Virus record (IMG/VR): IMGVR_UViG_3300032431_000001
Span: 124,400 to 188,399 of that record
From: a virus
Strand: one strand, 5' to 3'
Length of the DNA: 64,000 bases
Position numbers and translations under genes: made by a program
Notes under the pieces: generated by a model
Seen by the model: only the letters and a program-made list of their open reading frames with translations
The model's database searches: none
Told to the model about the DNA's origin: nothing
Shown here: positions 1 through 64,000 of the stretch, piece by piece
Numbering within the stretch: the first letter of the stretch is position 1
Layout of the letters: each line of letters starts with the position of its first letter

Positions 1-66
1 TACAAAAAATCCCGTTTGCAGCGACGATCACGATTCGATCGCCTGCTTTGCGTTGAGAGGCTGGGT

Positions 67-378
67 TCAGAAAAAAAACCCGTTGTTTGTGCTCGCAAAA
101 TCAAATTGAACGTTCAACTGTTTTGCGATTCTATTTCCTTGCTGCTCCGCCAGCAAAACCTTTCTCAGAATGTTTGAGTCGTCTATGGTTATTCCGGGTT
201 CGGCTGTAAAAGAAACTGTTTCTTCTGACGTGTTGGTTGTTACGACAAATCCCAGTTTTTCAACTTCGTCTTGGATTTGACGAAGAACTGTCTTGACTAA
301 ATTGGGATCTTTTGTCTGAACTGGATATCGTAATCTGCCGAGATATTGCATTGTATTTTTCCTCTTAGTGCTTGTCAT
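67..378 (-). CDS. Small hypothetical protein (103 aa)
   Basis: I do not recognise the family. The protein starts basic, then reads as a mixed alpha/beta fold (YLGRLRYPV, then a charged helix around residues 30-45) and ends in three phenylalanines. A second in-frame ATG at codon 10 has GAGG upstream and could be the true start. It is the last gene of a leftward group that includes the 603, 1282 and 1673 genes. Real gene likely, role unknown. Confidence 0.5.
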   Translation of the reverse strand: MTSTKRKNTMQYLGRLRYPVQTKDPNLVKTVLRQIQDEVEKLGFVVTTNTSEETVSFTAEPGITIDDSNILRKVLLAEQQGNRIAKQLNVQFDFASTNNGFFF

Positions 379-456
379 TATTTTTTTCCATCTTTTTCCG
401 CTTCCTCTCTAGAACCGCTATCCCATTGAGGAGTGGAATAGCCTGGGAGGGCATGG

Positions 457-690
457 ATGGCTATCAGCAAAATCGTAAAGGTGATTATCAGAAGTCTTGA
501 CATCGAAGATATTCCTCTCAAAATTAAAGTCTGGTTCTGGAACTTTGATTTCCAGCGGGCGATCTATTGCAGACTCAGGGGTTGCAAACAGATTATAGAA
601 AGCTATTTGATGACACGATCGCCACGTCCAGCTTCCACTAAAGAAAAAGCCTCTGGTTCTGAAATTCCAACACGGACGGGTTCGCCGTAG
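457..690 (+). CDS. Doubtful small ORF (77 aa)
   Basis: A purine-rich stretch (GGGAGGGC) precedes the ATG, and the first 45 residues look protein-like (basic and hydrophobic, with several Trp and Phe). It runs opposite to all neighbours and its last 88 bases overlap the 3' end of the leftward 603 gene. The region 379-602 holds no other convincing gene. Listed only as a possibility. Confidence 0.22.
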   Translation: MAISKIVKVIIRSLDIEDIPLKIKVWFWNFDFQRAIYCRLRGCKQIIESYLMTRSPRPASTKEKASGSEIPTRTGSP

Positions 691-1295
691 AAGTCTTTAA
701 CAAGCGTATAGCTTGTCGAGTATCTCAATATCGCCCCATCGTCGGGTCGGATGAGATTGTATTCGTAGTTTGGCGCTTCTTCTTCGTCGTACAACAGGCG
801 GATTAATGCCCCGTATTCGTCGCTAAGGTTAGTCCCATCCAATTTCCAAGACTGGCGGTAGTCGTACCCAGTCCAGTTAGGTGCTTGGCGCAACCCTCTT
901 TTGGGTGGTACGTTACTGTGCTTGCACCGGTCGTTGATCATACTTACTATCGTCACAAGCTTACCTTCGCTCGCTTCGATCGCCATTGGTTCGAGCGATC
1001 GCGCCAGCCTCGGATTTGACCTTCCGATCTCGTTCAGTCTGACTTCCGAAAACAGAGAGAAGCTCGGCGGCGTCGCCAATATCTGGTACGGCTTACCTCC
1101 GCCACGACGGATTTCTGCTCTTTGTAGTCCACGTCGCAGACATTCTGAAATAATAAAGTTCCGCGCCGATTCAGAGCTGTTGATATGCGACGACACCCAC
1201 TCTGCATGAGAGCGTGGGTCTATAAACAGCGTTTCGCCGTCGTCATATACCTCGCAGTGTGGGATCAATGTGTCCTTTACATCATCTAAAAACAT
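603..1295 (-). CDS. Hypothetical protein (230 aa)
   Basis: Unrecognised soluble protein rich in charged residues, with no membrane segment. I chose the ATG at 1295 (protein begins MFLDDVKD) because GGAG lies seven bases upstream; an in-frame codon at 1316 lacks this. The start overlaps the end of the 1282 gene by 14 bases, which points to translational coupling. A segment near residues 83-105 (SEVRLNEIGRSNPRLARSLE) looks helical and could contact nucleic acid, but that is weak inference. Confidence 0.6.
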   Translation of the reverse strand: MFLDDVKDTLIPHCEVYDDGETLFIDPRSHAEWVSSHINSSESARNFIISECLRRGLQRAEIRRGGGKPYQILATPPSFSLFSEVRLNEIGRSNPRLARSLEPMAIEASEGKLVTIVSMINDRCKHSNVPPKRGLRQAPNWTGYDYRQSWKLDGTNLSDEYGALIRLLYDEEEAPNYEYNLIRPDDGAILRYSTSYTLVKDFYGEPVRVGISEPEAFSLVEAGRGDRVIK

Positions 1296-1749
1296 TCTTT
1301 TTCTCCGGTGAATCAAGATCGAATTGCAGATTGCGGCTTTGGTACAACTGTTCCAGGCTGTAATCTACACAGTCAGCCGCGACTAGGAATGATAAGTCAG
1401 AGTCTGTTGGGCGATCGCCCGAAACAAGGGCTTCGAGTCGTTCTACAGGGATTTTGATCTCCTGCGCCAGATCGCTTAGTTGGATATTTTTCAATATCTG
1501 GGCGATCGGTGGCGCCGGATTCAAAAACGGATCTTCTGTGATGTGTCGCCCGTGATGCTTAAAGTAATTGTTGGCGATGATCACCAACTCCTCTATGTAC
1601 TTTGGCATCGTCACGCGCGCCATTGTTGCCAGAACTTTAAGAGCCGTTTTAATTCGCTCTGGCATCCGCACTTTAATTTCTGATTGCTTTTCTGTTGGAT
1701 GTTTCACGAAGTTGTCCTTGTCCTTGTTCTTGTATCTGTAAGGCGGCAT
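1282..1749 (-). CDS. Ribbon-helix-helix-like DNA-binding protein (155 aa)
   Basis: Residues about 24-55 read SEIKVRMPERIKTALKVLA followed by a second helix (PKYIEELVIIANNYF). This is the strand-helix-helix pattern of RHH (Arc/CopG-like) repressors, which bind operators as dimers. A second helical segment (SDLAQEIKIPVERLEALVSG) resembles a small helix-turn-helix. It overlaps both neighbours, so the three genes are probably cotranscribed leftward. A regulator of this operon or of the facing promoter at 2.2 kb is an inference. Confidence 0.55.
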   Translation of the reverse strand: MPPYRYKNKDKDNFVKHPTEKQSEIKVRMPERIKTALKVLATMARVTMPKYIEELVIIANNYFKHHGRHITEDPFLNPAPPIAQILKNIQLSDLAQEIKIPVERLEALVSGDRPTDSDLSFLVAADCVDYSLEQLYQSRNLQFDLDSPEKKNVFR

Positions 1750-2053
1750 CCATTATATAGGCGTACCGACGAGCCATATCAGTCGCCTTTTCCCAGCAAG
1801 TACCCCAATTCCGAGCGGAGTCGAAGCTTATGCCCCAATGTTGAATTTCTCGGAGACACGCTTGTCGCCACGTTAGAGCGACGCGATCGCCAGTTCTAAA
1901 ATCCCGCCCCCACTGGGCTAGTCGATCATACTTATGGATTCCGTAGAGCTTTGGAACCCATCTGTCGAAGAAATCTTGCAGATCCATTCGAGATCCCGGC
2001 TCCAATATTAGACTCATCAACGGACTCCGATCTTGCTTTGGTGTGGTTAGCAT
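1673..2053 (-). CDS. Hypothetical protein (126 aa)
   Basis: Small protein rich in Trp and Arg (DLQDFFDRWVPKLYGIHKYD, then WGRDFRTGD and WRQACLREIQHWG). I do not know the family. Internal Met codons at residues 13 and 23 are alternative starts; none has a strong ribosome site. First gene of the leftward group, overlapping the RHH gene by 77 bases, so the true end or start of one of the two may be shorter. Confidence 0.5.
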   Translation of the reverse strand: MLTTPKQDRSPLMSLILEPGSRMDLQDFFDRWVPKLYGIHKYDRLAQWGRDFRTGDRVALTWRQACLREIQHWGISFDSARNWGTCWEKATDMARRYAYIMDAALQIQEQGQGQLRETSNRKAIRN

Positions 2054-2079
2054 GGTGTTATCAGCTTTATGTCTTTTTC

Positions 2080-2117
2080 TCGCCCTTGGTTTAGTTGTGA
2101 TAAACCAAGGGTGATTT
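2080..2117 (+). terminator. Hairpin with T-run, probable rightward terminator
   Basis: Arms CCCTTGGTTTA and TAAACCAAGGG surround a 7-base loop and are followed by TTTTTT on the plus strand. It lies in the leader of the leftward operon and just before the rightward promoter region, so it may stop antisense transcription entering from the left. Confidence 0.6.
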
Positions 2118-2150
2118 TTTTATGGTAGTTGCTGGGAACAATAGTGTCAA

Positions 2151-2200
2151 GTGGGGTAGATTAGGGTAAATTTGGGTAGACAGGGTTGACAAGGGTGAAA
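2151..2200 (+). promoter_or_regulatory. Five helically phased GGGT repeats with promoter-like TTGACA
   Basis: GGGT occurs five times with its first G at 2154, 2164, 2174, 2183 and 2193, a spacing of 9-10 bp, so all copies face one side of the helix. Flanks resemble each other (GGGTAGATT, GGGTAAATT, GGGTAGACA, GGGTTGACA). The fourth copy runs into TTGACA, with TATACA 15 bp further on. It reads as an iteron-like protein-binding array overlapping a promoter for the 2242 gene; the ligand is unknown. Confidence 0.5.
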
Positions 2201-2241
2201 GTCGCATATACAGTAGTAACTATCGACGTTTTGGTTTTCAC

Positions 2242-2700
2242 ATGATCGATAAAATTGTTTCAGGAATGGTTTCCAATTTCCGCGCTCAGATGGGAGCCGT
2301 TTTTACCGAAGGCAAGGGTCTTGCGATAAATCGGATTTCGCAAGAAGACGCCGTTCGCTTGCAAGCTCAAGCCCAAGAGGCTAAATCGGCAGTCGATCCT
2401 ACAGTTGCCGGATTGACTGCTATGGCTGAGCGTATTCAGGCCGAGTCTACAATGACCGTCGCCGGCTTGAAATATATAGGCTCTGGCGCCGAAGCGTTTA
2501 CTCGGCAGGTTGAGGCGGTAGCCGAACTTTCGGATGTGATGGTGGAAACTTCTCCAAGAGTTCAAGCCGCACTGTCTCGATTGAATGAAAATGTACAGGC
2601 TTTGGGGTCAGAGTACGAAGGGATCATGTCCGGTACTACTGACACGCAACAGGCGATCGCCCCCGCGCAGTCACAAAAAATGCTATTTGCCGTCCGCTAG
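2242..2700 (+). CDS. Hypothetical helical protein (152 aa)
   Basis: Ala/Gln/Glu-rich protein that looks largely alpha-helical (for example RLQAQAQEAKSAVDPTVAG and PRVQAALSRLNENVQALGSE), so a coiled-coil or helical bundle is plausible. No catalytic motif and no membrane span are seen. It is the first gene behind the phased GGGT array and precedes two small membrane proteins. Role unknown; a structural or assembly part is possible. Confidence 0.55.
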   Translation: MIDKIVSGMVSNFRAQMGAVFTEGKGLAINRISQEDAVRLQAQAQEAKSAVDPTVAGLTAMAERIQAESTMTVAGLKYIGSGAEAFTRQVEAVAELSDVMVETSPRVQAALSRLNENVQALGSEYEGIMSGTTDTQQAIAPAQSQKMLFAVR

Positions 2701-2757
2701 GCTTAGCTTTCCTTTTTTCGGTTCGACCAGTAGTCAATTATCGAGGATTCAATTGCC

Positions 2758-3036
2758 ATGAAAATGAAATATATAGATTTTGCACCAGTCACAGCGTCCG
2801 CCGTAGTAATCGGCATTTTAGCTTCACTCGCAAAGTGCGCCGTGAATCCGATCGCCTTGTATGCCGCAAGCGGTATCGCGGTGATAATTATTTCTCAAGC
2901 TTTGGGATTGAAATACGTCGGAAGTGTCTCCGAGTTGACTGGGGTGCGTCCTGCTGCGCTCAACTTTCATTTTTGTGCAAATCTATTAGTCGCAGCATTT
3001 GTACTAGCCGTCACATATGGAGGCACTGGTAACTAA
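2758..3036 (+). CDS. Small membrane protein (92 aa)
   Basis: Hydrophobic segments at residues about 11-28 (VTASAVVIGILASLAKCA), 31-50 (IALYAASGIAVIIISQALGL) and 70-88 (LLVAAFVLAVTYGG) predict two or three transmembrane helices. There is no signal peptide cleavage site and no known domain. It overlaps or abuts the following membrane protein, suggesting that the two are made together. Confidence 0.6.
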   Translation: MKMKYIDFAPVTASAVVIGILASLAKCAVNPIALYAASGIAVIIISQALGLKYVGSVSELTGVRPAALNFHFCANLLVAAFVLAVTYGGTGN

Positions 3037-3037
3037 T

Positions 3038-3373
3038 ATGTACGACCAAAAAAAACACGTTCAAAAAGAATGGCAAGTGATCGCCTGTGGCGCTCTCACG
3101 ATAGCGACGATTGGTGTAAGTCTTTCAATCCCTGTAAAGCCTGGTGAAATTCCGATCGCCCGCTTACTTGCTTTCGCCACTTCAGGTGCATTCTTTGTCG
3201 CTGGTGCAGTCATAGAGAAAAGCAAAGAACCACTTGATCGCCAGAAAGCGGTAATCTCCGTAAAACAAAATAAACTATTCGTCAACTCTCAGGCGATCGA
3301 GACGGCGATTTTATTGGAAGAGCAGCGATGCGCGGGTGACAAAATTGTTGCAAAAACAGTTGGAGGTTCCTGA
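3038..3373 (+). CDS. Small membrane protein with cytoplasmic tail (111 aa)
   Basis: Two hydrophobic segments (IACGALTIATIGVSLSIPV and LLAFATSGAFFVAGAVI) are followed by a charged tail. The start may be the ATG at 3038 (MYDQKK) or an upstream one at 3017 that overlaps the previous gene. The TM-loop-TM-basic order resembles the N-terminal anchor of the ATPase at 11085, but sequence similarity is faint. Its stop codon overlaps the ATG of the next gene. Confidence 0.55.
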   Translation: MYDQKKHVQKEWQVIACGALTIATIGVSLSIPVKPGEIPIARLLAFATSGAFFVAGAVIEKSKEPLDRQKAVISVKQNKLFVNSQAIETAILLEEQRCAGDKIVAKTVGGS

Positions 3374-4314
3374 TGTCTAGGAAGCGAGAGCCAACCGCAG
3401 CGGAAGCTAAAAAAATTCTCAAGTTGCTTGAGAAAGAAGATCCGTTCAAAGAAAATGGAGGCGTCGTCTACTTGGACGGAACCGTAACTTCAGAGCATAA
3501 TCACGCGCTCTGTAGAAGCGCTATTTTGCTAGACCTCCAGTCTTACGATTGGAAAAAGGTTAAATTTTTGTGGATCTGCGCCGAACTTCCTGCGCCACCA
3601 GGATATGTTGACGATTGCTGTGGCGGTTGTGAAGACCGCGATACAGAGCGACTTAAACAGACAAAATCGGATTACGCCAAATTTGTTTCGACAGTTCCCC
3701 GAAAAGACTATGTTTCGACCGGACAAGCCGCGTGGTCAAAGCAGTTTGGAGTCCCGGTGGTAGTGTACCAGCGCGCTTACCCCAATCCCGCCAAAGGAGA
3801 AGAATCTGGGACTTGGGATATTTACGACCCGATCGCTTCCCAAAAAGAAAAGGCGATCGGCATCAATCTCGGTCAATTTTCAAAACTTGCGGGAATTGCC
3901 GCGGTTGAAGATTTTCAACACCTTGATACTGTTGCTCGGATCGCCATTGAAGAGCGCGATCGGCATGAATTTCAAATTCACCAAGCGTGGCTCAAATATA
4001 AATCAGCTTACGAGGCGGGATTGCATGACTGCGAAACTGCCTATCAACAGTTGGAGCGCGAAAATAAACTTCGAGATCGTCGGCTACAACAGGCGTTTTC
4101 TCAAATAAACCGATCGCCAGTCCCGCAGTCAGCCAGTTATCCAGGCGTCATTCCGCAAGTTATCCCAGATCAGCAGTTGATTCGTCAACCTGTGCGATCT
4201 GCTCATAACCAGCGACTGTCGCTGCCCCCAGCAAGTGCATCTATTTTAGAAAGTCCCATTTTTACCACGCCTCCCATTGAAGCTTTCAAATACGTGGAAG
4301 TTCTAGTGGTTTAG
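3373..4314 (+). CDS. Hypothetical protein with Cys-rich turn and coiled coil (313 aa)
   Basis: An N-terminal charged helix is followed by a globular part containing CCGGCEDRD at about residues 77-85, which could bind a metal. Residues about 190-245 (ARIAIEERDRHEFQIHQ and onward to RRLQQAFSQI) look like a coiled coil, and the C-terminus is Pro/Ser-rich. I do not recognise it. The ATG overlaps the previous stop codon, indicating translational coupling with the two membrane proteins. Confidence 0.55.
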   Translation: MSRKREPTAAEAKKILKLLEKEDPFKENGGVVYLDGTVTSEHNHALCRSAILLDLQSYDWKKVKFLWICAELPAPPGYVDDCCGGCEDRDTERLKQTKSDYAKFVSTVPRKDYVSTGQAAWSKQFGVPVVVYQRAYPNPAKGEESGTWDIYDPIASQKEKAIGINLGQFSKLAGIAAVEDFQHLDTVARIAIEERDRHEFQIHQAWLKYKSAYEAGLHDCETAYQQLERENKLRDRRLQQAFSQINRSPVPQSASYPGVIPQVIPDQQLIRQPVRSAHNQRLSLPPASASILESPIFTTPPIEAFKYVEVLVV

Positions 4315-4386
4315 TGGGTTAGTGGTTTACTGGGCGATCGCCCAGAACGATCGCCCAGGTATTTCAACATATTCAGGTATAAAACG

Positions 4387-4587
4387 ATGACTTGGAAAAA
4401 TGGTATGGGACTGGTGACAGCGAATAGGTTATTTGAGAAATACGGCGTGATAATCACCCAAGATGCAAACACCAAAATATACGAGGCAACTTTGGGGGAC
4501 AACGTAATTCAGCACACATCGGTTACTGGTATTGCATACACGGTTCTGGAAAAATGGTTTTCGCTGAACGAACTGGCTAAACGATAA
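4387..4587 (+). CDS. Small hypothetical protein (66 aa)
   Basis: Short soluble protein beginning MTWKNGMGLVTANRLF, mixed alpha/beta, with no recognised motif. It follows a HIP1-rich spacer at 4315-4386 and sits 6 bp before the next ORF in the same direction. The coding look is good but the function is unknown. Confidence 0.5.
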   Translation: MTWKNGMGLVTANRLFEKYGVIITQDANTKIYEATLGDNVIQHTSVTGIAYTVLEKWFSLNELAKR

Positions 4588-4593
4588 AAACAC

Positions 4594-4911
4594 ATGAATA
4601 TCACAACAATCAAAAAAAACTTGATGAAATCCTTTGGTGCTGAAACGGAGGCTCAACTCCATCTCCACCTCAAGAACACAGACTTCAAAAGTGAAGCAGC
4701 ATTATTGCACGCGGCAGCGGTGGTGTATCTGTACCCTACGCGCTACGAGGTAAAAGATGATGCGTATTTACGTCTCATCGTAGACACGCATCAGGAAAGA
4801 ACGCAATTGCTAGTGGATGCCCATTTCGGATTTGGGTATTACTTGGGTACAGATCCCAAGTATAGAGATTCGTGGCCGACGATAGAATCGTTGCATCCAC
4901 TAGCAGTGTAG
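4594..4911 (+). CDS. Small hypothetical protein (105 aa)
   Basis: Acidic and neutral soluble protein with a helical N-terminus (TTIKKNLMKSFGAETEAQLH) and a C-terminal part with several Tyr and Trp (FGFGYYLGTDPKYRDSW). No known domain was seen. It is placed between two other small genes of the same orientation, probably one transcript. Confidence 0.5.
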   Translation: MNITTIKKNLMKSFGAETEAQLHLHLKNTDFKSEAALLHAAAVVYLYPTRYEVKDDAYLRLIVDTHQERTQLLVDAHFGFGYYLGTDPKYRDSWPTIESLHPLAV

Positions 4912-4921
4912 GGAGCTACAA

Positions 4922-5200
4922 ATGCAGGAGTCAACAAAAGATAGATCGATAAGGATCGCCACCAATCTAGTGAAATCGAACGCTTCGGCGGTTGAATTTG
5001 CCGAACGTCTGACGAGGTGCAAGCACAAATCCTATCGAGGGTTGAATATTTTCGTAGAAGATTTAGCTGATTTTTCTACATACTTCGTCATAGATGGCGC
5101 GTACAAAGAACTGATAACTAGCGACACAGCAGAGAGTGCCGAGGTTGCTTGGTGTGCAGCAAAAGCCTGGGTACGAAGTTTCCACGCTAGTGAAAGTTGA
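4922..5200 (+). CDS. Small hypothetical protein (92 aa)
   Basis: GGGAGCTACAA upstream of the ATG gives a plausible ribosome site. The protein is mixed alpha/beta (RSIRIATNLVKSNASAVEF near the start, AWCAAKAWVRSF near the end) and unrecognised. Last gene before the IS607-type transposon; 5201-5367 holds only the left end of that element and a HIP1 site. Confidence 0.5.
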   Translation: MQESTKDRSIRIATNLVKSNASAVEFAERLTRCKHKSYRGLNIFVEDLADFSTYFVIDGAYKELITSDTAESAEVAWCAAKAWVRSFHASES

Positions 5201-5367
5201 TTTTGTTCCGCATATTTCGTTCGATCGCCCAGGGTTTTCTCAAGTTTCAGGAGTAAAGCTCAAAGACGAAAAAAGGGGAGTCTAGTCCTGTAGGTTGATT
5301 TGTTGAACTTTACGTAAAATACCTGAATTATGCGGTAAGATACAAAAGTAGTAAGCATTATTCACCA

Positions 5368-6039
5368 TTGGATACCTACTCAACCCCAAGACAAGCAGCC
5401 GAACATTTGGGAGTTTGCCTGCATACGCTCAGGCGATGGGAGAAGGATGGCATGATCAAGGCTATTCGCACACCCGCAGGTCAACGACGATACTTAATCA
5501 ACTCTTATGCCGGATGCAATACAACCAACCTTAGAACTATCCTGTATGCCAGAGTCTCCAGCCGAGGTCAAAAAGCTGACCTTGACCGACAAATTGCAAA
5601 ATTATTGGAACTCTATCCATCAGCCGAACTCATTACCGACATTGCCTCCGGGCTCAATTTCAAAAGGAAAGGACTTAGATCCATTCTGGAAACCGTCCGT
5701 ACAGGCAATGTCGGCTCTGTTGTTGTTGCCCACAAAGACCGACTTGCCAGATTTGGCTTTGAACTCATTGAATGGCTCTGTCAGCTCGATGGAACAAAGC
5801 TCGTGGTTCTCAACCAAGACAATCTTTCTCCAGAACGAGAAATGGTCGAAGACATCCTTGCCATTATTCACGTCTTTTCCTGCCGACTCTACGGACTTAG
5901 AAAATACAAAACTCAAATCAAGGAAGATCCAGATTTATCCAGAGCCAGCACTGGTAAAGATTTGGAAGACGTGGATGGCAGCGACGCGATACTGCTACAA
6001 CCAGGCAATATCTCAACAAAAACAAGAACGTCTAAGTAA
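5368..6039 (+). CDS. tnpA: IS607-family serine recombinase TnpA (223 aa)
   Basis: Catalyses insertion and excision of the element with a serine nucleophile. Residues 6-45 form a MerR-like helix-turn-helix (RQAAEHLGVCLHTLRRWEKDG) with the wing RTPAGQRRY. The resolvase domain follows: YARVSSRGQKADLDRQ carries the active Ser, and DRLARFG carries the conserved Asp and Arg. The start appears to be TTG. Length is normal for the family. Its 3' half overlaps the long upstream extension of the tnpB frame. Confidence 0.88.
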   Translation: MDTYSTPRQAAEHLGVCLHTLRRWEKDGMIKAIRTPAGQRRYLINSYAGCNTTNLRTILYARVSSRGQKADLDRQIAKLLELYPSAELITDIASGLNFKRKGLRSILETVRTGNVGSVVVAHKDRLARFGFELIEWLCQLDGTKLVVLNQDNLSPEREMVEDILAIIHVFSCRLYGLRKYKTQIKEDPDLSRASTGKDLEDVDGSDAILLQPGNISTKTRTSK

Positions 6040-7045
6040 ACTCAAATTGCGTAACAAAATTATGCAATCAGACTTACCGAAGTGGGTAAAAGATACACCA
6101 TGCCATATCAGGCAAAATGCTATTTTCGATGCTCACCGAGCGTATTCCGCTAGTCGTGATGCCAAGTATCGAAGCATTCGCAATCCTCGCTCTACGGTGA
6201 AATTTAATGATGCCAACTTCCGAGATGGGATGTGGTTTAAATCAAAAGTTAAAGGGCTAAAATTCACCGCCTCCGAACCTGTTCCAGTATCTTGTAAATA
6301 TGGTACTCAGCTAGTTTTGCATCGTGGCAATTGGTTCGCTATTTTTCCTGAAGAATACGACTCAGAACCATCGGGTTCTAACTCGGCAATTGCCTTAGAT
6401 CCTGGTATTCGGACATTTCTGACGGGTTATGACTCGGAGAAAGTAATTGAGATTGGTAGTGGAGATATTGGAAGAATCACCCGCCTATGTCAATACCTTG
6501 ACGAGTTAATTGGAAAAATGACTAAAGTGTCTGCCAAGCAAAGAAGAGCGATGAAAAAGGCGGGGTCAAGAATTAGAAGCAAGATTCAAAATCTTGTTGA
6601 TGAGCTTCACAAAAAAGCTGCACATTTTCTAACCACAAATTATCAAGTTATCTTCCTGCCAACATTTGAAACATCTCAAATGGTCAAGCGCGCCAAGCGG
6701 AAGATCAATAAGAAGTCAGTACGTCAGATGTTGACATGGGCGCATTATCGCTTCAAGCAAATCATCAAGCATCAAGCTGATAAGAACGGCTCGCTTGTTG
6801 TTAATGTATCCGAAGCCTATACGTCTAAGACTTGTGGAAATTGCGGTCATATTCATCGAAAACTTGGTGGCTCTAAAGTGTTCAAATGTCCTAATTGCCA
6901 AACGGTAATTGAGCGAGATTTGAACGGCGCACGTAATATCTTGTTACGTGCTTTGTCGGATTCGACCTGTTCTGTCAGCATTGACGGGATTGCTATCGTT
7001 ACATCTCCAGCATTGCAGAGCTATGTTGAGAAATGTTCAGCGTAA
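5858..7045 (+). CDS. tnpB: TnpB RNA-guided nuclease of the IS607 element (about 395 aa)
   Basis: TnpB is a compact RuvC nuclease guided by an omega RNA made from the element's end. RuvC-I is IALDPGIRTFLTGYD, RuvC-II is IFLPTFETSQM, the zinc finger has two CxxC pairs (CGNCG and CPNC), and RuvC-III is DLNGARNI; all three acidic residues are present. The open frame reaches back to 5507 through tnpA, but the conserved protein begins near KLKSRKIQIYP. I place the start at an in-frame TTG at 5858; this is uncertain. Confidence 0.82.
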   Translation: MPLFTSFPADSTDLENTKLKSRKIQIYPEPALVKIWKTWMAATRYCYNQAISQQKQERLSKLKLRNKIMQSDLPKWVKDTPCHIRQNAIFDAHRAYSASRDAKYRSIRNPRSTVKFNDANFRDGMWFKSKVKGLKFTASEPVPVSCKYGTQLVLHRGNWFAIFPEEYDSEPSGSNSAIALDPGIRTFLTGYDSEKVIEIGSGDIGRITRLCQYLDELIGKMTKVSAKQRRAMKKAGSRIRSKIQNLVDELHKKAAHFLTTNYQVIFLPTFETSQMVKRAKRKINKKSVRQMLTWAHYRFKQIIKHQADKNGSLVVNVSEAYTSKTCGNCGHIHRKLGGSKVFKCPNCQTVIERDLNGARNILLRALSDSTCSVSIDGIAIVTSPALQSYVEKCSA

Positions 7046-7229
7046 ATGAATCAGTAGAAACTCTGCTAGCTATTCCAGTCGTTGTGATGCGCTTCACTTT
7101 GCATCCCAGAGAAATTACGGAGTTAAAGTCAAATATGGAAAAACGATAGGAGAAATATTTAATCCAGTCCACACTGGCGATCGGAGTCGTTGATAAGATT
7201 TTCCGGCGATCGCCAGCACTGTACACATT

Positions 7230-7264
7230 AAAAAACCATCAACTCCAAATTGATGGTTTTTTAA
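7230..7264 (+). terminator. Intrinsic terminator
   Basis: AAAAAACCATCAA and TTGATGGTTTTTT form a perfect stem with T-runs on both strands. It lies about 180 bp after tnpB and could serve traffic in either direction. The rest of the 7046-7392 gap shows only the transposon's right end and HIP1 sites. Confidence 0.75.
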
Positions 7265-7392
7265 TGCTTAACCTCACTCCTTTATTAATAATTTTCGGCG
7301 GCGATCGGGCGATCGTCCTCTGTGCTGTTTGCAGTATTGTCCTTTAGCTTGTGTCGCCAGGCGAACGCCACAAGCTAGACAAACTTTTCCGT

Positions 7393-7680
7393 TTACTGGG
7401 ACAAATCGTAGTAGAGTACCGTGTCTACGCCGTCTCTAACTGGGCAGTAGTCACGATCTTGCCACTTCAACGAAACCTCGCTAGGGTCAACGAGCCACCA
7501 ATACCCCTTGAAGAAATTTCCGTAGTCGTCGGCGACACTCGCAACCTTGAATTCTTGCCACCCTTGTTTCCGTAGGATCTTGGCGAATTCTACCTTCTCT
7601 AAGGCTTCTTCCGCGGCTAGTAGTCTTAGCGCTTGTTGTGCTAAGACTACTTCTAGTTTTTTTTTAAATACAAACTTCAT
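7393..7680 (-). CDS. Small hypothetical protein (95 aa)
   Basis: The start is taken at 7680 (MKFVFKKKLEVVL), which has AGGAAA at good spacing, rather than the longer open frame to 7755. The N-terminal half is a charged helix, and the C-terminal half is Trp/Tyr-rich (NFFKGYWWLVDPSEVSLKW). Unrecognised. The divergent spacer 7681-7847 separates it from the rightward 7848 gene. Confidence 0.5.
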   Translation of the reverse strand: MKFVFKKKLEVVLAQQALRLLAAEEALEKVEFAKILRKQGWQEFKVASVADDYGNFFKGYWWLVDPSEVSLKWQDRDYCPVRDGVDTVLYYDLSQ

Positions 7681-7847
7681 TTTTTTTCCTGGTGATGGAC
7701 TGTAATTAACATAACAGCACCTCACCACTTTGCAACCACATCTTAATTTCGTCACACAAAGCGCTATCCCTCGCGACGAATTAATAAGTCTTGCTTTAAC
7801 CTATGCGAAGCGTCTGATAATAGAAGCGAACAAAAAAATGGTGGCTC

Positions 7848-8060
7848 GTGGTGATAATAACTGTGCAAGGTACCCCGGAAGAATGCGAAGCGTTATGTGA
7901 TGTGTTAAAGGATGTACAGCTTTCGTCAGAAGTGCCGATCGCCATAAACGTCATTATACAGTCCGCGATAAAACCTTCGCTAATGCTTATACAAGGTGGT
8001 AAGACTGAATCGTCCGCTGGCGATCGCCGGAAAGTAGAATTACCTTTACTACCCCAATAA
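7848..8060 (+). CDS. Small hypothetical protein (70 aa)
   Basis: The GTG start is followed by MVIITVQGTPEECEALCDVL, a beta-strand plus helix as in small alpha/beta folds. It ends 15 bp before a terminator hairpin, so it may be a single-gene transcript. An ATG at 7838 in another frame leads to only a short ORF. Function unknown. Confidence 0.45.
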   Translation: MVIITVQGTPEECEALCDVLKDVQLSSEVPIAINVIIQSAIKPSLMLIQGGKTESSAGDRRKVELPLLPQ

Positions 8061-8074
8061 GATCGCCCTTACTT

Positions 8075-8108
8075 AAAAAGCTCAGACAACACAATGTCTG
8101 AGCTTTTT
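8075..8108 (+). terminator. Intrinsic terminator
   Basis: AAAAAGCTCAGACA and TGTCTGAGCTTTTT pair around a 6-base loop. It closes the 7848 gene and isolates the operon that begins at 8278. Confidence 0.8.
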
Positions 8109-8209
8109 GCTGTATATACGCATTTGCGTCATCGTAGCATTCATTTTGAAACTCGCAGTCTAAATATTTAGACAAAAACGTACAGCTCTCAAAAGTGCTG
8201 TGCAATATT

Positions 8210-8261
8210 GTTACACATAGGTCGTTACACACGATGTTTGAGTAACGACACCGTGTGTAAC
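8210..8261. promoter_or_regulatory. GTTACACA operator-like repeats
   Basis: GTTACACACG (8224-8233) and CGTGTGTAAC (8252-8261) are a perfect 10-bp inverted repeat with an 18-bp spacer. A further direct copy GTTACACA lies at 8210-8217, and TGTGTAAC recurs just inside the first gene near 8311. This cluster sits directly upstream of the 8278-13999 operon and probably binds its regulator. Confidence 0.5.
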
Positions 8262-8277
8262 ACTCTCCCGCAAAACA

Positions 8278-8808
8278 ATGCCAAATCAACGACTTCAGGA
8301 GGAATTTGAATGTGTAACGCCTAGCGCAAAACCAGTGCGTGTACAAATACTGAACGATAGAGAGTACGCTGCTTATCTCTATAACAAAGCCCGTCGATCG
8401 ATATTAGAGAATGCCCGCACTACAAATCGAACAGAGTTACTCATCACAAACAAACGAGGGGGTGTAATATGCCGAAAAACGTTATACAGCTACGACTTGA
8501 GACTACAAGGGCATCCCTTGATGGAAGATTATCGTAGGGACCCGCAAACCAAAGAACCTTTGTGGGATCGATCGCAGCCTTGGAACGAGCACCAAGTATA
8601 CTGCCTGAAAAAAGTGGCTGACTTTATGCGTATTCCTTCTATCTCTCGAAATACTGAAGGCAAAAAACGAAAGTATCGAAAGAAAGAGTTACCAAAGCGC
8701 AATCCAGAATACAAGGATCTCGACCGATATCTAGAAGCAAACTTTCACTTGTTCACTCACGAAAACTTTGTCAAGGAGCGTTTCAAATGGCCACATACAG
8801 CGAATTAG
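8278..8808 (+). CDS. Hypothetical basic protein (176 aa), first gene of motor operon
   Basis: Strongly basic protein with a Lys/Arg-rich patch at about residues 125-140 (EGKKRKYRKKELPKRNPEY), so nucleic-acid or membrane-surface binding is plausible. No known domain was recognised. A ribosome-like AGGAGG at about 8297-8302 lies inside the reading frame before an out-of-frame ATG that stops at once. The gene overlaps the next by 22 bp and starts the operon leading to the FtsK-like ATPase. Confidence 0.55.
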   Translation: MPNQRLQEEFECVTPSAKPVRVQILNDREYAAYLYNKARRSILENARTTNRTELLITNKRGGVICRKTLYSYDLRLQGHPLMEDYRRDPQTKEPLWDRSQPWNEHQVYCLKKVADFMRIPSISRNTEGKKRKYRKKELPKRNPEYKDLDRYLEANFHLFTHENFVKERFKWPHTAN

Positions 8809-9410
8809 CGGACTTGCTTGAAACCACTGTTGGAGAATTGTCCAACTTCGCAAGTCAGAACCTCAAAGACGTTAGTGGAAAGCCTTTTCCACCAGGAGTT
8901 AAAACCACGTTGACGGACGAGCAAGTCGATTTGTTGATGAGTGAATTTCCAAAATACAAAGATATGTCGCAAACTGAAGCCAAGCAACTGCCCGGCTCTA
9001 GTTCAATTCAAGAGGCCAAAACAGAAATCCCGACCACTAATCCCGATTCTCAAGGCAATCCACATTCGTTTCTCGATCAGGCGCGTCTAAACCTCAATCG
9101 CGCGATTGAAGCTAAGGATTTGCAAGCGATGGAAATCCTGCAAAACGAAATTAAGGAAATCCAAGAAGGTAGCACTCAAATCGGTTTCTTGAAGGCGGTC
9201 TTAGGCGCAGATGCCGAGGTAAAAGGTTTTTTATCCGCTAAGAATGCGATCGCCCAAGCAAATCAATCTAGGTCGGGGGAATCACTCAGAAAGCAAGCCG
9301 AAATGCTCGTGGGTGGTACGGATTTTTTGATGCCTTGGGAGAGTCCGGTACCCCTGGACTCGATCGCCCAAGACACATTGGATCAGCTCAAGAAATTATC
9401 CGAGAGTTAG
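8787..9410 (+). CDS. Hypothetical helical protein (207 aa)
   Basis: AAGGAG precedes the ATG. The N-terminus (MATYSELADLLETTVGELSNF) reads like a short helix-turn-helix, followed by a low-complexity polar linker and then helices around residues 95-140 (LDQARLNLNRAIEAKDLQAM). Family unknown. Overlap with the previous gene supports translational coupling within the operon. Confidence 0.5.
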   Translation: MATYSELADLLETTVGELSNFASQNLKDVSGKPFPPGVKTTLTDEQVDLLMSEFPKYKDMSQTEAKQLPGSSSIQEAKTEIPTTNPDSQGNPHSFLDQARLNLNRAIEAKDLQAMEILQNEIKEIQEGSTQIGFLKAVLGADAEVKGFLSAKNAIAQANQSRSGESLRKQAEMLVGGTDFLMPWESPVPLDSIAQDTLDQLKKLSES

Positions 9411-9490
9411 AGCAAATTCGCGAAGAGAAGCAGTCAGTGACATTGGTTCTCTTCGTTAGTCAAAATCAAAGCTTATGGAGTAAGGTTCTA

Positions 9491-9616
9491 ATGGCAAAAT
9501 GGTTGATTGATTGGGGTAAAGGAGTGGCATCGAAACTAAGAGATACACTTGCATCTGCGGGTAATCCGATCGCCAGCGAAGACTATGCTGCTGCTGCTAT
9601 CCAGATGATGAGCTAG
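9491..9616 (+). CDS. Very small protein (41 aa)
   Basis: The frame is open from 9335, but only the ATG at 9491 has a ribosome site (GGAG about 10 bases upstream), giving MAKWLIDWGKGVASKLRDTL and onward. This looks like an amphipathic helix able to lie on a membrane. The longer version would overlap the preceding gene by 76 bases. Function unknown. Confidence 0.4.
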   Translation: MAKWLIDWGKGVASKLRDTLASAGNPIASEDYAAAAIQMMS

Positions 9617-9634
9617 TAAAAAAAGGAGATAAAA

Positions 9635-9886
9635 ATGACACAATCAAACGCAATTCCGAATTCTAAGTTTAACGACGATTCGATCGCCCGACCAATAGTA
9701 GATGCTCCCGATATCCGAATCAACTGGGAACCGGAAGGTGACGCTGAATTCTTAAGGTCACACGACTTGTTAAAAAAAGAACCTCAATTCAAGGGATCAG
9801 CGACATTTAACCAGAATCCTGACTGTGGTGTGTCTGGTACTTTATTGCGGGCGATCGGTAATCAATTAAAAAAATGGAGGAACTAA
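9635..9886 (+). CDS. Small hypothetical protein (83 aa)
   Basis: A strong AAAAGGAGATAAAA ribosome site precedes the ATG. The protein is polar with no membrane span, and the middle is acidic (DIRINWEPEGDAEFLRSHD). Unrecognised. It ends three bases before the next ATG, within the operon. Confidence 0.5.
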   Translation: MTQSNAIPNSKFNDDSIARPIVDAPDIRINWEPEGDAEFLRSHDLLKKEPQFKGSATFNQNPDCGVSGTLLRAIGNQLKKWRN

Positions 9887-9889
9887 ACA

Positions 9890-10702
9890 ATGGCACAGCA
9901 ACAAGGTGGTTTAATTCTTTCGTCATTAGCCGATCGCCAAATCTTTGCTTCTGGCGCCGCACTCCTGGCAAACGATTACAAGATTACGAATCTGGAGACT
10001 CCATCAACCTGGACGCTTGACGATTGGATGGAGTTGGGCGAGCGGGCATCCCAAATGGAATGGTTAGCCAGCAACATAGATGCGATTCGCGATCGCCTTA
10101 TGAAGGTGATCAAAGGTCAAGTGACCTGGGAAAAGCTGAAGATGGAGTTGGTAAAAGAGGGCTTCAAAGGCGCGAGCGATATATCAAAGAGCACCGTAGA
10201 CGCTTTGATTTCTGAATCTAGCTTTTTGCAAAAAGTTGCTCAAGGCGAAAACAAATTAAATTCCAAGCGGAAGCAGTTTGGCAAAGAAACGGAGGCGATT
10301 CAAACGCACGAAGAAGCGCTATGCGGGTTCGCTCTTGCGAGCCTCAAAGCCAAACACGATCAAATAATTGAAGAAAAACAAGCCGAAGATCCTAATTTTG
10401 CGGTCGCTCTCGCAGCTTGGCAGCAAGAGCAAAATAGAGATTACGCATTTGCGACACAAGCGCTCAGTAGTGGTTACGGCACGCGGTCTCACCCTAAGTT
10501 TCAAGGGATGCAGACTAATCGGGCGATCGGTGGTAGTTCGACAACGCCCTATAACTCGTCGTTTGCGGGTTCAAGGGCTCGCCAGCGCCCTGTAGACGAG
10601 CTGAATATCAATCTGAAAGGTAATGTCGCCGGCGCGGTCAACGGTTTTGCGGGACGTGTCGGCGCCGGCGCAAGAAAAGTAGTTAGTTTTTTTAGAGGTT
10701 AG
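9890..10702 (+). CDS. Hypothetical helical protein (270 aa)
   Basis: GGAGG lies at good spacing. Residues 1-175 are helical and charged (RASQMEWLASNIDAIRDRLM, then a Lys/Glu-rich coiled-coil stretch to EEKQAEDPNF). The last 70 residues are Gly/Ser-rich and end in a basic hydrophobic tip (ARKVVSFFRG). Unrecognised. Its position before a membrane protein and a membrane-anchored ATPase suggests an adaptor or scaffold for that machine, by context only. Confidence 0.5.
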   Translation: MAQQQGGLILSSLADRQIFASGAALLANDYKITNLETPSTWTLDDWMELGERASQMEWLASNIDAIRDRLMKVIKGQVTWEKLKMELVKEGFKGASDISKSTVDALISESSFLQKVAQGENKLNSKRKQFGKETEAIQTHEEALCGFALASLKAKHDQIIEEKQAEDPNFAVALAAWQQEQNRDYAFATQALSSGYGTRSHPKFQGMQTNRAIGGSSTTPYNSSFAGSRARQRPVDELNINLKGNVAGAVNGFAGRVGAGARKVVSFFRG

Positions 10703-10704
10703 TT

Positions 10705-11085
10705 ATGTACTCACAGCAAAATCTGCCAACACAGACTGAGGAAACTCCTTTTTCTGGAAGCTATCTCAGGATTAAAAGCCTTGACGCATGGGCGTTTCGA
10801 GGTATCACCTTCTCCATCGGGCTTATCGCAACAAACGTCATCCGACTGTTTCCCGCCTATTACTGGCTCTATGTATTGGTTTCTATTTTGGGTATTTTAG
10901 CCCTTTTGTTATTTTCACCTGCTGACATCAAGGCTGTATCGCTTTGGAGATCGGGTGCAATCGCGCTTCTAGGCGGGTTAATCCTGCCTTGGTGGGAAAT
11001 CCTAAGCACACTCCCAATTTGGGTGTGGATAGCGATTCCTATGGGGTTGGTTGCAATATTAACGGCGATCGGAGGGGCTGTCTGA
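10705..11085 (+). CDS. Polytopic membrane protein (126 aa)
   Basis: After a polar start (about 25 residues) come four hydrophobic segments: FRGITFSIGLIATNVIRLF, YWLYVLVSILGILALLLF, LWRSGAIALLGGLILPWW and VWIAIPMGLVAILTAIG. It lacks a known domain. Its TGA overlaps the ATG of the ATPase gene (TGATG), so the two products are probably made in balance and could form one membrane complex. Confidence 0.6.
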   Translation: MYSQQNLPTQTEETPFSGSYLRIKSLDAWAFRGITFSIGLIATNVIRLFPAYYWLYVLVSILGILALLLFSPADIKAVSLWRSGAIALLGGLILPWWEILSTLPIWVWIAIPMGLVAILTAIGGAV

Positions 11086-12926
11086 TGAAACCCGCTGCTC
11101 AACTACTTCTTGGCGCTGTTTTTAGCTTATTGGCGATCGCGCCGGTACCGTTTCAAAAATGGGCGTTGCCGAGAATTGCCTCTGGTGGATTTGCGCTTGT
11201 TTGCTTTAGTCAAGCGAAAAAGAAGCTGGACAATGATCTCTCTTTACAGCGTCAAGTTGATGTTCACGAGTTTGATGAGCTAGCCCAGCAAAAGCAGATT
11301 GTACAAAGCTTACAGGCGATCGAGATTCAAGCGACTCAAGAGCGCGAACTCATCCGCACTCAATTCCAGAACGAGCTAGAAAAAGCTCGAATGCAGGAAC
11401 ATTTCGTGGTTGCGATGGAGCATGAGCGTCCAGGCTATTTGGAGTATCAAGAGGCTCAGCGCATTGCTAATTTACAAGCTCAAGGGTACTCTGCTGGTGT
11501 TCAAGATGGCGGACGGGCGATCGTATCTGCGGACGGATCTGAAGTAATCACAGGAGCCGTCGAAGCAACAGACAGAGGACAGCGACTTCTTCAAAGACTT
11601 CGCAAATCTGATATGTCGATCCTCATTGTTGGCTCAACCGGTGCTGGGAAATCACACACTTTGAGCGCATATCTTGAGTTTCTTTATCAAGATTCTCCTG
11701 ATGCAGATGTTTGGGTTATTTCTCGAAAAAATGACTCGTTTTGTGGATTGCGTGAAGCAGGTAGAGTTGTTCGATTCAATTCGCTAGATCCGGTTGACGC
11801 TTTAGAAAAGCTTCGCGAGTTTCACGCGATTTTCCAAGAAAGAACTGAAGTTTTGGAAGAGGATAGATGCAAGCTTTCGACAGTGCGTTTGATTCTTGAG
11901 GATTGGAGTTCGATCTGTCTCATCCTTAAAACCAACAAAACTATCTGGAATGAAGTCAAGATCATTCTTAGCGACATAGTTACAGTTGGTCGTGACCTGA
12001 ATATCTGTTTAGTAATATTGGCTCAAAGCGCAATTCTCGAATCTTTAGGATTGGTTGGTGATGCCAATTTGAGAACCTGTTTAGCAATCGTTGCTCAGGG
12101 ATTGGAGTCTATCAATAACAAGGGAGAAGAGCAGGGGGATTACAATTTAATTCAGTTGATCCTTCAAAACTCGTATATTATCCCTTCTAGTGAAGATAGA
12201 GAAAGCCTTTCTAGTGAATTAGTGAAATTAATTCCTGAATCTAGGCAGATTAGGCAGCCAGTCTTTTTGTGTACGAGCGGAAAACCTTTTGTAGGATTTT
12301 TGCCTAAAATCACAAAAATCACCGTACCTATAGCTCAACCAAAACAAGGAGTCGGAAATAATTCAAACACATCAAGTACGTCTAAAAAGCAGGAGGTAAA
12401 CTCCGCTCCGATCGCCAGCATTGAAACTCAAAAAGCGCAGCTTGATGCGACATTCAAAAAGGCATACAACCCATTAGATCACCTTTTTCAAGAGGCTAGT
12501 CAAGAGGAGTTGGATGAATTGATCAGAGGCTGGCGAGAACTGGCAGATACTTCGGCGTCACGCGTATCTGATACTTTGATACCCAAAGAAGTATCAGATA
12601 CCGAGAATCAGGGGTATCAAACCCCAAAACCCTTGCTAGGTAAGGAGTCTCAAAGTATCTGGACTGAGGAAGATTTTGCCAAACACCTTCCAAAAAAGGA
12701 TGAAGGGCTGCTTTTTGAGGAACTTGTTAAGTATCAAGACGAGTCTCAAGATGTATCTAAAATTATTAAAATCGGTTGGGGATTCACCGGTAAATATCAA
12801 ACGGGACGCGCCTGTTTTGTCTATCTTATTACCAAATATGGAGGTGAGGCACAGAAAAAACTTTACGCAGATTACATTAACCAATACCTTGGGGTTGACT
12901 CTCAAGATGGCGGAGTTGAAAGATAA
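11085..12926 (+). CDS. Membrane-anchored FtsK/HerA/VirD4-like P-loop ATPase (613 aa)
   Basis: The ATG at 11085 has GGAGGGG upstream. Residues about 5-45 contain two hydrophobic segments (LLLGAVFSLLAIAPVPF and IASGGFALVCF), then a coiled coil to about 130. The motor core has Walker A GSTGAGKS at 183-190 and a Walker B-like LILEDW with Glu272-Asp273, followed by VGRDLNICLVILAQS, as in FtsK/VirD4/HerA DNA pumps. The C-terminus (LFEELVKYQDESQDVSKIIK and onward) looks like a winged helix. It would translocate DNA or a protein-DNA complex at the membrane. The exact family and substrate are unknown. Confidence 0.7.
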   Translation: MKPAAQLLLGAVFSLLAIAPVPFQKWALPRIASGGFALVCFSQAKKKLDNDLSLQRQVDVHEFDELAQQKQIVQSLQAIEIQATQERELIRTQFQNELEKARMQEHFVVAMEHERPGYLEYQEAQRIANLQAQGYSAGVQDGGRAIVSADGSEVITGAVEATDRGQRLLQRLRKSDMSILIVGSTGAGKSHTLSAYLEFLYQDSPDADVWVISRKNDSFCGLREAGRVVRFNSLDPVDALEKLREFHAIFQERTEVLEEDRCKLSTVRLILEDWSSICLILKTNKTIWNEVKIILSDIVTVGRDLNICLVILAQSAILESLGLVGDANLRTCLAIVAQGLESINNKGEEQGDYNLIQLILQNSYIIPSSEDRESLSSELVKLIPESRQIRQPVFLCTSGKPFVGFLPKITKITVPIAQPKQGVGNNSNTSSTSKKQEVNSAPIASIETQKAQLDATFKKAYNPLDHLFQEASQEELDELIRGWRELADTSASRVSDTLIPKEVSDTENQGYQTPKPLLGKESQSIWTEEDFAKHLPKKDEGLLFEELVKYQDESQDVSKIIKIGWGFTGKYQTGRACFVYLITKYGGEAQKKLYADYINQYLGVDSQDGGVER

Positions 12927-12958
12927 AACAAACGCATCTATCACATCAGGTAAAAAAC

Positions 12959-13249
12959 GTGCAAATTGTTCAGTTCATTCTTTTTGGTATTCTTGGATTG
13001 TTCGCAGTATTCCTTCTAACATCAGGGGCGATTACTTATCTCTTTTACTCGCTGAGCAGTCCTACTGAAATCCCGCCTTTGGTAATTCCGAGTTGGCAAG
13101 AACTACCCAGTAGTTCTAGGAAAGTATTCGTTGCAGGAGTAGCTATCCTTGCCGCTATCTGGGTGTTAAGAGGTGAGGAGGTAGGTAAAAAAGAAGATAC
13201 AAATCCCGAAAAAAAGGGGCGTCGGCGCCAGAATCGTAAAGACGATTAA
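12959..13249 (+). CDS. Small membrane protein (96 aa)
   Basis: GTG start. Two hydrophobic segments (VQFILFGILGLFAVFLLTSGA and VFVAGVAILAAIWVLRG) flank a Pro-rich loop, and the C-terminus is highly basic (KKGRRRQNRKDD). It lies between the ATPase and its degenerate partner, so it is probably another membrane part of the same assembly. Confidence 0.55.
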   Translation: MQIVQFILFGILGLFAVFLLTSGAITYLFYSLSSPTEIPPLVIPSWQELPSSSRKVFVAGVAILAAIWVLRGEEVGKKEDTNPEKKGRRRQNRKDD

Positions 13250-13282
13250 ATTCACAAAAATCCACAAAAACAGGAGAATCTC

Positions 13283-13999
13283 ATGTATTTAGAAAAAGCT
13301 GAAACCCCCACAGAACACTGCGAAACTTTGAACGAATCGGTACAGGCGATCGGCACACCCGACGCTTTTAAAGTGAACGCAATTGGCACACTAATTCAAA
13401 AATTAAGTCCAGAACCTTCAGAGATAATCGCGATTACTCCAAATAATAGTCAAGGTTCTTTTTGGCGTGGGATGGGTATTGCGTGTGTTCAAGATTTAAA
13501 GGAAGTCGGTCAAGTTCTCGGTGAATTGGTCGCCGAGCTACACGATCGCCAAAAACTGTCGAACTGTCACGGAACAGTCAAGCATCGGATTATTGTCGTC
13601 ATTGAAATCGACAGTTTACATTCAGCGTTAGCACAACGGGCGATCGAATTAAATCATCAATATTCGGAAAGAGTGCTTGATGGTGCAGTCTCAATGTTGC
13701 GAGAACATGGATCTAAAGTCGGAATGTTCGTCGTCGAGTCCGTAGCGAAGCCGAGAGTCGAAATCGGTTGTCGGATGTACTCTGGAGTCGAGGCGATCAA
13801 ATATATACTCGACGAGACGACCAATGTGAGTAATGATGTTTACCAACGAGTGACTCAACGGCTCGAAGGGCAGACACATCCATGCTGCTTAGTTGTAGGT
13901 GAAGCTGAAATTGTTTACCCGATCGAAGGCGTGACAGATCAGCTTGTACCATTAAAGCTTCAGTTTGTTCCTGAAATTGAGCGGGCGATCGATTTATAA
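13283..13999 (+). CDS. Degenerate FtsK/HerA-like protein lacking Walker A (238 aa)
   Basis: AGGAG precedes the ATG. The fold order resembles the ATPase core of the 11085 product. IIAITPNNSQGSFWRGMG matches the strand after the P-loop (VWVISRKNDSFCGLREAG there). RIIVVIEIDSLHS at residues 102-114 matches Walker B, with Glu108 and Asp110. HGSKVGMFVVESVAKPR matches the following strand. No GxxxxGK[ST] is present, so ATP hydrolysis is unlikely. I infer a pseudo-ATPase subunit or regulator of the neighbouring motor. Confidence 0.5.
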   Translation: MYLEKAETPTEHCETLNESVQAIGTPDAFKVNAIGTLIQKLSPEPSEIIAITPNNSQGSFWRGMGIACVQDLKEVGQVLGELVAELHDRQKLSNCHGTVKHRIIVVIEIDSLHSALAQRAIELNHQYSERVLDGAVSMLREHGSKVGMFVVESVAKPRVEIGCRMYSGVEAIKYILDETTNVSNDVYQRVTQRLEGQTHPCCLVVGEAEIVYPIEGVTDQLVPLKLQFVPEIERAIDL

Positions 14000-14006
14000 T
14001 ACGTTC

Positions 14007-14053
14007 GCCAGTAAAAAGCAGTCTCGTCAATCGCGGGGCTGCTTTTTGCTGGC
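14007..14053 (+). terminator. Operon-end terminator
   Basis: GCCAGTAAAAAGCAG pairs with CTGCTTTTTGCTGGC around a GC-rich loop. It follows the 13999 stop by 7 bp and closes the motor operon. Confidence 0.7.
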
Positions 14054-14066
14054 ACAATAGCCGCCA

Positions 14067-14095
14067 TTGTGTCTAGTAGTAGATAGTGGTATAAT
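14067..14095 (+). promoter_or_regulatory. Sigma70-type promoter
   Basis: TTGTGT (14067-14072) and a perfect TATAAT (14090-14095) are separated by 17 bp. Transcription should begin near 14102. No credible ORF follows before the terminator at 14385-14425, so it appears to drive a non-coding RNA. Confidence 0.7.
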
Positions 14096-14101
14096 AGGAT
14101 A

Positions 14102-14428
14102 CAAGAAAGAAAAGTAACGCTACACAGATTCAACAACGCGAATTAATCGAGGATACTCGACGCAGCCATTGAAGTACGCGATCACACTCTTAATTTAACG
14201 AAAACGTTTAATTATATTTAATTATCACAAAAAACAAATCACTATTTTGCGGATCAGCGATCCGTAACCAGTCGAGGAAGTTGCCACAATTAATATCGCG
14301 CGAGACGCTGTATTGATTCAGACTGACAGATGAGAATTCTTGCAGTCGAAATTTGCTCCCATCAGAGATGGAACTAGAGCGAACAAAAAGCCCGCCAAAC
14401 CCAAATAGGGTTTGGCGGGCTTTTTGTT
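14102..14428 (+). ncRNA. Candidate structured non-coding RNA (about 330 nt)
   Basis: Bounded by the TATAAT promoter and a strong intrinsic terminator, with no translated ORF. Inside are a perfect small hairpin CGGATC-AGC-GATCCG (14250-14264) and an AT-rich tract. The part from 14197 onward recurs after the tnpB element at 15744, with the hairpin and terminator conserved and a 25-30-base deletion elsewhere. Conservation of hairpin and terminator suggests an RNA. Function unknown; a leader RNA for tnpB is the main alternative. Confidence 0.5.
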
Positions 14429-14445
14429 GGACTTTTTTTTAATTT
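14197..14445. repeat. Left copy of a long direct repeat flanking tnpB
   Basis: 249 bp from AACGAAAACG to the TTAATTT after the terminator. The same TTAATTT heptamer also precedes the copy (14190-14196). It matches 15744-15970 over nearly its whole length. Confidence 0.9.
14385..14425 (+). terminator. Intrinsic terminator of the ncRNA unit (left copy)
   Basis: AAAAAGCCCGCCAAACCC pairs perfectly with GGGTTTGGCGGGCTTTTT around AAATA. Confidence 0.9.
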
Positions 14446-15743
14446 ATCCGCACAATGTAAAGATTTATCATATTTATACACACAAAACTGTATAAACATG
14501 ATAAGCTGGTCACATGGTAACACTAGAGTACAAGTTGAAAGGCAAAGCGCAGCAATATCAGATCATCGACGACATGATCCGAACTGCTCAGTTTGTCCGA
14601 AACAAAGCTCTTAGATACTGGATCGACAATCAAGGAGTTAAGCTCGTTGACTTATACAAACAATGCGCCATCATGGCAAAAGAGTTTGAATGGGCCGGAA
14701 AACTTAACTCAATGGCGCGTCAAGCTTCGGCTGAACGTGCCATTTTTGCTGTTCAACGTTTCTTCGCTAATTGTAAAGCGAAAAAACCTGGAAAGAAAGG
14801 ATACCCGCAATTCAAAAAGCACACTCGCTCAGTAGAATATAAAACATCAGGATGGAAGCTTTCTGCTGATAAAAGATGTTTGACATTTACGGACGGGTTT
14901 GCAGCGGGTACTTTCAAACTGGTCGGCAGTCGGGATTTACACTTCTACGCTCCTAGCGAAATTAAACGAGTTAGGGTTGTGCGTCGGGCTGATGGCTACT
15001 ATGTTCAGTTTTGCATCAACGTAGAACGAACGGAGGAAGTCAGCCCAACAGGTAAAGCTATTGGAATAGATGTCGGATTAAACCATTTCTATACCGATAG
15101 TAACGGTGAAACAATACCTAACCCTCGCTATTTACGAAAAAGCGAAAAAGCCCTAAAGCGAGCGCAGAAACGAGTTTCCCGAAAAAAGAAAGGCTCCAGT
15201 AATCGCAAAAAAGCGATTAACAGATTAGGAAGAAAACACCTCAAAGTCAGTAGGCAGCGCAAAGACTTCGCCATAAAGACGGCGTTGTGCGTAGTAAAAT
15301 CTAACGATTTTGTAGCCTACGAAGATTTGCAGGTGAAGAACATGGTGAAGAATCATAAGCTTGCCAAATCGATTAGCGATGCCGCTTGGCGTCAGTTTGC
15401 TCAGTGGTTGCAATATTTTGGCAAAGTGTACGGTAAAACAGTAATTGCTGTTGCTCCTCAGTACACATCTCAAGATTGCTCAGTCTGTGGAAACAGAGTC
15501 AAGAAGTCGCTGTCGGTTAGGACACACATTTGTGGATGCGGTGCGGTATTAGACCGCGACCACAATGCTGCGCTGAATATTTTGGCGAAGGGACTGAAAC
15601 AGGCAGGGGTTATTTTAAATACGGTGGGGCACACCGAAATTAACGCTTGGGGACAGAACGATCTCTACTCATTGGTGGTGACATCAAAGAGCAAATCGAC
15701 TGATTGATCCAAGAATCCCTACGCTTTTAGGCTGGGGAGTGTC
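14446..15743 (+). mobile_element. IS200/IS605-type tnpB-only element
   Basis: The limits follow from the flanking repeat: the left copy ends in TTAATTT at 14445 and the right copy restarts at 15744. The right end (AGAATCCC, stem, GCTGGGGAGTGTC) matches the conserved right ends of the other TnpB elements here. There is no tnpA, so it depends on a transposase in trans. Confidence 0.75.
14514..15707 (+). CDS. tnpB: TnpB RNA-guided nuclease (397 aa)
   Basis: Complete RuvC set: AIGIDVGLNHFYTDS (Asp), FVAYEDLQVKNM (Glu), zinc finger CSVCG...CGCG, then DRDHNAALNIL (Asp). Normal length for IS1341-type TnpB, so it is likely active. The omega RNA should come from the 3' end of this gene plus the element's right end. 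The bases just past that end would be its guide, and they are the first bases of the flanking repeat. Confidence 0.9.
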   Translation: MVTLEYKLKGKAQQYQIIDDMIRTAQFVRNKALRYWIDNQGVKLVDLYKQCAIMAKEFEWAGKLNSMARQASAERAIFAVQRFFANCKAKKPGKKGYPQFKKHTRSVEYKTSGWKLSADKRCLTFTDGFAAGTFKLVGSRDLHFYAPSEIKRVRVVRRADGYYVQFCINVERTEEVSPTGKAIGIDVGLNHFYTDSNGETIPNPRYLRKSEKALKRAQKRVSRKKKGSSNRKKAINRLGRKHLKVSRQRKDFAIKTALCVVKSNDFVAYEDLQVKNMVKNHKLAKSISDAAWRQFAQWLQYFGKVYGKTVIAVAPQYTSQDCSVCGNRVKKSLSVRTHICGCGAVLDRDHNAALNILAKGLKQAGVILNTVGHTEINAWGQNDLYSLVVTSKSKSTD

Positions 15744-15970
15744 AACGAAAACGTTTAATTATATTTAATTATCACAAAAAAAACAAATCACTATTTTGCG
15801 GATCAGCGATCCGTAAGCAGTCGAAGACGTTACCACAATTAATATCGCGCGAGACGCTGTATTGATTCAGTTGAAATTTGCTCCCATCAGAGATGGAACT
15901 AGAGCGAACAAAAAGCCCGCCAAACCCAAATAGGGTTTGGCGGGCTTTTTGTTGGACTTGTTTTTAATTT
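15744..15970. repeat. Right copy of the long direct repeat
   Basis: 227 bp. It differs from the left copy by two extra A in an A-run, a few substitutions, and loss of roughly 25-30 bases between two CAG triplets. It keeps the CGGATC-AGC-GATCCG hairpin and the terminator (15910-15950). It has no promoter of its own, so it would be read from the tnpB transcript. Confidence 0.9.
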
Positions 15971-15997
15971 GACTTATTGTTAATGCCACTGTACAAT
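15969..15997 (+). promoter_or_regulatory. Sigma70-type promoter for the 16023 gene
   Basis: TTGACT (15969-15974) and TACAAT (15992-15997) with a 17-bp spacer, directly after the right repeat copy and 25 bp before the ATG. Confidence 0.65.
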
Positions 15998-16022
15998 TAA
16001 TATGTAGTCACAAGTTATTACC

Positions 16023-16382
16023 ATGTCATCAGTCGATAAAGCGTTTTATTCTCGGTTCGCTCCTGTTCTCAATGAGCCTGGATGGTTCGAGACTGGTGCG
16101 CTAGGATACGGGAGTGTTTTCTTCAGAAATATAATTCACCAGGAACCCAGTTTTTTGATAACTGTTGGGATAGTCGTATATCCGAGTAGTTGGCGCTACT
16201 GTGCTAATTATTCGACCTTAGCTTCGGGGGGTGGTGTTGACGTTAAACCTATACGAGCGGAAGCGCCTTGGATGGAAGTGCGCGATTACTACTTACAGCA
16301 CGGTCTGTCGGCGTATGCTGCTTACAAAAAAGACTTAGCTGCGAGTATTGAAGCGGATATTGCGAAAAGTAGAAATCAATAA
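16023..16382 (+). CDS. Hypothetical protein (119 aa)
   Basis: Single-gene unit with its own promoter and a terminator at 16391. The first 80 residues are beta-rich and aromatic (EPGWFETGALGYGSVFFRNI), and the last 40 are helical (YYLQHGLSAYAAYKKDLAAS). Unrecognised. Confidence 0.5.
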   Translation: MSSVDKAFYSRFAPVLNEPGWFETGALGYGSVFFRNIIHQEPSFLITVGIVVYPSSWRYCANYSTLASGGGVDVKPIRAEAPWMEVRDYYLQHGLSAYAAYKKDLAASIEADIAKSRNQ

Positions 16383-16390
16383 TTAAAAAA

Positions 16391-16431
16391 CAAAGCCCCT
16401 TAGAATATTAACTCTAAGGGGCTTTGCTTTT
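16391..16431 (+). terminator. Intrinsic terminator
   Basis: CAAAGCCCCTTAGA and TCTAAGGGGCTTTG form the stem, followed by CTTTT; directly after the 16382 stop. Confidence 0.8.
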
Positions 16432-16497
16432 ATAAGTTTCACCGATCGCCCGTCACAACTTGTAGTAAAATAAAACCGTAGTCTTTCCATTAATTGT

Positions 16498-17124
16498 ATG
16501 TCGAAAACAAATCCTATTACGCAAGCAAGAATTCTCAAAGTATTAGATAAATTGGTAGCGCGTTGCGAAGGTAGCCCGATCGCCCACCAGATTCTGTTAG
16601 TAGCCAGTGCGAATTGCTTACCGTTGACTCGAAGTGAAGAATTAGAACGCTATGAACGGATGATACACCTGAATTCAAAATACCAAAGATTGTGCGAAGT
16701 ATTCATAAGTAGAGCGAAAAAGGTGGCTAATATCCAATCGCGACAAAATATCAGCGGAGTAATCTGGGATTATGCAGATCCAAGCGGGCGATCTCAAACG
16801 CTGAGCTTTCCTGTTTTCCACCATTTGTTAAACCCAACGGAGGGTGACAAACTTCTGCTCGCTAGCTTTAAACAGATCGTGATTGAGTATGCGATCAAGT
16901 GGGCGATCGAAAACGGTTTGACATTTTCACGGACAAATTTGGAAGGTGATACGCTGAGAATAGACGCTTTAGATATATGGGCGATCGCCCCTTTTTACGG
17001 CTGGGCGACTATTTGTATTGAGAATATTCCCAGTAATCCAGTTGAGATATTCCTTTGTTTAGGTACGCGAGGGGCGATCGAAGATGTATCAACGATGTGG
17101 ATTTACGCTAGGCGAGATTTTTGA
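16498..17124 (+). CDS. Hypothetical protein (208 aa)
   Basis: Soluble alpha/beta protein with no motif I recognise. The N-terminal third is helical (QARILKVLDKLVARCEGSP), and the C-terminal part is hydrophobic and beta-like (AIAPFYGWATICIENIP). It stands alone between two terminators, so it is transcribed separately from the tail genes that face it. Confidence 0.5.
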   Translation: MSKTNPITQARILKVLDKLVARCEGSPIAHQILLVASANCLPLTRSEELERYERMIHLNSKYQRLCEVFISRAKKVANIQSRQNISGVIWDYADPSGRSQTLSFPVFHHLLNPTEGDKLLLASFKQIVIEYAIKWAIENGLTFSRTNLEGDTLRIDALDIWAIAPFYGWATICIENIPSNPVEIFLCLGTRGAIEDVSTMWIYARRDF

Positions 17125-17173
17125 CAAAAAAAAGGGGGGCGATCGGATAATTCCGATCGCCCCCCTTTTTTTT
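17125..17173. terminator. Bidirectional terminator
   Basis: Long perfect palindrome (A-run, GGGGGGCGATCGGA, then the complement and T-run) between convergent genes; works on either strand. Confidence 0.9.
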
Positions 17174-17194
17174 ATCAAAAGTCAACGCCAAAGA

Positions 17195-17226
17195 AAAACC
17201 GCCTATTTAATCAGAATAAGCGGCTC
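17195..17226 (-). terminator. Leftward terminator after the tail gene block
   Basis: On the minus strand AGCCGCTTATT pairs with AAATAGGCGG and is followed by TTTTTC. It ends the leftward transcript of the 17278-22522 genes. Confidence 0.65.
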
Positions 17227-17277
17227 CCGTATGAATGTGTCTCGCCGCTAATTTAATAACGACTCAATTATTATACG

Positions 17278-18303
17278 CTAAGTTTTTGCGTTATCGTTTT
17301 TTGCTTTCGCTTTATCTAAAATTGCTTTTACTTTTTTGTATTTTTCCTTTCCGACTTCGCTACGACCTTCGTAATACGCTTCGATATTGTCACGAAAAAA
17401 CGATGATACTTTGTCCGCCACATCGCGAGCTACAGTTTCCATGTTTTTTTCAGCGTCCCCGATCGCCTTGGTCGCCGCTTCAAATCCGGCAATTGTCGCA
17501 GATCCGATGTCGTTCATCATTTCCTGGGTGTTGCGTCCGACTCGCTTGAGTTGTTCGAGGGTTTCGGCTTGAGCCTCTTTACGGTTGATTTCGTTTTGTA
17601 CTTTTTTGCGAGAGCCTTCGTAGAATTCTTCGTCCGACATATTTTTTTGAGTTACAGCCGCAATAACTCCGTCGGCAGCGTTTTTGAAGGTTTGGATTAC
17701 AACTTCTTTTAACGTCTGACTTTTGATTGGTGTGCCCAGGTCGCTCAGCGTTTTATCGAGCGATACCGTAGCGCGACTCTTAGCTTCAAATGTCATCTCT
17801 TCATGTTCATAATCGTTCACGTCGAGAATTAATTCAGTGATCAGCGTATTCGCTTCACGTTTGGACAAAACTTCTTGTAATGCGTAATCAAGATCCGATA
17901 TTACTCTTTCCCGTTCGTCAATGTCGATCTCTTTTAGGTCATTCCCCGACAAAGCGACCGCAGGGGCTAATTTTTTCAACAGCTTGTCCCGAAACGCAGC
18001 TTCACCGCCAGTTATTTTATTCCAAATCTTCACTACTGCGTTCGTCGATCCTGCGAGTTTTTTGGCAATTGTGGCGATCGCCTCTTTGCGTTCGGGTGTA
18101 TCGGCTTTCCATACCTTCTGCTCTTTATCGAGATATAAGTTCAGTTTTTCACCATCGGACATAGCTGAAGGTGATGTTGTCCAACGGCCGTCAGGTGAGC
18201 GAACTCGGTTTTGCTGGCGATCGAAATCAGACAATTCTGCGTCAGCCAACATTAATTGAATCTCTAAAATATTTAATTGAAATTCAGTATAAGAATCGTA
18301 CAT
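17278..18303 (-). CDS. Hypothetical phage structural protein with coiled coils (341 aa)
   Basis: The ATG at 18303 (MYDSYTEF) is preferred; an in-frame TTG at 18312 also exists. Residues about 28-50 carry RQQNRVRSPDGRWTTSPSAM, a turn seen in many phage virion proteins but not diagnostic. The rest is Lys/Glu/Ala-rich and helical throughout, ending in a basic tail (KAILDKAKAKNDNAKT). It is the last gene of the tube-sheath block. A tail or core-associated role is inferred from position only. A terminator-like hairpin sits 11 bases before its ATG. Confidence 0.45.
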   Translation of the reverse strand: MYDSYTEFQLNILEIQLMLADAELSDFDRQQNRVRSPDGRWTTSPSAMSDGEKLNLYLDKEQKVWKADTPERKEAIATIAKKLAGSTNAVVKIWNKITGGEAAFRDKLLKKLAPAVALSGNDLKEIDIDERERVISDLDYALQEVLSKREANTLITELILDVNDYEHEEMTFEAKSRATVSLDKTLSDLGTPIKSQTLKEVVIQTFKNAADGVIAAVTQKNMSDEEFYEGSRKKVQNEINRKEAQAETLEQLKRVGRNTQEMMNDIGSATIAGFEAATKAIGDAEKNMETVARDVADKVSSFFRDNIEAYYEGRSEVGKEKYKKVKAILDKAKAKNDNAKT

Positions 18304-18314
18304 TTTAATCAACC

Positions 18315-18348
18315 AAAAAATACCGCAGCTCTTTGTAGCGCTGCGGTG
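18315..18348 (-). terminator. Terminator-like hairpin just upstream of a start codon
   Basis: On the minus strand CACCGCAGCG and GCTGCGGT pair, then ATTTTTT follows. It lies between the tube gene stop (18356) and the ATG at 18303, so read-through is needed for the downstream gene. Confidence 0.7.
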
Positions 18349-18355
18349 TTAATCC

Positions 18356-18937
18356 CTAAACAATACCAGCTCTACCAGTCATTCGGTTAAATCTGTTTTG
18401 GTTTTGCAGATCGCCCAACGCTATTCCTCTAGCAGCGGCTCTGGTAACAACGCGCGCATCGTCGTAGGAAATAGTGCATTCCAACATAGTCGCACCGTCA
18501 CCGTCGGTCGAGTCGATGTCGGCATCCGGTATCGTGTACTTCATACACCACACACCTTCCAGGTCTGCGAACGCGGATTTCAAGTCATCTCCAGACTCTG
18601 CGAACTGACCGGGCTTACCTGTAAAAGTTCTCAGGAATTCGATTTCTGCGTTGCGTTTGTAGTTTGGGTCCACCCCAGCAAGCCCTTTGTCAACAGCCTG
18701 CTCGAACCAATCAAGATACGATTCCCGTGAAGTATCGTCCGAGAAGTGCAACGTGATCGTAAATTCACCGGGTTCCACGCGCCCGCCAGTGACTTTCGTG
18801 CCATCGGGCAGTTCGATCGCCCCAACGGCCACATCAATTGTACCTCGCTGAGTAATCACAATTTCTGGCAGTCCAGCAACGCGGAAGCGCTGCTTCGCCT
18901 TTTTGAAAATATTTTGCTGTAATGTTTGTTTTTGCAT
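18356..18937 (-). CDS. Phage tail tube protein (193 aa), probable
   Basis: Directly downstream of the sheath gene, the usual place for the tube gene in contractile phages. Size and composition fit the tube fold: beta-rich with a long central loop. VEPGEFTITLHFSDDTSRE and the C-terminal CTISYDDARVV are typical of sheath-tube pairs, and it has a helix around residues 75-90. It would polymerise as hexameric rings inside the sheath. I infer the call mainly from gene order and fold pattern. Confidence 0.65.
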   Translation of the reverse strand: MQKQTLQQNIFKKAKQRFRVAGLPEIVITQRGTIDVAVGAIELPDGTKVTGGRVEPGEFTITLHFSDDTSRESYLDWFEQAVDKGLAGVDPNYKRNAEIEFLRTFTGKPGQFAESGDDLKSAFADLEGVWCMKYTIPDADIDSTDGDGATMLECTISYDDARVVTRAAARGIALGDLQNQNRFNRMTGRAGIV

Positions 18938-19007
18938 GGAATAACAATTTCCGAACTAAAGGATTGAAAGCCGCCGCAACCTCACTTGCTCCGGCGGAGA
19001 AAGAAGA

Positions 19008-21995
19008 TTACATCCGACCTAGAATCGAAGGTCCGGTATTTATTACGAGGCGTTCAACTATCCCAGTAGGCGTCCAGACAAAGTTGGCGGTCAGTACGCC
19101 GTTAATGATTTCAATAAGTTGGTCGCCATTTTGTCCTCCGCCCACAGATGAATTTGCGTCAACATCCTGCCCTGTGTTAATCCGAACAGCTTCATCGAAC
19201 GTAAGATATTGCGAGAAAACGCCTTTTTTGTATTCTCGTCTCGCAAATCCTTTTAGAATCATGCGGAACTGAGCGGCTAGTTCTGGCTGGTTCGGTCGGA
19301 ACACAAGTTCTTGCAGATTATCTACTTCGATAAAGATCCGGTTGTAGTTAGACTGGCAACGTCGGATGTGCAGAAATACATAGGCAGGGGTAAGGCTGGG
19401 AGCACGACCGCCCCAAACGATGATGTTGCCTTCACTGTACTTGAGCATTTGAACGCCCGAAGTATTGGCGATCACTTCATCCGATCGCCCGATCTCGAAC
19501 GGTAGACCGATCGCCCTGGGCAATCTTGCAGCGCGTCCGGCGAACAAAACGTGATACCCGGAATTGTTGACAGCGAATAGAGACTCGCCACCCATAATAT
19601 CCCCGACTGCCGACACCATCCTTTTACCGGCCCCGAAAGGTGAAGCGATGTAAATATATGACGGAGCCACTACCGAGGTGAAGTCGTTGCGACCAAGCTC
19701 TTGCTTGATATACGATTCGATACTTGCTGCGGTTGTCAAATATACAGGCAGTTCGTATCGAAACTCGTAGGATCTAGCTTCGGCATAAGCAGCCCCTGCT
19801 TTATTGACTGTAATTGAACTAATACCCGGAAACGCCAAACGCACTAAGCCGAGGTTTCGCCCATAAGTGGCATTTTCTACGTGATTATCGTCAACGTCTA
19901 CGTACTTCGTCCAATAGTAAGGAATCGTGTTTGCCGTATTCCCGTCGTAGCCCCCTTTGAGGTTTATCGGGTAGCTAACGAAAAACGAATTTCCAGTTTG
20001 GATCGCTACGGTCAAGTTATTTCCGACACCTACATATAGATACCCGGCTTTTCTTGCTTTTGTCTGAGCTGGTACGTTACTGGTAAACGCCATCTCCAAA
20101 AGAAGTTCGGTATCGCTGACAATACGAACAATCTTCCGCGCTTCTTCAGAATGGGGGCTGTAGAGGTAATCTCCGATCACCACACTACTCAAGAAAGTCG
20201 TACTCACGCCGTTGACAGTGGTTCCGATTGATGCGATCGAGCCTTCGAGATCGACCGGCGCGTAAGCTTCTTTGATTCGGATTGTGTTGCGATACTGATC
20301 GTAGGGCGACAGGAAAATCGAGCTACTGATTGTTTTTTCGTAATCGATATCAGCTACCGTATACAGTCGAGTCTGTGTCACAGCTAAGGCTTTACTGCCG
20401 ACGATCGGGCGAACGTCGGAATCTTCGGCGGTCGTATAAGTGCTCGTCCACAACGATTTGGCGCTAATCCAAGCCAGGATATTTTCGCCGGAACTACGAT
20501 AACCTACGTTACCCAACGTGTCGGAGACTACGGTATCGACGAATAGTGGATCACTCGGATCGAGGCTGGCGTCAGGAATATACAGGACTTGAGAATTATT
20601 GAAGAAAATTCGTAACGAAAAGTGCGTCTCTGGACGACTTTCGCCTAGAGCAATCTCGACGGCTAAACCTTCCCCAGCGGGCTGCAACAGCTTTACACTC
20701 GCGCGCTTCGATTGCTTTGCTAAACGTACATTTGTGAAGTCTCCAGAAAACGGCTTCTCTACTGTTAAAGAAGTCGCGCTAGGAATGCTGGTAACTTTGA
20801 TCGCTTCGCCGGCTCGAAACGGATCTACTACATAATCGCCGATTTGAACTTGCGTAGTGAACGCTGTAGTCGTACCCGTAATTGTCAAGCCTGCTTGCTC
20901 GATTTGGGTGCCGGCAGAAAGCGCCGCGGTAAACCCAGAGGTCAATGTCAGCGAAGTTGCACTGGTGATTTCAGCGATTGTACGACCTTGGCGCATTCCT
21001 CCGATTGTCGCAAAAATCATGTTTCCGACGCTCAGATCGGTGTTGAACGCCGTACCGAGACCAGTGACTGTTTTGTTGTCACGGAACATTGTTTGCCCTG
21101 CAACATTTCCTCCGGTATAGGAATCAGCAACTGTTAACGTCGTGTCTGAAGTGATAGATATCACGACCCGACCTTCGGTATCAAGGTAGATACTATCCCC
21201 AACATCGAGTTCCGTGACGAAAGAAGTTCCGGTTCCCGTGAGAACATTATCGGTTACTGTTACTGTCCCTACAATCGGTTGCAACAGCGGAAAAGTGATT
21301 GTTCCTGTGATATTTGGGTAGTGATCATATGTTGCTGTCCCAGTTAATACGCTAGGTCCACTCACCCCTTCTTGCAATAAATTCCACTGAGCGCCACAAG
21401 TAAATACGGCTTCTCCCGCGAGCCCGATCGCCTGTGTGTTGGCGACAACTACAAACCGCTTGCCCGGAACGGCCTCGAATTCTACTTCCGCCCCAACATA
21501 TTCGTTGGCTAACGTACCTGGAGCGACAACTGTAAAGCTGCGGGCAGAAGCGACTAATACGGGTGTCGCTGTAATTTCGGATTCTTGCCCACCCCAGCGA
21601 CCTTCGTTTGCTGCTTCGATTTCGAGAGCGTCAGCCCCCAACGAGTTCTTGAAAACTTTTTTCGCCCGTTTCGCTTTGCCATCAACCTCGATGCGGGTTA
21701 ACCAAAGCAATCCGGCACCAGATCCGTTTTGCCAGAATCCTTCGACCGCATCGGGAGTTTGTTGGCTCGCGTCCGGGTAGATTCCCCAGTTAGAAGATTT
21801 CGGATCACCAAAAATTTCGAGGTACTGCTTGCGCGACGTGACTGGAATTGGGGTTCCCATTGGCCCACGACGCATGATTCCGCCGAACCACACGCTACCG
21901 TAGCGCGGGTCTGCCAGGATGTTCGATGCGGGTCTTTCTTCTACTGAAACACCTGGAGCGCCTGGAGGCGCGCCGTAACGTCGAATGACGACCAT
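19008..21995 (-). CDS. Tail sheath protein with inserted beta repeats (995 aa)
   Basis: The N-terminus GAPPGAPGVSVEERPASNI and the C-terminal region (KYSEGNIIVWGGRA, then AAQFRMILKGFARREYKKGV and RINTGQDVD) are hallmarks of the contractile sheath family, whose protomers slide to shorten the tail. AAGGAAAAACT precedes the ATG. Four related units of about 60 residues occur at roughly 248-302, 304-365, 368-425 and 588-645, each with TGxxTxF, then (V/I)GDxI and I.S.T.LT. They make the protein longer than usual sheaths and probably decorate the outside. Confidence 0.88.
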   Translation of the reverse strand: MVVIRRYGAPPGAPGVSVEERPASNILADPRYGSVWFGGIMRRGPMGTPIPVTSRKQYLEIFGDPKSSNWGIYPDASQQTPDAVEGFWQNGSGAGLLWLTRIEVDGKAKRAKKVFKNSLGADALEIEAANEGRWGGQESEITATPVLVASARSFTVVAPGTLANEYVGAEVEFEAVPGKRFVVVANTQAIGLAGEAVFTCGAQWNLLQEGVSGPSVLTGTATYDHYPNITGTITFPLLQPIVGTVTVTDNVLTGTGTSFVTELDVGDSIYLDTEGRVVISITSDTTLTVADSYTGGNVAGQTMFRDNKTVTGLGTAFNTDLSVGNMIFATIGGMRQGRTIAEITSATSLTLTSGFTAALSAGTQIEQAGLTITGTTTAFTTQVQIGDYVVDPFRAGEAIKVTSIPSATSLTVEKPFSGDFTNVRLAKQSKRASVKLLQPAGEGLAVEIALGESRPETHFSLRIFFNNSQVLYIPDASLDPSDPLFVDTVVSDTLGNVGYRSSGENILAWISAKSLWTSTYTTAEDSDVRPIVGSKALAVTQTRLYTVADIDYEKTISSSIFLSPYDQYRNTIRIKEAYAPVDLEGSIASIGTTVNGVSTTFLSSVVIGDYLYSPHSEEARKIVRIVSDTELLLEMAFTSNVPAQTKARKAGYLYVGVGNNLTVAIQTGNSFFVSYPINLKGGYDGNTANTIPYYWTKYVDVDDNHVENATYGRNLGLVRLAFPGISSITVNKAGAAYAEARSYEFRYELPVYLTTAASIESYIKQELGRNDFTSVVAPSYIYIASPFGAGKRMVSAVGDIMGGESLFAVNNSGYHVLFAGRAARLPRAIGLPFEIGRSDEVIANTSGVQMLKYSEGNIIVWGGRAPSLTPAYVFLHIRRCQSNYNRIFIEVDNLQELVFRPNQPELAAQFRMILKGFARREYKKGVFSQYLTFDEAVRINTGQDVDANSSVGGGQNGDQLIEIINGVLTANFVWTPTGIVERLVINTGPSILGRM

Positions 21996-22020
21996 AGTTT
22001 TTCCTTTGAGAAATTGAACA

Positions 22021-22049
22021 AAAAAAATCGATGCTGTAAAGCACCGATT
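22021..22049 (-). terminator. Leftward terminator between 22103 gene and sheath
   Basis: On the minus strand AATCGGTGC and GCATCGATT pair around TTTACA and are followed by a seven-T run. It lies 25 bp before the sheath ATG, so it may tune expression between the two genes. Confidence 0.7.
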
Positions 22050-22102
22050 AAAGTTGGCTGAGAATATTAGCTGTGATTTTTAACTGAGCGAACTGACACG
22101 AG

Positions 22103-22522
22103 TTACGTTTCTCCTGCCGGCAGCGAAAGCATTCCGTTGCCGTCGTAATTTCCGTCTACACGGATTTGGATCACTCTCTCGAAGATGGTACGCTCTCCGC
22201 CATTGGGAGACATCCGACTCGGCGCGAAGCCTTCTTGGCGTTCCAATTTGTCGAGCTGAGCTGATGTCATTTTTAACAGCGGATCGTCTTCTTGGATTAC
22301 ACCCAAGTCCGTTCCGAAAATTAAAGATTGTGCGTAAGGTAATTTTTTGAGGAAATCGTCAACAACTTTGATCTCGTCTAGCGTCAGATCAGCCATTTCC
22401 GTGGAGATAAATATCTCCTCTGATAACTCTGGATGTCGGCGATCGCCTTTAAATCCTTTCGGATAGGGAATTTGAAGAGGCTCTACCGGACGTGCCAGCG
22501 CCGTTTGTCGGATTCGGGGCAT
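22103..22522 (-). CDS. Hypothetical phage protein (139 aa; up to 176 aa)
   Basis: The frame opens at a GTG at 22633, but that start would sit over the rightward promoter at 22627; the ATG at 22522 (MPRIRQTALARPVEPL) looks more natural. The middle is helical and acidic (EMADLTLDEIKVVDDFLKKL), and the end is beta (RVIQIRVDGNYDGNGML). Unrecognised. Its position just upstream of the sheath suggests a tail completion or neck protein, as inference only. Confidence 0.45.
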   Translation of the reverse strand: MPRIRQTALARPVEPLQIPYPKGFKGDRRHPELSEEIFISTEMADLTLDEIKVVDDFLKKLPYAQSLIFGTDLGVIQEDDPLLKMTSAQLDKLERQEGFAPSRMSPNGGERTIFERVIQIRVDGNYDGNGMLSLPAGET

Positions 22523-22626
22523 AGATTTTTGTAGCGTCAATCTAAGCCGAATACCTACCCAGCTTAAATTGATCGCCGGGTAGGGTTTGATGATTGAAAT
22601 ATTCCTTTCATAGTAGCAAGCCTCGG

Positions 22627-22655
22627 TTGACACTGCAATAGGCTCGTGCTAGTAT
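22627..22655 (+). promoter_or_regulatory. Strong sigma70-type promoter for the fibre operon
   Basis: A perfect TTGACA (22627-22632), 17 bp, then TAGTAT (22650-22655). Its transcript would meet a strong terminator about 35 bases later. Confidence 0.7.
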
Positions 22656-22693
22656 TCGGGAAGAAATTAACACAAAAAAGACGAACTTTAAAA

Positions 22694-22722
22694 AAGCGTC
22701 AGCCGATCGGCTGACGCTTTTT
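22694..22722 (+). terminator. Terminator in the leader of the fibre operon
   Basis: Perfect palindrome AGCGTCAGCCGATCGGCTGACGCT flanked by A- and T-runs. It lies between the promoter at 22627 and the ATG at 22751, so it acts as an attenuator unless bypassed. Confidence 0.85.
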
Positions 22723-22750
22723 GCGTTTTAATAAGTTTTGTTACCAAATT

Positions 22751-24985
22751 ATGACGAACGCTTTCAACAAGACACCAAATGATTGGGCGGTACTTCAGGT
22801 AACGCCCGCAAGCGAAACAGATCCGCGAGTGCCTATGGCTGCGGAGTTAGCGCTTAACAGTCGTATTGAATCCTTTACTACCTGGAAATCCCGCCTATAC
22901 CAGGGTTGGCTCACGACACCTTCGGTATCTGTTACATCTCCGAGAACTTTGGTATTAACGGGAGGGGTCGCGCTTGTACCTTCCTACAGCGAATACAAGC
23001 TAGAGGTTGCAGGAACTTTAGCAATTCCCGCGATTCCGAGTCCCGGCTCTGTAGTGAAGCGGGACGATTTTTTGTCGCTCGTCGTAGTCGCAGTCGAGTT
23101 TAACAAAGACCACGATCAAACACTTGGGGAAGTAACTTTTTCTTATAGAAAGCCTGTGGCTGGTGGTACTTTCTCCATCGAAAGCACTCAAAAAGAAAAT
23201 ACTCGCCGAATGCGATCGGTGTGGTTTATGGTTTTAAGTCCGCAGCAGATTACGGGCGACGATTTTATCGCCGCTTTACCTCAAAATGCTTCTAGCGACA
23301 AAATTCTTAGTGTCGCTAACAAAACCGCTCAGGGCTTCAGTATCGGAGACCACAGAATTTACGCTCTCGATCCTGCTTTGACTTCTGGACAAACCTACAA
23401 AGTTTTTTCGGAATCTGGGTACGCTTTACCACTGCTGCAAGTACGCAGACTGCAAAACTTCCTTGAAAGAGGTTACGTCTGGGGAAATGGCGGTGAAGGT
23501 AATTTGGCGAAGGACGTACATCTGAGTGATATCTCGGAATTAGCGTTACCCGCGCAAAATGACGATCTAGTTCGTCAAAGGGTTTTGCAAGTATTTTCGG
23601 GAATTCCTGCGAAGGGCTTTACTTATTCTCGAACAGTTCAGAATTTGCTCGCCGGTAACGTATCTGGCAATCCAGGTAGACCCGGAGAGTCAGCGTCTTC
23701 TCCAAATGGTTCTGTTTGTTTGGCTAACGATCAGCGGGTTAGTTTTACTAATCAGCAAATTACCCAAAAGCTTGCCTGTCTACCAACAACTGCCGGTAGC
23801 GACGGGACTGGGAATGCGATCGTAACTTATCCGCTAAATTCAAACGCTCCACTGGGTACGCGCTTTTCCGAAAAACGCGAAGATCATAAAATCTACGCGA
23901 CGGACGGGAGTGATCAAACTCCTTTTGGGGTGTTTCAGAATTTGGGGGCGACCGGCGCACTGACTTGGATCGCCGACTCAAACTCGACAATCAACCCGGG
24001 AAACACTTGCTACTTTGTTCCTGGGGTAAATTTTCCCGCAGGCTCTGGATTCTCCGTTCCGTTTGATAAATGCGAAGCGGGTTGGGCGAACGGAGTGGTG
24101 ATGGATGCGGGCAACGTCTTGGACGCCATGAACGATCTTTCTAGCTACCAAGCACCAACCGCAAGTCAGGATTTTATTGCGGTCTTCGGCAAAGAACGCG
24201 CAGCCCTTCACTATATATATAAGAAGATTTCTGTTGTTTCCGATGGATTAGGGGTGATCGTCATTCCTTTGTCAGAGCGCGGAGTTTTTGCTTTTATTCA
24301 AGGCGTGGCTGGGCGGATAGACAGACCAGTTGTTACCGGATTAAATGCGAATACAACTTACGCGGCGTTGGTTTACTATCCTCCGCGATCGACAGAGCAA
24401 TGGCAGTGGCAGTTTCGATACTGCTCTTACCAGGGATTGAATGATGCGACGCTCCTGAATAATGCCGAAATAATTTCAGCACCTATTTTATTTGCACATA
24501 CCCAGGGTGCTGGCACAAGTGCTTTCTTTGGAGATTCGGAATTAAAATATTCTGCAATTTCCATGCAGCTACCTGTGGGGAATTCGAGTAGCAAGCATTA
24601 CGAGCTTAATACGCCGATCAACTTGCCTGGAGAAAACTACGCTGATCCGATTTCGTTCCGAGAGTTGCAGGCAGTTCCCGGTACCGGGTGTTCACTACCT
24701 CGTCTAGGGCGCAAGACTGTTTTTGTCGGTAGCAACGCAAATGCTTTGCGAACTTTAGCTGGAGCGCTGCACCTTGGCGACGGCTCTACACCATCAACGG
24801 AAAGTCGTCTTGGCTGCCAAGTCCCAACGTTGTCTACAAATCGCGTCTTTCAAGGCGTACTGTGTATTGGACTTTTGGCGGGCGATCGTAAATACTTGGC
24901 GGTAGCGACTGTTAACACCAAGGGTAGTGAATCTTTGATCTTCGATAGCGCAAACGGCATCGGGTTCGATGTCTTCAAGATGTAA
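22751..24985 (+). CDS. Large tail/baseplate-associated structural protein (744 aa)
   Basis: The ATG at 22751 is chosen because the upstream TTG at 22721 lies in the terminator tail. The N-terminus (TPNDWAVLQVTPASETDPRV) and the long beta-rich body resemble phage baseplate or fibre-attachment proteins. No receptor-binding fold can be named by eye. It is the first gene of a rightward operon that continues with a Kelch-like protein and two fibre-like proteins, so it probably links fibres to the baseplate. Confidence 0.55.
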   Translation: MTNAFNKTPNDWAVLQVTPASETDPRVPMAAELALNSRIESFTTWKSRLYQGWLTTPSVSVTSPRTLVLTGGVALVPSYSEYKLEVAGTLAIPAIPSPGSVVKRDDFLSLVVVAVEFNKDHDQTLGEVTFSYRKPVAGGTFSIESTQKENTRRMRSVWFMVLSPQQITGDDFIAALPQNASSDKILSVANKTAQGFSIGDHRIYALDPALTSGQTYKVFSESGYALPLLQVRRLQNFLERGYVWGNGGEGNLAKDVHLSDISELALPAQNDDLVRQRVLQVFSGIPAKGFTYSRTVQNLLAGNVSGNPGRPGESASSPNGSVCLANDQRVSFTNQQITQKLACLPTTAGSDGTGNAIVTYPLNSNAPLGTRFSEKREDHKIYATDGSDQTPFGVFQNLGATGALTWIADSNSTINPGNTCYFVPGVNFPAGSGFSVPFDKCEAGWANGVVMDAGNVLDAMNDLSSYQAPTASQDFIAVFGKERAALHYIYKKISVVSDGLGVIVIPLSERGVFAFIQGVAGRIDRPVVTGLNANTTYAALVYYPPRSTEQWQWQFRYCSYQGLNDATLLNNAEIISAPILFAHTQGAGTSAFFGDSELKYSAISMQLPVGNSSSKHYELNTPINLPGENYADPISFRELQAVPGTGCSLPRLGRKTVFVGSNANALRTLAGALHLGDGSTPSTESRLGCQVPTLSTNRVFQGVLCIGLLAGDRKYLAVATVNTKGSESLIFDSANGIGFDVFKM

Positions 24986-24990
24986 ACACC

Positions 24991-26169
24991 ATGCCAAAAA
25001 ACCCGCTTATATTCCCTGATGAATTCATACTTGATGGCACTGTCTCCGACTCTGGTATTGGCGCATTGGAGGTAGCTGTAAATAGTTTAAGCATTGCATC
25101 TAAATCTGGAGCGATGCGCCAGGCTAATGCGATCCGAGTTGGTGGGTTAGGTTCGATTAGAAACCAGAATAGCGGAATGCCGACATTACATAGCTTGTTA
25201 CCAACGCGATCGATCGGCAAGTTCACAATCGTGGCGGCTGAGCCAACTGGGACACTCGGTTATTTTTTAGGAGGGGTTAGGGATAATGGTGTTCCCACTT
25301 TAAGAGTAGATCGCTTTACGTTTGCGACCAACACTACCGTCAATATAGGCAGCGTTTGGCTTAACTGGTACGCTTTCTGTACTGGGAATTCCACCCAAGG
25401 CTACACAGTCCTTAATGCTACATTTTGGAGACTGGTTTTTGCGTCAGAGTTGATAGGGCAAATTGGTTCAACTACTTTCCCCGAAAGGGGGCTTGGGGCG
25501 AGCCTGAAAAGTCAAACAAAAGGGTATATGTGTGCTGGTGCGAGCGGGGGGACAGTATACCAGAATATTGATAGATTTACTTTTGTGGGGGAAGTTTGTG
25601 TCTCAATCGCATCCTTAGTGCAGGCTAGAGTTTGGGGCGCTGGATTTGGCAATAGGTTTAACGGATACCTCGCTGGAGGCGATGCCAATTCTAATGGTAC
25701 TGCGAACATAGAAAGATTTTCTTACGCCTCGGAGACAAAGACCAATATTACGGCATTGTTGTCTCGACAAAAATATCAGAGCAGTACGTGGGTACCTGGA
25801 ACCAGAACTACCGCTTATTTGGCGGGAGGTTTAGCTTTTGGGAGATTCCCTGATCCCGTAAACAGCAATTTTGTAGTACACCCTACTAATTCTATTGACA
25901 GATTCTTGTTTGTTGGTGAAACCTGTGCTCCAATCGGGAATACAATACAATTTGGCACTTATACTTTTGCTGCGACCGGAAATCCAGTTCGCACCGTTAT
26001 GGCCGGGGGTATTACCCATTCAGACACTTACCCTAGTCAGAGTGCTACAATAATAAACTCTACTCGGGTTTGGGGTTTCACATTCACCACAGAAACCAAC
26101 GAAATACTTGGTGCCGTATTGTCGCAAGGTCGGTATGCCTTAAACGGATTAGATAATTCCAACTTATAG
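24991..26169 (+). CDS. Kelch-like repeat fibre protein (392 aa)
   Basis: Repeats with the pattern GYxxGG...xxIxRFxFxxET are visible: YFLGGVRDNGVPTLRVDRFT, then IDRFTFVGEVC, YLAGGDANSNGTANIERFS, YLAGGL...SIDRFLFVGETC and VMAGGIT. They imply a beta-propeller of about 50-residue blades. In phages such propellers occur in tail fibres and bind host surface sugars. It starts 6 bp after the preceding stop. A host-range determinant is likely. Confidence 0.6.
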   Translation: MPKNPLIFPDEFILDGTVSDSGIGALEVAVNSLSIASKSGAMRQANAIRVGGLGSIRNQNSGMPTLHSLLPTRSIGKFTIVAAEPTGTLGYFLGGVRDNGVPTLRVDRFTFATNTTVNIGSVWLNWYAFCTGNSTQGYTVLNATFWRLVFASELIGQIGSTTFPERGLGASLKSQTKGYMCAGASGGTVYQNIDRFTFVGEVCVSIASLVQARVWGAGFGNRFNGYLAGGDANSNGTANIERFSYASETKTNITALLSRQKYQSSTWVPGTRTTAYLAGGLAFGRFPDPVNSNFVVHPTNSIDRFLFVGETCAPIGNTIQFGTYTFAATGNPVRTVMAGGITHSDTYPSQSATIINSTRVWGFTFTTETNEILGAVLSQGRYALNGLDNSNL

Positions 26170-26184
26170 CTTGGTAGTAAAAAC

Positions 26185-26814
26185 ATGGAAAAAGTAAACC
26201 TATCTTTAAACGGAATTCCGGGTACATTATGGGAAATTAGGCGACAAGAAAGTATTCATCCGTATCTAGGCTTGAGGCAGGCAATCTTAATAATCGACAC
26301 GCAAGAGAAGGCACTAAGACAAGGTGCGCTAACTCAAAAAAAAATGCGCTTAACCCTAAAAACGCAACAGCAAGATTTGCCAAATAGTTTAGGTGATCTG
26401 CGAGAGATTCTGTTAGATGAAATTGAGATAACACAATACCAATTAGACTCTTTTTATCAACTTCTTGTTGACGCAAAAGCAGAGTTAGATACAGCGATCA
26501 AGGAAAAGCTTCGCATTGAGAAATTAAACCCTGCCATGATTGCCGGAACTTACGAAACTATCCAGATGTCTTATGCTAACGAGTCTTTTCAATGCAAGCT
26601 AGCAAGATCGGTGGTTGTTTCTGTATTAAGTGCTGCTAGGGGGATTTCGGAAGGAGCCGCCGAAGTTCTGTATGATTCAAACTGTTTGTCCGCAGAAGAC
26701 CAACAAAAATTCAAGGCAAATATCGAGATGCAGTTGCAACAGCTTTTGTTGGGACCCGTGAATCCATCTTTAGTAAGCACTAACGGAGGTTTAAATGGTT
26801 CTGTCATTAACTGA
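26185..26814 (+). CDS. Hypothetical helical protein (209 aa)
   Basis: Mostly helical with heptad-like Leu spacing (residues 40-110, including LTLKTQQQDLPNSLGDLRE and EITQYQLDSFYQLLVDAK). It could be a fibre chaperone or a trimeric stalk part. Its end overlaps the next gene by 20 bp. Unrecognised family; a role in the fibre module comes from context. Confidence 0.5.
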   Translation: MEKVNLSLNGIPGTLWEIRRQESIHPYLGLRQAILIIDTQEKALRQGALTQKKMRLTLKTQQQDLPNSLGDLREILLDEIEITQYQLDSFYQLLVDAKAELDTAIKEKLRIEKLNPAMIAGTYETIQMSYANESFQCKLARSVVVSVLSAARGISEGAAEVLYDSNCLSAEDQQKFKANIEMQLQQLLLGPVNPSLVSTNGGLNGSVIN

Positions 26815-28933
26815 GATTAGAAAGAGTGTTGTTTTCGCCGTTGAGGGAAGGCTCTCTACACTTCAAAATCAAATCCCTAACTTTTCTCGATCGTCACCAA
26901 TGACGCTAGAAGCTGCGGTCAATCTATCCGTCAACCTGCTTCCCGTTCAGAGCAATGTTCCGGCGATCGACCCGCAAGACGGTTCTATTCTCGTAGAACC
27001 TAGTCAAACGAATTTATTAAATTACAACCTAGACCTGAAGCAGACCGTTTGGCAGAAAGGGAGTAACGTTACGGTTCGCGGAGACGTTGTACAGGCACCG
27101 GACGGATCTCAACGAGGCGATCGCCTTTCGTGGGGCGTTGGGACAGGAAACACGCAATTAATCCAGAGACCTGTCACACTAAAAGCTGGGACACAATACT
27201 ACTTATCAGGACTAATGAAGCTGGTAGGTGGAAGATTCGCTGCCAGCGATACTATTAAGATGATAGGAGGAGTCGTTGGCACGGCAACAATGAGCTTTAC
27301 CAATTTAAATACTTATCTTGGTAACTACCGCTGGATGGAGTTAGCTTTCACCACGCTGGGAACGCAGCCCGCCAAATTGCCCGATACAACTACAGGTCAA
27401 GGTTATACAGTCAGTTCCGTGTCGGGAAATAGTGTGACGTTGATCGGCGTTACCGGAGTTGTCGGTAACGATCTAACTGGAGGTCAAATTAGTTTCTCCA
27501 ATAATTTAGCTAAAAAATACACTATTGTCGGGAATGTAGTATCAAATTCTAACCTCACTATCACTACAGATCCAGCCTCTGGCAGTATTACTACTGACGG
27601 CGTAACGACCGCGCATACAGCACAAATTGATGGCGCTCCCGATGTTGTTTCCATGTTGCAGGTTTATGTCGAGTCTGCGGTCTCCCTGGATTGGGGTGGG
27701 CTTCAACTAGAGCAAGGTCTATTCCGAACCTCGATGATCTATCAAGATGCGAACATAACCCCCCGATCGCCAACAAGATTGCTGTATCGCAAGCAAAGCA
27801 ATCCGCTGACTGGGTTGAAAACTTTTGGTCTACTGATCACTTTAAAATTTTGGCGAGGCGATGGGAACGTACTGCTTGCCGGCAATTTCAATGTTGCAAT
27901 TGTCAACAGCAGATTAAGGTTAACCGTCGGCAATACCGTTGTAAACGATCCGTTGGTGTTACCGCCCGCTCCACAGATATACATTCAGGTAAATGGGGAG
28001 AGTTTTACTCTAAGCCTGTTTATCAATAAAAAGCTGGTAGCGCGCTCAAATCTTTCAGGGTTTCAACCGAGCGTTTCTCAAGTCGTACTAACGTCTCTAG
28101 GTGTCCGTTGCTTTAATCGGATAGTCGCGCTTAATCGGGCATTCGCAGATGGATCTGTAGCGATCGGGGAATTCGCGCAGTCCGAAATGGCTGATGTTTT
28201 GTTTTCCGAAATAACAGACGTGGGCGCGATCGCCGTTGCAGTTCCTGAACTTGTCTTACCGTTTGTGACAATTCCATCACCAGAAGCACCTGCCGCCACC
28301 AGTGAAATTCAAGCGATTAACTCTGCTGGACGAACGGTCACAGTTTTGGACGGCAACGGATTTTCGACATCAGGCTCCGTAATTATTTATAGACCTGCTA
28401 GTGATGGTGATCGGGCGATCGGTTACTTAGTGATTACAGGTAAGACTGGTAATACAATCTCTCTTGACAGTGTTTCTGGAATAGCCTTGGGAGATAGACT
28501 CGTACTAGATTTTGTTGCTAGACCTGGGAAAGCCTCTGTTCGACTGCCATTTTCGCCGATCGACCCCCAAGCTATTACCAGTATTGACGTAGGAAACAAG
28601 CGAGTCACGGTGGGTTCGTCTTTGGCTTTTGTCGAAAAATCTCGTGCCATCATTCAATCACCGCTTTATCAAGACGTGTCGGAAGTAATTGTCGAAACCG
28701 TAGACAATACTAATAATCGACTAACCTTGAATTCGATCTTAGGGATTGTCATTGGCGACATTATCGCGCAGCCAGACGAAGAAGTTGAAATACCCACGGA
28801 ATGCTACTTCGTGGATTTGTTGTCACCGAATCCGGCGATCGGAATAGATCAGAAAGCTACTAACGGATTCGTTCTGAGTAATAAAGGCGTTGGTGATGTA
28901 ACCGTACAAACGACAATTAAGGTTTATTTGTAA
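26795..28933 (+). CDS. Tail fibre/adhesin-like protein (712 aa)
   Basis: Residues about 65-180 (EPSQTNLLNYNLDLKQTVWQ and onward, including LKAGTQYYLSGLMKL and WGGLQLEQG) match the carbohydrate-binding-like domain common in phage fibres. Residues 330-470 read as a LamG/concanavalin-like sheet. The last third has two or more beta units ending in GD(R/I) (GIALGDRLVLDFV, GIVIGDIIAQP), recalling the repeats in the sheath. Probable receptor-binding fibre. Confidence 0.65.
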   Translation: MVLSLTEIRKSVVFAVEGRLSTLQNQIPNFSRSSPMTLEAAVNLSVNLLPVQSNVPAIDPQDGSILVEPSQTNLLNYNLDLKQTVWQKGSNVTVRGDVVQAPDGSQRGDRLSWGVGTGNTQLIQRPVTLKAGTQYYLSGLMKLVGGRFAASDTIKMIGGVVGTATMSFTNLNTYLGNYRWMELAFTTLGTQPAKLPDTTTGQGYTVSSVSGNSVTLIGVTGVVGNDLTGGQISFSNNLAKKYTIVGNVVSNSNLTITTDPASGSITTDGVTTAHTAQIDGAPDVVSMLQVYVESAVSLDWGGLQLEQGLFRTSMIYQDANITPRSPTRLLYRKQSNPLTGLKTFGLLITLKFWRGDGNVLLAGNFNVAIVNSRLRLTVGNTVVNDPLVLPPAPQIYIQVNGESFTLSLFINKKLVARSNLSGFQPSVSQVVLTSLGVRCFNRIVALNRAFADGSVAIGEFAQSEMADVLFSEITDVGAIAVAVPELVLPFVTIPSPEAPAATSEIQAINSAGRTVTVLDGNGFSTSGSVIIYRPASDGDRAIGYLVITGKTGNTISLDSVSGIALGDRLVLDFVARPGKASVRLPFSPIDPQAITSIDVGNKRVTVGSSLAFVEKSRAIIQSPLYQDVSEVIVETVDNTNNRLTLNSILGIVIGDIIAQPDEEVEIPTECYFVDLLSPNPAIGIDQKATNGFVLSNKGVGDVTVQTTIKVYL

Positions 28934-29997
28934 TGGCCGATCGCATCAATACTGACGGGCTACTTGAGATACTGCATTCAGAAACGGGGGCTTACATCCC
29001 GGCGATAGCTCTTTTACAAACCGAAGGTGGGTTGTTGACATCGCTCGTGCCTGCACAAACAGCACTGATTTCTGATATCCGCAATGCTAGTGCTTATCTG
29101 GAATACATTAACAGCGAGCTAACGTCTATTAGGACTGAGTTAATTTCTTCAGGAAATAAAACAACCCAGTCTAATGTCTTTCTAAGTCAGGTTAATGAAG
29201 CACTCACGAATGTCAATGGGGCGATCGACTCACTGGAATCGTGGAGTGCGGCGACAAATACTTTGCTGGAAGTTTTGCAATCGAGTCTTGTTCAAGTTTC
29301 CGGGAAGCTCCCGGCAAGTCTAGGCGTGAAAATTAGGGATGCCAGTTTATCGGTTGCGCTGGCCTCCGATAGTACGGTTTTCACATCCCTCAGTGCTATC
29401 CTTGCCACATTGTCTACAAGTGGAAGTTCGGTCTCCACATTAACTGCTGCATTGTCAGCAAAAATCCCGACAAGTCTAGGCGTGAAGCTTAGGGATGCTA
29501 GTTTATCGGTGGCTCTCGCGTCAGATAGTACGGTTTTTGCTTCGCTTACCAGTATATTGTCCGCACTATCAGACGGCGGATCAAACTCAGCACTATCTTA
29601 TCTAGCCACCGTTGCTAGCGCTCAGTTTTGGCGAACCCCAACTAAAATCAATACTGCGTCACCGATTATCAACGCCGCGACAACAGCAACAAGTTCAGCA
29701 GCTTACACCGTAAATTCGCAAACAACCGGTATTTCTTTGCAGAATTTCTTTTCCTCCGCTGCATTAAGTGCTCAGTTTGCGATCGAAATGCGCGTGACCG
29801 TTGGCGCATCCTCGCTTTCAGACAGGCATTATTACTATCGTGGAGATGTAGCGAGCCCTTTTCTGGCGAGTGCGGGGGCGTTCTCAGGGGAATCTCCAAT
29901 TATTGTGCCAACACACGGATTCGCACAGGTCGTGGTGCATCTTGCTGCGATCGCCGGTGGTGGAAACGTCACAACTTTCGCCAAGGAGATTAGGTGA
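28933..29997 (+). CDS. Fibre-associated protein with internal repeat (354 aa)
   Basis: The ATG overlaps the preceding stop. A helical N-terminal half (ISDIRNASAYLEYINSELTS) is followed by two near-identical blocks containing SLGVK(I/L)RDASLSVALASD at about residues 132-151 and 177-196. The C-terminal domain ends with HYYYRGDVASPFLASAGAFS and a Pro/His turn, seen in phage tail proteins of unknown role. Probably a virion part of the fibre tip or stalk. Confidence 0.55.
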   Translation: MADRINTDGLLEILHSETGAYIPAIALLQTEGGLLTSLVPAQTALISDIRNASAYLEYINSELTSIRTELISSGNKTTQSNVFLSQVNEALTNVNGAIDSLESWSAATNTLLEVLQSSLVQVSGKLPASLGVKIRDASLSVALASDSTVFTSLSAILATLSTSGSSVSTLTAALSAKIPTSLGVKLRDASLSVALASDSTVFASLTSILSALSDGGSNSALSYLATVASAQFWRTPTKINTASPIINAATTATSSAAYTVNSQTTGISLQNFFSSAALSAQFAIEMRVTVGASSLSDRHYYYRGDVASPFLASAGAFSGESPIIVPTHGFAQVVVHLAAIAGGGNVTTFAKEIR

Positions 29998-30527
29998 CAA
30001 TATTATCCGATAAAATCGCAACCCTAATTTTAGAACCTGAAGATATAGAGTCTCAAGTTTTAGAAGTTTGCGCGATACTAAACAAACCAGAACCGATCGC
30101 CCCTGTGAGCGAAACAAAATATAATCTCAAGTCTGTACTTATTCCGCACCTGATCGAAGAAGGGATTTTAGATCCAGCGAAGTTGGAGGCGATCGCCACG
30201 CACCCAGTCTGCGCGGATTTCCTTAAAGCCCTTATCCGCGATCACTATAATGGAGCAACAGCGCTATCATCGACTATTCAACAATTGCTGGCTGCGGGGC
30301 AAACATTTTTAATACTAACCGAGGCCGAAGTTGTCGCGGTGCAAGATCGATTCGATGTTGAAAAGATTGTCGAAATAGATGAAGCTAAACCAATAGAACA
30401 GCGGAGGTATGACGAATGGACTGAAGAAGTCCCGCAAGACCCCATAAGTTGGGCGATGACAAATCTGGAGCGGGCGATCGACGGATCTGAGGTTTTGCAA
30501 ATACTAGGAGAGCTTTATGGCGACTAA
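29994..30527 (+). CDS. Hypothetical fibre-assembly protein (177 aa)
   Basis: The GTG start overlaps the TGA of the fibre-associated gene by four bases. It is acidic and helical (PEDIESQVLEVCAIL, EVVAVQDRFDVEKIVEIDEA). Size, acidity and location right after fibre genes are typical for fibre assembly chaperones, but no signature confirms this. Confidence 0.45.
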   Translation: MTILSDKIATLILEPEDIESQVLEVCAILNKPEPIAPVSETKYNLKSVLIPHLIEEGILDPAKLEAIATHPVCADFLKALIRDHYNGATALSSTIQQLLAAGQTFLILTEAEVVAVQDRFDVEKIVEIDEAKPIEQRRYDEWTEEVPQDPISWAMTNLERAIDGSEVLQILGELYGD

Positions 30528-30774
30528 AAAGACAAGTGAATCATTCGCGACAAAGACCGCAGGCGAATTAATGGTGGGCGATCGGTTTAGACCTATAGGA
30601 TCTCCGCCGTGGCAAGAGGCTGTTTCCGTGGAAAAGGTTGAAAGTGATCTATTAGATCCTGAACTAAATACAAAAAAAGAAATCGTTACCTGTACGACGA
30701 AAGTTGACGGAAATATAGAAGAGTTTCGTTTTACCGCCTTTAGTAATATTGAGGTCGAAGTATTAGATGCCTGA
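30517..30774 (+). CDS. Small hypothetical protein (85 aa)
   Basis: Overlaps the previous gene by 11 bp and ends the fibre operon. Beta-rich small protein (GELMVGDRFRPIG, IVTCTTKVDGNIEEFRF), perhaps an SH3-like or barrel fold. Function unknown. Confidence 0.5.
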   Translation: MATKKTSESFATKTAGELMVGDRFRPIGSPPWQEAVSVEKVESDLLDPELNTKKEIVTCTTKVDGNIEEFRFTAFSNIEVEVLDA

Positions 30775-30810
30775 TTATGGGCTTACACACGACAACGTAG
30801 CGTGTACTTT

Positions 30811-30855
30811 AAAAAAGAAGGGGCGATCGAATTAATCGATCGCCCCTTCTTTTTT
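30811..30855. terminator. Bidirectional terminator
   Basis: Long palindrome: A-run, GAAGGGGCGATCGA, AT loop, the complement and T-run. It separates the fibre operon from the leftward 30868 gene. Confidence 0.9.
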
Positions 30856-30867
30856 ATCAACTTACGA

Positions 30868-31140
30868 TCACATCTTTTGGGTTTCTGTCGATCGTCGAGA
30901 CTGCACCTCGATAGCGCATTCTCGCACCATAGTAGCGATAATCATCATCACATGGTCTGGGATTCCGTCGTCTGCTGCTTTTACAATAGCGAGTAGTCCG
31001 CTTGCTAAACCGATTAAAAAAGAGGTATCCTCTTCTTGAGGGGCTAGTATCGAGGATGCGATCACAACGATGGTTGGTTCCATCTTCGACTCGGCAGCAC
31101 AAATCCGATCTATTTCTTCAGACGTTAATTTAGTTCTCAT
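30868..31140 (-). CDS. Small hypothetical protein (90 aa)
   Basis: Helical, with one moderately hydrophobic stretch (FLIGLASGLLAIVKAADDG) that could be a buried helix or a weak membrane segment. Unrecognised. It stands alone; the spacer 31141-31284 to the right holds the promoter region of the divergent 31285 gene. Confidence 0.45.
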   Translation of the reverse strand: MRTKLTSEEIDRICAAESKMEPTIVVIASSILAPQEEDTSFLIGLASGLLAIVKAADDGIPDHVMMIIATMVRECAIEVQSRRSTETQKM

Positions 31141-31284
31141 TTGAACCTAATACGATACGATAAATTCACTATAACATACATCTGACATTTAGCAATCGAT
31201 AATTAAAATATGTTTAACGTCTTATAAGTTGTGCAACAGCAAGGATTGTCTTAAAATAAATATATAACTTAGCTTGTGTGTAGT

Positions 31285-31878
31285 ATGATTTACTTTGCGG
31301 GATTCCGTAATTGGGAGCAGCAATTTGGCGCGCTGTTTAGTATTGCCAATACAGAACCAGATATATTCAAAGGTCGCATCGATCGCCTGTCTTTCTTTGT
31401 ACCAACATGGAAGGACGTGAATTTGTGGAAAACAAGTTTCAAGACAGATGCAGACTGGAATCAGTTTGTTTCTATGTACAGAATTGTCTGTCGGACGCGG
31501 TGGGACGAAATACATCGCTGGCTCAATGAGCTAACACCAGACAAAGATATGACGCTACTGTGCTGGGAACCTACCTCTAAAAGGTGTCACCGATCGCTAG
31601 CTGCAAAATTTGTTGAGGTGTATCGCCCCGATTGTTATGGCGGCTTAGATGTCCAAAACCCGTATCGCAAACGCTGTCGGCACAAGAATGTCACCTATGA
31701 TATTCTTGTGATGGAGTCTCCTTGGTGTGAGGGTTTTTGCTTCTCGCTATCAGTCGGATCTGGCGTCGGCAAGATTGGTAACCATCCAGATTATCCGTAT
31801 CTAAGGGGCGTTTGGGCTTTGCCAGAATACGCAATAGCCGCTGCGGTTGAATTTATTAAAAACGACCAGCAAGAATAA
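31285..31878 (+). CDS. DUF488-like protein (197 aa)
   Basis: The motif LLCWEPTSKRCHRSLAAKF at about residues 90-108 matches the DUF488 hallmark (CxE...CHR). The N-terminal part (MIYFAGFRNWEQQFGALF) and the WDEIHRWLNEL helix fit a small alpha/beta fold. DUF488 proteins are of uncertain biochemical role and are frequent in phages and bacteria. The ATG at 31285 is preferred over a GTG at 31276. Confidence 0.65.
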   Translation: MIYFAGFRNWEQQFGALFSIANTEPDIFKGRIDRLSFFVPTWKDVNLWKTSFKTDADWNQFVSMYRIVCRTRWDEIHRWLNELTPDKDMTLLCWEPTSKRCHRSLAAKFVEVYRPDCYGGLDVQNPYRKRCRHKNVTYDILVMESPWCEGFCFSLSVGSGVGKIGNHPDYPYLRGVWALPEYAIAAAVEFIKNDQQE

Positions 31879-31880
31879 AA

Positions 31881-31915
31881 AAAGGGGGCGATCGAAAATA
31901 CTATCGATCGCCTTC
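31881..31915 (+). terminator. Imperfect hairpin after the DUF488-like gene
   Basis: AAGGGGGCGATCGA pairs imperfectly with ATCGATCGCCTTCC. There is no T-run, so termination is uncertain. Confidence 0.35.
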
Positions 31916-31978
31916 CATTGCATACAAATAATAAAGTATTTGCACTTGTCTGTTAAACTGTTTGATAGTAATTAGGCT

Positions 31979-32221
31979 GTGAAAGTAATGAGTAAAGTGA
32001 TCGATAAGTCCGAATTGATTTATCAAATCCAGGTTGCGTGTGTAGAATTGGATGCGATCGAACTCGCGAAATGTTCGGCATTAGCTGAGTGCAAGCTAAT
32101 CGGGCGGTACGCGACGACCGCGAGATTAATGGATTTTTCGACAAAAAGATTAACCGCGATCGCGCAAAAGTTGCTCAATCACAAAGCTGCTAGTGAGGAC
32201 TCTTTACTGGAACACGAATAA
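31979..32221 (+). CDS. Small hypothetical protein (80 aa)
   Basis: Either GTG at 31979 or ATG at 31988. All-helical, with DAIELAKCSALAECKLIGRY in the middle and a terminator 12 bp after the stop. Unknown role. Confidence 0.45.
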   Translation: MKVMSKVIDKSELIYQIQVACVELDAIELAKCSALAECKLIGRYATTARLMDFSTKRLTAIAQKLLNHKAASEDSLLEHE

Positions 32222-32232
32222 TTTTAAACAAC

Positions 32233-32277
32233 AAAAAGCCCTCAGTAATTATTAAAAACAATTACTGAGGGCTTTTT
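32233..32277 (+). terminator. Intrinsic terminator
   Basis: AAAAAGCCCTCAGTAATT pairs perfectly with its complement, ending TTTTT. The following gap, 32278-32463, shows only HIP1-type sites. Confidence 0.85.
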
Positions 32278-32463
32278 AGCTCTACTAGCAAGTCTCGCGA
32301 CTGCGATTTTCGTAATATGTTTCGATCGCCCACAACAAAAAAGCGCTACGAACCGAGCACTGATTCACGAGATTTTCTTGGGAAACTAGCAACAAAATTA
32401 CCACAATTGTAGGCGAAAATCCCTAATTTCAACCCAGAAACTGTCAACATTTTGTTAGCTGAT

Positions 32464-32492
32464 TTGGCATTTAAGAACTTCTAGTGTAGAAT
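32464..32492 (+). promoter_or_regulatory. Sigma70-type promoter for the hub-like gene
   Basis: TTGGCA (32464-32469), 17 bp, TAGAAT (32487-32492). The leader then runs through two terminator-like hairpins before the ATG at 32632. Confidence 0.65.
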
Positions 32493-32528
32493 TGGAACAA
32501 TAATTCACTTCAAAGATATCCCTAAAAG

Positions 32529-32643
32529 GAGTCTCCGCACTTAACTTGCGCCGAGGCTCCTTTTTTGATTTATATGCCAAAAAACGAGACTCCGCGTTTA
32601 ACTTGCGTCGAGGCTCCTTTTTTTGACTTATATGCCAAAAAAC
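32529..32643. repeat. Tandem 57/58-bp leader duplication containing terminator hairpins
   Basis: Units 32529-32585 and 32586-32643 differ at a handful of positions. Each has a GAGxCTCCGC...GCGxCGAGGCTCC stem, a 6-7 T-run and then TATATGCCAAAAAAC, so each carries its own ATG. The first stem is stronger because GG precedes it and extends the pairing. Only the second ATG (32632) opens the long reading frame. Confidence 0.85.
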
Positions 32644-33579
32644 GATTCAGAATCTACGGGTTTCGCTCCCGAAGCCCCGACATCTCCGCAAGTTACCGGA
32701 ATTGCGATCGAAGACGTCAAACTGACCACAGTACCGTTCGCGGAACTTGGGGAAAATCTACCGACCGGATTATTCCACGAAGGAGAGCGACTGCATTCTT
32801 ACACACTCGCTCCCTTTACCGGTGAACTAGAAGTGATGCTAGAAGAGCTCTTTAACTCGAAAAAACAGGGTGTCGAGAAAGTGTATTCGACCTTGCGCCA
32901 ATTCCTGCCGAACGCTATCCACGATATCGGCGGTATCCCCCTAAACAAGCTCGAATCAGATCCGAGGCGACTGATCGATCGCATGGATTTGGGCGACGTA
33001 TTTTCTGTGGTGCTCAGCCTTCGATGCAACTACCACGGCAAAAGCGATATCGCAATTTCCGGGCAGTGTCCAAACTGCAATACTAAAAATGCGGATCAGG
33101 GGGACTACGCCCAACCCTACCACGACCTTGGCACTGTCGAAGTCAAATACTATCAGCATTTACCACAGGAACCGCTGTTCGATATTGCGCTAGAAGATGG
33201 ATTTACAGTAACTGGTGAACATATCAATAAACTAAGGATGCGCCCACTGCGGTTTCACCAATTAAAAGCGATGGGCGATCCCAACAGTGGTAAGTTTCCC
33301 AACCTGAATATGATTTCGTCTTTGATGCACTCGTTCCCCGAATCGACTTCATATCGGGAACCCAAGGGTGACTTTTTTGACAAAAATTTGTACGCTCGAC
33401 TGATCGGATCGCCCCGCGACAAAAAAATAGTGTTTGACGCTCTCGAAAAATTGCAGCCAGGCCCCGTGATGTCGATCGACATGGACTGCATCAACTGTTC
33501 CTACCAGTGGAAGGAGGGTATACCGTGGGGGCAACTCCCCTCCTTTCTATATGGGACTATTAGTCCCATCAGATCCTGA
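32632..33579 (+). CDS. Baseplate hub assembly-like protein with zinc ribbon (315 aa)
   Basis: Two Cys pairs form a zinc ribbon: CPNC in the middle (about residue 147) and CINC near the C-terminus, followed by SYQWKEGIPW. This is the layout of T4 gp26/gp51-type baseplate hub proteins and their relatives in other myoviruses, which act in central hub assembly. I recognise the pattern, not a strong sequence match. Its end overlaps the next gene. No Shine-Dalgarno is visible; a terminator hairpin lies directly upstream. Confidence 0.55.
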   Translation: MPKNDSESTGFAPEAPTSPQVTGIAIEDVKLTTVPFAELGENLPTGLFHEGERLHSYTLAPFTGELEVMLEELFNSKKQGVEKVYSTLRQFLPNAIHDIGGIPLNKLESDPRRLIDRMDLGDVFSVVLSLRCNYHGKSDIAISGQCPNCNTKNADQGDYAQPYHDLGTVEVKYYQHLPQEPLFDIALEDGFTVTGEHINKLRMRPLRFHQLKAMGDPNSGKFPNLNMISSLMHSFPESTSYREPKGDFFDKNLYARLIGSPRDKKIVFDALEKLQPGPVMSIDMDCINCSYQWKEGIPWGQLPSFLYGTISPIRS

Positions 33580-33775
33580 AAGTATTCAGATGCAGCGTCA
33601 GTACCGTGAAGATAGTATCTTTTTTCTATGTACTGGCGAACAGGCTCCGTTTAGTTCTCGCGAGGAAGTGCTGCGGATGGCCGTAGCCACTCGCAATTAC
33701 TACGTAAAAAAACTGGCAGACACTTACGATCGCCAGCGCCAAGAAATGGAAAAAAGCTCTTCGAGAAAGCGGTAA
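33551..33775 (+). CDS. Small protein overlapping the hub-like gene (74 aa)
   Basis: The ATG lies 29 bases inside the previous gene, in the +1 frame. Charged and helical (SREEVLRMAVATRNYYVKKL), typical of small tail accessory proteins. Coupling by termination-reinitiation is the simplest reading; a frameshift product joined to the hub-like protein is possible. Confidence 0.5.
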   Translation: MGLLVPSDPESIQMQRQYREDSIFFLCTGEQAPFSSREEVLRMAVATRNYYVKKLADTYDRQRQEMEKSSSRKR

Positions 33776-33781
33776 TCATCA

Positions 33782-34225
33782 GTGGTAACACAAAGTATCG
33801 TGGGTATTGTTCAAAAAAATCCCAAAGAGGCGATCGTACACAATATATGGATCGCCATTCTTCCCAAAATCAAAGATTGGCTAGAAACTTCCGGTAAACA
33901 CAAGCAGAAAGTCAAGATTGAACTCATCTTTAAATCTGAAGATTTGACAAGCTTTTCGCTGGTTTCGGAGGTTTCGCAGCACGACGAATTTAGGATCGGA
34001 ACGCTTGTCGGGGTCGATATTTCTAAGCGCACAGGCCTCGAACAAATGAGTCTAACTCAGCGACTCGAACACGCAGAAAAATCGATTAAGCCAATAATTT
34101 TGGAAACCCTCGCTACTAAGAGGGCTACAAATCGCAGTTTAAAAATCCGGGTATCGATTGGGGCTGGGGTCTGTCGCTGGATCGAAAAAATTTACGGCGT
34201 GGAAACTTCGGATTTTGACGACTAA
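33782..34225 (+). CDS. Hypothetical protein (147 aa)
   Basis: GTG start. Mixed alpha/beta (QKVKIELIFKSEDLTSFSLV) with a basic C-terminal third (LATKRATNRSLKIRVSIGAG). Lies between the hub-like and terminase genes, so probably a virion or packaging accessory; unrecognised. Confidence 0.5.
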   Translation: MVTQSIVGIVQKNPKEAIVHNIWIAILPKIKDWLETSGKHKQKVKIELIFKSEDLTSFSLVSEVSQHDEFRIGTLVGVDISKRTGLEQMSLTQRLEHAEKSIKPIILETLATKRATNRSLKIRVSIGAGVCRWIEKIYGVETSDFDD

Positions 34226-34269
34226 ACCGAAGTCTCAAGGTCAGATGGTAATTTTTAGTTTTAGATATT

Positions 34270-34902
34270 ATGGATGATCGGGATGGAAAGCTAAAAAAAA
34301 ATAACAACAAGTTGATTACAACGCAGCTCAGTTTGCAACAGCAGCGGTTTTGCGAAGAATATATCTTGGATCTCAACGCAGGTGAGGCTTATATCAGATC
34401 AGGCTACAAAGTTAAAAGCCAGAAAAGTGCGAATTCTGCGGCGTCTCGGCTTCTAGGAAACGTCAATATCCAAAAAGAAGTCGATCGCCTGCGGAAAGAG
34501 CGCGGCCGGGAAACGATGATTGATTCCTCACGAGTGCTGGCAGAACTCGGAATTATCGGGCTTTCTAATATTCTCGATTACATTAAGTACGAAAATGGCG
34601 CTTATACAGTGAAGCCGTCGAGCGAGTGGGAACATCCACAAGCGGTTGCTGAATTTAGTACGTCCACCTTCAAAGGTGAAACCAAAGTTTCTTTCAGGCT
34701 CCACAACAAGATCGAGGCGATCAAGATGCTGGCGACTCACGCGGGATTGCTTAGTGACCTGAATACTGCACTCAACGTACTGAGGCGCTACGGGTACGAA
34801 GTAGAGGAAACCGAAGACGGTTTGTTCTGTCGCGACACATATATTAGCGATCGTATCCAAATCGAACAGACACCATTAGCCGCTATTGCGGACAACAACT
34901 AA
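34270..34902 (+). CDS. Terminase small subunit (210 aa)
   Basis: QQQRFCEEYILDLNAGEAYI, then SGYKVKSQKSANSAASRLLG and a long helix (VNIQKEVDRLRKERG), is the classic Terminase_2 N-terminal helix-turn-helix. It recognises phage DNA and loads the packaging motor. The C-terminal part (IEAIKMLATHAGLL) is also typical. No large subunit follows: the downstream DNA is a truncated terminator and a TnpB element. Confidence 0.85.
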   Translation: MDDRDGKLKKNNNKLITTQLSLQQQRFCEEYILDLNAGEAYIRSGYKVKSQKSANSAASRLLGNVNIQKEVDRLRKERGRETMIDSSRVLAELGIIGLSNILDYIKYENGAYTVKPSSEWEHPQAVAEFSTSTFKGETKVSFRLHNKIEAIKMLATHAGLLSDLNTALNVLRRYGYEVEETEDGLFCRDTYISDRIQIEQTPLAAIADNN

Positions 34903-34931
34903 TCTTTTAATCGTTTTAAACCCAATTTTCT

Positions 34932-34958
34932 GATAAAAAAAGAAGGGGCGATCGGATT
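34932..34958 (+). other. Half of a terminator palindrome
   Basis: A-run, GAAGGGGCGATCGGA is the left arm of a hairpin of the type seen complete at 30811. The right arm is missing because the TnpB element's right end begins a few bases later. This marks a rearranged junction just after terS. Confidence 0.6.
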
Positions 34959-34963
34959 AAATT

Positions 34964-36294
34964 ATTGACACTCCCCAGCCTGAAGGCATGAGGATTCTTT
35001 GATCTACGAGCCGACTTGCTGAGGCAGGATTTCTCCAACCACAGTAGAGGTCAATTCTCCCAAAGCGTTACTTGCATCTAGTGCAAAGGTTCCGGTATGC
35101 CCTACCGTACCCAATCCCCGACTTAGGATATTTATAGCAGCATTGAAATCTCTATCCATTAGACACCCACATTTACAGGCGTGAGTTCTAGTGGATAGCG
35201 TTTTTTTGACAATTTCACCGCAGCTAGAGCATTCTTGGCTAGTATATTGCGGATTTACCGCAACCGTTACGCGCTTAAATACTTTTCCAAAATATTCCAG
35301 CCATATACGAAACTGATACCAAGATGCGTCGTTAATAGACTTAGCAAGACAATGATTCTGCACCATATTCTTGATTCTCAAATCTTCGTAGGCTATCAAG
35401 TCGTTTGACTGAATTACGCACCTTGCCAATTTCACGGCATGGTCTTTACGTTGCCTGCTTATTTTGAGATGGCGCTTGCCTAAAATCTGTCTAGCTTTGC
35501 CTCTATTCTTTGAGCTTTTAACTTTTCTCGATACTCGACGCTGACTACGTTTAAGAATACGTTCACCTTTTCTGAGGAATCTAGGGTTTTCAACCGTGAC
35601 TCCATTTGAATCTGTGTAGTATTCTCTTAATCCGACATCTAATCCGATAGTAGTACCTGTCGGCGCTGTATCTTCTGTCCTATTGACATCTATACAGAAT
35701 TGAACGTAAATACCGTCAGCGCGTTTTACCAATCGAACCCGTTTAATTTGGCTGATTTGGTAAAAATGTAAGTCGCGAGTGCCCTTTATTTTCAACTTGC
35801 CGATCCCTTTTTTATCGGTAAAAGTTATCGACTTTCTATCAGGAGAAAGTTTCCACCCAGTCGATTTGTACTCAACAGAGCGGCAGTCTTTCTGAAACTG
35901 AGGATATCCTTTTTTACCGGGAATCTTTTTCTTGCAGTTTTCGTAGAACCGAGAGATAGCAGACCAAGCGCGTTCGGCACTTGCCTGTCTTGCCTGAGAA
36001 TTGAGTTCATCAGCGAACGGAAAAGTTGCTGCTAGTACAGCACAGTATTTGTTCAGATCGTACTTGTTCTTTTTGGGATTGTCTATCCAGTAGCGCAAGC
36101 AACTATTACGAACAAACTGGGCAGTCCGAATTGCTTCGCCTACTGCCTGGAATTGACTCGATTTTCCGTAAGCCTTAAACTCAAAAACTAACATTGCTCT
36201 CACCTCCATCCTTATGCTACCGCTTTCCGTACAAGAGTGATGAATATGTAATGAAAGTTTACAATTAAAGCCGTCCTAGAAGGACGGGGTTTTC
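34964..36294 (-). mobile_element. IS200/IS605-type tnpB-only element
   Basis: The right end TTGACACTCCCCAGCC with its stem is at 34964, and the left end with the stem AAGCCGTCCTAGAAGGACGG is near 36268. The 19-bp sequence AACCCAATTTTCTGATAAA lies outside both ends (34919-34937 and 36295-36313). No tnpA. Confidence 0.7.
35004..36194 (-). CDS. tnpB: TnpB RNA-guided nuclease (396 aa)
   Basis: The ATG at 36194 has GGAGGTGAG upstream. RuvC-I TIGLDVGLREYYTDS, RuvC-II LIAYEDLRIKNM, zinc finger CSSCG...CKCG and RuvC-III DRDFNAAINIL are all present, so it is likely active. Close relative of the products at 14514, 39331 and 40695, apparently one family that spread within this region. Confidence 0.9.
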   Translation of the reverse strand: MLVFEFKAYGKSSQFQAVGEAIRTAQFVRNSCLRYWIDNPKKNKYDLNKYCAVLAATFPFADELNSQARQASAERAWSAISRFYENCKKKIPGKKGYPQFQKDCRSVEYKSTGWKLSPDRKSITFTDKKGIGKLKIKGTRDLHFYQISQIKRVRLVKRADGIYVQFCIDVNRTEDTAPTGTTIGLDVGLREYYTDSNGVTVENPRFLRKGERILKRSQRRVSRKVKSSKNRGKARQILGKRHLKISRQRKDHAVKLARCVIQSNDLIAYEDLRIKNMVQNHCLAKSINDASWYQFRIWLEYFGKVFKRVTVAVNPQYTSQECSSCGEIVKKTLSTRTHACKCGCLMDRDFNAAINILSRGLGTVGHTGTFALDASNALGELTSTVVGEILPQQVGS

Positions 36295-36389
36295 AACCCA
36301 ATTTTCTGATAAACTACCTGTTGACAACTTACATCCCCAATCGAGAAGAAGTCGAACAATGGGATATGGGGCTAGCTTATGACTAAGCC

Positions 36390-36429
36390 AAAAAGACCCG
36401 CAGATCAAATTGATCTGCGGGTCTTTTTT
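36390..36429. terminator. Bidirectional terminator
   Basis: AAAAAGACCCGCAGATCA pairs perfectly with TGATCTGCGGGTCTTTTTT. It ends the leftward endolysin transcript. Confidence 0.85.
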
Positions 36430-36446
36430 GTATGATCGCCCACTAT

Positions 36447-37247
36447 TCACCGCGCCATTGCCGCATCAAACTTTTTGACAGCTTCCCAGAATTCAGCCCA
36501 ACCGTTCATTCCACCGTTAACAAGTCGGCGAACCAATTCCCAGTCGTGCATATTGGCGGCTTGCGAGATCCGGCGATCGAGGAAATATTCTGCCAAGATT
36601 TCCGCAGCAATGTCGGGTCGCAGTGCTAAATTCGGGTTTTGCTCCAAAGGAATTTCAAGTTTCGCTCCGAAATATGCGTAGTTAGCGCGTCCAGTGATCT
36701 GTACAAATCCCCGGCCTTTGTATCGAACCCCGTCACCTTTTTGAGTGTTCCCTAAATCTTCGCGCCACTCGTAAAGCGAATGAAAATAATCATCACCACC
36801 ATATTCGGAGATCGGAGAGAACCCGCCGGTTTCTATTTTGATCGTTCCGAGCGCTGCGATGAAATTTAGTCGATTGAGAATATTCCGCTTTGACAAAGCT
36901 TCCGTAATGCAGGGCAAATTCTTAACAGCTTCTTCGAGTTTGCATTTCATCACAACCACAGCGAGTTCTGGGAGTACCGATTCACGCTGGCGATCGAATC
37001 CAGGTAGTGTTTTGCACTCGATAAGATCCTCTGCCGCTTCTGGAGTGATGGTATTGCCAGAATAGTTAAACCCTTTAGCAAAACGCTTGTAACAGGCTGT
37101 TGAGATCACCCCCCACAAACTGTCAACTCGCGCTGGTAGTCCCAAGGTGTTGAGTCTCGTTTGCACCTGAAACGCTAACTCGCGATCGATCTTTAAATCT
37201 TCTAGATCGACTGTGATTCTATCTTTATAAATATCTTGAAGTTTCAT
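36447..37247 (-). CDS. Endolysin: peptidoglycan-binding plus GH19 chitinase-like domain (266 aa)
   Basis: Residues about 24-75 (FQVQTRLNTLGLPARVDSLW and on) form a PG_binding_1-like three-helix domain. Residues 115-266 are a GH19/lysozyme-like domain: IKIETGGFSPISEYGG carries the catalytic Glu139 and a second Glu148, and GRGFVQITGRANY is the conserved substrate-groove motif. It would cut host peptidoglycan for lysis. There is no signal peptide and no holin is evident nearby. It follows the baseplate gene by four bases. Confidence 0.85.
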   Translation of the reverse strand: MKLQDIYKDRITVDLEDLKIDRELAFQVQTRLNTLGLPARVDSLWGVISTACYKRFAKGFNYSGNTITPEAAEDLIECKTLPGFDRQRESVLPELAVVVMKCKLEEAVKNLPCITEALSKRNILNRLNFIAALGTIKIETGGFSPISEYGGDDYFHSLYEWREDLGNTQKGDGVRYKGRGFVQITGRANYAYFGAKLEIPLEQNPNLALRPDIAAEILAEYFLDRRISQAANMHDWELVRRLVNGGMNGWAEFWEAVKKFDAAMAR

Positions 37248-37251
37248 CGGT

Positions 37252-38952
37252 TTAAGGTGTAGGTGTAGGTGTAGGTGTAGGTGTAGGAGTCGGTATAGGT
37301 GGATTGACTGGGGTTACTGGAGTTGCCGTAGCGGCTTTTTTTGTCCATTCACCAAAGCTTCCCCAGGCGGCGTAACCAGTTAAGCCGTTACCGTTTTGGT
37401 TGAGATGGTTGAAAAACGCTTCCCTGGTTTGGTAGGGCCCGCCGTTCTTGAGGTTTCTGATCTGAGATTCAGTTGTCAGTCCGAACGCTTTCTTGATGTC
37501 TTCGTCTTTACCAGCTTTAACTGTATCGTTAAGTTTCTTGAGCATTTCAGCTTGATCCTTCTCAACAGCCTGCGCGGTTCCCACGCCACCGGCTTGTCGC
37601 ATCGTCAGACCGCACTTGCCAGCATTTTGCAGGCGTTCCGTCGCTGATCGGTTTTTGTCTTTAAATACTTCGTCCTTGCCGTCAAGCTTTCCGTTTTGCA
37701 CTGAACTCGTAATCAAATCGTAATCTATCTTTAGCTGCGGATAAATCTCTAGAAACCTCGGTGGCAGTCGAGAAGGATCGCCCGATATCAAGGCGTCTGC
37801 GACTATCCGATCTTCATTAGTGACTCCGCCCTCTTTCTGGGCGAGGATTGTGGCGACATCTTCTTTAATCTTATCTTGCACCTCCTTTTCCTTCAACACG
37901 CTGTCGGGAATCATCCCGGCGATCGCCATCTGAAGGCGCGTGTTCGGATCTAACTTCAGCAAGGCTTCTTTATCAGAGAGTCCTTTACTACCTTGGGGCG
38001 CACCTTCGCCAAACGTCTCGTTTAGAATTCCTTCCAAATTCTGTTTACCTTCGGCTCCCAGACAATCGCCTAAAATAGCCTTCGCTGTTTCGAGAAGAGC
38101 TTCTCGCGATCGCTCGGCGCTCGTCTGTTTAGAAGTTTCGTCACCTAGTGGTGTGGAAGTTAGCGGGGGAGCCAGCATATTTGGCGAACCCCTACCACCA
38201 AGCATTTTAAAATTAAGATCGACCGCGCAGTGGTGATAGCCCTTTTCACCAACAAGCGGGTATCCGTATTGAGCGGAAATGCTGGTGCAGGCGCACGGGG
38301 CCATAATTTTATCTCCCTGCTGCACATAGAGGAGTGGGGGAGTATAGACATTTTTGCTTTCTTGGCGATCGCTCAGCTCGTGCATTTGATAGAGCTGCTC
38401 AACCAAGTGCGAAATGTCGTGCTGCTTGTCGTAAAAAGTAACCGAAAAACGAAAAGTACGTGGTCCGATCGACTTAAAATTTTGACCGCCACGGATGTGG
38501 TCACCATCTTGATCACTCCATTCGGCAGACTGCTCATCGGAAATCTGAGATACGGAGACGCCTAAAAAAGAATTTCCTGATTCCTTTACGTCGAGCACTT
38601 TCCCCGACAACTTGCCATTGAGAAATCGGATCGAGACTGGCGATGCTGCCGGTTGAATCTTGGAGTCTCGATGCTGCTTAGAAATCGGAGACGGCGGATA
38701 GTTGACGCTTGGTTGCGATGATTTGCTTGCCTCGGCATCCGGTTTGGCTCCGGGTTCGTTTTCTGCGCCTGCCGCTTTTTTTGCATCGCCCTCCGCTTGG
38801 GTATCACCACCAAAAAGTTTGATAAAAAAATCGAGAGGACTAGAGGCTGCCGGACTTGCCGTTGCGGCTGCGGGTGCAGGAGTCGTCGTTGGACTCGGAA
38901 CTACTGTCGGGGCTGCTGCGGTTGTCGGCGTAATTGGTTTGGTTTCGACCAT
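37252..38952 (-). CDS. Baseplate/tube-initiator-like protein with Pro-rich tails (566 aa)
   Basis: Residues about 105-250 have RTFRFSVTFYDKQHD, TPPLLYVQQGD and ISAQYGYPLVGEKGYHHCAV followed by FKMLGG, the pattern of gp53/CIS-tube-type baseplate proteins that join the hub to the tube. Both ends are low complexity (Ala/Pro/Thr at the start, a Thr-Pro repeat at the end). The C-terminal half is helical and unrecognised. The ATG directly follows a terminator hairpin; the product is coexpressed with the endolysin. Confidence 0.6.
   Translation of the reverse strand: MVETKPITPTTAAAPTVVPSPTTTPAPAAATASPAASSPLDFFIKLFGGDTQAEGDAKKAAGAENEPGAKPDAEASKSSQPSVNYPPSPISKQHRDSKIQPAASPVSIRFLNGKLSGKVLDVKESGNSFLGVSVSQISDEQSAEWSDQDGDHIRGGQNFKSIGPRTFRFSVTFYDKQHDISHLVEQLYQMHELSDRQESKNVYTPPLLYVQQGDKIMAPCACTSISAQYGYPLVGEKGYHHCAVDLNFKMLGGRGSPNMLAPPLTSTPLGDETSKQTSAERSREALLETAKAILGDCLGAEGKQNLEGILNETFGEGAPQGSKGLSDKEALLKLDPNTRLQMAIAGMIPDSVLKEKEVQDKIKEDVATILAQKEGGVTNEDRIVADALISGDPSRLPPRFLEIYPQLKIDYDLITSSVQNGKLDGKDEVFKDKNRSATERLQNAGKCGLTMRQAGGVGTAQAVEKDQAEMLKKLNDTVKAGKDEDIKKAFGLTTESQIRNLKNGGPYQTREAFFNHLNQNGNGLTGYAAWGSFGEWTKKAATATPVTPVNPPIPTPTPTPTPTPTP
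37256..37285. repeat. Hexanucleotide microsatellite (GGTGTA)5
   Basis: Five perfect copies encode the Thr-Pro run at the end of the baseplate protein. Copy number can change by slippage in steps of two residues without frameshift. Confidence 0.9.
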
Positions 38953-38985
38953 AAAAAAAGCGCTCTGGTTAGAAGCGCTCTTGAA
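38953..38985 (-). terminator. Terminator hairpin abutting a start codon
   Basis: On the minus strand AGAGCGCTTCT-AACC-AGAGCGCT is followed by seven T and then at once by the ATG at 38952. It leaves no room for a ribosome site outside the hairpin. Confidence 0.75.
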
Positions 38986-39171
38986 GAGATGACAACAGTT
39001 TGGTTGGTTAGTATTATTATTCTAGCTGAAAATTGGGGTGCGGGCGATCAATGCTACCAAAGAAATAGGGTTAGAGCCTCCCCCTTCTAGGGGGACTTGA
39101 TCTGAATTCTAGCAGATCGTTGAGTATTTCTATGACGAGTGTGTTATCGTAGGAACTGGAGGAATAGAAAA

Positions 39172-39287
39172 ATGCTTGTTCTCGAATTTAAGGCTTACGC
39201 AAAACCAAATCAGTTTCAGTCGATCGATGAAGCGATTAGAATTTGTCAATTTATTCGCAATAAATCAATCCGGCTGTGGATAGATGG
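39172..39287 (+). pseudogene. tnpB: N-terminal piece of split tnpB
   Basis: GGAGGAATAGAAAA precedes the ATG. MLVLEFKAYAKPNQFQSIDE continues to RLWIDG, the standard start of this TnpB family, then the frame runs into the right end of the inserted element. The remainder is found at 40695. Confidence 0.85.
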
Positions 39288-40694
39288 TGGCTTGACACTC
39301 TCAGGGCTAAAGCCGCTGAGATTCTTGTTTCTACGAATCGACTTGCCGATATAGAATTACTTCAACATCAGTAGCGGTCAATTCTCCACAAGCGTTCAGA
39401 GTGTTACCACCCCAAGTTCCGGTATGCCCTACCGTACTCAACCCCCGACTTAGGATATTTCTAGCTGCGTTATGATCACGGTCTAAAACACATCCACATC
39501 TACAAACGTGCGTTCGTGTTGATAGACTCTTCTTAACAATCGCTCCGCAACTAGAGCATTCTTGACTGGTTCCGTTGGCTGTCACGGCAATCGTAATTCT
39601 TCCGAATACTTTGCCGAAATATTCCATCCAAACTCGGAACGTATACCAAGATGCGTCGTTAATAGACTTAGCTAGACAGTGATTCTTCACCATATTTTTA
39701 ATCCTCAAATCTTCGTAGGCTACACAGTCGTTAGACTGGATTACGCACCGCGCTAACTTTATAGCGTGGTCTTTACGCTGTCTACTTATTTTGAGGTGGC
39801 GTTTTCCTAGAATCACTCTAGCTTTCTTTCTGTTTCCTGAACCCTTGACGCGCTTTGATACCCGTCTCTGGGACTTCTTTAATCTACGCTCTCCCTTGCG
39901 GAGGAATCGTGGATTTTCAACCGCAACACCATTGGAATCAGTGTAAAATTCTTTCAATCCCACGTCTAATCCAATGGCGTTACCAGTTATTTCTACGACT
40001 TCGGAACGGTCAACTTGAATGCAAAACTGAACGTAGTAGCCGTCTGCACGTTTTACCAACCTGACTCGTTTAATTTGAGTGTTTTGGTAGAAATGCAAGT
40101 CGCGTGTCCCTTTTAATTTTAGCTTCCCAATCCCTTGCTTGTCGGTAAAGGTGATGGATTTCCTATCTGTTGCCAATTTCCAACCGCTAGTCTTATATTC
40201 GACTGAGCGGTTGTCTTTTTGGAACTGTGGAAATCCCTTTTTACCGGGAACCTTCTTCTTACAGTTATCGTAGAACCGGGAAATTGCCGACCACGACCTC
40301 TCCGCACTTGCCTGTCGAGCCATGCTGTTTAAGTTGTCGCAAAACGGAAATTCTTTAGCTAATACTGCACAGTATTTACTCAGATCGTTTTTGTCAATCT
40401 TTTTACCGTCCAACCACAAGCGAATTGCTTTGTTGCGGATGAATTGTACCGTTCGTATTGCTTCATCTACAGCATCAAACTGCTGTCGCTTTCCATATGC
40501 TTTAAACTCGAAAACCAGCATGACTTCGACCTCATCACGATATGTTTTTACGATAACATAAGCATTGTAAGAGAAACCAAATCTTCACAATACTTTACAA
40601 GAAAGATTGAACGGGGCTGAAGTCCCCGCCCGCTTTCATCTCAGGACTAAAGTCGCTGAGCTTTTCGCATTACGCTAGTTTCTTTGTAAAATCT
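39288..40694 (-). mobile_element. tnpB element nested inside another tnpB
   Basis: Lies between the two halves of a broken tnpB. The right end (TTGACACTCTCAGGGCTAAA) is at the left side and the left-end stem (CGGGGCTGAAGTCCCCG) at the right. The borders are estimated from where the broken protein reads on. Confidence 0.75.
39331..40521 (-). CDS. tnpB: TnpB RNA-guided nuclease (396 aa)
   Basis: Intact motifs: AIGLDVGLKEFYTDS, CVAYEDLRIKNM, CSSCG...CRCG and DRDHNAARNIL. It is inserted antisense in the 116-bp-in position of a sister tnpB gene, so its predicted guide would match the coding sequence for the RLWIDG region of that sister. Confidence 0.9.
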   Translation of the reverse strand: MLVFEFKAYGKRQQFDAVDEAIRTVQFIRNKAIRLWLDGKKIDKNDLSKYCAVLAKEFPFCDNLNSMARQASAERSWSAISRFYDNCKKKVPGKKGFPQFQKDNRSVEYKTSGWKLATDRKSITFTDKQGIGKLKLKGTRDLHFYQNTQIKRVRLVKRADGYYVQFCIQVDRSEVVEITGNAIGLDVGLKEFYTDSNGVAVENPRFLRKGERRLKKSQRRVSKRVKGSGNRKKARVILGKRHLKISRQRKDHAIKLARCVIQSNDCVAYEDLRIKNMVKNHCLAKSINDASWYTFRVWMEYFGKVFGRITIAVTANGTSQECSSCGAIVKKSLSTRTHVCRCGCVLDRDHNAARNILSRGLSTVGHTGTWGGNTLNACGELTATDVEVILYRQVDS

Positions 40695-41702
40695 TGGTTT
40701 GAGCTTTCTAAGTATTGTGCAATTTGGGCCAAAGAATTTGACTTTGCGAATAAGTTAGGTGCAATGGCTCGACAGGCAAGTGCTGAGAGAGCATGGGCTG
40801 CTATTTCCCGTTTTTACGAAAACGTCAAAAAGGGCATTAAAGGTAAAAACGTTGGTTTTCCTAGATTCCAAAAAGACTGTCGATCTGTTGAATACAAAAC
40901 TAATTCTTGGAAGCTAGCATCAGATCGGAAATCAATTACATTTACAGATAAGTGCGGCATTGGCAAGCTGAAGCTAAAAGGCACTCGCGATCTTAACTTC
41001 TATCAGCCAGACCAAATAAAACGAATTCGACTAATTAAACGAGCCGATGGATATTACGTCCAGTTTTGTATCCAAGTAGACCGAGTAGAACTCGCGAGCA
41101 TGACAGGCAAAACGATTGGATTAGATGTGGGACTTAAAGAGTTTTACACTGATTCAAATGGCGAAATGGTTCCCAACCCTAGATTTCTGCGTAGAGGTGA
41201 AGCACGGTTAAAACGTGCCGGGCGTCTTGTAAGCCGGAAAGTAAAAGGTGGTTTGAATCGCCGTAAAGCTAGAGTGATTTTAGGTAAGCGACATCTCAAA
41301 ATAAGTAGACAGCGCAAAGACCATGCTATTAAGTTAGCGAGGTGCGTAATCACATCAAACGATGTAGTAGTTTACGAAGATTTGAGAGTGTCTAATATGG
41401 TCAAAAATCACTGCTTAGCCAAATCGATTAGCGACGCTTCTTGGTATCAGTTCAGAATGTTCTTAGAATATTTTGGAAAAGTGTTCGGTCGGATTACCAT
41501 TGCGGTGAATCCGGCTTACACAAGCCAAGAATGCAGCAGTTGTGGTGTTGTGGTTAAGAAATCTCTATCCACTCGAACCCATATTTGTCAGTGTGGGTGT
41601 GAGATGGACAGAGATCATAATGCCGCAATTAATATCCTCAATCGCGGGATAAGTACGACGGGGCACGTCGGAACTTCGATCTTTGAGATCGTAAACGCTT
41701 AG
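40695..41702 (+). pseudogene. tnpB: C-terminal piece of split tnpB
   Basis: Reads on in frame from VKSWFELSKYCAIWAKEFDF, exactly where the N-terminal piece stops. The RuvC residues (TIGLDVGLKEFYTDS, VVYEDLRVSNM, DRDHNAAINIL) and zinc finger are kept. An internal ATG at 40764 could give a product lacking about 55 N-terminal residues, which contribute to RNA binding, so activity is unlikely. Confidence 0.85.
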
Positions 41703-41794
41703 GGAGATTGGATCTCTGGGTCATGTGCAGCAATGTTCTTGATTTAAGTCCGGTCTAAGATCTAAGAATCCTCGTACCTTCAGGTCGAGGAGTG

Positions 41795-42394
41795 TCAAAG
41801 CGGCAAGCCGAGTTGCCGGCGTCCCAATACGTTCCAATCGTGTTCAGGATCGTCGTTTCGTGGCGACAGCACCAAACAGTCAATAAACTCTTGAGCATCG
41901 GCGATCGCCACAGCTTCGCGATCGCACGAATCAATTTCACAAAATCTACCCCAACCGTCGCGAGTCTTAAAACAAGGTCCATCCGCCTGCGAAACCAGAA
42001 TGTGACCACACTCTATGTTTTCAAAGATTTGAAACCCTTTATATGTTCCGAGCCGTTCCCAGAAAACTCCGCAACCGTTAGTGTCTATTTCATCAATGTT
42101 GTCGTTCAAGTCTTCACCCGCCATACCGTTGTCAAGCAACGAATATCGAGACAAGTCGGCAATCAGTTCCTTGTACTCTGCGATCTCTTGCAGAGTTGGA
42201 AGAATCGCGCCATTCTTTAGCAATGCCCCAATCTTGATCGACGCTGATATTTTTGTGATTGCCGCGATGTCCTCCTTTGCGTCATTATCAATCTCAAAAT
42301 CACCAAAATATTCAACGACATCAAAATTGGTATCGATCGCCTGAACGAAAGGTACTGTTTGAAACCATTCTGGGCGTGTTGTTTTTGATTGCAT
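41795..42394 (-). CDS. Hypothetical protein whose stop codon lies in the TnpB element (199 aa)
   Basis: Acidic soluble protein (NFDVVEYFGDFEIDNDAKED, later FQIFENIECGHILVS), unrecognised. The TGA is formed by TCA of the GTGTCAA right end of the neighbouring element, so the original C-terminus has been replaced. It is the last gene of the leftward early operon. Confidence 0.5.
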   Translation of the reverse strand: MQSKTTRPEWFQTVPFVQAIDTNFDVVEYFGDFEIDNDAKEDIAAITKISASIKIGALLKNGAILPTLQEIAEYKELIADLSRYSLLDNGMAGEDLNDNIDEIDTNGCGVFWERLGTYKGFQIFENIECGHILVSQADGPCFKTRDGWGRFCEIDSCDREAVAIADAQEFIDCLVLSPRNDDPEHDWNVLGRRQLGLPL

Positions 42395-42403
42395 TTTGGT
42401 TTC

Positions 42404-43831
42404 CTATTTGTGGATTACTTTTTCGATCGCCCGATAAATTGCTTGCGCGACTTGTACCGCGACGCCAAGACCGATACACTCAGAAGCGAGACTATCTTCG
42501 GGACAGAGGTAGTAGTCGTCGCCTAAACCTTGCAGCCGAGCGAGCATCCGAGGACTAAATTTGACGACAGTGCAGTGGGCGATCAGCGCTTCAAATTTTT
42601 CGTCAACTGTTGCATTCTTGAGGTTTTTCTTGTGAGCAAACAAGGCGCGATCCCAGTTTCTCGTGCTTAGAGTTGGAACTGGTTCTGCTTGCACAGATTG
42701 GTTTGCTAGTAGACCTCGCGGATAAACATTGGGAGTTACTGTGACTGTTGGACGATCGCCAGTGCGGACTGTTGGTGAAGTATTTCCAGCGTTAGCGCCT
42801 GGGATTAACACAGCTCTCAATAATCCAGCTCTTGCGCCGGTAACAGTCGTAGAAGGATTTTCGCTCGCTCTCGCTTCGTTAGAAGAAAATTCTTGATGAG
42901 TCGTCAAGAAAGCTCGCGGTCGATGTCCTTCTGATTGAGCAGAAGCTACAAGCGTGTAGCACGGCTCCCTTTCCTCTTTGAGAGTGATTTCTCTAGGGCA
43001 GTTATCGCTGCCTGAATTTTTACCGTCAACGAGGTAATTAAAAAAACCATTCAGCTTACCTCGCCCGATCGCCTCCTTAATTCTTTTTTGATGCCAGTCA
43101 GCCAAACCCGCCTCGCGTTTTCCGGCGGGGCGGACGTTGCCGGACTGTTCACGAATAACCCATTTCAGCATCCCGTCGGGTGATCGGACGGGTAAAAAGT
43201 GTGGGCGATCGGGAATTAAGTCGGCGACGGCTTCCATCCAGCCTACCCACGGATTCAAAGCAGGGCCGAATAATGTCGGCATCGGGAATTCTGCGTGAGT
43301 TGGTGGGATAGCCGGTACTTGCCCGATATCCGATCGCACGGCAACGATATACAGTCGCCGTCTTGTTTGCGGAGTACCATAATCCGCAGCGTTAAGCTTG
43401 AACATTTCGCGGTTATAACCTAACCGTCTCAAACCATTGTAGAGAATGTTGTACGCAATAGAACCTTCATATGCGTCAACATTTTCTACAACTACAGCCT
43501 TCGGTCGCAGGTATTCGATGTGCCGTATAACTGCGTTCGCCATCATGATATCGAGATCGGTTTCAATACCTTTCTGTGCGCCAGAATATCTGGTACAAAC
43601 GGGAGAGTTCCACAGTAGATCAAGCTCACCAGGAGCAATCCCTAGTTTTGCAGGATCTACTGACTCTACTGGAGCGATCACGACGTGATCTCCGTGATTT
43701 GGGATGTACATTCTCTCAGCTTTCTGGCGATCGATTTCGATCGCCCGCAGGAGTATTGCTCCCATTTTCTTGAAGGCGTAATCAACTAGACCCCCTCCGC
43801 TAAACGTGGTCGCTATCTTTAGTCGGTTCAT
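42404..43831 (-). CDS. DNA cytosine-C5 methyltransferase (475 aa)
   Basis: Transfers methyl from SAM to cytosine C5 in a target sequence. Motif I is TTFSGGG (residues 8-14). The catalytic Cys79 lies in NSPVCTRYS, a variant of the usual PPCQ motif. Motif VI is ENV at 116-118 and motif VIII QTRRR at 155-159. The C-terminal GLGVAVQVAQAI is motif X-like. The target recognition region is 230-400. No cognate nuclease is seen, so it is an orphan phage methylase. Its start overlaps the 43800 gene. Confidence 0.85.
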   Translation of the reverse strand: MNRLKIATTFSGGGLVDYAFKKMGAILLRAIEIDRQKAERMYIPNHGDHVVIAPVESVDPAKLGIAPGELDLLWNSPVCTRYSGAQKGIETDLDIMMANAVIRHIEYLRPKAVVVENVDAYEGSIAYNILYNGLRRLGYNREMFKLNAADYGTPQTRRRLYIVAVRSDIGQVPAIPPTHAEFPMPTLFGPALNPWVGWMEAVADLIPDRPHFLPVRSPDGMLKWVIREQSGNVRPAGKREAGLADWHQKRIKEAIGRGKLNGFFNYLVDGKNSGSDNCPREITLKEEREPCYTLVASAQSEGHRPRAFLTTHQEFSSNEARASENPSTTVTGARAGLLRAVLIPGANAGNTSPTVRTGDRPTVTVTPNVYPRGLLANQSVQAEPVPTLSTRNWDRALFAHKKNLKNATVDEKFEALIAHCTVVKFSPRMLARLQGLGDDYYLCPEDSLASECIGLGVAVQVAQAIYRAIEKVIHK

Positions 43832-44132
43832 TATTTATGATCCTTGCTTCTAGTGTTTTCGCCCAACGTGCAGCTTCGTAAAGCCCCATGAAATTCATAC
43901 TTTCTGGGAAAGCTCCAAATTTGTACATAAGTATTTCGCGGACTTCTTGAATCGTTGCGTCGGGTGCTTTCTCTTTAACTGATAGGTAGATTAGGGAAAT
44001 CAGTGTTTTCTTTTTTACTTCAGTTTCAACATCGAGAGGCTCTTCGTTTGCTAATACGTTTTCTGCAAACTCTTGATCATCAAAAGGGTCTTCCCCTTCA
44101 ATAATGCGTGGAACGTCCAAATTCGATTGCAT
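43800..44132 (-). CDS. Hypothetical acidic protein (110 aa)
   Basis: The ATG at 44132 has GAGGTG upstream; a GTG at 44138 is the alternative. Acidic N-terminus (GEDPFDDQEFAENV), then helices (LISLIYLSVKEKAPDATIQE). Unrecognised. Overlaps the methyltransferase start by 32 bp. Confidence 0.5.
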   Translation of the reverse strand: MQSNLDVPRIIEGEDPFDDQEFAENVLANEEPLDVETEVKKKTLISLIYLSVKEKAPDATIQEVREILMYKFGAFPESMNFMGLYEAARWAKTLEARIINNEPTKDSDHV

Positions 44133-44139
44133 AGTCACC

Positions 44140-44475
44140 TCACTGATTTTCTATTACTAGCAATTTATTTTCGATATCGTCTTGGTGCTGTATCCACCAC
44201 AGACTGTTGTTGGGGAGCTGCTTGAGCCCTAAATTGCATTCAAGAGCGGTGGCAATTGCAGATAAATTATCGAAAATTATTTCGTGCGCCATTACAGCGT
44301 CAGAGTTAGTTCCTCGGATTTTTATGCGTTTAAAAGCATACCAAGCTCGGTTCAGGTTCTTACCTTCTAATATCCCGCCCCAAGAATGTCCGCAATCAGC
44401 ACATACGTAAAAACTAAAAGACGGATCGTAATCGGTATTGCGAACTTTGCATTTCGGGCAACTGTGATTAGTCAT
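44140..44475 (-). CDS. Zinc-ribbon protein (111 aa)
   Basis: CPKC at residues 6-9 and CADCGHSW at about 26-33 form a classic zinc ribbon, as in small phage or transcription-linked proteins. The rest is a helical domain with no recognised match. Overlaps the Rieske-like fragment by 8 bp. Confidence 0.55.
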   Translation of the reverse strand: MTNHSCPKCKVRNTDYDPSFSFYVCADCGHSWGGILEGKNLNRAWYAFKRIKIRGTNSDAVMAHEIIFDNLSAIATALECNLGLKQLPNNSLWWIQHQDDIENKLLVIENQ

Positions 44476-44763
44476 TAACTTTTCCTCCGAATCTGGGAAC
44501 TAAACTACCGTCTGCGCCCCACATTAACCCGTGGAGTGGGCAGACTTTGTTGCCGTATTTGTCAGGGGCGATCGAGCCTAAGTGAGCGCCCTGATGGGGA
44601 CAAATATCGCAATTGAGTTTTTCTCTTGAATAAATACCTTCAAGCGTTTGCATTGCGTTGTAATCGTATATCTCGATCGAATAGTCGGGTTGCGCTCTGT
44701 AGCATTTCTTGGGTTTCCAGACTAAGAGATTAGTTTCAAAAGGACGATACACAAGGGTATGCA
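44468..44763 (-). pseudogene. C-terminal piece of a split Rieske-like protein
   Basis: Contains CPH, 17 residues, then CPLHG: the CxH...CxxH ligand set of a Rieske [2Fe-2S] centre. The frame begins right at the TnpB right end (GTCA|ATGCAT), where an ATG may restart translation. The N-terminal piece lies beyond the element at 46230-46400. Confidence 0.7.
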
Positions 44764-46229
44764 TTGACACTCTCAGCTCTAAAGAGACTGAGATTCTGCG
44801 GACAGAACAACTCTAGGTAAAACCCAAAGTCTTATTCTCGCTACGGTCGTCAAAGCCCCTCTTAACTCGTTTTCCTGATGCTTTCCACCCTTCAGGCTTT
44901 TCGCCGTACTTGGGTAGGGAGTCTCCATCTAAGAAACTAGCTTTAGAGGTATAGGCTTCTTCGGTTTCTTCAAATCTAATGCCATGTAATTCGCAGAGTT
45001 GCTTCAACCGATCTTTGAGTTTACCCAAAGGCATCTGCACAAACTTTTGATTATTCAATCTACCCATGTTGGCGTTAGATTTGAAGCCTTCATTCCAACC
45101 GATTACTAATGTCCCAATACCAAACTTAAGACAATGGTTAATAATCAACTTTGCAGCTTTGTTAGTGCCATCTCTCATTTGATGGTTGCGCTTACGAGTC
45201 ACACAATCCAGCCAGTCATCCCAGTAAGCGTGTTCTTTGCCATCCTTGCGAGTTGACACTTTTTTATTCCAAAGTTGATTCATCGCCTTCATTGCTCTGG
45301 CATCAATTAGCAGAGAATTTCCTAGTGTATCGACACAAGCGGCTAGATTGTCAGCAGTACCCAAGTCAAGGGATAGTGCTTGATTAATATCTAACTCATG
45401 CTTTTGACTTGCAATCTCATAGGACAACTCAAGATAGAATGCACCATTTTTAGGTAGAATTGTAAACTCTTTCACGTTGCCGATATCAATGTTTGACGGC
45501 ATCGGCAGAAACAATTCTGATACTCCAAACCAGCGTCTAACTGTCAACCCCAAAGAGAATCTCAACTGTCCATTATTTAAAATTGGTTTTTGTCCACCTG
45601 AATTAGGATAAGCAACCTTGAACAGTTTTGTACCTTTGAGATAATTAGGTGCTTTAGGTTTGAAATGCAACTGACCATTGAAATAAAGCTCACGTAAGCC
45701 CTTAAAAGATTTGAACGCTTCGGTCACAGATAAAAGAGTTTGCTGGGCAGGCGTAGAAGGTAGTGACTTAGCTACAATAGTCTTAGAAACAGTCGGCTCA
45801 TAAACCAAGTCAAACTTTCCGGTTAAAAATTTTCCAGTCTTAAAAAACGTTTGACGCGCAAAGTAGACACCATTGTTATAGTGCTTTCCTGACTGTTCAC
45901 ACAAGTAATTGAGTATCGATTTTGTTTCCATGTCTGGGTGCAATAGCACTTGCTGAACGCCCATGCTTTTTCTAGCTTTTGCCATATTCAAACTCCCTAA
46001 TTAGCCTTCTGATCACACCCGCCAAACTCAGCCCCCATCTAGAAGCAAGGGCTTCTAGCTTCTCTCTTTCGATTTTGTCTATCTGTATTTGCAACGCTTT
46101 TTTACTCATAGAGCTATCATAGCGTAGTTACTGGAGTTTGGTGTTGTAGTCATGTTAAGTTTTAATAAGATTGAAGGCGGTTGAAACCGCCGGGTCGTTT
46201 CCCTCTCAGCACTAAAGTGTCTGAGTTTC
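44764..46229 (-). mobile_element. IS200/IS605-type tnpB element inserted in the Rieske-like gene
   Basis: The right end TTGACACTCTCAGCTCTAAA is at 44764, with a left-end stem region near 46170-46229 (GGCGGTTGAAACCGCC and a CTCAGCACTAAAGTGTCTGAG hairpin). Its two borders coincide with the break in the Rieske-like gene. Confidence 0.7.
44813..45991 (-). pseudogene. tnpB: TnpB of a second family, C-terminally truncated (392 aa)
   Basis: RuvC-I ALSLDLGTADNLAAC and the acidic GWNEGFK are present, and EEAYTSKASFLDGDSLPKYG is the family's zinc-region start. The usual following segment with the final NADVNGA motif is missing: the frame ends after KRGFDDRSENKTLGFT. The third catalytic Asp is therefore lost, so nuclease activity is unlikely. 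Divergent from the four-copy family. Confidence 0.75.
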
Positions 46230-46400
46230 CCACTTACCGTATTTCTTTTTATGAACGTGTTCAACAAAAAATCCAATTTCTCCGTCGTCATGGAATCCAC
46301 TCATGACGGGAATCAATCGCCCACCCGCGCGCTTGCTACAAGGAACAAGATACGTTTCTCCGATAACCGGAGGGTGAGCTATCTCTGTAATCTTTTGCAC
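46230..46400 (-). pseudogene. N-terminal piece of the split Rieske-like protein
   Basis: MQKITEIAHPPVIGETYLVP to KKKYGKW at the TnpB left end. HPPVIGxxYLVPC and FxVEHxH are, as I recall, the N-terminal pattern of small phage and bacterial Rieske-like proteins, which supports joining it to the 44468 piece (about 155 aa together). It begins 2 bp after the DUF262 gene stop. Confidence 0.65.
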
Positions 46401-46401
46401 A

Positions 46402-46959
46402 TTAAACTCCTTTGTTTTTTGCTTGCTCGATCGCTAGCAATTCTCGAACGCGATCGATTTCTACGTCTGAATGTACCACCCCGCCCGCGTTCAAGTCGAG
46501 GTAAAACTGCAATATTTCAGCGCGAGTTTCGAGGTCGTTAACGTAGAATGTAAAATCCAAAAGTTGAGGCATCAATGCTAATCGTTTACCTCGCCTAGTA
46601 AAATCACTTCGATACAACCCATCAAAGACGGGAAGTTTGTTAGCGATAAAGAGTCGCGCAGCCTGAAGCCTTTGCGTCCCGTCAATTAAAAGCATTGGAC
46701 CCTCAATATCCTTATCTGTAGTCTCCAAAAAGCCGGGACAGTTGAAGATAATATGTCGGTTGAGGTTTCCACCTTTGAGGATGTACTCGACATATTTGAT
46801 CTGCTGCGGTTGAGTCCAAACGTGTCCTCGTTGAAAGTCAGGATCTATATCTAGTCCGACCTCTATTTCGTAATTCGCCAACTGCCCCTCTAAGTCGTTC
46901 CAAGATATTGTAAAAGACCTGCCCCACTGTTCGATCTTGGGGATATCGCGCCATTCCAT
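46402..46959 (-). CDS. Stand-alone DUF262/GmrSD-N-like protein (185 aa)
   Basis: PDFQRGHVWTQPQQIKYVEY, LLIDGTQRLQAARLF and the following helices match the DUF262 ParB-like NTPase/nuclease fold, in which DGxQR binds nucleotide. In GmrSD-type systems this domain is joined to an HNH domain and restricts modified DNA; here no HNH part is seen. It lies next to two DNA methyltransferases, so a role in DNA modification sensing or protection is possible. Confidence 0.7.
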   Translation of the reverse strand: MEWRDIPKIEQWGRSFTISWNDLEGQLANYEIEVGLDIDPDFQRGHVWTQPQQIKYVEYILKGGNLNRHIIFNCPGFLETTDKDIEGPMLLIDGTQRLQAARLFIANKLPVFDGLYRSDFTRRGKRLALMPQLLDFTFYVNDLETRAEILQFYLDLNAGGVVHSDVEIDRVRELLAIEQAKNKGV

Positions 46960-47028
46960 AATAAAAGTCCTCTGTGATTGATTGGGTTGAGAATGCTGGC
47001 ACCATATTTCAGATGCCAGGACAAATAA

Positions 47029-47931
47029 TTAAGTGTTTGCACCTCCAAGATTGATATTTTTGAACGCCAGCATTTCGACTACTGGTTTAGCCCGATCGCC
47101 ACCATTCCTGTTAATTGAAACCTTGTTCTCGAAGGTTGTAATTGTGAAACCGAGGTCGGAATACAATTCGAGGATGCGAGGTGTAGCGTAATTTGACGCA
47201 ACCACGGGATTAGGTTTGTCGGCTAAGAATTGAGCGAGTCTAATCTGATCGCCCCAGGTAAACGGAGCGGCATAAGAAAAGTCACTCGTAGCAGATATCG
47301 GATCGTATGGCGGATCTGCGTAAATAAAATCGTCCTGGGCGATCGGCACAGACTCAAAATCACCTGCGGTAAACTCCCAGTTAGCAAAGGCATTCTGATA
47401 GTCGCTGAAGTCTGTGCGGTAAGTGCGATAATCGCTGAAATCTTCGGCATACAAGTGCCACTTCTTCTTGTCGGGTTTTCCGTGAGGGACATTGAACCCG
47501 CCATCGCGACGACAACGAACTAAGCCGTTGTACCCAGTACATAAAAGGAAATACAGTAGACAAGCCGTTTCCGCAGACTGTTCGCATTGCGCGATCGCCC
47601 GCAGATTAAACTCATTACGCTTCTCGTCGTAAAGGCTCGGTGTGCTGACCATCAGGAAGTGCGGTGTAAGTCCAACTTTGACCTGCACGTACAAATTTAT
47701 GATCGGTTTCCAGTTATCGTTGGCTAATACGCGATCGGGGTTGATCTTCATTAAATCTCCGAGTCCTCCCGCAAACAGGGAAACGTAACGCAACTGGCGA
47801 TCGTAGTAATCGGCAAACCGATGCGCTACCCGCCTTTTACCTCCTGGCCATTTAACCAGGGGGTTTAGATCAGAAAGTGTCAGGTTCTGGTTCTGGCTCG
47901 ATTTCGACTTCGACTTCGACTGCTTCAACAT
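47029..47931 (-). CDS. Dam-type adenine-N6 DNA methyltransferase (300 aa)
   Basis: D12 class: KWPGGKRR at residues 27-34 and LFAGG bind SAM, YNGLVRCRRDGGFNVPHG is the family's middle motif, and DPPY at 206-209 is the catalytic motif. Members usually methylate GATC, which lies inside the HIP1 core CGATCG so common here. An orphan methylase that may protect phage DNA. Its start overlaps the RDF-like gene by 62 bp. Confidence 0.85.
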   Translation of the reverse strand: MLKQSKSKSKSSQNQNLTLSDLNPLVKWPGGKRRVAHRFADYYDRQLRYVSLFAGGLGDLMKINPDRVLANDNWKPIINLYVQVKVGLTPHFLMVSTPSLYDEKRNEFNLRAIAQCEQSAETACLLYFLLCTGYNGLVRCRRDGGFNVPHGKPDKKKWHLYAEDFSDYRTYRTDFSDYQNAFANWEFTAGDFESVPIAQDDFIYADPPYDPISATSDFSYAAPFTWGDQIRLAQFLADKPNPVVASNYATPRILELYSDLGFTITTFENKVSINRNGGDRAKPVVEMLAFKNINLGGANT

Positions 47932-49111
47932 TTTGGAACTGCTCTTGGTAGTTGTGGTAATTTTCGACGTACTGCTCGACTTTTTCGGTGTAAAGAAAGT
48001 CGAGATACTCTTGAAGTTGGGCGATCGATAGCTTGGTCGAAAGATTCTCGCCTTCGGGACTTGTCACCCCAAAAAGTTTGAATGCTACTTCACGCGCCCA
48101 GGTGGTGCTTTTATTTAACTCCTTGAGCTTCGACCCCAAGTCGCGAATGAGATTCCGCTTATGTAAATCGTCTTCGCTCGGAACTGGGGGTAGAATGCGA
48201 TCGCCAGCAGAGGCGCTTTTAAGGGCTGACCCGTCTCCAAAACCGAGTTGTAACATTGCAGCCTGCGGAAGTAGGACGCCACGTTCTTTTGCCTGCATAT
48301 ACTGCTGCCACAGCAAAAACCGTTGATACCACATCGGCTCAACAACTACCGTCACCGGCCAGTCCGGAGTTTCCTTTGTAGTTCCTGTCCGTTTTTTCGA
48401 CTCTTTGTCAAAGAGAGGGGCTTTGCGCTTCGAGCTTAAGCGCTTTAACACAAACGGGATTTTACCGAAAGTTTCTGGCCAAGGAAATGGGGATGTACTA
48501 AGCGAGCCGAACTCGCGGTAGTAGTTGAGTAATTGTTTGGCGATCGAAAACACCTCGCCCGAATGAACGGTTGCCAAACTCGCAAGTTGAAAAGGGGCGA
48601 TCGCCTGCAACTCTTGCAGATAGAAGTACAAAGTACCCATACCTTTACATCCTCTAGGACACTCTGGCAGTTCCCCATCGCTCGTAAACTTGGCACAAGG
48701 AATCTCCTCGTGCGCTTCGACGACTTTCCGATAGTCGCCTTTTGGGGTTGTGACTTTAATGCAGTGCCTGAGAATATCTCTACCGTCGCAAACGATTTCT
48801 AAGCCGCTCGATGAGTAGCTTTTGTTGAAATTGGGGAAGGTCTGGTCTGGCTTCGAGTATGCCAAAAATATAGGGATTTCATTGCAATACGCATCGCGAT
48901 CGCCGAGAGCATTGTTTCCATTTCCTCGCGTAGATTGGTGGGCGATCAGCTCATCGCGCAACCAAGGTGTCGCGACATGAATTCTGAGCTTTTCCTTCAG
49001 ATTAACCCCAGGTCGGTCTCCCTGTTTTACGTCTCCCTTAAACACCTGGATAGGTGTTTTGATTTCTCTATGTTCTAATGATTCCAAATCCGTTTTGCCG
49101 TAAATAGGCAT
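47870..49111 (-). CDS. Gp3-like putative recombination directionality factor (413 aa)
   Basis: ELPECPRGCKGMGTLYFYLQ, then LASLATVHSGEVFSIAKQLL, the GKIPFVLKRL strand and WPVTVVVEPMWYQ resemble the Gp3-like (phiC31 RDF) family, also annotated as metal-binding proteins. RDFs switch a large serine integrase from integration to excision. No such integrase is in the window. The C-terminus is a Glu/Pro-rich tail. AAAGGAGGG gives a strong ribosome site. First gene behind the promoter at 49141. Confidence 0.6.
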   Translation of the reverse strand: MPIYGKTDLESLEHREIKTPIQVFKGDVKQGDRPGVNLKEKLRIHVATPWLRDELIAHQSTRGNGNNALGDRDAYCNEIPIFLAYSKPDQTFPNFNKSYSSSGLEIVCDGRDILRHCIKVTTPKGDYRKVVEAHEEIPCAKFTSDGELPECPRGCKGMGTLYFYLQELQAIAPFQLASLATVHSGEVFSIAKQLLNYYREFGSLSTSPFPWPETFGKIPFVLKRLSSKRKAPLFDKESKKRTGTTKETPDWPVTVVVEPMWYQRFLLWQQYMQAKERGVLLPQAAMLQLGFGDGSALKSASAGDRILPPVPSEDDLHKRNLIRDLGSKLKELNKSTTWAREVAFKLFGVTSPEGENLSTKLSIAQLQEYLDFLYTEKVEQYVENYHNYQEQFQNVEAVEVEVEIEPEPEPDTF

Positions 49112-49140
49112 ATTGCCCTCCTTTTAGATCAACTAAAACA

Positions 49141-49170
49141 ACATTAACACAATGTCGTAAAGTTCGGCAA
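49141..49170 (-). promoter_or_regulatory. Leftward promoter sharing its spacer with the one at 50383
   Basis: On the minus strand TTGCCG, 18 bp, TAATGT. The spacer AACTTTACGACATTGTG is shared almost exactly with 50389-50406, suggesting one regulator binds both. Confidence 0.6.
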
Positions 49171-49182
49171 CCAAATAAACAC

Positions 49183-49216
49183 AAAAAGCCCCAGAATTAT
49201 ATCTGAGGCTTTTTTG
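49183..49216 (-). terminator. Intrinsic terminator
   Basis: AAAAAGCCCCAGA and TCTGAGGCTTTTTT pair with one mismatch. It ends the 50353-49239 transcript. Confidence 0.75.
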
Positions 49217-49238
49217 TATTTAGTCGATCGCTAGCAAG

Positions 49239-49742
49239 TTAGAACGGATCGCTGTCGTCGTAGTCGGTACTTGGAGCAACCCATATCTTGTCGATCGCCT
49301 GCTTTATCTTTAACGTCGGCAACCGCTTCATTGACACCTGCTCGACCTGCTTCCGGGTCGCAACAGCGCAACCTTCTGGGAGAGGAGGGACGAGTTCGGG
49401 AAGTAATCGGAATCTGTGCTGCGCGTATTCGACTGTAAACGCGATGTCTACAACGTCAACCTCGACTTTTTGGGGATGATCGAATAAACAGTCAGGCAGT
49501 GTTTCCTCTGTAAACTGAAAACGTTCCACCGTTATAACTCCGGATGTTCTTAATGTTCGGGCGACTTTATTGCGCTCTGGTAATAAAACAAGCCATTCAG
49601 GTTCGTCGATCACCACGTCAATTAAAGACCAGCCTGAATCGTAATCGAATTCCGCTCCCTCGTAGCCTTCGCCGCGATGCGCGCCTGTACACCAAGAGAC
49701 CTTGTACAGGTCTAGTACGATTGTGTTTGGCCAACCCCACAA
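49239..49742 (-). CDS. Hypothetical protein, probably expressed through -1 frameshift (167 aa or more)
   Basis: The only start nearby is TTG at 49742 with no clear ribosome site, yet the frame stays open upstream to the A11 run at 49886-49896. It encodes a Lys-rich helix (LKDKKLDLDKHLKLFAAALH) that continues the coiled coil of the 50353 gene in the -1 frame. The body is beta-rich (WSLIDVVIDEPEWLVLLPER). Unrecognised. A fused product of about 371 aa is likely. Confidence 0.5.
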   Translation of the reverse strand: MWGWPNTIVLDLYKVSWCTGAHRGEGYEGAEFDYDSGWSLIDVVIDEPEWLVLLPERNKVARTLRTSGVITVERFQFTEETLPDCLFDHPQKVEVDVVDIAFTVEYAQHRFRLLPELVPPLPEGCAVATRKQVEQVSMKRLPTLKIKQAIDKIWVAPSTDYDDSDPF

Positions 49743-49873
49743 GCCTTCAATCTGCGTTTTGATTCTGCTTTTTAGCCTTTTGTTATGTTCCTCTGTCAGA
49801 ACATGAAGCGCTGCTGCAAAAAGTTTCAGGTGTTTGTCGAGGTCGAGCTTTTTATCCTTGAGTTTCGCTTCCG

Positions 49874-50353
49874 CTATGCTTTTCCTTTTTTTTTTTCGAG
49901 TTGAACAAGGAGACGATCATTTTCTTCTGCGATTTCCAAAAATCGGATCAGTAAGTAATCGGAGAGCTTGCCAAACTCAATTTGCGCGTTTTTGTCGGAA
50001 AATTGACCACCTCTTTCATCCCAGTAAGTGTTGCTTAACTGATCAAAAACACTCCACTGCTCATAATTGCTCCCGTTTTTGTATGCCTCCGAAATACGCA
50101 CAGACACGACTCGATGAAGCACTTTTGCTTGCAGAACGGTACTGCTATTGAGTCCTGCTTCGATTGTCGGCAGTTCATCTAGGCGATCGAAGATGTCGCC
50201 AGCATCTTTCTTGAGTAACACCTCAAATTTCGCCTGCTCGATCGCCAACTTTGCATCAAGCTCCGCGGTCGCTGTTAATTTTTCTTGCTCAAGATCCGCT
50301 TCGATCTCATTCTTGAGTTTCTGAGCTTCTTTCAACAAATCGGTGAGTGACAT
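49874..50353 (-). CDS. Hypothetical coiled-coil protein ending at an A11 slip site (159 aa)
   Basis: The ATG at 50353 has AAGGA upstream. Helical and Glu/Lys-rich at both ends (LKEAQKLKNEIEADLEQEKL; FLEIAEENDRLLVQLEKKK), globular in the middle. It stops seven codons after entering GAA AAA AAA AAA, where a -1 slip would join it to the 49239 frame. Transcribed from the promoter at 50383. Confidence 0.55.
   Translation of the reverse strand: MSLTDLLKEAQKLKNEIEADLEQEKLTATAELDAKLAIEQAKFEVLLKKDAGDIFDRLDELPTIEAGLNSSTVLQAKVLHRVVSVRISEAYKNGSNYEQWSVFDQLSNTYWDERGGQFSDKNAQIEFGKLSDYLLIRFLEIAEENDRLLVQLEKKKGKA
49886..49896 (-). other. A11 homopolymer, candidate -1 frameshift or phase-variable site
   Basis: The minus-strand run of eleven A sits in the sequence CGAAAAAAAAAAAGG. 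In the zero frame it contains A AAA AAA heptamers. The two flanking ORFs are exactly -1 apart and both are free of stops up to it. Confidence 0.6.
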
Positions 50354-50382
50354 GAGGATTTCCTTAATTGACTGCAAAAACA

Positions 50383-50412
50383 AAACTAGCACAATGTCGT
50401 AAAGTTTGTCAA
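50383..50412 (-). promoter_or_regulatory. Leftward promoter with the shared spacer
   Basis: On the minus strand TTGACA, 18 bp, TAGTTT. 17 of 18 spacer bases equal those at 49147-49164. It drives the coiled-coil/frameshift gene pair. Confidence 0.65.
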
Positions 50413-50467
50413 GCAAAAGTAGTAAAGTTTGCTATCGTGAGAAATATAGTTTAGGAGTTGAAAATAG

Positions 50468-50770
50468 GTGAGTGTAACCTCAATCGGGCTTTGGCAGATG
50501 CGGGTGACGATCAAGTCGGTGCGCGATCGCGTACTGGCGGGGGAAAGTTTTGCTTGCCTATACCGCAACAAGGTGAAGGCAGAGTTAAGGTCGATCGCCC
50601 CTGGCGCGGATTTAAGTAAGTATCCCAAATGTAATCGTATGAATATGGATTTATTTAGAATACAACTGACAAAATGCTGGCAGGCGATCGAGAGTGATCC
50701 AAAACATCCGGGCTTCGTAGTCTGTCTTTACGGAGAGCCTTGGGGATTATTCACTAGGTCAAGTCGCTGA
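50468..50770 (+). CDS. Small hypothetical protein (100 aa)
   Basis: The GTG start has TAGGAG upstream. Basic protein (MRVTIKSVRDRVLAGESFAC) with a C-terminal alpha/beta part (PKHPGFVVCLYGEPWGLF). Divergent from the early leftward operon, so it could be a regulator, but no DNA-binding motif is clear. Confidence 0.5.
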   Translation: MSVTSIGLWQMRVTIKSVRDRVLAGESFACLYRNKVKAELRSIAPGADLSKYPKCNRMNMDLFRIQLTKCWQAIESDPKHPGFVVCLYGEPWGLFTRSSR

Positions 50771-50789
50771 TCACAGATTCGGTAGCAAC

Positions 50790-50823
50790 AAAAATCCACA
50801 ACTCGAAAGCTGTGGATTTTTTT
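50790..50823. terminator. Intrinsic terminator
   Basis: AAAAATCCACA and TGTGGATTTTTTT pair around a 10-base loop, between convergent genes. Confidence 0.8.
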
Positions 50824-50848
50824 ATTTCAAGCGGTGCGGGCGATCGCG

Positions 50849-51430
50849 TTAACTTACAGATTGAGGAATCCGTATCGTTGTAGATGGTACTCCACCGGGG
50901 AGAGCAGGTTGCTGTACAGTAACTAACGACTCATCATCGGCTTCTGTTTCGCCGTCTGTTTCCACAGTGTTTTCATCTTCGTCTTCATCGTTTAAGGTTC
51001 CGCTGACGGCTTCAGTTGCGCTGGGTTCAAGCTTGGCTTGTTCGCTGCGCGCTACATCTTTTTTTACTAGCAGCATTCCATCTAAGCCTTCTTCGATGAA
51101 GACATAATCATCGGGATGTGCGTCTAACACATCGCGAAGAAAGCGCCTTGGGATGACGGCTCCTCCTGTTTTCAGAATCTTATACGAAATTATGGTTCCG
51201 TCTATGGATGTCTTTTGAGATTCTGGCAATACAACCCCGAAAGACAACTCGTTTGCCAAAAGGAGTGCTTCGTAGTACGCCTCTAACACTGGGTTGATGC
51301 GCTCTTTACCTTTTCGCGAACGAGTTATCTTTGTGTAACCGCAGCGCACTGCTAAGTCAGTCGCTGCCATTTTCGGATTCTGATTTACTTCTGCCAGCAA
51401 CGCGGCACCCGTCAGTTTTTGCTGAGTCAT
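50849..51430 (-). CDS. cyAbrB-like transcription regulator (193 aa)
   Basis: The N-terminus KLTGAALLAEVNQNPKMAAT with RCGYTKI...GKERINPVLEAYY and ALLLANEL follows the cyanobacterial AbrB pattern (LTGEELL...CGY...ALLxA). A central segment, GTIISYKILKTGGAVIPRRF, is strand-rich, and the tail is very acidic (NDEDEDENTVETDGETEADD). cyAbrB proteins are global regulators in cyanobacteria. A phage-borne copy may retune host expression. The gap 51431-51764 shows no gene. Confidence 0.65.
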   Translation of the reverse strand: MTQQKLTGAALLAEVNQNPKMAATDLAVRCGYTKITRSRKGKERINPVLEAYYEALLLANELSFGVVLPESQKTSIDGTIISYKILKTGGAVIPRRFLRDVLDAHPDDYVFIEEGLDGMLLVKKDVARSEQAKLEPSATEAVSGTLNDEDEDENTVETDGETEADDESLVTVQQPALPGGVPSTTIRIPQSVS

Positions 51431-51764
51431 AATTTCTAAATTTCTAACGTATTTTGTTAATGCAAGACTAGCATATTTACGGGAGTATCGCCGATTTTAC
51501 TTTTTTGAGTTCAACCCGATCGCCTGCGAATAGTTTTCAGTTTCACCCAAAAGAGGACGGGTAAACTTCTGTCGTTGTGTCCGAGGGTTGAGCAACGCAC
51601 ATCCCGATTCCTTGCTGCTGAGATCCGATCCCGTCACTATCAACAGGGCGATCGAAGTCAATAAAAGCTTTTTATTTGATGTTACTTGTGGCGCGATTCC
51701 ATTGCAATAACCGCCGTTAACTGATATTATTATAAGGTAGTCAACTTACGAAGGATCAAAGTAT

Positions 51765-52226
51765 ATGCCATTGTCCAATATCAATGTCGATCGCGTACTG
51801 TCTTCTTCAGAGGTTAGATTGATGCTTTCAGAAGAAGCGGAGGAAGACGACCGGGAAATCGCCCAGATAATGAAACGCTGGACGCGATGCTTAAGGCAAT
51901 GCTTGCGATCGAAAGCGTTTTGCGACAACAATCCCAACAAGATTCGGGCAACAGTCTGGAAAGAAGAACAGACTTATATCTTCGAGACTGCCGACAAGCA
52001 GATTAAAAAACAGTCACTCTGTGGCAAAAGTTACGGTTATCAGTGTATAACCGAAATATCGCACCTGACCAAAATGCCTACGAAGACGCAGATGGAAGGA
52101 ATCTCAATATCAGTAATTGAAGAAATTTCTGATAAGTTCTTTCTAGTTTCGTCGCCCATCAAGTGCCTGCTAGATGCAGGATTCATACTTGAATTAAGCG
52201 TACCTAGAGAGTTTCTAGGACTGTAA
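51765..52226 (+). CDS. Hypothetical protein (153 aa)
   Basis: Contains several Cys (CLRQCLRSKAFCDNN; KQSLCGKSYGYQC) without a regular metal motif. The N-terminus is an acidic helix (SEVRLMLSEEAEEDDREIAQ). Unrecognised single gene, closed by the terminator at 52232. Confidence 0.5.
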   Translation: MPLSNINVDRVLSSSEVRLMLSEEAEEDDREIAQIMKRWTRCLRQCLRSKAFCDNNPNKIRATVWKEEQTYIFETADKQIKKQSLCGKSYGYQCITEISHLTKMPTKTQMEGISISVIEEISDKFFLVSSPIKCLLDAGFILELSVPREFLGL

Positions 52227-52231
52227 AGCAC

Positions 52232-52271
52232 AAAAAAGCCGTTAGTAATTAATTTTACTAACGGCTTTTTT
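52232..52271 (+). terminator. Intrinsic terminator
   Basis: AAAAAAGCCGTTAGTAA and its complement ending in TTTTTT; perfect stem. Confidence 0.85.
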
Positions 52272-52443
52272 GTGTCAATTTTGAGTATTAAGTATCCAGC
52301 AGCGGAACAACTCGATCGCCACCCGATAAACTTCCACCGCATTCACCCACCGCTTTTTGATCAAACTCCCGCGATGGTATTCCATAGTTTTTTAAGTATA
52401 TAATAAACTAATTCTACCCGTATAAATAGGATTGTCGTGTTTT

Positions 52444-53400
52444 ATGGAAATTGTTTTGCTACCCGAATGGAACACTATAATTGAAACGCCGCTTATTGTT
52501 TCAACTTATTGGTCTAATCAGATACTAACGATCGCCAACGGAAAAGTTGAAACAATTACGTGCGATCGCCCAAAGGGGATTTATTACCAAGCGCCTTATT
52601 TGAGAATCGCTACTTGGGCAAACCTGTGGACATTCCGTGAATGCACTCAAAAACACATCACGCGCCAAATAGATTCAGGCTGCGATGCGATATTCGTTCC
52701 CAAGAGCTTCGAGGAAACTGGAAATATCGGCAGTCGGGAAATTGCTAGAAAGTGGATCGCATCCTCAAAACTATCTTGTCTTGCTACACTAGACGACTGT
52801 TTCACCGTACTCCCGACGTGGCGTCCCAAGTGGATCGACAGTATCGTCGCAGAGGATCGTTGCCACGTCAACGGAATTGCGCTTGGTACTGACGGGAAAC
52901 CCAAGTACGTCACGGCATTAGGAACCGGAAACAGTAAAGAAAGTTGGCGAACAGATCCAGTGCAGGGGTGTATTATCGATGTCGAATCTGGGCGGGCGAT
53001 CGTTAAGAACCTACGAATGCCACACTCACCGAGAATTTATGGAGATCGTCTTTGGGTCTGCGATTCGATGCGTGGGGAACTCTCGGTCGTTGATACTAAA
53101 ACCAAGAAGAGACATCCATTCGTGAAGTTTCCAGAGTTCGTGCGCGGACTCGCTTTTTGGAAAGACTGGGCGATCGTGGGACTGTCAAAAATGCGCTACA
53201 ACAAAGGCACTTGGATCAAAGGGGGCGATCGGTGTGGCTTAGCGGCTGTAAATCTAAACACCGCGAATGTTGATGCTGTTTTGGAGCTTGAGTATAACGA
53301 AATTTTTGACGTTCAAGTGCTGCCATTCAATAATCCTAAAATAATAGATCCGCGTTCTACGACGCTAGATTCGCTGTTGATTTTACCTATATTTAACTAG
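52444..53400 (+). CDS. TIGR03032/DUF4915 family protein (318 aa)
   Basis: The family's signature run is clear: DRCHVNGIALG, KYVTALGTG, SWRTDP, NLRMPHSPRIYGDRLWVCDS, LSVVDTKT, FPEFVRGLAF, IVGLSKMRY, then CGLAAVNL and EIFDVQVLP. Members are predicted beta-propellers of unknown activity, often near TPR or glycan-related genes in bacteria. The ATG at 52444 is preferred to TTG at 52432. Length is close to the family norm. Its presence in a prophage-like region is unusual. Confidence 0.8.
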   Translation: MEIVLLPEWNTIIETPLIVSTYWSNQILTIANGKVETITCDRPKGIYYQAPYLRIATWANLWTFRECTQKHITRQIDSGCDAIFVPKSFEETGNIGSREIARKWIASSKLSCLATLDDCFTVLPTWRPKWIDSIVAEDRCHVNGIALGTDGKPKYVTALGTGNSKESWRTDPVQGCIIDVESGRAIVKNLRMPHSPRIYGDRLWVCDSMRGELSVVDTKTKKRHPFVKFPEFVRGLAFWKDWAIVGLSKMRYNKGTWIKGGDRCGLAAVNLNTANVDAVLELEYNEIFDVQVLPFNNPKIIDPRSTTLDSLLILPIFN

Positions 53401-53455
53401 ACATAACGTACTAGATAAGATATATTAGGAGTGTAGTTAAATACAGATAAAATCA

Positions 53456-53728
53456 ATGGAAAGCACAAAGCCTATCGTTCGGATTACACATATACTTAGT
53501 TCCACCGTCGGTATCGCCTATTTTGCGATACCGGAAGACTACGAAACGTTTCCCAAGGCAACGTGGGTCGCCCTTGGTGATACGGAAAAATCTTGGATCG
53601 AAGTATTTCCAATTGGGCCAAACGACTCCGCTGGGATTGATGATTTCAGTGAAGTCTCTGTCGATATAGACAACTCTTTCCTCCCACCAGGGACTCGTTA
53701 CCCACAGATTTTAGGTTGGCGCTGTTAG
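53456..53728 (+). CDS. Small hypothetical protein (90 aa)
   Basis: Beta-rich acidic protein (HILSSTVGIAYFAIPEDYET and DFSEVSVDIDNSFLPPGTRY). Unrecognised. Followed by a strong terminator at 53744. Confidence 0.5.
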   Translation: MESTKPIVRITHILSSTVGIAYFAIPEDYETFPKATWVALGDTEKSWIEVFPIGPNDSAGIDDFSEVSVDIDNSFLPPGTRYPQILGWRC

Positions 53729-53743
53729 CTGATTAATATTTTG

Positions 53744-53782
53744 AAAAGACCGCATACATTACATTAATGTATGCGGTCTTTT
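53744..53782. terminator. Bidirectional terminator
   Basis: AAAAGACCGCATACATTA pairs with TAATGTATGCGGTCTTTT. Confidence 0.85.
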
Positions 53783-53844
53783 GTTTTCCGATCGCCCGCA
53801 TATCTATTTTCACCAAAATACACCCAAAAGTTAAGGAGTTTGTT

Positions 53845-54534
53845 ATGGACGCACCGCTTCCAAGTACGTTTGAGATTTTGAAAATAATTGCTATGCGTGA
53901 TGGGGTTTACAAGGAAGGAGATACGATGTTGACGTTGCAGAAAAAGTTGCAAAGAAAGCGTCATCAAGGAAGGCAGACTCGTTATCTATTTAACAAAAAT
54001 CAAAGCCCAAAGAATCTCCCACCGACACCTGAAGAGTTTAGCTCTATCACAATTTGCGCTCTCAGGTACGCACACAGCAGTATTGATCTACAGATAGTCG
54101 AGTTTTGTATCGCAGCGACGACCAAGAACTGGGATTACTTTTCGTCGAAAGATAAGACTGTGTTGCGCTGTGATACCGAAGAAGCTATTGTGGGTGGAAT
54201 TTTTCGAGTTGCATCCGCGATCGAGCAATGGAAAGAGTTCGATCGCTGGCTGAAAAATCCCGAACAGCAGGTAGTCTATCCACCCAAAGACGAAGTGTAC
54301 GGACTTGGGTTGCTCACAATTTACGCCCTACGTTACTGCGTGGGTCGCATGACTTATATGCCTGGGTCACTCACAGACGCCACTAAGAAAAATTGGCACT
54401 TGCTCAACCGCGTAGATCGCCAGACAATCCAGCAAGACACAATTGAGGCGATCGCCACCCGACATCTAGGAATGGATTGCGATCGGGAAACATGGCTGGG
54501 CTTTAACGAATGGATTACTGAAAAATTGAAATAA
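53845..54534 (+). CDS. Hypothetical protein with internal duplication (229 aa)
   Basis: The ATG at 53845 has AAGGAG upstream; the longer frame to 53767 starts in a terminator. Two related blocks: ITICALRYAHSSID...TTKNWDYFSSKDKTVLRCDT and LLTIYALRYCVGRM...TKKNWHLLNRVDRQTIQQDT. This suggests an ancient duplication of an about 75-residue helical domain. Unrecognised family. Confidence 0.55.
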   Translation: MDAPLPSTFEILKIIAMRDGVYKEGDTMLTLQKKLQRKRHQGRQTRYLFNKNQSPKNLPPTPEEFSSITICALRYAHSSIDLQIVEFCIAATTKNWDYFSSKDKTVLRCDTEEAIVGGIFRVASAIEQWKEFDRWLKNPEQQVVYPPKDEVYGLGLLTIYALRYCVGRMTYMPGSLTDATKKNWHLLNRVDRQTIQQDTIEAIATRHLGMDCDRETWLGFNEWITEKLK

Positions 54535-54576
54535 AAAACGACCCCCGACACGGTAAATGTGTCGGGGGTCGTTTTA
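54533..54576. terminator. Bidirectional terminator
   Basis: AAAACGACCCCCGACAC pairs with GTGTCGGGGGTCGTTTT; overlaps the 54534 stop. Confidence 0.9.
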
Positions 54577-54586
54577 TTGGGAGCTA

Positions 54587-55159
54587 TTAATTAATCGGTG
54601 GCGGGACTGCATTTGAAGTGGAAACCCGTCGCAAGGATTTTGGTTTGTCGCTCGGCTTGGTGATTAAGCGCAGGTTTATTGTCACTTGGCGATCGTAGTC
54701 ACGATCAATCGCGTCCGCACTAACAAACGGTTGCTCCGGTTTCCCGCTCAATAACACCGGAATAGCGTGAGGCTTGACGTGGCGTTTTGGAATAAAAGTA
54801 ACCTTAACCAAATTCAAGTCATTACGGTCGATCAAGTCGAGTCCAGCTTTCAGACTTTCGCTGGAACCAATTTCATAGAAAGTAAACTTTCCCGTTTCGT
54901 CAGCGGGGCGCTCTATTGTTGCTGTTACAAAACCCTCCAGTCGCCAACCACCAACTTCTTTGCCGTTAATCTCGATAATTACGTCAGTAACGTCCTGGGC
55001 ATGGTTCCGCAACCAAATACAGTATGTATCGCCGTGTTCCATGTGGACGTATCCTTGACAATCATGGTGCGGACACCTCTGCCGAACCAACTCGTCAGTC
55101 CATGTGTCGTGATAACCGACTGGTCGCATAATGAGTGCTGCTCTGTCTTCTAATCGCAT
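54587..55159 (-). CDS. Hypothetical protein, tandem paralogue A (190 aa)
   Basis: The ATG at 55159 (MRLEDRAAL) follows AAGGA; an in-frame start 19 codons upstream lacks one. The core has YCIWLRNHAQDVTDVIIEIN with GKEVGGWRLEGFVTATIERP and FTFYEIGSSES, a beta-sandwich-like pattern. Unrecognised. About three quarters identical by eye to paralogue B at 55404 but shorter by a roughly 27-residue Gly-rich segment. Confidence 0.55.
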   Translation of the reverse strand: MRLEDRAALIMRPVGYHDTWTDELVRQRCPHHDCQGYVHMEHGDTYCIWLRNHAQDVTDVIIEINGKEVGGWRLEGFVTATIERPADETGKFTFYEIGSSESLKAGLDLIDRNDLNLVKVTFIPKRHVKPHAIPVLLSGKPEQPFVSADAIDRDYDRQVTINLRLITKPSDKPKSLRRVSTSNAVPPPIN

Positions 55160-55224
55160 GACAATCCTTAAAATGTTTCTACAAGCATAGCACACTAACC
55201 GTATAATGTTTTCCAACTAAAGTT

Positions 55225-55251
55225 AATATATCCCGACATTCGGGATATATT
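55225..55251. promoter_or_regulatory. Perfect palindromic operator
   Basis: AATATATCCCGA, CAT, TCGGGATATATT: 12-bp arms, 3-bp centre. It sits about 65 bp upstream of paralogue A's ATG and overlaps a likely -35 region on the minus strand. Confidence 0.6.
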
Positions 55252-55357
55252 AAGTGAATGGCATACATACCACTTGTGTAGATTCGGATTTAAATTGTTT
55301 GAGGTAATCTACGGGGACCATTATGAGTGAATTGCTGAAAAAATACAATAAAAAAGT

Positions 55358-55392
55358 CACCCAAGATATTTGCTATCTTGGGTGTTTTTTTT
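55358..55392. terminator. Bidirectional terminator
   Basis: CACCCAAGATA and TATCTTGGGTG with T-runs on both sides, just past the paralogue B stop. Confidence 0.85.
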
Positions 55393-55403
55393 GTCAGAAA
55401 CTA

Positions 55404-56060
55404 TCAGTTCACCGGCGGCGGAACCAAGTTAGAAGTAGCACTCGCTCGCAGCGGTCGAGGCTCGTCACTTGGCTTAGTGACTAAGCGCAGGTTTATTACC
55501 ACTTGGCGATCGTAGTCACGATCGATCGCGCGCGCACTACCAAACTCTTGATCCGATCGCCCGCTCAATCCAGTACCTCCCGCACCACGAGCTTTCATTC
55601 CAAGTTCGACACTTTGCCCAGTACCTTTAACTCTGGAATAGGACTTAAGCTCCAACATCGGAATAGCGTGGGACTTGACGCGGTGCTCTGGAATAAAAGT
55701 AACCTTAACCAAACCTAAATCATCACGGGCGATCGAGTCGAGTCCAGCCTTCTGACTTTCGCTGGAACCAATTTCATAGAAAGTAAACTTTCCCGTGTCG
55801 TCAGGGGGGCGCTCTATTGTTGCTGTTACAAAAGAGCCCAGTCGCCACCCACCGATTTCTTTGCCGTCAATAGAAATAATTACGTCATTACGCTCGTCGG
55901 TATGGTTCCGCAACCAAATACCGTAAGTACCGCCGTGTTCCATGTGGACGTATCCTTGATCGTCTTCGTGCGGATACCTCTGCCGAACCAACTCGTCATC
56001 CCATGTGTTGCAAGGACCCACGAGTCGCATAATGCGTGCTTCTCTGTTTTTTAATCGCAT
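55404..56060 (-). CDS. Hypothetical protein, tandem paralogue B (218 aa)
   Basis: Starts at ATG 56060 (MRLKNREAR) with GAGGA upstream, at the same position as paralogue A. It keeps HGGTYGIWLRNH, GKEIGGWRLGSFVTATIERP and FTFYEIGSSES. It carries an extra segment near residues 140-170 (KGTGQSVELGMKARGAGGTG). Role unknown; duplication together with the promoter suggests selection for dose or divergence. Confidence 0.55.
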   Translation of the reverse strand: MRLKNREARIMRLVGPCNTWDDELVRQRYPHEDDQGYVHMEHGGTYGIWLRNHTDERNDVIISIDGKEIGGWRLGSFVTATIERPPDDTGKFTFYEIGSSESQKAGLDSIARDDLGLVKVTFIPEHRVKSHAIPMLELKSYSRVKGTGQSVELGMKARGAGGTGLSGRSDQEFGSARAIDRDYDRQVVINLRLVTKPSDEPRPLRASATSNLVPPPVN

Positions 56061-56125
56061 GACAATCCTCAAAGAGTTTCTACAAACATAACACACTAAC
56101 CGTATAATGTTTTCCAACGAAAGTT

Positions 56126-56152
56126 AATATATCGCGAATGTCGGGATATATT
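56126..56152. promoter_or_regulatory. Near-perfect palindromic operator (second copy)
   Basis: AATATATCGCGA, ATG, TCGGGATATATT: same site as 55225 with one arm mismatch and an inverted centre. Confidence 0.55.
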
Positions 56153-56384
56153 AAGTGAATGGCATACATACCACTTGTGTAGATTCGGATTTAAATTGTT
56201 TGAGGTAATCTACGAGAACCATTATATAAGACCGGAATACCAATAATAAAAAAGTGTCTCAAACGCACTAAACTCGATGCGGACTTCTAGGCTATACAAA
56301 GGGCTAGAATCCTTTGTACATAAGTATTTGCAGGTGCGGACACAGACTGAATCTGGGATGTGGCTCTTATTCGATATTACGATC

Positions 56385-56634
56385 GCAAGGTCAACGAAAG
56401 GACGTTGCCAACTAGCTTGGTCATAAACGAGTTCAGCAAACCTTAGACCACCTTAGTTCAATTACAGGAATTCCCGTAATTGATTTGTATCAAGTGTTTC
56501 AGGGTTCTCCTGAGTTAGGAGGGTGTACTTAGTAGCATCGCAAACTTCAGTCCGATTTGCAATGTGGCTCAGTGATGACTTTGGCTATCAGATTAAGTGT
56601 TGGGTAGCAGATTGGATGCTTCACGCACAAGCAC
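56385..56634 (+). pseudogene. Decayed copy of the KilA-N gene
   Basis: Base-by-base similar to 56873-57122 inside the intact KilA-N gene (for example CAAGTGTTTCAGGGTTCTCC and TCAGTCCGATTTGCAATGTG occur in both). It carries substitutions, small indels, an in-frame TAG-type interruption (ACTTAGTAG) and no start. 56223-56384 shows no gene. Confidence 0.85.
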
Positions 56635-56655
56635 AACACAACCGATCGCATAACA

Positions 56656-56696
56656 CAAGAATCCCCGTTGCAACGAGTTTGTAACGGGGATTCTTG
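56656..56696. other. Strong hairpin without T-run
   Basis: CAAGAATCCCCGTT pairs perfectly with AACGGGGATTCTTG around 13 bases. It lies between the dead and the intact KilA-N genes; terminator or protein-binding site. Confidence 0.6.
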
Positions 56697-56777
56697 CTAT
56701 ACTGGAAAGTGTCAGTCGCAGAAGGTTGTATCACCAACTAATTCTCACTGGCAAGTAACCTAAAATCGCAGGTCACA

Positions 56778-57353
56778 ATGAGTAATTTAACACATAATTT
56801 GTCTGGTATCTCAGTTCCACAGCGGTCGATCGACGGATATATCAACGCTACTGCGCTAACTGCTGCACACAAGCAAGCTACAGGCCAACGAAAAGATGTT
56901 GCGGATTGGCTACGAAACAAGCGAGTTCAACAAAGCTTAGAGCATCTTAGTTCAATTACGGGAATCCCCGTAATTGAATTGTATCAAGTGTTTCAGGGTT
57001 CTCCTGAGTTGGGAGGAGGTACTTGGTTGCATCCCAAACTTTCAGTCCGATTTGCAATGTGGCTCAGTGATGACTTTGGTTATCAGGTTGAGTGTTGGGT
57101 TGAAGATTGGATGCTTAGCGCTAAAGCGCCGATCGCCCAAACACAGTCAACACAAACGCAAGCACTTCCGGTCGTTATGCCCACGCAAATAGAACTCGAA
57201 TATATGCGATCGAGAACTTGGGAGAAGGACGAGATGGCTAACTGGCCGGTGCCTGCCGAAAGTCCGTTGAAGCGTTCTGGATACCGTCGGGCGATCGACA
57301 TTATGAAAACTATGCAGCAGAAAACGCTGAGTGAGTCAGACGAAATTTGGTAA
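56778..57353 (+). CDS. KilA-N domain protein (191 aa)
   Basis: QRSIDGYINATALTAAHKQA, VADWLRNKRVQQSLEHLS, then GGGTWLHPKLSVRFAMWLSD and FGYQVECWVEDWML are the textbook KilA-N DNA-binding domain of phages and large DNA viruses. The C-terminal 70 residues are a linker plus a short helical part. Probably an early regulator or anti-repressor. A decayed copy lies 0.4 kb upstream. Confidence 0.85.
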   Translation: MSNLTHNLSGISVPQRSIDGYINATALTAAHKQATGQRKDVADWLRNKRVQQSLEHLSSITGIPVIELYQVFQGSPELGGGTWLHPKLSVRFAMWLSDDFGYQVECWVEDWMLSAKAPIAQTQSTQTQALPVVMPTQIELEYMRSRTWEKDEMANWPVPAESPLKRSGYRRAIDIMKTMQQKTLSESDEIW

Positions 57354-57382
57354 ACTACAAATAGCAAAAACCGATCGCCTAT

Positions 57383-58760
57383 GTGACATGACTCCGACCT
57401 GAAGGTACGGAGCTTCTTTGAATCACTTCAAAGATTTCCTAGTTGCTCCCTTTCGGGTTTTCGACTTTGACCTAGACTGAGGTATCTCAGCCCCCGGCAA
57501 ACCGTCTGCATAGGCGCTTTGGATTCCCGACTGCCCATCGGTACTAATTAATCCTATTCCTCTATTCCTAATTACTTGTCCACTAGCCACATCTCTGTCG
57601 GCAATGAATCCACATTCTTGACAATGATGTACTCTAATACTCAAGTCTTTTTTAACTGTTGCGCCACACTCAGGACATTCTTGAGAAGTCCCCCTAGCGT
57701 TAACTTCCCCAAAGAATTTACCCCGCTTCCAACACACATACTTGGTGATAGTTCGGAATTGCCCAAAACCAGCATCCAACATCTGCTTACCAAGCATTCC
57801 TTTAGCGAGAGTTCGGTAATCCAAATCTTCCACGAAGATCATATCCCCAGCATCACAAAGGGCATGAGCTTGTTTGAAGTGGAAATCTTTGCGGGTATTG
57901 TCAATCGTGTGGTGAAGTCGAGCAACTTTAATCCGTTGTTTCTCGTAATTCTTAGAACGCTTCTTTTTCCTAGAAAGTCTGCGTTGCAGCAATTTCAGCT
58001 CGCTTTGCATTACTTTTAAGAACTTCGGCGACTTTACAAGAACTCCGTCGCTAGTTGCCAGGAACTTTTCAAGTCCAACATCTACCCCAATTGGATGACC
58101 GTGAGGCATGGGATCTGGAACACTGACATCGCATTGGATGTTGACGCTAGCATACCAAATATTAGCTTTGTTAATTATCCGAACTTGCTTGACTACAAAT
58201 CCGTTGGGGATTGCGCGATGCAGGTTGATTGGAATCAACCCCAATTTTGGCAAGGCGATATACCCTCCCTGCACTGGATTCTGTTTAAATTGGGGAAACA
58301 GCAAAGATGTAAATTGTCCAAACTTTTTAAATCTGGGGAATCCATGCCCAACTTTTTGAAACCCGTCCCAGGCTCGGTGCAATTGTTTAATAGCTTGTTG
58401 CAAGACTTGGCTTGGTACTTCACCCAATCGGGGGAATACCTTTTTAGCCTTTGGCAAGACATTAAGCTGATTCACTTCGCCAGGGAAAGGGAGGTTAGCA
58501 GCCATGATATACTCGTGACTGATAGAACATCTATCAACCATGCACTTCCGGCTATTACACCAATCCTTAATTTCACGCAGTGCATAGTTATAGGCAACGC
58601 GACAAACATCCATCCACTCTTTGAGCGACTGCTCTTGAGTGCTGGTGGGATAGATTCGATAGCGGTAGTTCATGGTTAGCATTTCACCATCCTAACACAC
58701 TTACTGGTAGATACCACGCTAGCAAATATAAAGCCGTCCTCAAGGACGGGGTTTTCAACC
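57383..58760 (-). mobile_element. IS200/IS605-type tnpB element (third family)
   Basis: The right end ATGTGACATGACTCC with its stem GACCTGAAGGTACGG is at 57383, and the left-end stem AAAGCCGTCCTCAAGGACGG is near 58729. CAACCCAGTTTTTTGATAAA follows the left end, nearly the same as beside the 34964 element. Confidence 0.7.
57423..58682 (-). CDS. tnpB: TnpB RNA-guided nuclease, third family (419 aa)
   Basis: The N-terminus MNYRYRIYPTSTQEQSLKEW is the OrfB helix-turn-helix start. RuvC-I is IGVDVGLEKFLATS, RuvC-II IFVEDLDYRTL, the zinc finger CPECG...CQECGF and RuvC-III ADRDVASGQVI, so it is intact. The C-terminus has a basic extension (SRSKSKTRKGATRKSLK). Not closely related to the other six copies. 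Confidence 0.9.
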   Translation of the reverse strand: MLTMNYRYRIYPTSTQEQSLKEWMDVCRVAYNYALREIKDWCNSRKCMVDRCSISHEYIMAANLPFPGEVNQLNVLPKAKKVFPRLGEVPSQVLQQAIKQLHRAWDGFQKVGHGFPRFKKFGQFTSLLFPQFKQNPVQGGYIALPKLGLIPINLHRAIPNGFVVKQVRIINKANIWYASVNIQCDVSVPDPMPHGHPIGVDVGLEKFLATSDGVLVKSPKFLKVMQSELKLLQRRLSRKKKRSKNYEKQRIKVARLHHTIDNTRKDFHFKQAHALCDAGDMIFVEDLDYRTLAKGMLGKQMLDAGFGQFRTITKYVCWKRGKFFGEVNARGTSQECPECGATVKKDLSIRVHHCQECGFIADRDVASGQVIRNRGIGLISTDGQSGIQSAYADGLPGAEIPQSRSKSKTRKGATRKSLK

Positions 58761-58780
58761 CAGTTTTTTGATAAACTCAA

Positions 58781-59200
58781 TTACTGTTTCGGTTCTGAGT
58801 CGGGGAGTTGCGCGATCTGTTCTGGAGTCTCAGGCAACACTGCCGACGGAGGTTGACCCGACAAATGAGTTTCCGATGTTGCGATCGGGGCAGAGGCTAC
58901 TTCTCCAGACGTTTCGGGAGCCGGAACTGGATTTGAGTCTTTTGGAAGGATCGCCGGAGCGTGAAGTTCATAAGGATTTTGAGGCGTGACGTTGGCAGCA
59001 CTCTGAGGGATTGCTGTGTCAACCTGAACCACGGGAATGGAAGAAGCTAGTGGTACCGCAAAAGCTGCTTCTGGAGGTTGCTGGTTTTGCGGATCGCCAT
59101 GTACGACTGGTTCGATCCGAACTTCTTGGGTTTTGTCTTGTGTAGGCTTTTGCACGTCTGGCATATATTTTTCTACTTTTTGTAGGTGGGCCTCGTGCAT
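58781..59200 (-). CDS. Pro/Ala-rich low-complexity protein (139 aa)
   Basis: Pro, Ala, Val and Glu dominate (VPLASSIPVVQVDTAIPQSA; LSGQPPSAVLPETPEQIAQL), with no globular core. Such disordered proteins occur as linkers or virion-associated parts. It lies 39 bp after the baseplate-J-like gene in the same direction, so it is probably cotranscribed. Function unknown. Confidence 0.45.
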   Translation of the reverse strand: MHEAHLQKVEKYMPDVQKPTQDKTQEVRIEPVVHGDPQNQQPPEAAFAVPLASSIPVVQVDTAIPQSAANVTPQNPYELHAPAILPKDSNPVPAPETSGEVASAPIATSETHLSGQPPSAVLPETPEQIAQLPDSEPKQ

Positions 59201-59238
59201 CAATTATACAGGAGGTGCTGCGAAACTCTCAAGCGTCT

Positions 59239-60435
59239 TCACGCGGCCACAATTTCCAAACTTGACTGAACCTCAAACAGAGTCCAGGGATTGACTTCGA
59301 TTTCTGAAAGTGGCTGTCCGGTGAACGAATTCTTTAATTCTGTTTTGGGCACCGAATAAATCCCGTCCGCTTTTTCGAGTTCACTGGCGAGAGTTTTGTG
59401 CAATTCGAGATCCCCCCAGATACCAAAAGGCGGGTTGATTGTATCCACAATCGTTTGAGCAACCAGGTTGAATTGCTGCTGCTGTGTTAAATCTCGAACG
59501 AAGCCGACAGTTACTTTGCCGTCGATCGGCACGATTTCAGCCGCCCGAAACTCTAGTGGTTGCGATTCCATTGCCAGCGGTCGGGTTTTTTCCTCCACAA
59601 TCGCTACTTGCTGTTCCGGCCAAACAGCAACCGTCACCAAGTCCGTCCAGTGTCCGACCGTTCCATACTGCGAAGACAGCACTAAAGTTTTTTGACTGCC
59701 AAATTCCTGGGCCGCTAAGTAGTAATCTTCTTTAGTGACGACACGACCGATTTGAGTCGAAGTCAGGTTCGGCGCGTTTCCCCTGCGGAATCTGTTTCGC
59801 GCGCGCACCATCATGTCGATCAAGGTTTCGCGATCGCGTCCTTCTGAGATTGCTGTTCCGTCATTCGCCACTCCCGATACATTTGCTAGCAATCGGGGCA
59901 TTACAGAAAATTCACCAGGAATCAAACCAGGGATTCTGCCCAATCGGTTAATCCGTGCCGGTACAACCTTAAATTCATCAGACCCGAATATCCGATCTTC
60001 TTTAATCGTGTACGCTATCAGCGCATTGTCACGGGAACTTCTCACTTCTAAATTGTATGGAATATCGACAGCCAAGCCGGCTCTGAGCGCGTCGGACGAT
60101 CGCCTAAATACTAAATTAATTACAGGATACTCCGCTAACTGTCTTTCGACTCCAAGCATCCGAAACATTTGAACCCATTCCCAATCGGGCTTGAGATTTA
60201 GTTCGTAAGCCAGATACGTCATCTGGGCGATCGTGGCAGACGCTAATATAACGTGACCAGATCCGGGAGCCATCGAAGAAAACGGAGATTGCTCGCCGCT
60301 CGGTAGTGGTTGCGCCAGTTGGTTGACGTAATTTGCGAGTTGCTGCCCTGGGTCGTAGTCCCAAAGTTTACCGGCTTCGATCAAATTCGCCTCAGTTTCG
60401 AGGCGGCGCATTAATTCAAAATGCTCGTTGTACAT
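59239..60435 (-). CDS. Baseplate J-like (gp6/gp47-type) wedge protein (398 aa)
   Basis: The ATG at 60435 lies downstream of the promoter; an in-frame TTG at 60486 falls inside the -35 box. TSTQIGRVVTKEDYYLAAQE is the J-family turn before a ferredoxin-like part (LVTVAVWPEQQVAIVEE). VARNRFRRGNAPNL-type basic residues and the C-terminal IEVNPWTLFEV follow. Such proteins form the baseplate wedge ring around the hub in contractile tails. Shorter than T4 gp6 but normal for simple myoviruses. Confidence 0.7.
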   Translation of the reverse strand: MYNEHFELMRRLETEANLIEAGKLWDYDPGQQLANYVNQLAQPLPSGEQSPFSSMAPGSGHVILASATIAQMTYLAYELNLKPDWEWVQMFRMLGVERQLAEYPVINLVFRRSSDALRAGLAVDIPYNLEVRSSRDNALIAYTIKEDRIFGSDEFKVVPARINRLGRIPGLIPGEFSVMPRLLANVSGVANDGTAISEGRDRETLIDMMVRARNRFRRGNAPNLTSTQIGRVVTKEDYYLAAQEFGSQKTLVLSSQYGTVGHWTDLVTVAVWPEQQVAIVEEKTRPLAMESQPLEFRAAEIVPIDGKVTVGFVRDLTQQQQFNLVAQTIVDTINPPFGIWGDLELHKTLASELEKADGIYSVPKTELKNSFTGQPLSEIEVNPWTLFEVQSSLEIVAA

Positions 60436-60458
60436 ATTTTTATGGTTGTGTCCGCTAT

Positions 60459-60486
60459 ACAATAGCCGAGTTCGATTAAATGTCAA
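60459..60486 (-). promoter_or_regulatory. Leftward promoter for the baseplate gene
   Basis: On the minus strand a perfect TTGACA (60481-60486) with TATTGT 16 bp later. The -35 box is also the outer edge of a long inverted repeat. Confidence 0.55.
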
Positions 60487-60665
60487 AAACAGGGAAATTC
60501 ACTAAAACGTCCTTAATACTTTCAAGTCTGGCATTTTCTTTAAAAATCTTTCTTCATCTGTTAAAGAAAAGACTTTTCAAAAGAAAAGAAGAGTTCGATC
60601 GCCCTTGAAGCGTTTTAGTGCTTTTTCCTGTTTTCAGGGTTAAGCGAGTTCTGCCATTGTATAGC
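60459..60665. repeat. Long imperfect inverted repeat carrying divergent promoter-like arms
   Basis: The left arm read leftward from 60509 and the right arm read rightward from 60611 share CGTTTTAGTG, then TTTxCCTGTTTT and, further out, ATTGTATAGCG. The first 24 positions match at 21. The centre is AT-rich with smaller inverted repeats (TTTTCTTTAA/TTAAAGAAAA). No ORF is present. Confidence 0.65.
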
Positions 60666-60782
60666 GAACCCGGCTATTAAAATCGTATTTTGGAAATTGT
60701 GGGCGATCGGTACTATGATATGTACAACTGGGTGCAATTCGTGTTTTCGGTGCTACGCTCAGTGTCAGGTATCCGTTCCCAA

Positions 60783-60816
60783 AAAAATAGCCCATCCTTC
60801 TAGACAAAGGATGGGC
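60783..60816 (-). terminator. Leftward terminator
   Basis: On the minus strand GCCCATCCTT and AAGGATGGGC pair, followed by TATTTTTTT. It blocks leftward transcription before the baseplate promoter region. Confidence 0.7.
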
Positions 60817-60846
60817 AACCAAGTTAAGTTTTACAATATTACGAAC

Positions 60847-61950
60847 ATGATAGCAAAAATTTGCCTAAAGATCAATGCGATCGCCCAAAATTTCCAAAAT
60901 CAGCTAGAAGAGTTACCCGTAAAGGATGTCGCTACAATCCTGGGAGTCTTAAATGCACTGGTTTATTGCGGCGGAGTCAACACTAAGACGATCGCCCGCG
61001 ACAGAGATCACAAATTAGTTTTCAATAATAAGAATATAGATGCGCTGCTCTCAGGTCGGACGGTAATCTGCCCGGTGCGGTTCATTTCTTGGTATCTAAG
61101 GGAATATTGGAACCCATACGCTCACAATTCCCGTCACCATGTTTTTCGGATACGAGCGCTACTGTGTGACCACTTTAAAATATTTACGCTTGAAGAGCGG
61201 AATTGGACGCATCCGGGCGATCGGCATCGCAACCCAAATCCGTGCGGGCATTTTGATATCCCCGGAGCTTTGCTACTGGCAGAACAGTGCGAAGAAATTC
61301 TGAAGCGGCACTACGAATTAGAAGAACTCGAACTCGACTGGAACGAGGAAATCGGCAACGGCAGATATCCGATGGTGCGCGACGAAGAGATGTCGCTACC
61401 GGAACATAAATGGTACACGCTTAAAAGACTGCACGACATGACGTTTGCCGGCACCGGAGTTTCCTACTGTCGGAAAGAACCCAAGCCTGGTAATCCCTGC
61501 GAACCAAATCAGTTAATGGCTGAATGGGTTGAGACTCGTTACCTAGCACTGGAAGCGGGCGATCGGTTTGAGTGCGCGATTGAGGCGATCGAAAACGGTG
61601 AAACCGAGACAGCCGATTTTTTTGAACCAGTAACCTTAGAACCTGTTTGTGAAGCGTTGTCAGTTTTTGTCGATCGCACGGGCATTGAACATTTCCGCAA
61701 AATCAAAGTGGCGATCGCTCAGGATGTTGAACCAAGGCGAATCTCGATCGCCAGTTCTTTGATTCAGTGTTGTATGAGAACTCCTGCCGAAAGGCACGTC
61801 AAAAAAGAGAAAATGCTGTCGGTACCGGTGTGGGCGATCGAAAAAACCGAGCGGGCGATCGCTTGGTGGGAAGAGCAGATCGAAAACTCAGCACTTTGGT
61901 TGTCTGAGCTTGCGCCGCAATGGGCGTGGGATGCCGTATTGCCGTTTTGA
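60847..61950 (+). CDS. Hypothetical protein (367 aa)
   Basis: The ATG at 60847 (MIAKICLKINAIAQ) is chosen because the frame upstream (to 60697) passes through a terminator stem. No motif is recognised. Several Trp, Cys and His are scattered (CDHFKIFTLEERNWTHPGDR), and the C-terminal third is helical (WAIEKTERAIAWWEEQIENS). Together with the next gene it forms the last rightward unit before the presumed prophage end. Confidence 0.55.
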   Translation: MIAKICLKINAIAQNFQNQLEELPVKDVATILGVLNALVYCGGVNTKTIARDRDHKLVFNNKNIDALLSGRTVICPVRFISWYLREYWNPYAHNSRHHVFRIRALLCDHFKIFTLEERNWTHPGDRHRNPNPCGHFDIPGALLLAEQCEEILKRHYELEELELDWNEEIGNGRYPMVRDEEMSLPEHKWYTLKRLHDMTFAGTGVSYCRKEPKPGNPCEPNQLMAEWVETRYLALEAGDRFECAIEAIENGETETADFFEPVTLEPVCEALSVFVDRTGIEHFRKIKVAIAQDVEPRRISIASSLIQCCMRTPAERHVKKEKMLSVPVWAIEKTERAIAWWEEQIENSALWLSELAPQWAWDAVLPF

Positions 61951-61968
61951 ATAGAAATAATCGAACTA

Positions 61969-62355
61969 ATGACAAATTTAACGTCGTTTATCTATAGTGC
62001 TGATTTGGGTTGCAAGGTATATGATCCTCCGTTAAACGGTTACTACCTCAAGCACAAATATTTCATTGTCCGCGAAGAGTGCAAAGATTCGTTAATCTAT
62101 TTGCACACAAAGGAAATCGAAAGAAATGGTCGCGACTTTTTCGGTTGGATGAATTTGGTGTCTATAGCAGACGCGATCGGATTGCCTATTCAAACAACTT
62201 GCCAATTCCTGGAGAAATGGGAAAAGGTTCGCGACGGTCTTTTTGAGCAGAAAGGTTTAACTTCTAGGCAGATTCGCAAGCAAGTAGAGGACTCCAAGAA
62301 GCGATTAAAATCCTTCAACTGTGATCCTGTTGGGGAATTAAAAGTTGTTGAATAG
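61969..62355 (+). CDS. Hypothetical protein ending inside the attachment-like repeat (128 aa)
   Basis: The middle resembles phage regulators with a small helix-turn-helix (GWMNLVSIADAIGLPIQTTC). The last codons (PVGELKVVE) lie in the 50-bp repeat shared with the kinase gene, so the original C-terminus may have been replaced on integration. Family not recognised. Confidence 0.5.
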   Translation: MTNLTSFIYSADLGCKVYDPPLNGYYLKHKYFIVREECKDSLIYLHTKEIERNGRDFFGWMNLVSIADAIGLPIQTTCQFLEKWEKVRDGLFEQKGLTSRQIRKQVEDSKKRLKSFNCDPVGELKVVE

Positions 62356-62374
62356 TGGTTGCCAATTGCTTCAG
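62325..62374. repeat. Attachment-like direct repeat, inner copy
   Basis: 47 of 50 bases match 62890-62939, with an unbroken 26-bp identity (62349-62374). Read on the minus strand it would encode the end of the kinase (LKQLATTIQQLL, then IPQQD instead of TPQQE). Confidence 0.85.
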
Positions 62375-62376
62375 GG

Positions 62377-62859
62377 TCAAGAATTTAAAAACCGCACTAT
62401 CTCGTTTGGATGCGGTCTATTCGTATTTCCGATCATGCTTAATTCGGACGCTACTGCGTATTGTGGCTTAAGGTAAACAGCATCGAGTAAATAATTCATT
62501 ATTTGAGAAAAAGTATATCCTTGAAGAATGAAATTGTTGATGATATTTAACTCTCGATCAAAGCCTCCACCATGACAAAATAGCAGTACCATCTTCTTTG
62601 TTATAAGCATTTGCTCTGGCGTGTATCTACTCAATAACTTAAATTCTGCATATTCTGAGCAGCTTTCAGGAGATCGTTCTGGATCAAAATCAATAGTATC
62701 CGGGTAGGCATCTTCTATGGATGCGTCAATAAGAAAGCTTGCTAACTGCTGTGGGTATAAGTTAACATCTTTCGCTAGTCGTTCAATTGTTTCGCTCAGT
62801 ACATCAGAGTTTATTTCGCCGCAAAAATTAACCATGAATTTATTTTTTTGAAAGTACAC
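62377..62859 (-). CDS. Hypothetical protein between the two att-like repeats (160 aa)
   Basis: All-helical, acidic (ETIERLAKDVNLYPQQLASF; ELNIINNFILQGYTFSQIMN). The start has no strong ribosome site. It lies alone between the repeat copies, so it may be cargo of a small separate insertion or the phage's outermost gene. Unrecognised. Confidence 0.5.
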   Translation of the reverse strand: MYFQKNKFMVNFCGEINSDVLSETIERLAKDVNLYPQQLASFLIDASIEDAYPDTIDFDPERSPESCSEYAEFKLLSRYTPEQMLITKKMVLLFCHGGGFDRELNIINNFILQGYTFSQIMNYLLDAVYLKPQYAVASELSMIGNTNRPHPNEIVRFLNS

Positions 62860-62879
62860 TAGCTACATAGATGGTATCT

Positions 62880-64000
62880 TTATGGGCGCTCCTGCTGGGG
62901 AGTTAAAAGTTGCTGAATAGTGGTTGCCAATTGCTTCAGCTTAACAGGTTTGCTGAGATAGTTATTGGCTCCAGCGGCGAGGCAACGATCGCGATCGCCA
63001 GTCATAGCTAGGGCGGTGAGAGCAATAATCGGCACGTTGACTAACTTTGGATCGCGACGAATGTGCTCCATAGCTTCTAGCCCATCCATTCCCGGCATTT
63101 GAATATCCATCAGAATCAGATCGGGGTGTTCAGATCGAGTCAGGGCGATCGCCTCCAGTCCATTTTTAGCCACAATCAGGCGATAGCCTTTAGCTCTTAG
63201 GTAGCTGGAAATCGTACTAATATTGGCTTCGTCGTCCTCTGCTAGTAAGATTAAGGGAAATGTAATTTCGGACTGGCTCAATTCGATACCGGGTTGGAGC
63301 TGGGTTTCTGGTGCAAGGGAGGAAGTTGTAGAAGTAGCGCAGGGAAGATCGATTGTAAAACAACTTCCTACCCCCACCTTGCTAGTTAGCCCCACCTGCC
63401 CGCCGTGGAGTTCGACAATGCGTTTCACCAAGGCAAGCCCTAAGCCTGTGCCCTGGTATTGACGATTCAGGGCGCTATCAATTTGGATGAAGGGTACAAA
63501 CAGTTTGTTGATATTTTCTGGGGAGATACCAATACCTGTATCGATCACGGCAATTCGCAGGTAGTTTTGGGGTAGGGAGTCGGCAGTTTCTAGGTGGGCG
63601 GCTTGTTGCTGGCGGCTGACTTCTAGTGTGATGTGTCCTCCCTCTGGGGTGAATTTGACGGCGTTGTTGAGCAGGTTGATCAAGACTTGGAGGATGCGTC
63701 GCCCATCTACTAATAAATCGGGTAGATTGTGCGGCAGTTTAGTCTCTAGCTGGATGCGTTTTTTCAGGGCTTGTTGTTTAACAAATGCCAGGCTGGATTG
63801 GCAGAGTTGAGAAACGACGGTGGGGGCTAAATCTAGCTCTAGCTGACCTGATTCAATTTTGGCGACATCGAGGATTTCGTTAATTAATTCTAGCAAATGG
63901 AACCCGCTGCGCTCGATGGTTTGTAGGGCTTTGATTTGCTCCTTGTTGACACTGCCAAAGACTTGCTCTTGTAGCCCTTCGCTCATGCCCAGGATGGCGT
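62880..64000 (-). CDS. Hybrid sensor histidine kinase, C-terminal part (runs off the window)
   Basis: From the window edge the frame reads AILGMSEGLQE, the segment just after a DHp H-box, so the phospho-acceptor His is outside. The HATPase_c domain has NNAVKFTPEGG (N box), DTGIGIS (G1) and GTGLGLALV (G2). The receiver domain has AEDDEAN, the phospho-Asp in LILMDIQMPGMDGLEA, and TALAMTGD...YLSKPVK. A chromosomal two-component protein. Its 3' end doubles as the att-like repeat; base use is more ordinary than in the phage part. Confidence 0.9.
   Translation of the reverse strand, partial: AILGMSEGLQEQVFGSVNKEQIKALQTIERSGFHLLELINEILDVAKIESGQLELDLAPTVVSQLCQSSLAFVKQQALKKRIQLETKLPHNLPDLLVDGRRILQVLINLLNNAVKFTPEGGHITLEVSRQQQAAHLETADSLPQNYLRIAVIDTGIGISPENINKLFVPFIQIDSALNRQYQGTGLGLALVKRIVELHGGQVGLTSKVGVGSCFTIDLPCATSTTSSLAPETQLQPGIELSQSEITFPLILLAEDDEANISTISSYLRAKGYRLIVAKNGLEAIALTRSEHPDLILMDIQMPGMDGLEAMEHIRRDPKLVNVPIIALTALAMTGDRDRCLAAGANNYLSKPVKLKQLATTIQQLLTPQQERP
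62890..62939. repeat. Attachment-like direct repeat, kinase copy
   Basis: Covers codons of the C-terminal helix of the kinase receiver domain, ten bases from its stop. Two of the three differences from the inner copy are silent in the kinase frame. Confidence 0.85.

What the first reader, a model, noticed from the sequence alone, without database searches (positions are those of the whole stretch)
8278..13999. Uncharacterised membrane-anchored ATPase operon inside a prophage-like region
Nine tightly packed rightward genes (several overlapping) combine a basic protein, helical proteins, a four-helix membrane protein, an FtsK/HerA/VirD4-like ATPase with two N-terminal membrane segments and a C-terminal winged-helix-like end, another small membrane protein with a basic tail, and a P-loop-less ATPase relative. 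It has its own operator and terminator. None of the non-ATPase parts match families I know. This looks like a complete membrane DNA-handling machine: transfer, packaging, exclusion or segregation. The paired small membrane proteins at 2758-3373 may belong to the same system. This is my best candidate for an undescribed system.
Basis: partly seen in the sequence, partly recalled or inferred. Interest (0 to 1): 0.78.

Follow-up and report, generated by a model that had tools for sequence, protein, structure and literature searches.

The report
Membrane DNA-motor operon of cyanobacterial plasmids, phages
A set of genes in a large cyanobacterial phage, also found beside the replication and partition genes of many cyanobacterial plasmids, encodes a membrane-bound DNA motor whose engine is swapped between elements together with a matching short DNA repeat array, which points to an undescribed machine for moving or keeping plasmid and phage DNA.

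Summary
The nine-gene operon is real. It lies in a 188-kb phage record with its own terminase and tail genes. A 200-kb relative (L130) keeps the operon in order with nearly the same gene gaps. The core (helical protein g5, membrane protein g6, FtsK-HerA-type ATPase g7) is conserved in 38 plasmids, about 50 genome loci and nine further phage records, all from filamentous cyanobacteria where the host is named. In plasmids it follows ParM (43 of 53 loci) and often faces the CyRepA replication gene.

Two new facts bear on function. (1) The anchor (g5+g6+ATPase N-half) and the motor are separate modules with sharp DNA breakpoints; motors have been exchanged in plasmids and phages. (2) In most plasmid loci a short repeat array follows the ATPase stop codon, and its sequence follows the motor, not the anchor (ACGGCA x8 or AGACAC x9). 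The phages carry TGATAC clusters inside g7.

It is not a packaging motor (separate terminases) nor the conjugation coupling protein (a conjugative carrier has its own). Best reading: a sequence-specific membrane DNA translocase working like TraB-clt or FtsK-KOPS, serving segregation or cell-to-cell spread. Nothing was tested at the bench.

The parts
603..1316 (-). 237-aa protein of unknown function, divergent neighbour of the operon in relatives
   Evidence: homologues in L016 (1e-67) and L130 (69 % identity) next to the operon; no PHROG
1282..1749 (-). 155-aa protein with a ribbon-helix-helix-like stretch (read from sequence)
   Evidence: homologues in L016 and L130; no Pfam match
1673..2053 (-). 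126-aa protein, divergent neighbour
   Evidence: homologues in L016 and L130
2242..2700 (+). 152-aa helical protein of the associated block
   Evidence: homologues before g1 in L130 and downstream of the ATPase in L018, L019, L021
2758..3036 (+). small membrane protein m1
   Evidence: 58.6 % identity in L130, same place; hydropathy
3017..3373 (+). small membrane protein m2
   Evidence: 54 % identity in L130; hydropathy
3373..4314 (+). 313-aa conserved protein of unknown function
   Evidence: 60 % identity in L130; 1e-31 in L018, L021 near the ATPase
8224..8261 (.). operator-like inverted repeat GTTACACACGATGT / ACACCGTGTGTAAC
   Evidence: 93 % complementary 14-nt arms; the adjoining TTACACATAGGTC stretch conserved in L130
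8278..8808 (+). g1, 176-aa basic protein; family also found as first cassette gene in plasmids that lack ParM
   Evidence: L016 1.3e-9, L130 50 %; plasmid-only profile finds L016 g1 at 1.6e-8
8787..9410 (+). g2, 207-aa acidic helical protein
   Evidence: L130 31 %, 1e-26
9335..9616 (+). g3, small protein, true start uncertain
   Evidence: 59-aa homologue in L016
9635..9886 (+). g4, 83-aa protein
   Evidence: position conserved in L130 (99 aa)
9890..10702 (+). g5 (CC), 270-aa all-helical protein with short basic/aromatic C-terminal tail
   Evidence: phrog_31528 8.6e-15; L016+window profile ranks the positional plasmid genes first; model; tail
10705..11085 (+). g6 (TM), 126-aa membrane protein, 1-nt overlap with g7
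   Evidence: phrog_36329 3.8e-17; L130 55 %
11085..12926 (+). g7, membrane-anchored FtsK-HerA-superfamily ATPase (N-part about 1-155, motor about 165-410, C-tail about 411-613)
   Evidence: profile, model and Foldseek, module comparison
12569..12619 (.). cluster of four TGATAC/GTATCA hexamers inside g7, between motor and C-tail; candidate recognition site
   Evidence: conserved in place in L016 and L130, in several reading frames; 10-13 of 20,000 synonymous recodings reach it
12959..13249 (+). g8, 96-aa membrane protein with basic tail
   Evidence: L130 40.6 %, 1e-19; absent from L016
13283..13999 (+). g9, 238-aa protein, no detectable relation to the ATPase
   Evidence: L130 36 %, 6e-44; absent from L016; hhalign against the ATPase negative
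14007..14053 (+). hairpin after the last gene
   Evidence: 20-nt arms, 85 % complementary

Best explanation
The operon encodes a membrane-anchored, sequence-specific DNA translocase. g5 (helical protein), g6 (membrane protein) and the N-half of g7 form one co-inherited anchor at the inner membrane; the g7 motor is an FtsK-HerA-type ring ATPase; the C-terminal part of g7 recognises a short repeat array next to or inside its own gene and so chooses the replicon that carries it. DNA-binding proteins (g1, g2 in the phage; ParM and small partners in plasmids) act at the operator/partition end. The motor moves its own plasmid or extrachromosomal prophage DNA at the membrane so that daughter cells, or neighbouring cells of the filament, receive a copy. 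Shown by sequence: conservation, module swaps, co-variation of array with motor or C-tail, independence from terminase and from the conjugative coupling protein. Inferred: ring assembly, translocation, array binding, DNA binding by g1/g2, and segregation or spread as the purpose.
For: Anchor as a unit: on 23 non-redundant trios, similarity of ATPase N-part with g5 and g6 r = 0.99 and 0.98, motor with them only 0.44-0.45; CC~motor given N = -0.06. DNA breakpoints: L006/L112 share 7539-12314 and 13569-14340 but not the motor; L006/L008 share 7539-10229 and 12363-13571 but not the anchor. Same swap in phages: window against L130 N 35 %, motor 22 %, C-tail 49 %; L130 motor 52 % identical to plasmid L111 motor. 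Array: ACGGCA x5-8 after motor 1 with anchors A, B and C; AGACAC x5-9 after motor 2 with anchors A and C; in the nine loci checked no other place has 4 or more copies in 200 nt; random stretches give 5 or more copies of a best hexamer in 1.6 %. The swapped block ends where the array ends. Phage TGATAC clusters sit in g7 of three phages with two motor types and one C-tail family. Motor fold: EccC/EssC, FtsK, TcpA first; alternative motor passes the Pfam HerA cut-off. Position: ParM upstream in 43 of 53 non-viral loci, CyRepA opposite in 26 of 39. No tyrosine integrase or ParA found in the eight phage records, and one relative, pLBA, is a phage-plasmid.
Against: No experiment. DNA binding by the C-tail is inferred from co-variation; no Pfam HTH match there and its model is poor. 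Loci are redundant (many Nostoc), so the number of independent swaps is small, perhaps four to six. Some loci (L002, L116, L018) show no array after the stop. Absence of integrase or ParA may reflect incomplete records. One carrier has a second ParM and a ParA elsewhere, so the cassette is not always the only partition system. The array could instead be a replication or incompatibility site that moves with the motor by linkage. The Walker B region is unusual (hhhxDW), so catalysis is assumed.
Confidence: 0.5

Rival explanations
1. Pure partition or membrane tether: the repeat array is a centromere, the ATPase holds or spaces plasmid copies at the membrane together with ParM (or g1/g2) and does not pump DNA or pass it between cells.
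For: Position after ParM in 43 of 53 loci and opposite CyRepA; array co-varies with the protein; phages without integrase.
Against: A full FtsK-HerA-type motor with alternative HerA-type replacement suggests translocation; one carrier plasmid has a second ParM and a ParA.
Confidence: 0.22
2. TraB-Spd-like transfer only: the system passes double-stranded plasmid or prophage DNA across septa to neighbouring cells of the filament, or to another filament (the narrow, transfer-specific form of the best explanation).
For: Same plan as Streptomyces TraB (single FtsK-like membrane ATPase, repeats recognised by the C-terminus, varied small membrane partners; PMC5365140 and PMC4170104); all named carriers are filamentous; Synechococcus, Picosynechococcus and Synechocystis give at least 32 CyRepA plasmids and no cassette.
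Against: Host bias is confounded by relatedness and sampling; no sequence relation to TraB or Spd was found beyond the superfamily; the neighbours are replication and partition genes.
Confidence: 0.22
3. Coupling protein for relaxase-based mobilisation or conjugation.
For: PGAP names some members 'type IV secretory system conjugative DNA transfer'; relaxase is more frequent among carriers (26 of 38 against 87 of 204, Fisher p = 5e-4).
Against: pNOS3756_2 has its own type IV DNA-binding coupling protein and T4SS besides the cassette; 12 of 38 carriers lack a relaxase; phages carry it; no relaxase lies in the cassette.
Confidence: 0.07
4. Phage genome packaging motor.
For: FtsK-HerA fold is shared with packaging ATPases of other viruses.
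Against: Separate terminase in all eight cassette virus records searched and in L130; the same cassette on plasmids.
Confidence: 0.02
5. Entry exclusion, superinfection immunity or anti-phage defence by a membrane complex.
For: Small membrane proteins plus ATPase in a phage; varied anchors would suit specificity; weak PADLOC mad8 match, 2e-6 over about 80 residues.
Against: No effector domain found; the PADLOC match is limited to the P-loop region; the array linked to the motor is not explained.
Confidence: 0.1

Closest known systems
Streptomyces TraB with clt repeats and Spd proteins (PMC4170104, PMC5365140)
   Same: One FtsK-like membrane ATPase, short repeats recognised by the C-terminus, diverse small membrane partners, plasmids of filamentous bacteria
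   Different: Partners unrelated by the family searches done; motor swaps as a block with its array; linked to ParM and CyRepA; present in phages; transfer not shown
FtsK/SpoIIIE with KOPS (own knowledge; fold match PDB 6t8b)
   Same: Motor fold and membrane anchoring
   Different: Low sequence similarity, below the Pfam cut-off; element-specific arrays instead of polar genomic motifs
TcpA, coupling protein of pCW3 (PDB 6o1w)
   Same: One of the best structural matches (TM-score to target 0.46)
   Different: No T4SS in the cassette; a carrier has its own coupling protein
TdtA of Thermus transjugation (PMC5365140)
   Same: HerA-like DNA-pushing ATPase on a mobile element
   Different: TdtA has no detected DNA-binding domain and lies with NurA and a restriction enzyme; neither is here
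ParMRC partition (type II)
   Same: ParM with small neighbours forms the first half of most plasmid cassettes
   Different: Phage version lacks ParM; a membrane ATPase module is not part of ParMRC

Membership tests
[quoted passage not shown]
   Model of residues 160-410 at pLDDT about 90 matches EccC/EssC, FtsK, TcpA
[quoted passage not shown]
   Window motor below the cut-offs (DUF87 20 of 23.2 bits); alternative motors L110 and L111 above it (24.3 and 38 bits)
[quoted passage not shown]
   Type 1 motors carry hhhxDW with invariant D273 and W274; the catalytic residue is unresolved, so membership of this sub-motif fails while the fold test is met
TraB-clt | Cognate repeat array next to the ATPase gene that follows the protein | tested here: met
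   ACGGCA or AGACAC arrays follow the motor across anchors A and C; TGATAC in the phages
TraB-clt | C-terminal helix-turn-helix that binds the repeats | tested here: inconclusive
   No Pfam HTH match, weak model; binding not testable here
TraB-clt | Transfers double-stranded plasmid DNA between cells | not testable with these tools
   needs an experiment
VirD4-type coupling protein | Serves a relaxase and T4SS of the same element | tested here: not met
   Separate coupling protein in pNOS3756_2; 12 of 38 carriers without relaxase
Phage terminase large subunit | Packaging ATPase of the phage | tested here: not met
   Independent terminases
ParMRC partition | ParM present | tested here: not met
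   No ParM ORF in G000 with a profile of the plasmid ParMs; present in 43 of 53 non-viral loci. The StbA_N search was uninformative

The most novel reading that the evidence does not exclude
A modular dsDNA-spreading machine of filamentous cyanobacteria: plasmids and phage-plasmids carry a septum-located pump with interchangeable motors, each with its own address label in the DNA, that passes the element from cell to cell along the filament; a convergent counterpart of Streptomyces TraB-Spd, used also by phages to colonise a filament without lysis.
Probability: 0.22. Interest if true: 0.93.

Novelty: new variant of a known kind. Interest (0 to 1): 0.8.

Why it matters
The operon family is widespread beside the replication genes of cyanobacterial plasmids, yet public annotation calls its members hypothetical or labels them as conjugation proteins, and no description was found in the open papers searched. 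The natural exchange of motor plus matching DNA array gives ready-made matched and mismatched pairs to test how a translocase recognises its own replicon. It would explain part of how low-copy plasmids and phage-plasmids persist in multicellular cyanobacteria, and makes the question whether DNA moves between the cells of a filament testable.

Tried and rejected
g9 as an ATPase relative: hhalign alone and with the L130 homologue gave 0.1-0.6 % probability. Direct tblastn of g5 and g7 in INPHARED phages: none; a distant ATPase (L018) finds an orphan homologue in Nodularia phages without g5/g6-like neighbours. Single-sequence scans of viral and genome contigs found nothing; the alignment was needed. 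C-terminal winged helix by Pfam: no. Profile against PDB sequences: only P-loop-level matches. First comparison of g1 with plasmid g1 was circular because the plasmid profile had recruited L016; repeated with a clean profile. Amphipathic C-tail of g5: significant only in some members; the basic and aromatic character is general. Long iteron arrays upstream of the operon: none, only small element-specific inverted or direct repeats. Literature: no description found, open-licence papers only.

Full report
What it lies in. The window is the last 64 kb of a 188,399-b IMG/VR virus record. The record has a terminase of the GpA type, a terminase small subunit, endolysin, ribonucleotide reductase, a DNA polymerase III beta subunit and many TnpB elements; the 995-aa protein at 19008-21995 reads like a tail sheath (own reading). 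It is a phage. No tyrosine integrase, ParA or CyRepA was found in it, with the caveat that the record may be incomplete.

Check of the operon. Nine rightward ORFs are present; the ATPase begins at ATG 11085, one nucleotide overlapping g6. A second 189-kb phage (L016) keeps g1-g3 and g5-g7 but has no g8 or g9. A third, 200-kb phage (L130), found through the gene at 3373, keeps g1, g2, g4-g9 in order with nearly the same spacing, preceded by the homologues of 2242-4314 and by the divergent genes of 603-2053. In the window this block is interrupted by an IS607/TnpB-type insertion at about 5368-7045 (own reading). The operator region is also conserved in L130.

Wider family. tblastn of the ATPase finds 27 plasmids, and a plasmid homologue finds 38, all of filamentous cyanobacteria; profile-based scans add 50 genome loci and eight phage records. 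Fourteen of 386 sampled cyanobacterial genomes had a match, all of 5.5 Mb or more. In plasmids the cassette reads: CyRepA replication gene and a small DNA-binding ORF on one strand; divergently, ParM, small ORFs, a helical protein, a membrane protein, the ATPase. Of 53 non-viral loci with enough upstream sequence, 43 have ParM, six have instead a g1-type gene, four neither; 26 of 39 have CyRepA opposite. A profile of just the window and L016 g5 ranks the positional helical genes of plasmids on top among 9,505 ORFs, and g6 behaves alike, so g5 and g6 are the counterparts of the plasmid genes. The membrane and ATPase genes overlap by 1 or 4 nt in 66 of 72 loci, redundant ones included.

Nature of the ATPase. 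Sequence searches give only weak P-loop matches. A model from 27 homologues is confident for residues 160-410 and matches EccC/EssC, FtsK and TcpA. Type 1 motors share KNDSFCG after the second strand and an unusual Walker B, hhhxDW. Some plasmids carry a second motor type in the same place which passes the Pfam HerA cut-off. The N- and C-terminal parts are modelled poorly.

Modules. In 23 non-redundant g5-g6-ATPase trios the similarity of the ATPase N-part follows g5 and g6 almost perfectly (r 0.98-0.99), while the motor does not (0.44-0.45). At DNA level the exchange has clean edges: L006 and L112 are alike from ParM to nt 12314 and again from 13569, with unrelated motors between; L006 and L008 are alike up to 10229 and from 12363 to 13571, with unrelated anchors between. 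The same has happened in phages: the window and L130 share N-part (35 %) and C-tail (49 %) but not the motor (22 %), and the L130 motor is 52 % identical to a plasmid type 2 motor; the window and L016 share the motor (85 %).

The repeat array. Starting a few nucleotides after the ATPase stop codon, most plasmid loci carry a short repeat: two inverted copies, a T-rich spacer, then several direct copies. Its sequence depends on the motor: ACGGCA x5-8 with type 1 motors of Nostoc, whatever the anchor (A: L006, L010; B: L008, L011, L029; C: L012, L049); AGACAC x5-9 with type 2 motors on anchors A (L110, L112) and C (L100, L104); TCCCGA, ATCCAA and GGAACA in other lineages. In random 220-nt stretches of the same loci the best hexamer reaches 5 or more copies in 34 of 2,190, and in the nine loci checked each array is the only place with 4 or more copies in 200 nt. 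The DNA block that swaps with the motor ends where the array ends. In the three large phages a cluster of four TGATAC hexamers lies inside g7 between motor and C-tail (window 12569-12619); the copies fall in different reading frames, and only 10-13 of 20,000 synonymous recodings reach that number in each phage. Because these phages have two different motors but one C-tail family, the site follows the C-tail there. The simplest reading is that the C-terminal part reads the array.

What it is not. Terminases are encoded separately in all eight cassette virus records searched and in L130. The conjugative plasmid pNOS3756_2 has a MobF relaxase, a T4SS and its own coupling protein besides the cassette, and a third of carrier plasmids have no relaxase, although relaxases are more frequent among carriers than among CyRepA plasmids at large. 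pLBA of Leptolyngbya carries the cassette with terminase, portal, head protein and ParA: a phage-plasmid.

Mechanism. Shown: conserved operon, anchor and motor modules, cognate array. Inferred: a ring translocase held at the membrane by g5/g6, loaded at its own array, moving its own replicon. This is how TraB works at clt in Streptomyces (PMC4170104, PMC5365140) and how FtsK works at KOPS (own knowledge). Whether the purpose is segregation or passage between cells of the filament cannot be decided from sequence; every named host is filamentous, and at least 32 CyRepA plasmids of Synechococcus, Picosynechococcus and Synechocystis lack it, but this is confounded by relatedness.

Noticed in passing
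G000 (whole record), e.g. window 5368-7045 and 14514-15707; L079 218-1597 and 4225-5604: Many TnpB/IS605-IS607 type elements in one phage genome (at least 11 proteins match OrfB_IS605), including two identical 460-aa copies, plus a group II intron reverse transcriptase.
   Followed up: no
window 3373-4314: 313-aa protein of unknown function, 60 % identical in L130 and present near the ATPase in L018, L019, L021; no Pfam or PHROG match.
   Followed up: partly
L132 9826-11964 (Nodularia phage kac65v161 gp140): Cultured Nodularia phages carry an orphan distant homologue of the ATPase (profile 2.6e-32) without g5- or g6-like neighbours.
   Followed up: partly
L010, L112, L007, L110 and other plasmids of single Nostoc strains: Co-resident plasmids of one strain mostly carry different anchor/motor combinations, as if combinations mattered for compatibility; exceptions exist (two type 2 in N6, two type 1 in MS1).
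   Followed up: no
G010 (75,163 b virus contig): The ATPase gene runs across the contig ends (matches at 74497-75162 and 2-184), suggesting a circular genome.
   Followed up: no
L021 / G007 (83,911 b virus contig): A virus record with both a terminase match and a CyRepA (DUF3854) replication protein besides the cassette, a likely phage-plasmid.
   Followed up: no
G000 within 1-100000: The phage encodes a DndB-like DNA-sulfur-modification protein, KilA-N and Bro-N domains and DNA methylases.
   Followed up: no

What the first reader, a model, noticed from the sequence alone, without database searches (positions are those of the whole stretch)
14067..15970. Duplicated promoterless/promoter-bearing ncRNA unit flanking a tnpB element
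A perfect TATAAT promoter leads into about 330 bases with no ORF, a conserved hairpin and a strong terminator. The 14197-14445 part recurs after the tnpB element at 15744-15970, with hairpin and terminator kept but an internal deletion. Repeats of about 240 bp precisely at both ends of an IS605-type element are not made by its normal mechanism, so a tandem RNA gene pair existed first, or recombination created it.
Basis: seen in the sequence. Interest (0 to 1): 0.7.

Follow-up and report, generated by a model that had tools for sequence, protein, structure and literature searches.

The report
Phage RNA gene split, then re-completed
A large virus or virus-like plasmid of cyanobacteria carries a previously undescribed structured RNA gene; a small transposon landed inside it, and a later DNA rearrangement restored a whole copy of the gene in front while leaving a broken half-copy behind and clipping off one end of the transposon.

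Summary
Copy 1 (14197-14445) and copy 2 (15744-15970) are about 95% identical outside one 24-nt deletion in copy 2 and flank a tnpB element. A related cyanobacterial phage record (L106/G001, 200 kb) holds ONE contiguous copy at the same place without tnpB: 76.5% identical over 345 nt, from a conserved extended -10 box to the terminator, with compensatory base-pair changes. So this is a stand-alone structured ncRNA gene, most likely single-copy ancestrally; no Rfam family matches. Relatives of the transposon do not carry the repeat. Their right end (..GTGTCAA) coincides exactly with the start of copy 2, and copy 1 has TTAA|C at that point, like an IS608-type insertion site. The left boundary is NOT the transposon's end: the IS608-like left end (TTAY, guide AAAR, GC hairpin) of its relatives is missing, and the ncRNA terminator runs into element-internal sequence across an 8-nt overlap (TTTAATTT). 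Most likely the IS inserted into the ncRNA gene, then recombination with an IS-free allele restored an intact ncRNA, duplicated its 3' half and crippled the IS. The RNA's function remains inferred. Moderate interest.

The parts
14067..14095 (+). Promoter of the ncRNA: weak -35 TTGTGT (14067-14072), 17-nt spacer, extended -10 TGgTATAAT
   Evidence: Sequence; TGGTATAATA conserved in L106; not listed by the consensus scan because of the weak -35
14103..14430 (+). Intact structured ncRNA (about 328 nt; 5' end estimated from the -10 box)
   Evidence: Fold z -7.45; 76.5% identical single-copy syntenic homologue in L106; covariation
14147..14160 (+). Hairpin 1 of the 5' domain, UCGAG-loop-CUCGA; stem conserved in L106, loop changed
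14195..14198 (+). TTAA followed by C: inferred former insertion site (target/TAM position) of the IS in the ncRNA gene, intact in copy 1
   Evidence: The copy-1 sequence after it equals the sequence after the IS right end (D3); IS608 rule TTAC with preference for C at +1 (PMC5934647)
14197..14445 (+). Repeat copy 1 (3' part of the intact ncRNA and its tail)
14247..14267 (+). Hairpin 2 (GCGGATC-AGC-GATCCG)
14288..14318 (+). Hairpin 3, with two pairs changed on both sides in L106
14321..14347 (+). Hairpin 4, loop UGAGAAUUCUUGC; removed by the 24-nt deletion in copy 2
14353..14382 (+). Hairpins 5 and 6 (GCTCCCATC-AGA-GATGG..GAGC), one pair changed on both sides in L106
14383..14427 (+). Intrinsic terminator of copy 1
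14438..14445 (+). TTTAATTT: inferred recombination junction, shared by the ncRNA 3' tail (as at 15963-15970) and the sub-terminal left end of the IS (as in L051)
14446..15745 (+). IS200/IS605-type (IS1341-like, tnpB-only) element lacking its left end; right end ...GGGGAGTGTCAA at 15734-15745
14514..15707 (+). tnpB, 397 aa, RuvC motifs present (GIDVG, YEDL, DRDHNAA)
   Evidence: Pfam PF01385 and PF07282; NCBIfam guided_TnpB; motif positions
15746..15765 (+). Expected guide of the element's omega/reRNA (first ~16-20 nt after the right end); perfect match to 14199-14218 in copy 1
   Evidence: reRNA rule from PMC8612924
15744..15970 (+). Repeat copy 2: promoterless 3' half of the ncRNA gene with a 24-nt deletion and a terminator (15908-15952)

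Best explanation
The region holds one phage-borne structured ncRNA gene (14067-14430) plus a stranded 3' half of the same gene (15746-15970), separated by a left-end-truncated IS200/IS605-type tnpB element. Steps: (1) ancestrally a single ncRNA gene lay between the 238-aa gene and the next gene, as in G001 [shown for G001, inferred for the ancestor]; (2) an IS608-like element inserted after TTAA/TTAY in the AU-rich linker of the ncRNA, giving the exact right junction GTGTCAA|CGAAAACG [strongly inferred]; (3) the 3' tail of an IS-free allele (...TTTTTTTTAATTT) recombined with the sub-terminal left end of the inserted IS (..GGCTTTAATTTA..) over 8 nt, which restored a complete ncRNA in front, duplicated its 3' half behind the IS, and removed the IS left end so that it should no longer move [inferred from junction anatomy]. 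A TnpB cut at the IS-free site is a plausible trigger for step 3 [not shown]. The ncRNA most likely works as an independently transcribed trans-acting regulatory RNA of the phage [inferred; it could equally serve packaging or replication]. Copy 2 probably just ends the tnpB/omega-RNA read-through transcript.
For: Single syntenic copy without tnpB in L106/G001, contiguous across the insertion point, 76.5% over 345 nt. Flanking genes are homologous in the same order on both sides. 5 of 65 pairs changed on both sides and still paired; 97.3% of cells paired against 36-44% when slid. Right end ..GGGGAGTGTCAA shared with relatives that have unrelated downstream DNA. The left end TTAY-N15-16-AAAR-hairpin is found in 9 relatives by a strict pattern and 3 more by eye, with TTAC always with AAAG and TTAT always with AAAA; none in element A; shuffled hit rate 0.0005. 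This is the IS608 layout (CL TTAC, GL AAAG, CR TCAA, GR GAAT; PMC5934647). The distance from the junction to the tnpB start (76 nt) resembles that between hairpin and start in L051 (about 80 nt), and both begin TTTAATTTA. All 4 substitutions derived in copy 1 fall within 16 nt (14268-14283) while copy 2 keeps the L106 state, which fits a different allele as the source of copy 1.
Against: Only one relative of the phage was found, so polarity rests on a single outgroup. The alignment of element A's 76 nt with the L051 left end is not significant by itself (136 of 1000 shuffles score as high). The inferred site is TTAA, whereas relatives use TTAC or TTAT. No transcript data. A chimaeric amplification product in the metagenome at a microhomology cannot be excluded; an ordinary assembly k-mer collision is unlikely with only 8 shared bases.
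Confidence: 0.72

Rival explanations
1. Tandem duplication first: the ncRNA 3' part duplicated between its TTAATTT direct repeats (14190-14196 and the tail), the IS then inserted at TTAA|C of the second copy, and its left end was later lost by slippage between two TTTAATTT repeats.
For: TTAATTT occurs both just before the repeat (14190-14196) and at its end (14439-14445, 15964-15970), so a tandem duplication would have exactly these endpoints; it needs no second genome.
Against: Needs three events rather than two; the only relative has a single copy; no further repeat copy in either record; the clustered copy-1 differences are not predicted.
Confidence: 0.2
2. The repeat belongs to the transposon (long terminal repeats or a composite unit).
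For: The repeat abuts both observed ends of the tnpB segment.
Against: Relatives of the element (L051 at 86% TnpB identity, window element B, 16 plasmid loci) lack it next to their ends; a BLAST of the repeat against the 30 viral TnpB loci gives only chance-level hits; the related phage has the RNA without the element.
Confidence: 0.02
3. Sequencing or assembly chimaera of an IS-free and an IS-bearing strain.
For: The record is an uncultivated-virus contig; the two copies differ as two strains would; the junction is a short microhomology.
Against: The join shares only about 8 nt, too little for a k-mer collision; the outer flanks are consistent with one genome, in the order seen in L106.
Confidence: 0.06
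4. The 5' part is protein coding: in L106 an 86-codon ORF behind AGGAGG runs through it.
For: L106 ORF 17007-17267 on the minus strand with a perfect Shine-Dalgarno sequence; 8 of 17 differences fall in third codon positions.
Against: In the window the same frame has a TAA stop and no start; the hairpin stem UCGAG/CUCGA is conserved while its loop codons change; the 3' domain is not covered by that ORF; 5/4/8 over the codon positions is weak.
Confidence: 0.07

Closest known systems
IS608 / IS200-IS605 family (IS1341-type tnpB-only elements of cyanobacteria)
   Same: TnpB with RuvC motifs and TNB zinc domain; right end with GAAT guide and TCAA cleavage site; relatives have TTAY target, AAAR guide and a left hairpin in IS608 layout
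   Different: This copy has lost its left end and is followed by an exact copy of its own target gene half, so that its expected guide matches a site 1.5 kb away on the same molecule
ISAam1 TnpB (Acaryochloris, TAM TTTAA) and ISDra2 TnpB (TAM TTGAT)
   Same: Same enzyme class; ISAam1's TTTAA (PMC11224200) equals the five bases before the site in copy 1 (14194-14198); ISDra2 TnpB is a solved homologue
   Different: TAM of this protein not tested; its closest relative, L051, sits at TTAC; ISAam1 itself was not compared by sequence
TnpB gene drive on plasmids (PMC11870625)
   Same: An IS on a multicopy replicon whose TnpB would cut IS-free copies and force recombination with IS-bearing ones
   Different: Here the product is an aberrant junction that restores the interrupted gene and probably freezes the IS; activity not shown
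Known RNA families (Rfam 15), including 6S and large phage RNAs
   Same: Stand-alone structured RNA with its own promoter and terminator
   Different: No match at gathering thresholds; 6S model gives nothing

Membership tests
IS200/IS605 family, tnpB-bearing element | TnpB with OrfB_IS605 and Cas12f1-like TNB domains and RuvC motifs | tested here: met
IS200/IS605 family, tnpB-bearing element | Right end: guide GAAT 5' of a hairpin, cleavage site TCAA, insertion without target duplication | tested here: met
   AAGAATCCC...GGGGAGTGTCAA at the boundary with copy 2; same in relatives
IS200/IS605 family, tnpB-bearing element | Left end: TTAY flank, guide AAAR at about +16, subterminal hairpin | tested here: not met
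   Absent within 400 nt upstream of this tnpB; present in 12 relatives (9 by pattern, 3 by eye). Hence called a truncated member
IS200/IS605 family, tnpB-bearing element | RNA-guided, TAM-dependent DNA cleavage | not testable with these tools
   Needs biochemistry
Structured ncRNA gene (new family candidate) | Independent homologues with conserved structure and compensatory changes | tested here: met
   One homologue only (L106); 5 pairs with change on both sides, 6 of 500 shuffles reach it
Structured ncRNA gene (new family candidate) | Own promoter and terminator | tested here: met
   Conserved extended -10 and terminator in both genomes by sequence; transcription not tested
Structured ncRNA gene (new family candidate) | Expressed RNA of the predicted length | not testable with these tools
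   No RNA-seq available
Known Rfam family | Score above a gathering threshold | tested here: not met
   0 matches in 64 kb
TnpB-derived repressor (dead TnpB, TldR-like) | Loss of RuvC catalytic residues | tested here: not met
   GIDVG, YEDL and DRDHNAA motifs intact

The most novel reading that the evidence does not exclude
The frozen tnpB element has become a resident weapon: its omega-RNA guide, fixed by the right junction, targets the ncRNA gene of IS-free relatives entering the same cell, while the resident's own restored ncRNA escapes because its flank reads TTAA rather than the TTAC/TTAT used by the element's relatives. That would be marker exclusion between related phage-plasmids aimed at an essential RNA gene.
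Probability: 0.07. Interest if true: 0.75.

Novelty: new member of a known kind. Interest (0 to 1): 0.4.

Why it matters
It gives a new structured RNA candidate in large cyanobacterial phages related to a Nostoc phage-plasmid. The RNA is better conserved than the protein genes next to it, and the restoration of an intact copy suggests that it is needed. The locus also looks like a fossil of an aberrant repair event at a TnpB target: interrupted gene restored, half-copy left, transposon end lost, and an apparent self-target kept in cis, which makes TnpB target rules (TTAA against TTAC/TTAT) directly testable.

Tried and rejected
Exact-pattern scans with ncRNA pieces: a 16-mer palindromic piece gave 45 chance hits in viral contigs; a 24-mer and a degenerate hairpin pattern gave none; the one hit in genome contigs lies inside a UbiA-like coding gene of a Chloroflexi MAG and is chance. 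Searches with the 238-aa neighbour and the ATPase found no viral relatives. blastn of the window RNA and of the L106 RNA against phages and plasmids gave nothing or only chance hits. The Oscillatoria plasmid with the related ATPase has no ncRNA; the Nostoc C052 phage-plasmid has no significant CM hit. tRNA/tmRNA and 6S rejected. sRNA target idea: the hairpin-4 loop UGAGAAUUCUUGC is 13/13 complementary to codons near the start of gene 16498-17124, but 1-mismatch versions are as common in pC052_F, which lacks the RNA, and the site is not seen in G001, so this is only a lead. Reading 14446 as the true left end of the IS was rejected because all well-aligned relatives carry another left end. Relatives in whole genomes could not be drawn because the window is a virus record.

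Full report
What is there. The window is bases 124400-188399 of a 188,399-base virus record. Its genes point to a large contractile-tailed phage of cyanobacteria: the 995-aa tail protein has its only plasmid relative on Nostoc sp. C052 plasmid pC052_F (41% over 99%), which encodes portal, terminase, tape measure and ParAB. Portal, terminase and ribonucleotide reductase of that plasmid have homologues in this record, but its ParA and ParB do not. One close viral relative was found, G001 (199,763 bases; locus L106), with 86% and 97% identity in the tail sheath-like and tail tube-like proteins.

The repeat. Copy 1 and copy 2 are real and much alike. In the whole 188-kb record they are the only copies. 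The segment before copy 1 carries TTGTGT-17-TATAAT with TG before the -10; the stretch from 14103 to 14430 folds far better than shuffles (z -7.5) and ends in a 20-pair terminator.

The homologous locus. In L106 the same place holds one RNA-like stretch, 76.5% identical from the -10 box to the terminator, contiguous across the point where the window has the transposon, with no tnpB, and it is single in that 200-kb record. Genes on both sides are homologous and in order. The adjacent 238-aa gene is only 36% identical in protein, so the RNA is more constrained than its neighbour. Five pairs change on both sides and stay paired, in four helices; 97.3% of cells are paired against 36-44% when partners are slid. 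With three sequences, two of them sister copies, this is supportive rather than conclusive. No Rfam family matches.

The transposon. tnpB is intact in its motifs. The element's right end, AAGAATCCC..GGGGAGTGTCAA, is shared with L051 (86% TnpB identity) and other relatives, which are followed by unrelated DNA. Copy 2 starts exactly there. In copy 1 the same sequence, CGAAAACGTTTAATTATATT.., follows TTAA. IS608 inserts after TTAC, prefers C next, and has guides AAAG and GAAT and right cleavage site TCAA (PMC5934647). Relatives of this element follow that layout: nine by a strict pattern (shuffled hit rate 0.0005) and three more by eye have TTAC with AAAG or TTAT with AAAA, then a GC hairpin. Element A has no such left end; ncRNA tail sequence joins, over TTTAATTT, to the 76 nt before tnpB, about the length found between the hairpin and tnpB in L051, which also begins TTTAATTTA. 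The direct alignment of these 76 nt with L051 is not significant, so the loss of the left end rests on its absence here and presence in relatives.

Mechanism. The simplest history is insertion of the IS into the ncRNA gene at TTAA|C, then one recombination between an IS-free allele and the IS-bearing allele over eight shared bases. It explains all boundaries: an intact ncRNA, a left-truncated IS, an exact right junction and a 3' half-copy. TnpB normally cuts the IS-free site and so provokes recombination with the IS-bearing copy (PMC8612924; PMC11870625), so a TnpB cut is a natural but unproven trigger. All four changes special to copy 1 lie in 16 nt, where copy 2 keeps the L106 state, which fits copy 1 coming from another allele. 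The rival order, tandem duplication first, is kept at 0.2 because TTAATTT also occurs just before copy 1.

Consequences. The expected guide matches copy 1 perfectly, so either the flank TTAA is not accepted, or TnpB is silent, or the locus is under self-attack; this was not testable here. Copy 2 has no promoter of its own; its terminator would end the tnpB/omega-RNA transcript. Its deletion removes most of hairpin 4.

Function of the RNA. A trans-acting regulatory RNA is my working choice (about 0.5), with packaging or replication control as alternatives. The hairpin-4 loop is complementary to the start of gene 16498-17124, but this is not conserved in G001 and similar sites occur in pC052_F, which lacks the RNA. 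In G001 an ORF behind a perfect Shine-Dalgarno sequence overlaps the 5' domain, so a dual role there is possible; in the window that frame is closed.

Verdict. An ordinary kind of event (IS insertion plus microhomology recombination) in an RNA gene that appears to be new.

Noticed in passing
14331-14343 and 16525-16537: Loop of ncRNA hairpin 4 is 13/13 complementary to codons 10-14 of the 208-aa gene 16498-17124; the match is not seen in G001 and similar near-matches occur in pC052_F.
   Followed up: partly
L106 17007-17267 (minus strand): An 86-codon ORF behind AGGAGG runs into the ncRNA 5' domain in the related phage; the frame is closed in the window.
   Followed up: partly
34880-34970 and 36290-36330: tnpB element B (35004-36209, minus) has a second fragment of left-end-like sequence (TTTATCAGAAAATTGGGTTTAAAAC) just beyond its right end, so it is flanked by partial left ends on both sides.
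   Followed up: no
39331-41702: Two related tnpB genes (62% to the finding's TnpB) lie head to head; the + strand one (40764-41702) starts inside what looks like an inverted copy of the other's 5' region and is N-terminally truncated.
   Followed up: no
17128-17185, 30813-30860, 31874-31915: Dispersed hairpin terminators built around GGGCGATCG/CGATCGCCC (HIP1-like) recur between genes, also in L106.
   Followed up: partly
54587-55216 and 55404-56117: Tandem paralogous genes (both begin MENIIRLVCYxCRNxLRIVMRL), unknown function.
   Followed up: no
whole record G000: At least eight TnpB-type genes in 188 kb; the related pC052_F also carries several TnpB and IscB genes, an unusually high load for phage-like elements.
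   Followed up: partly
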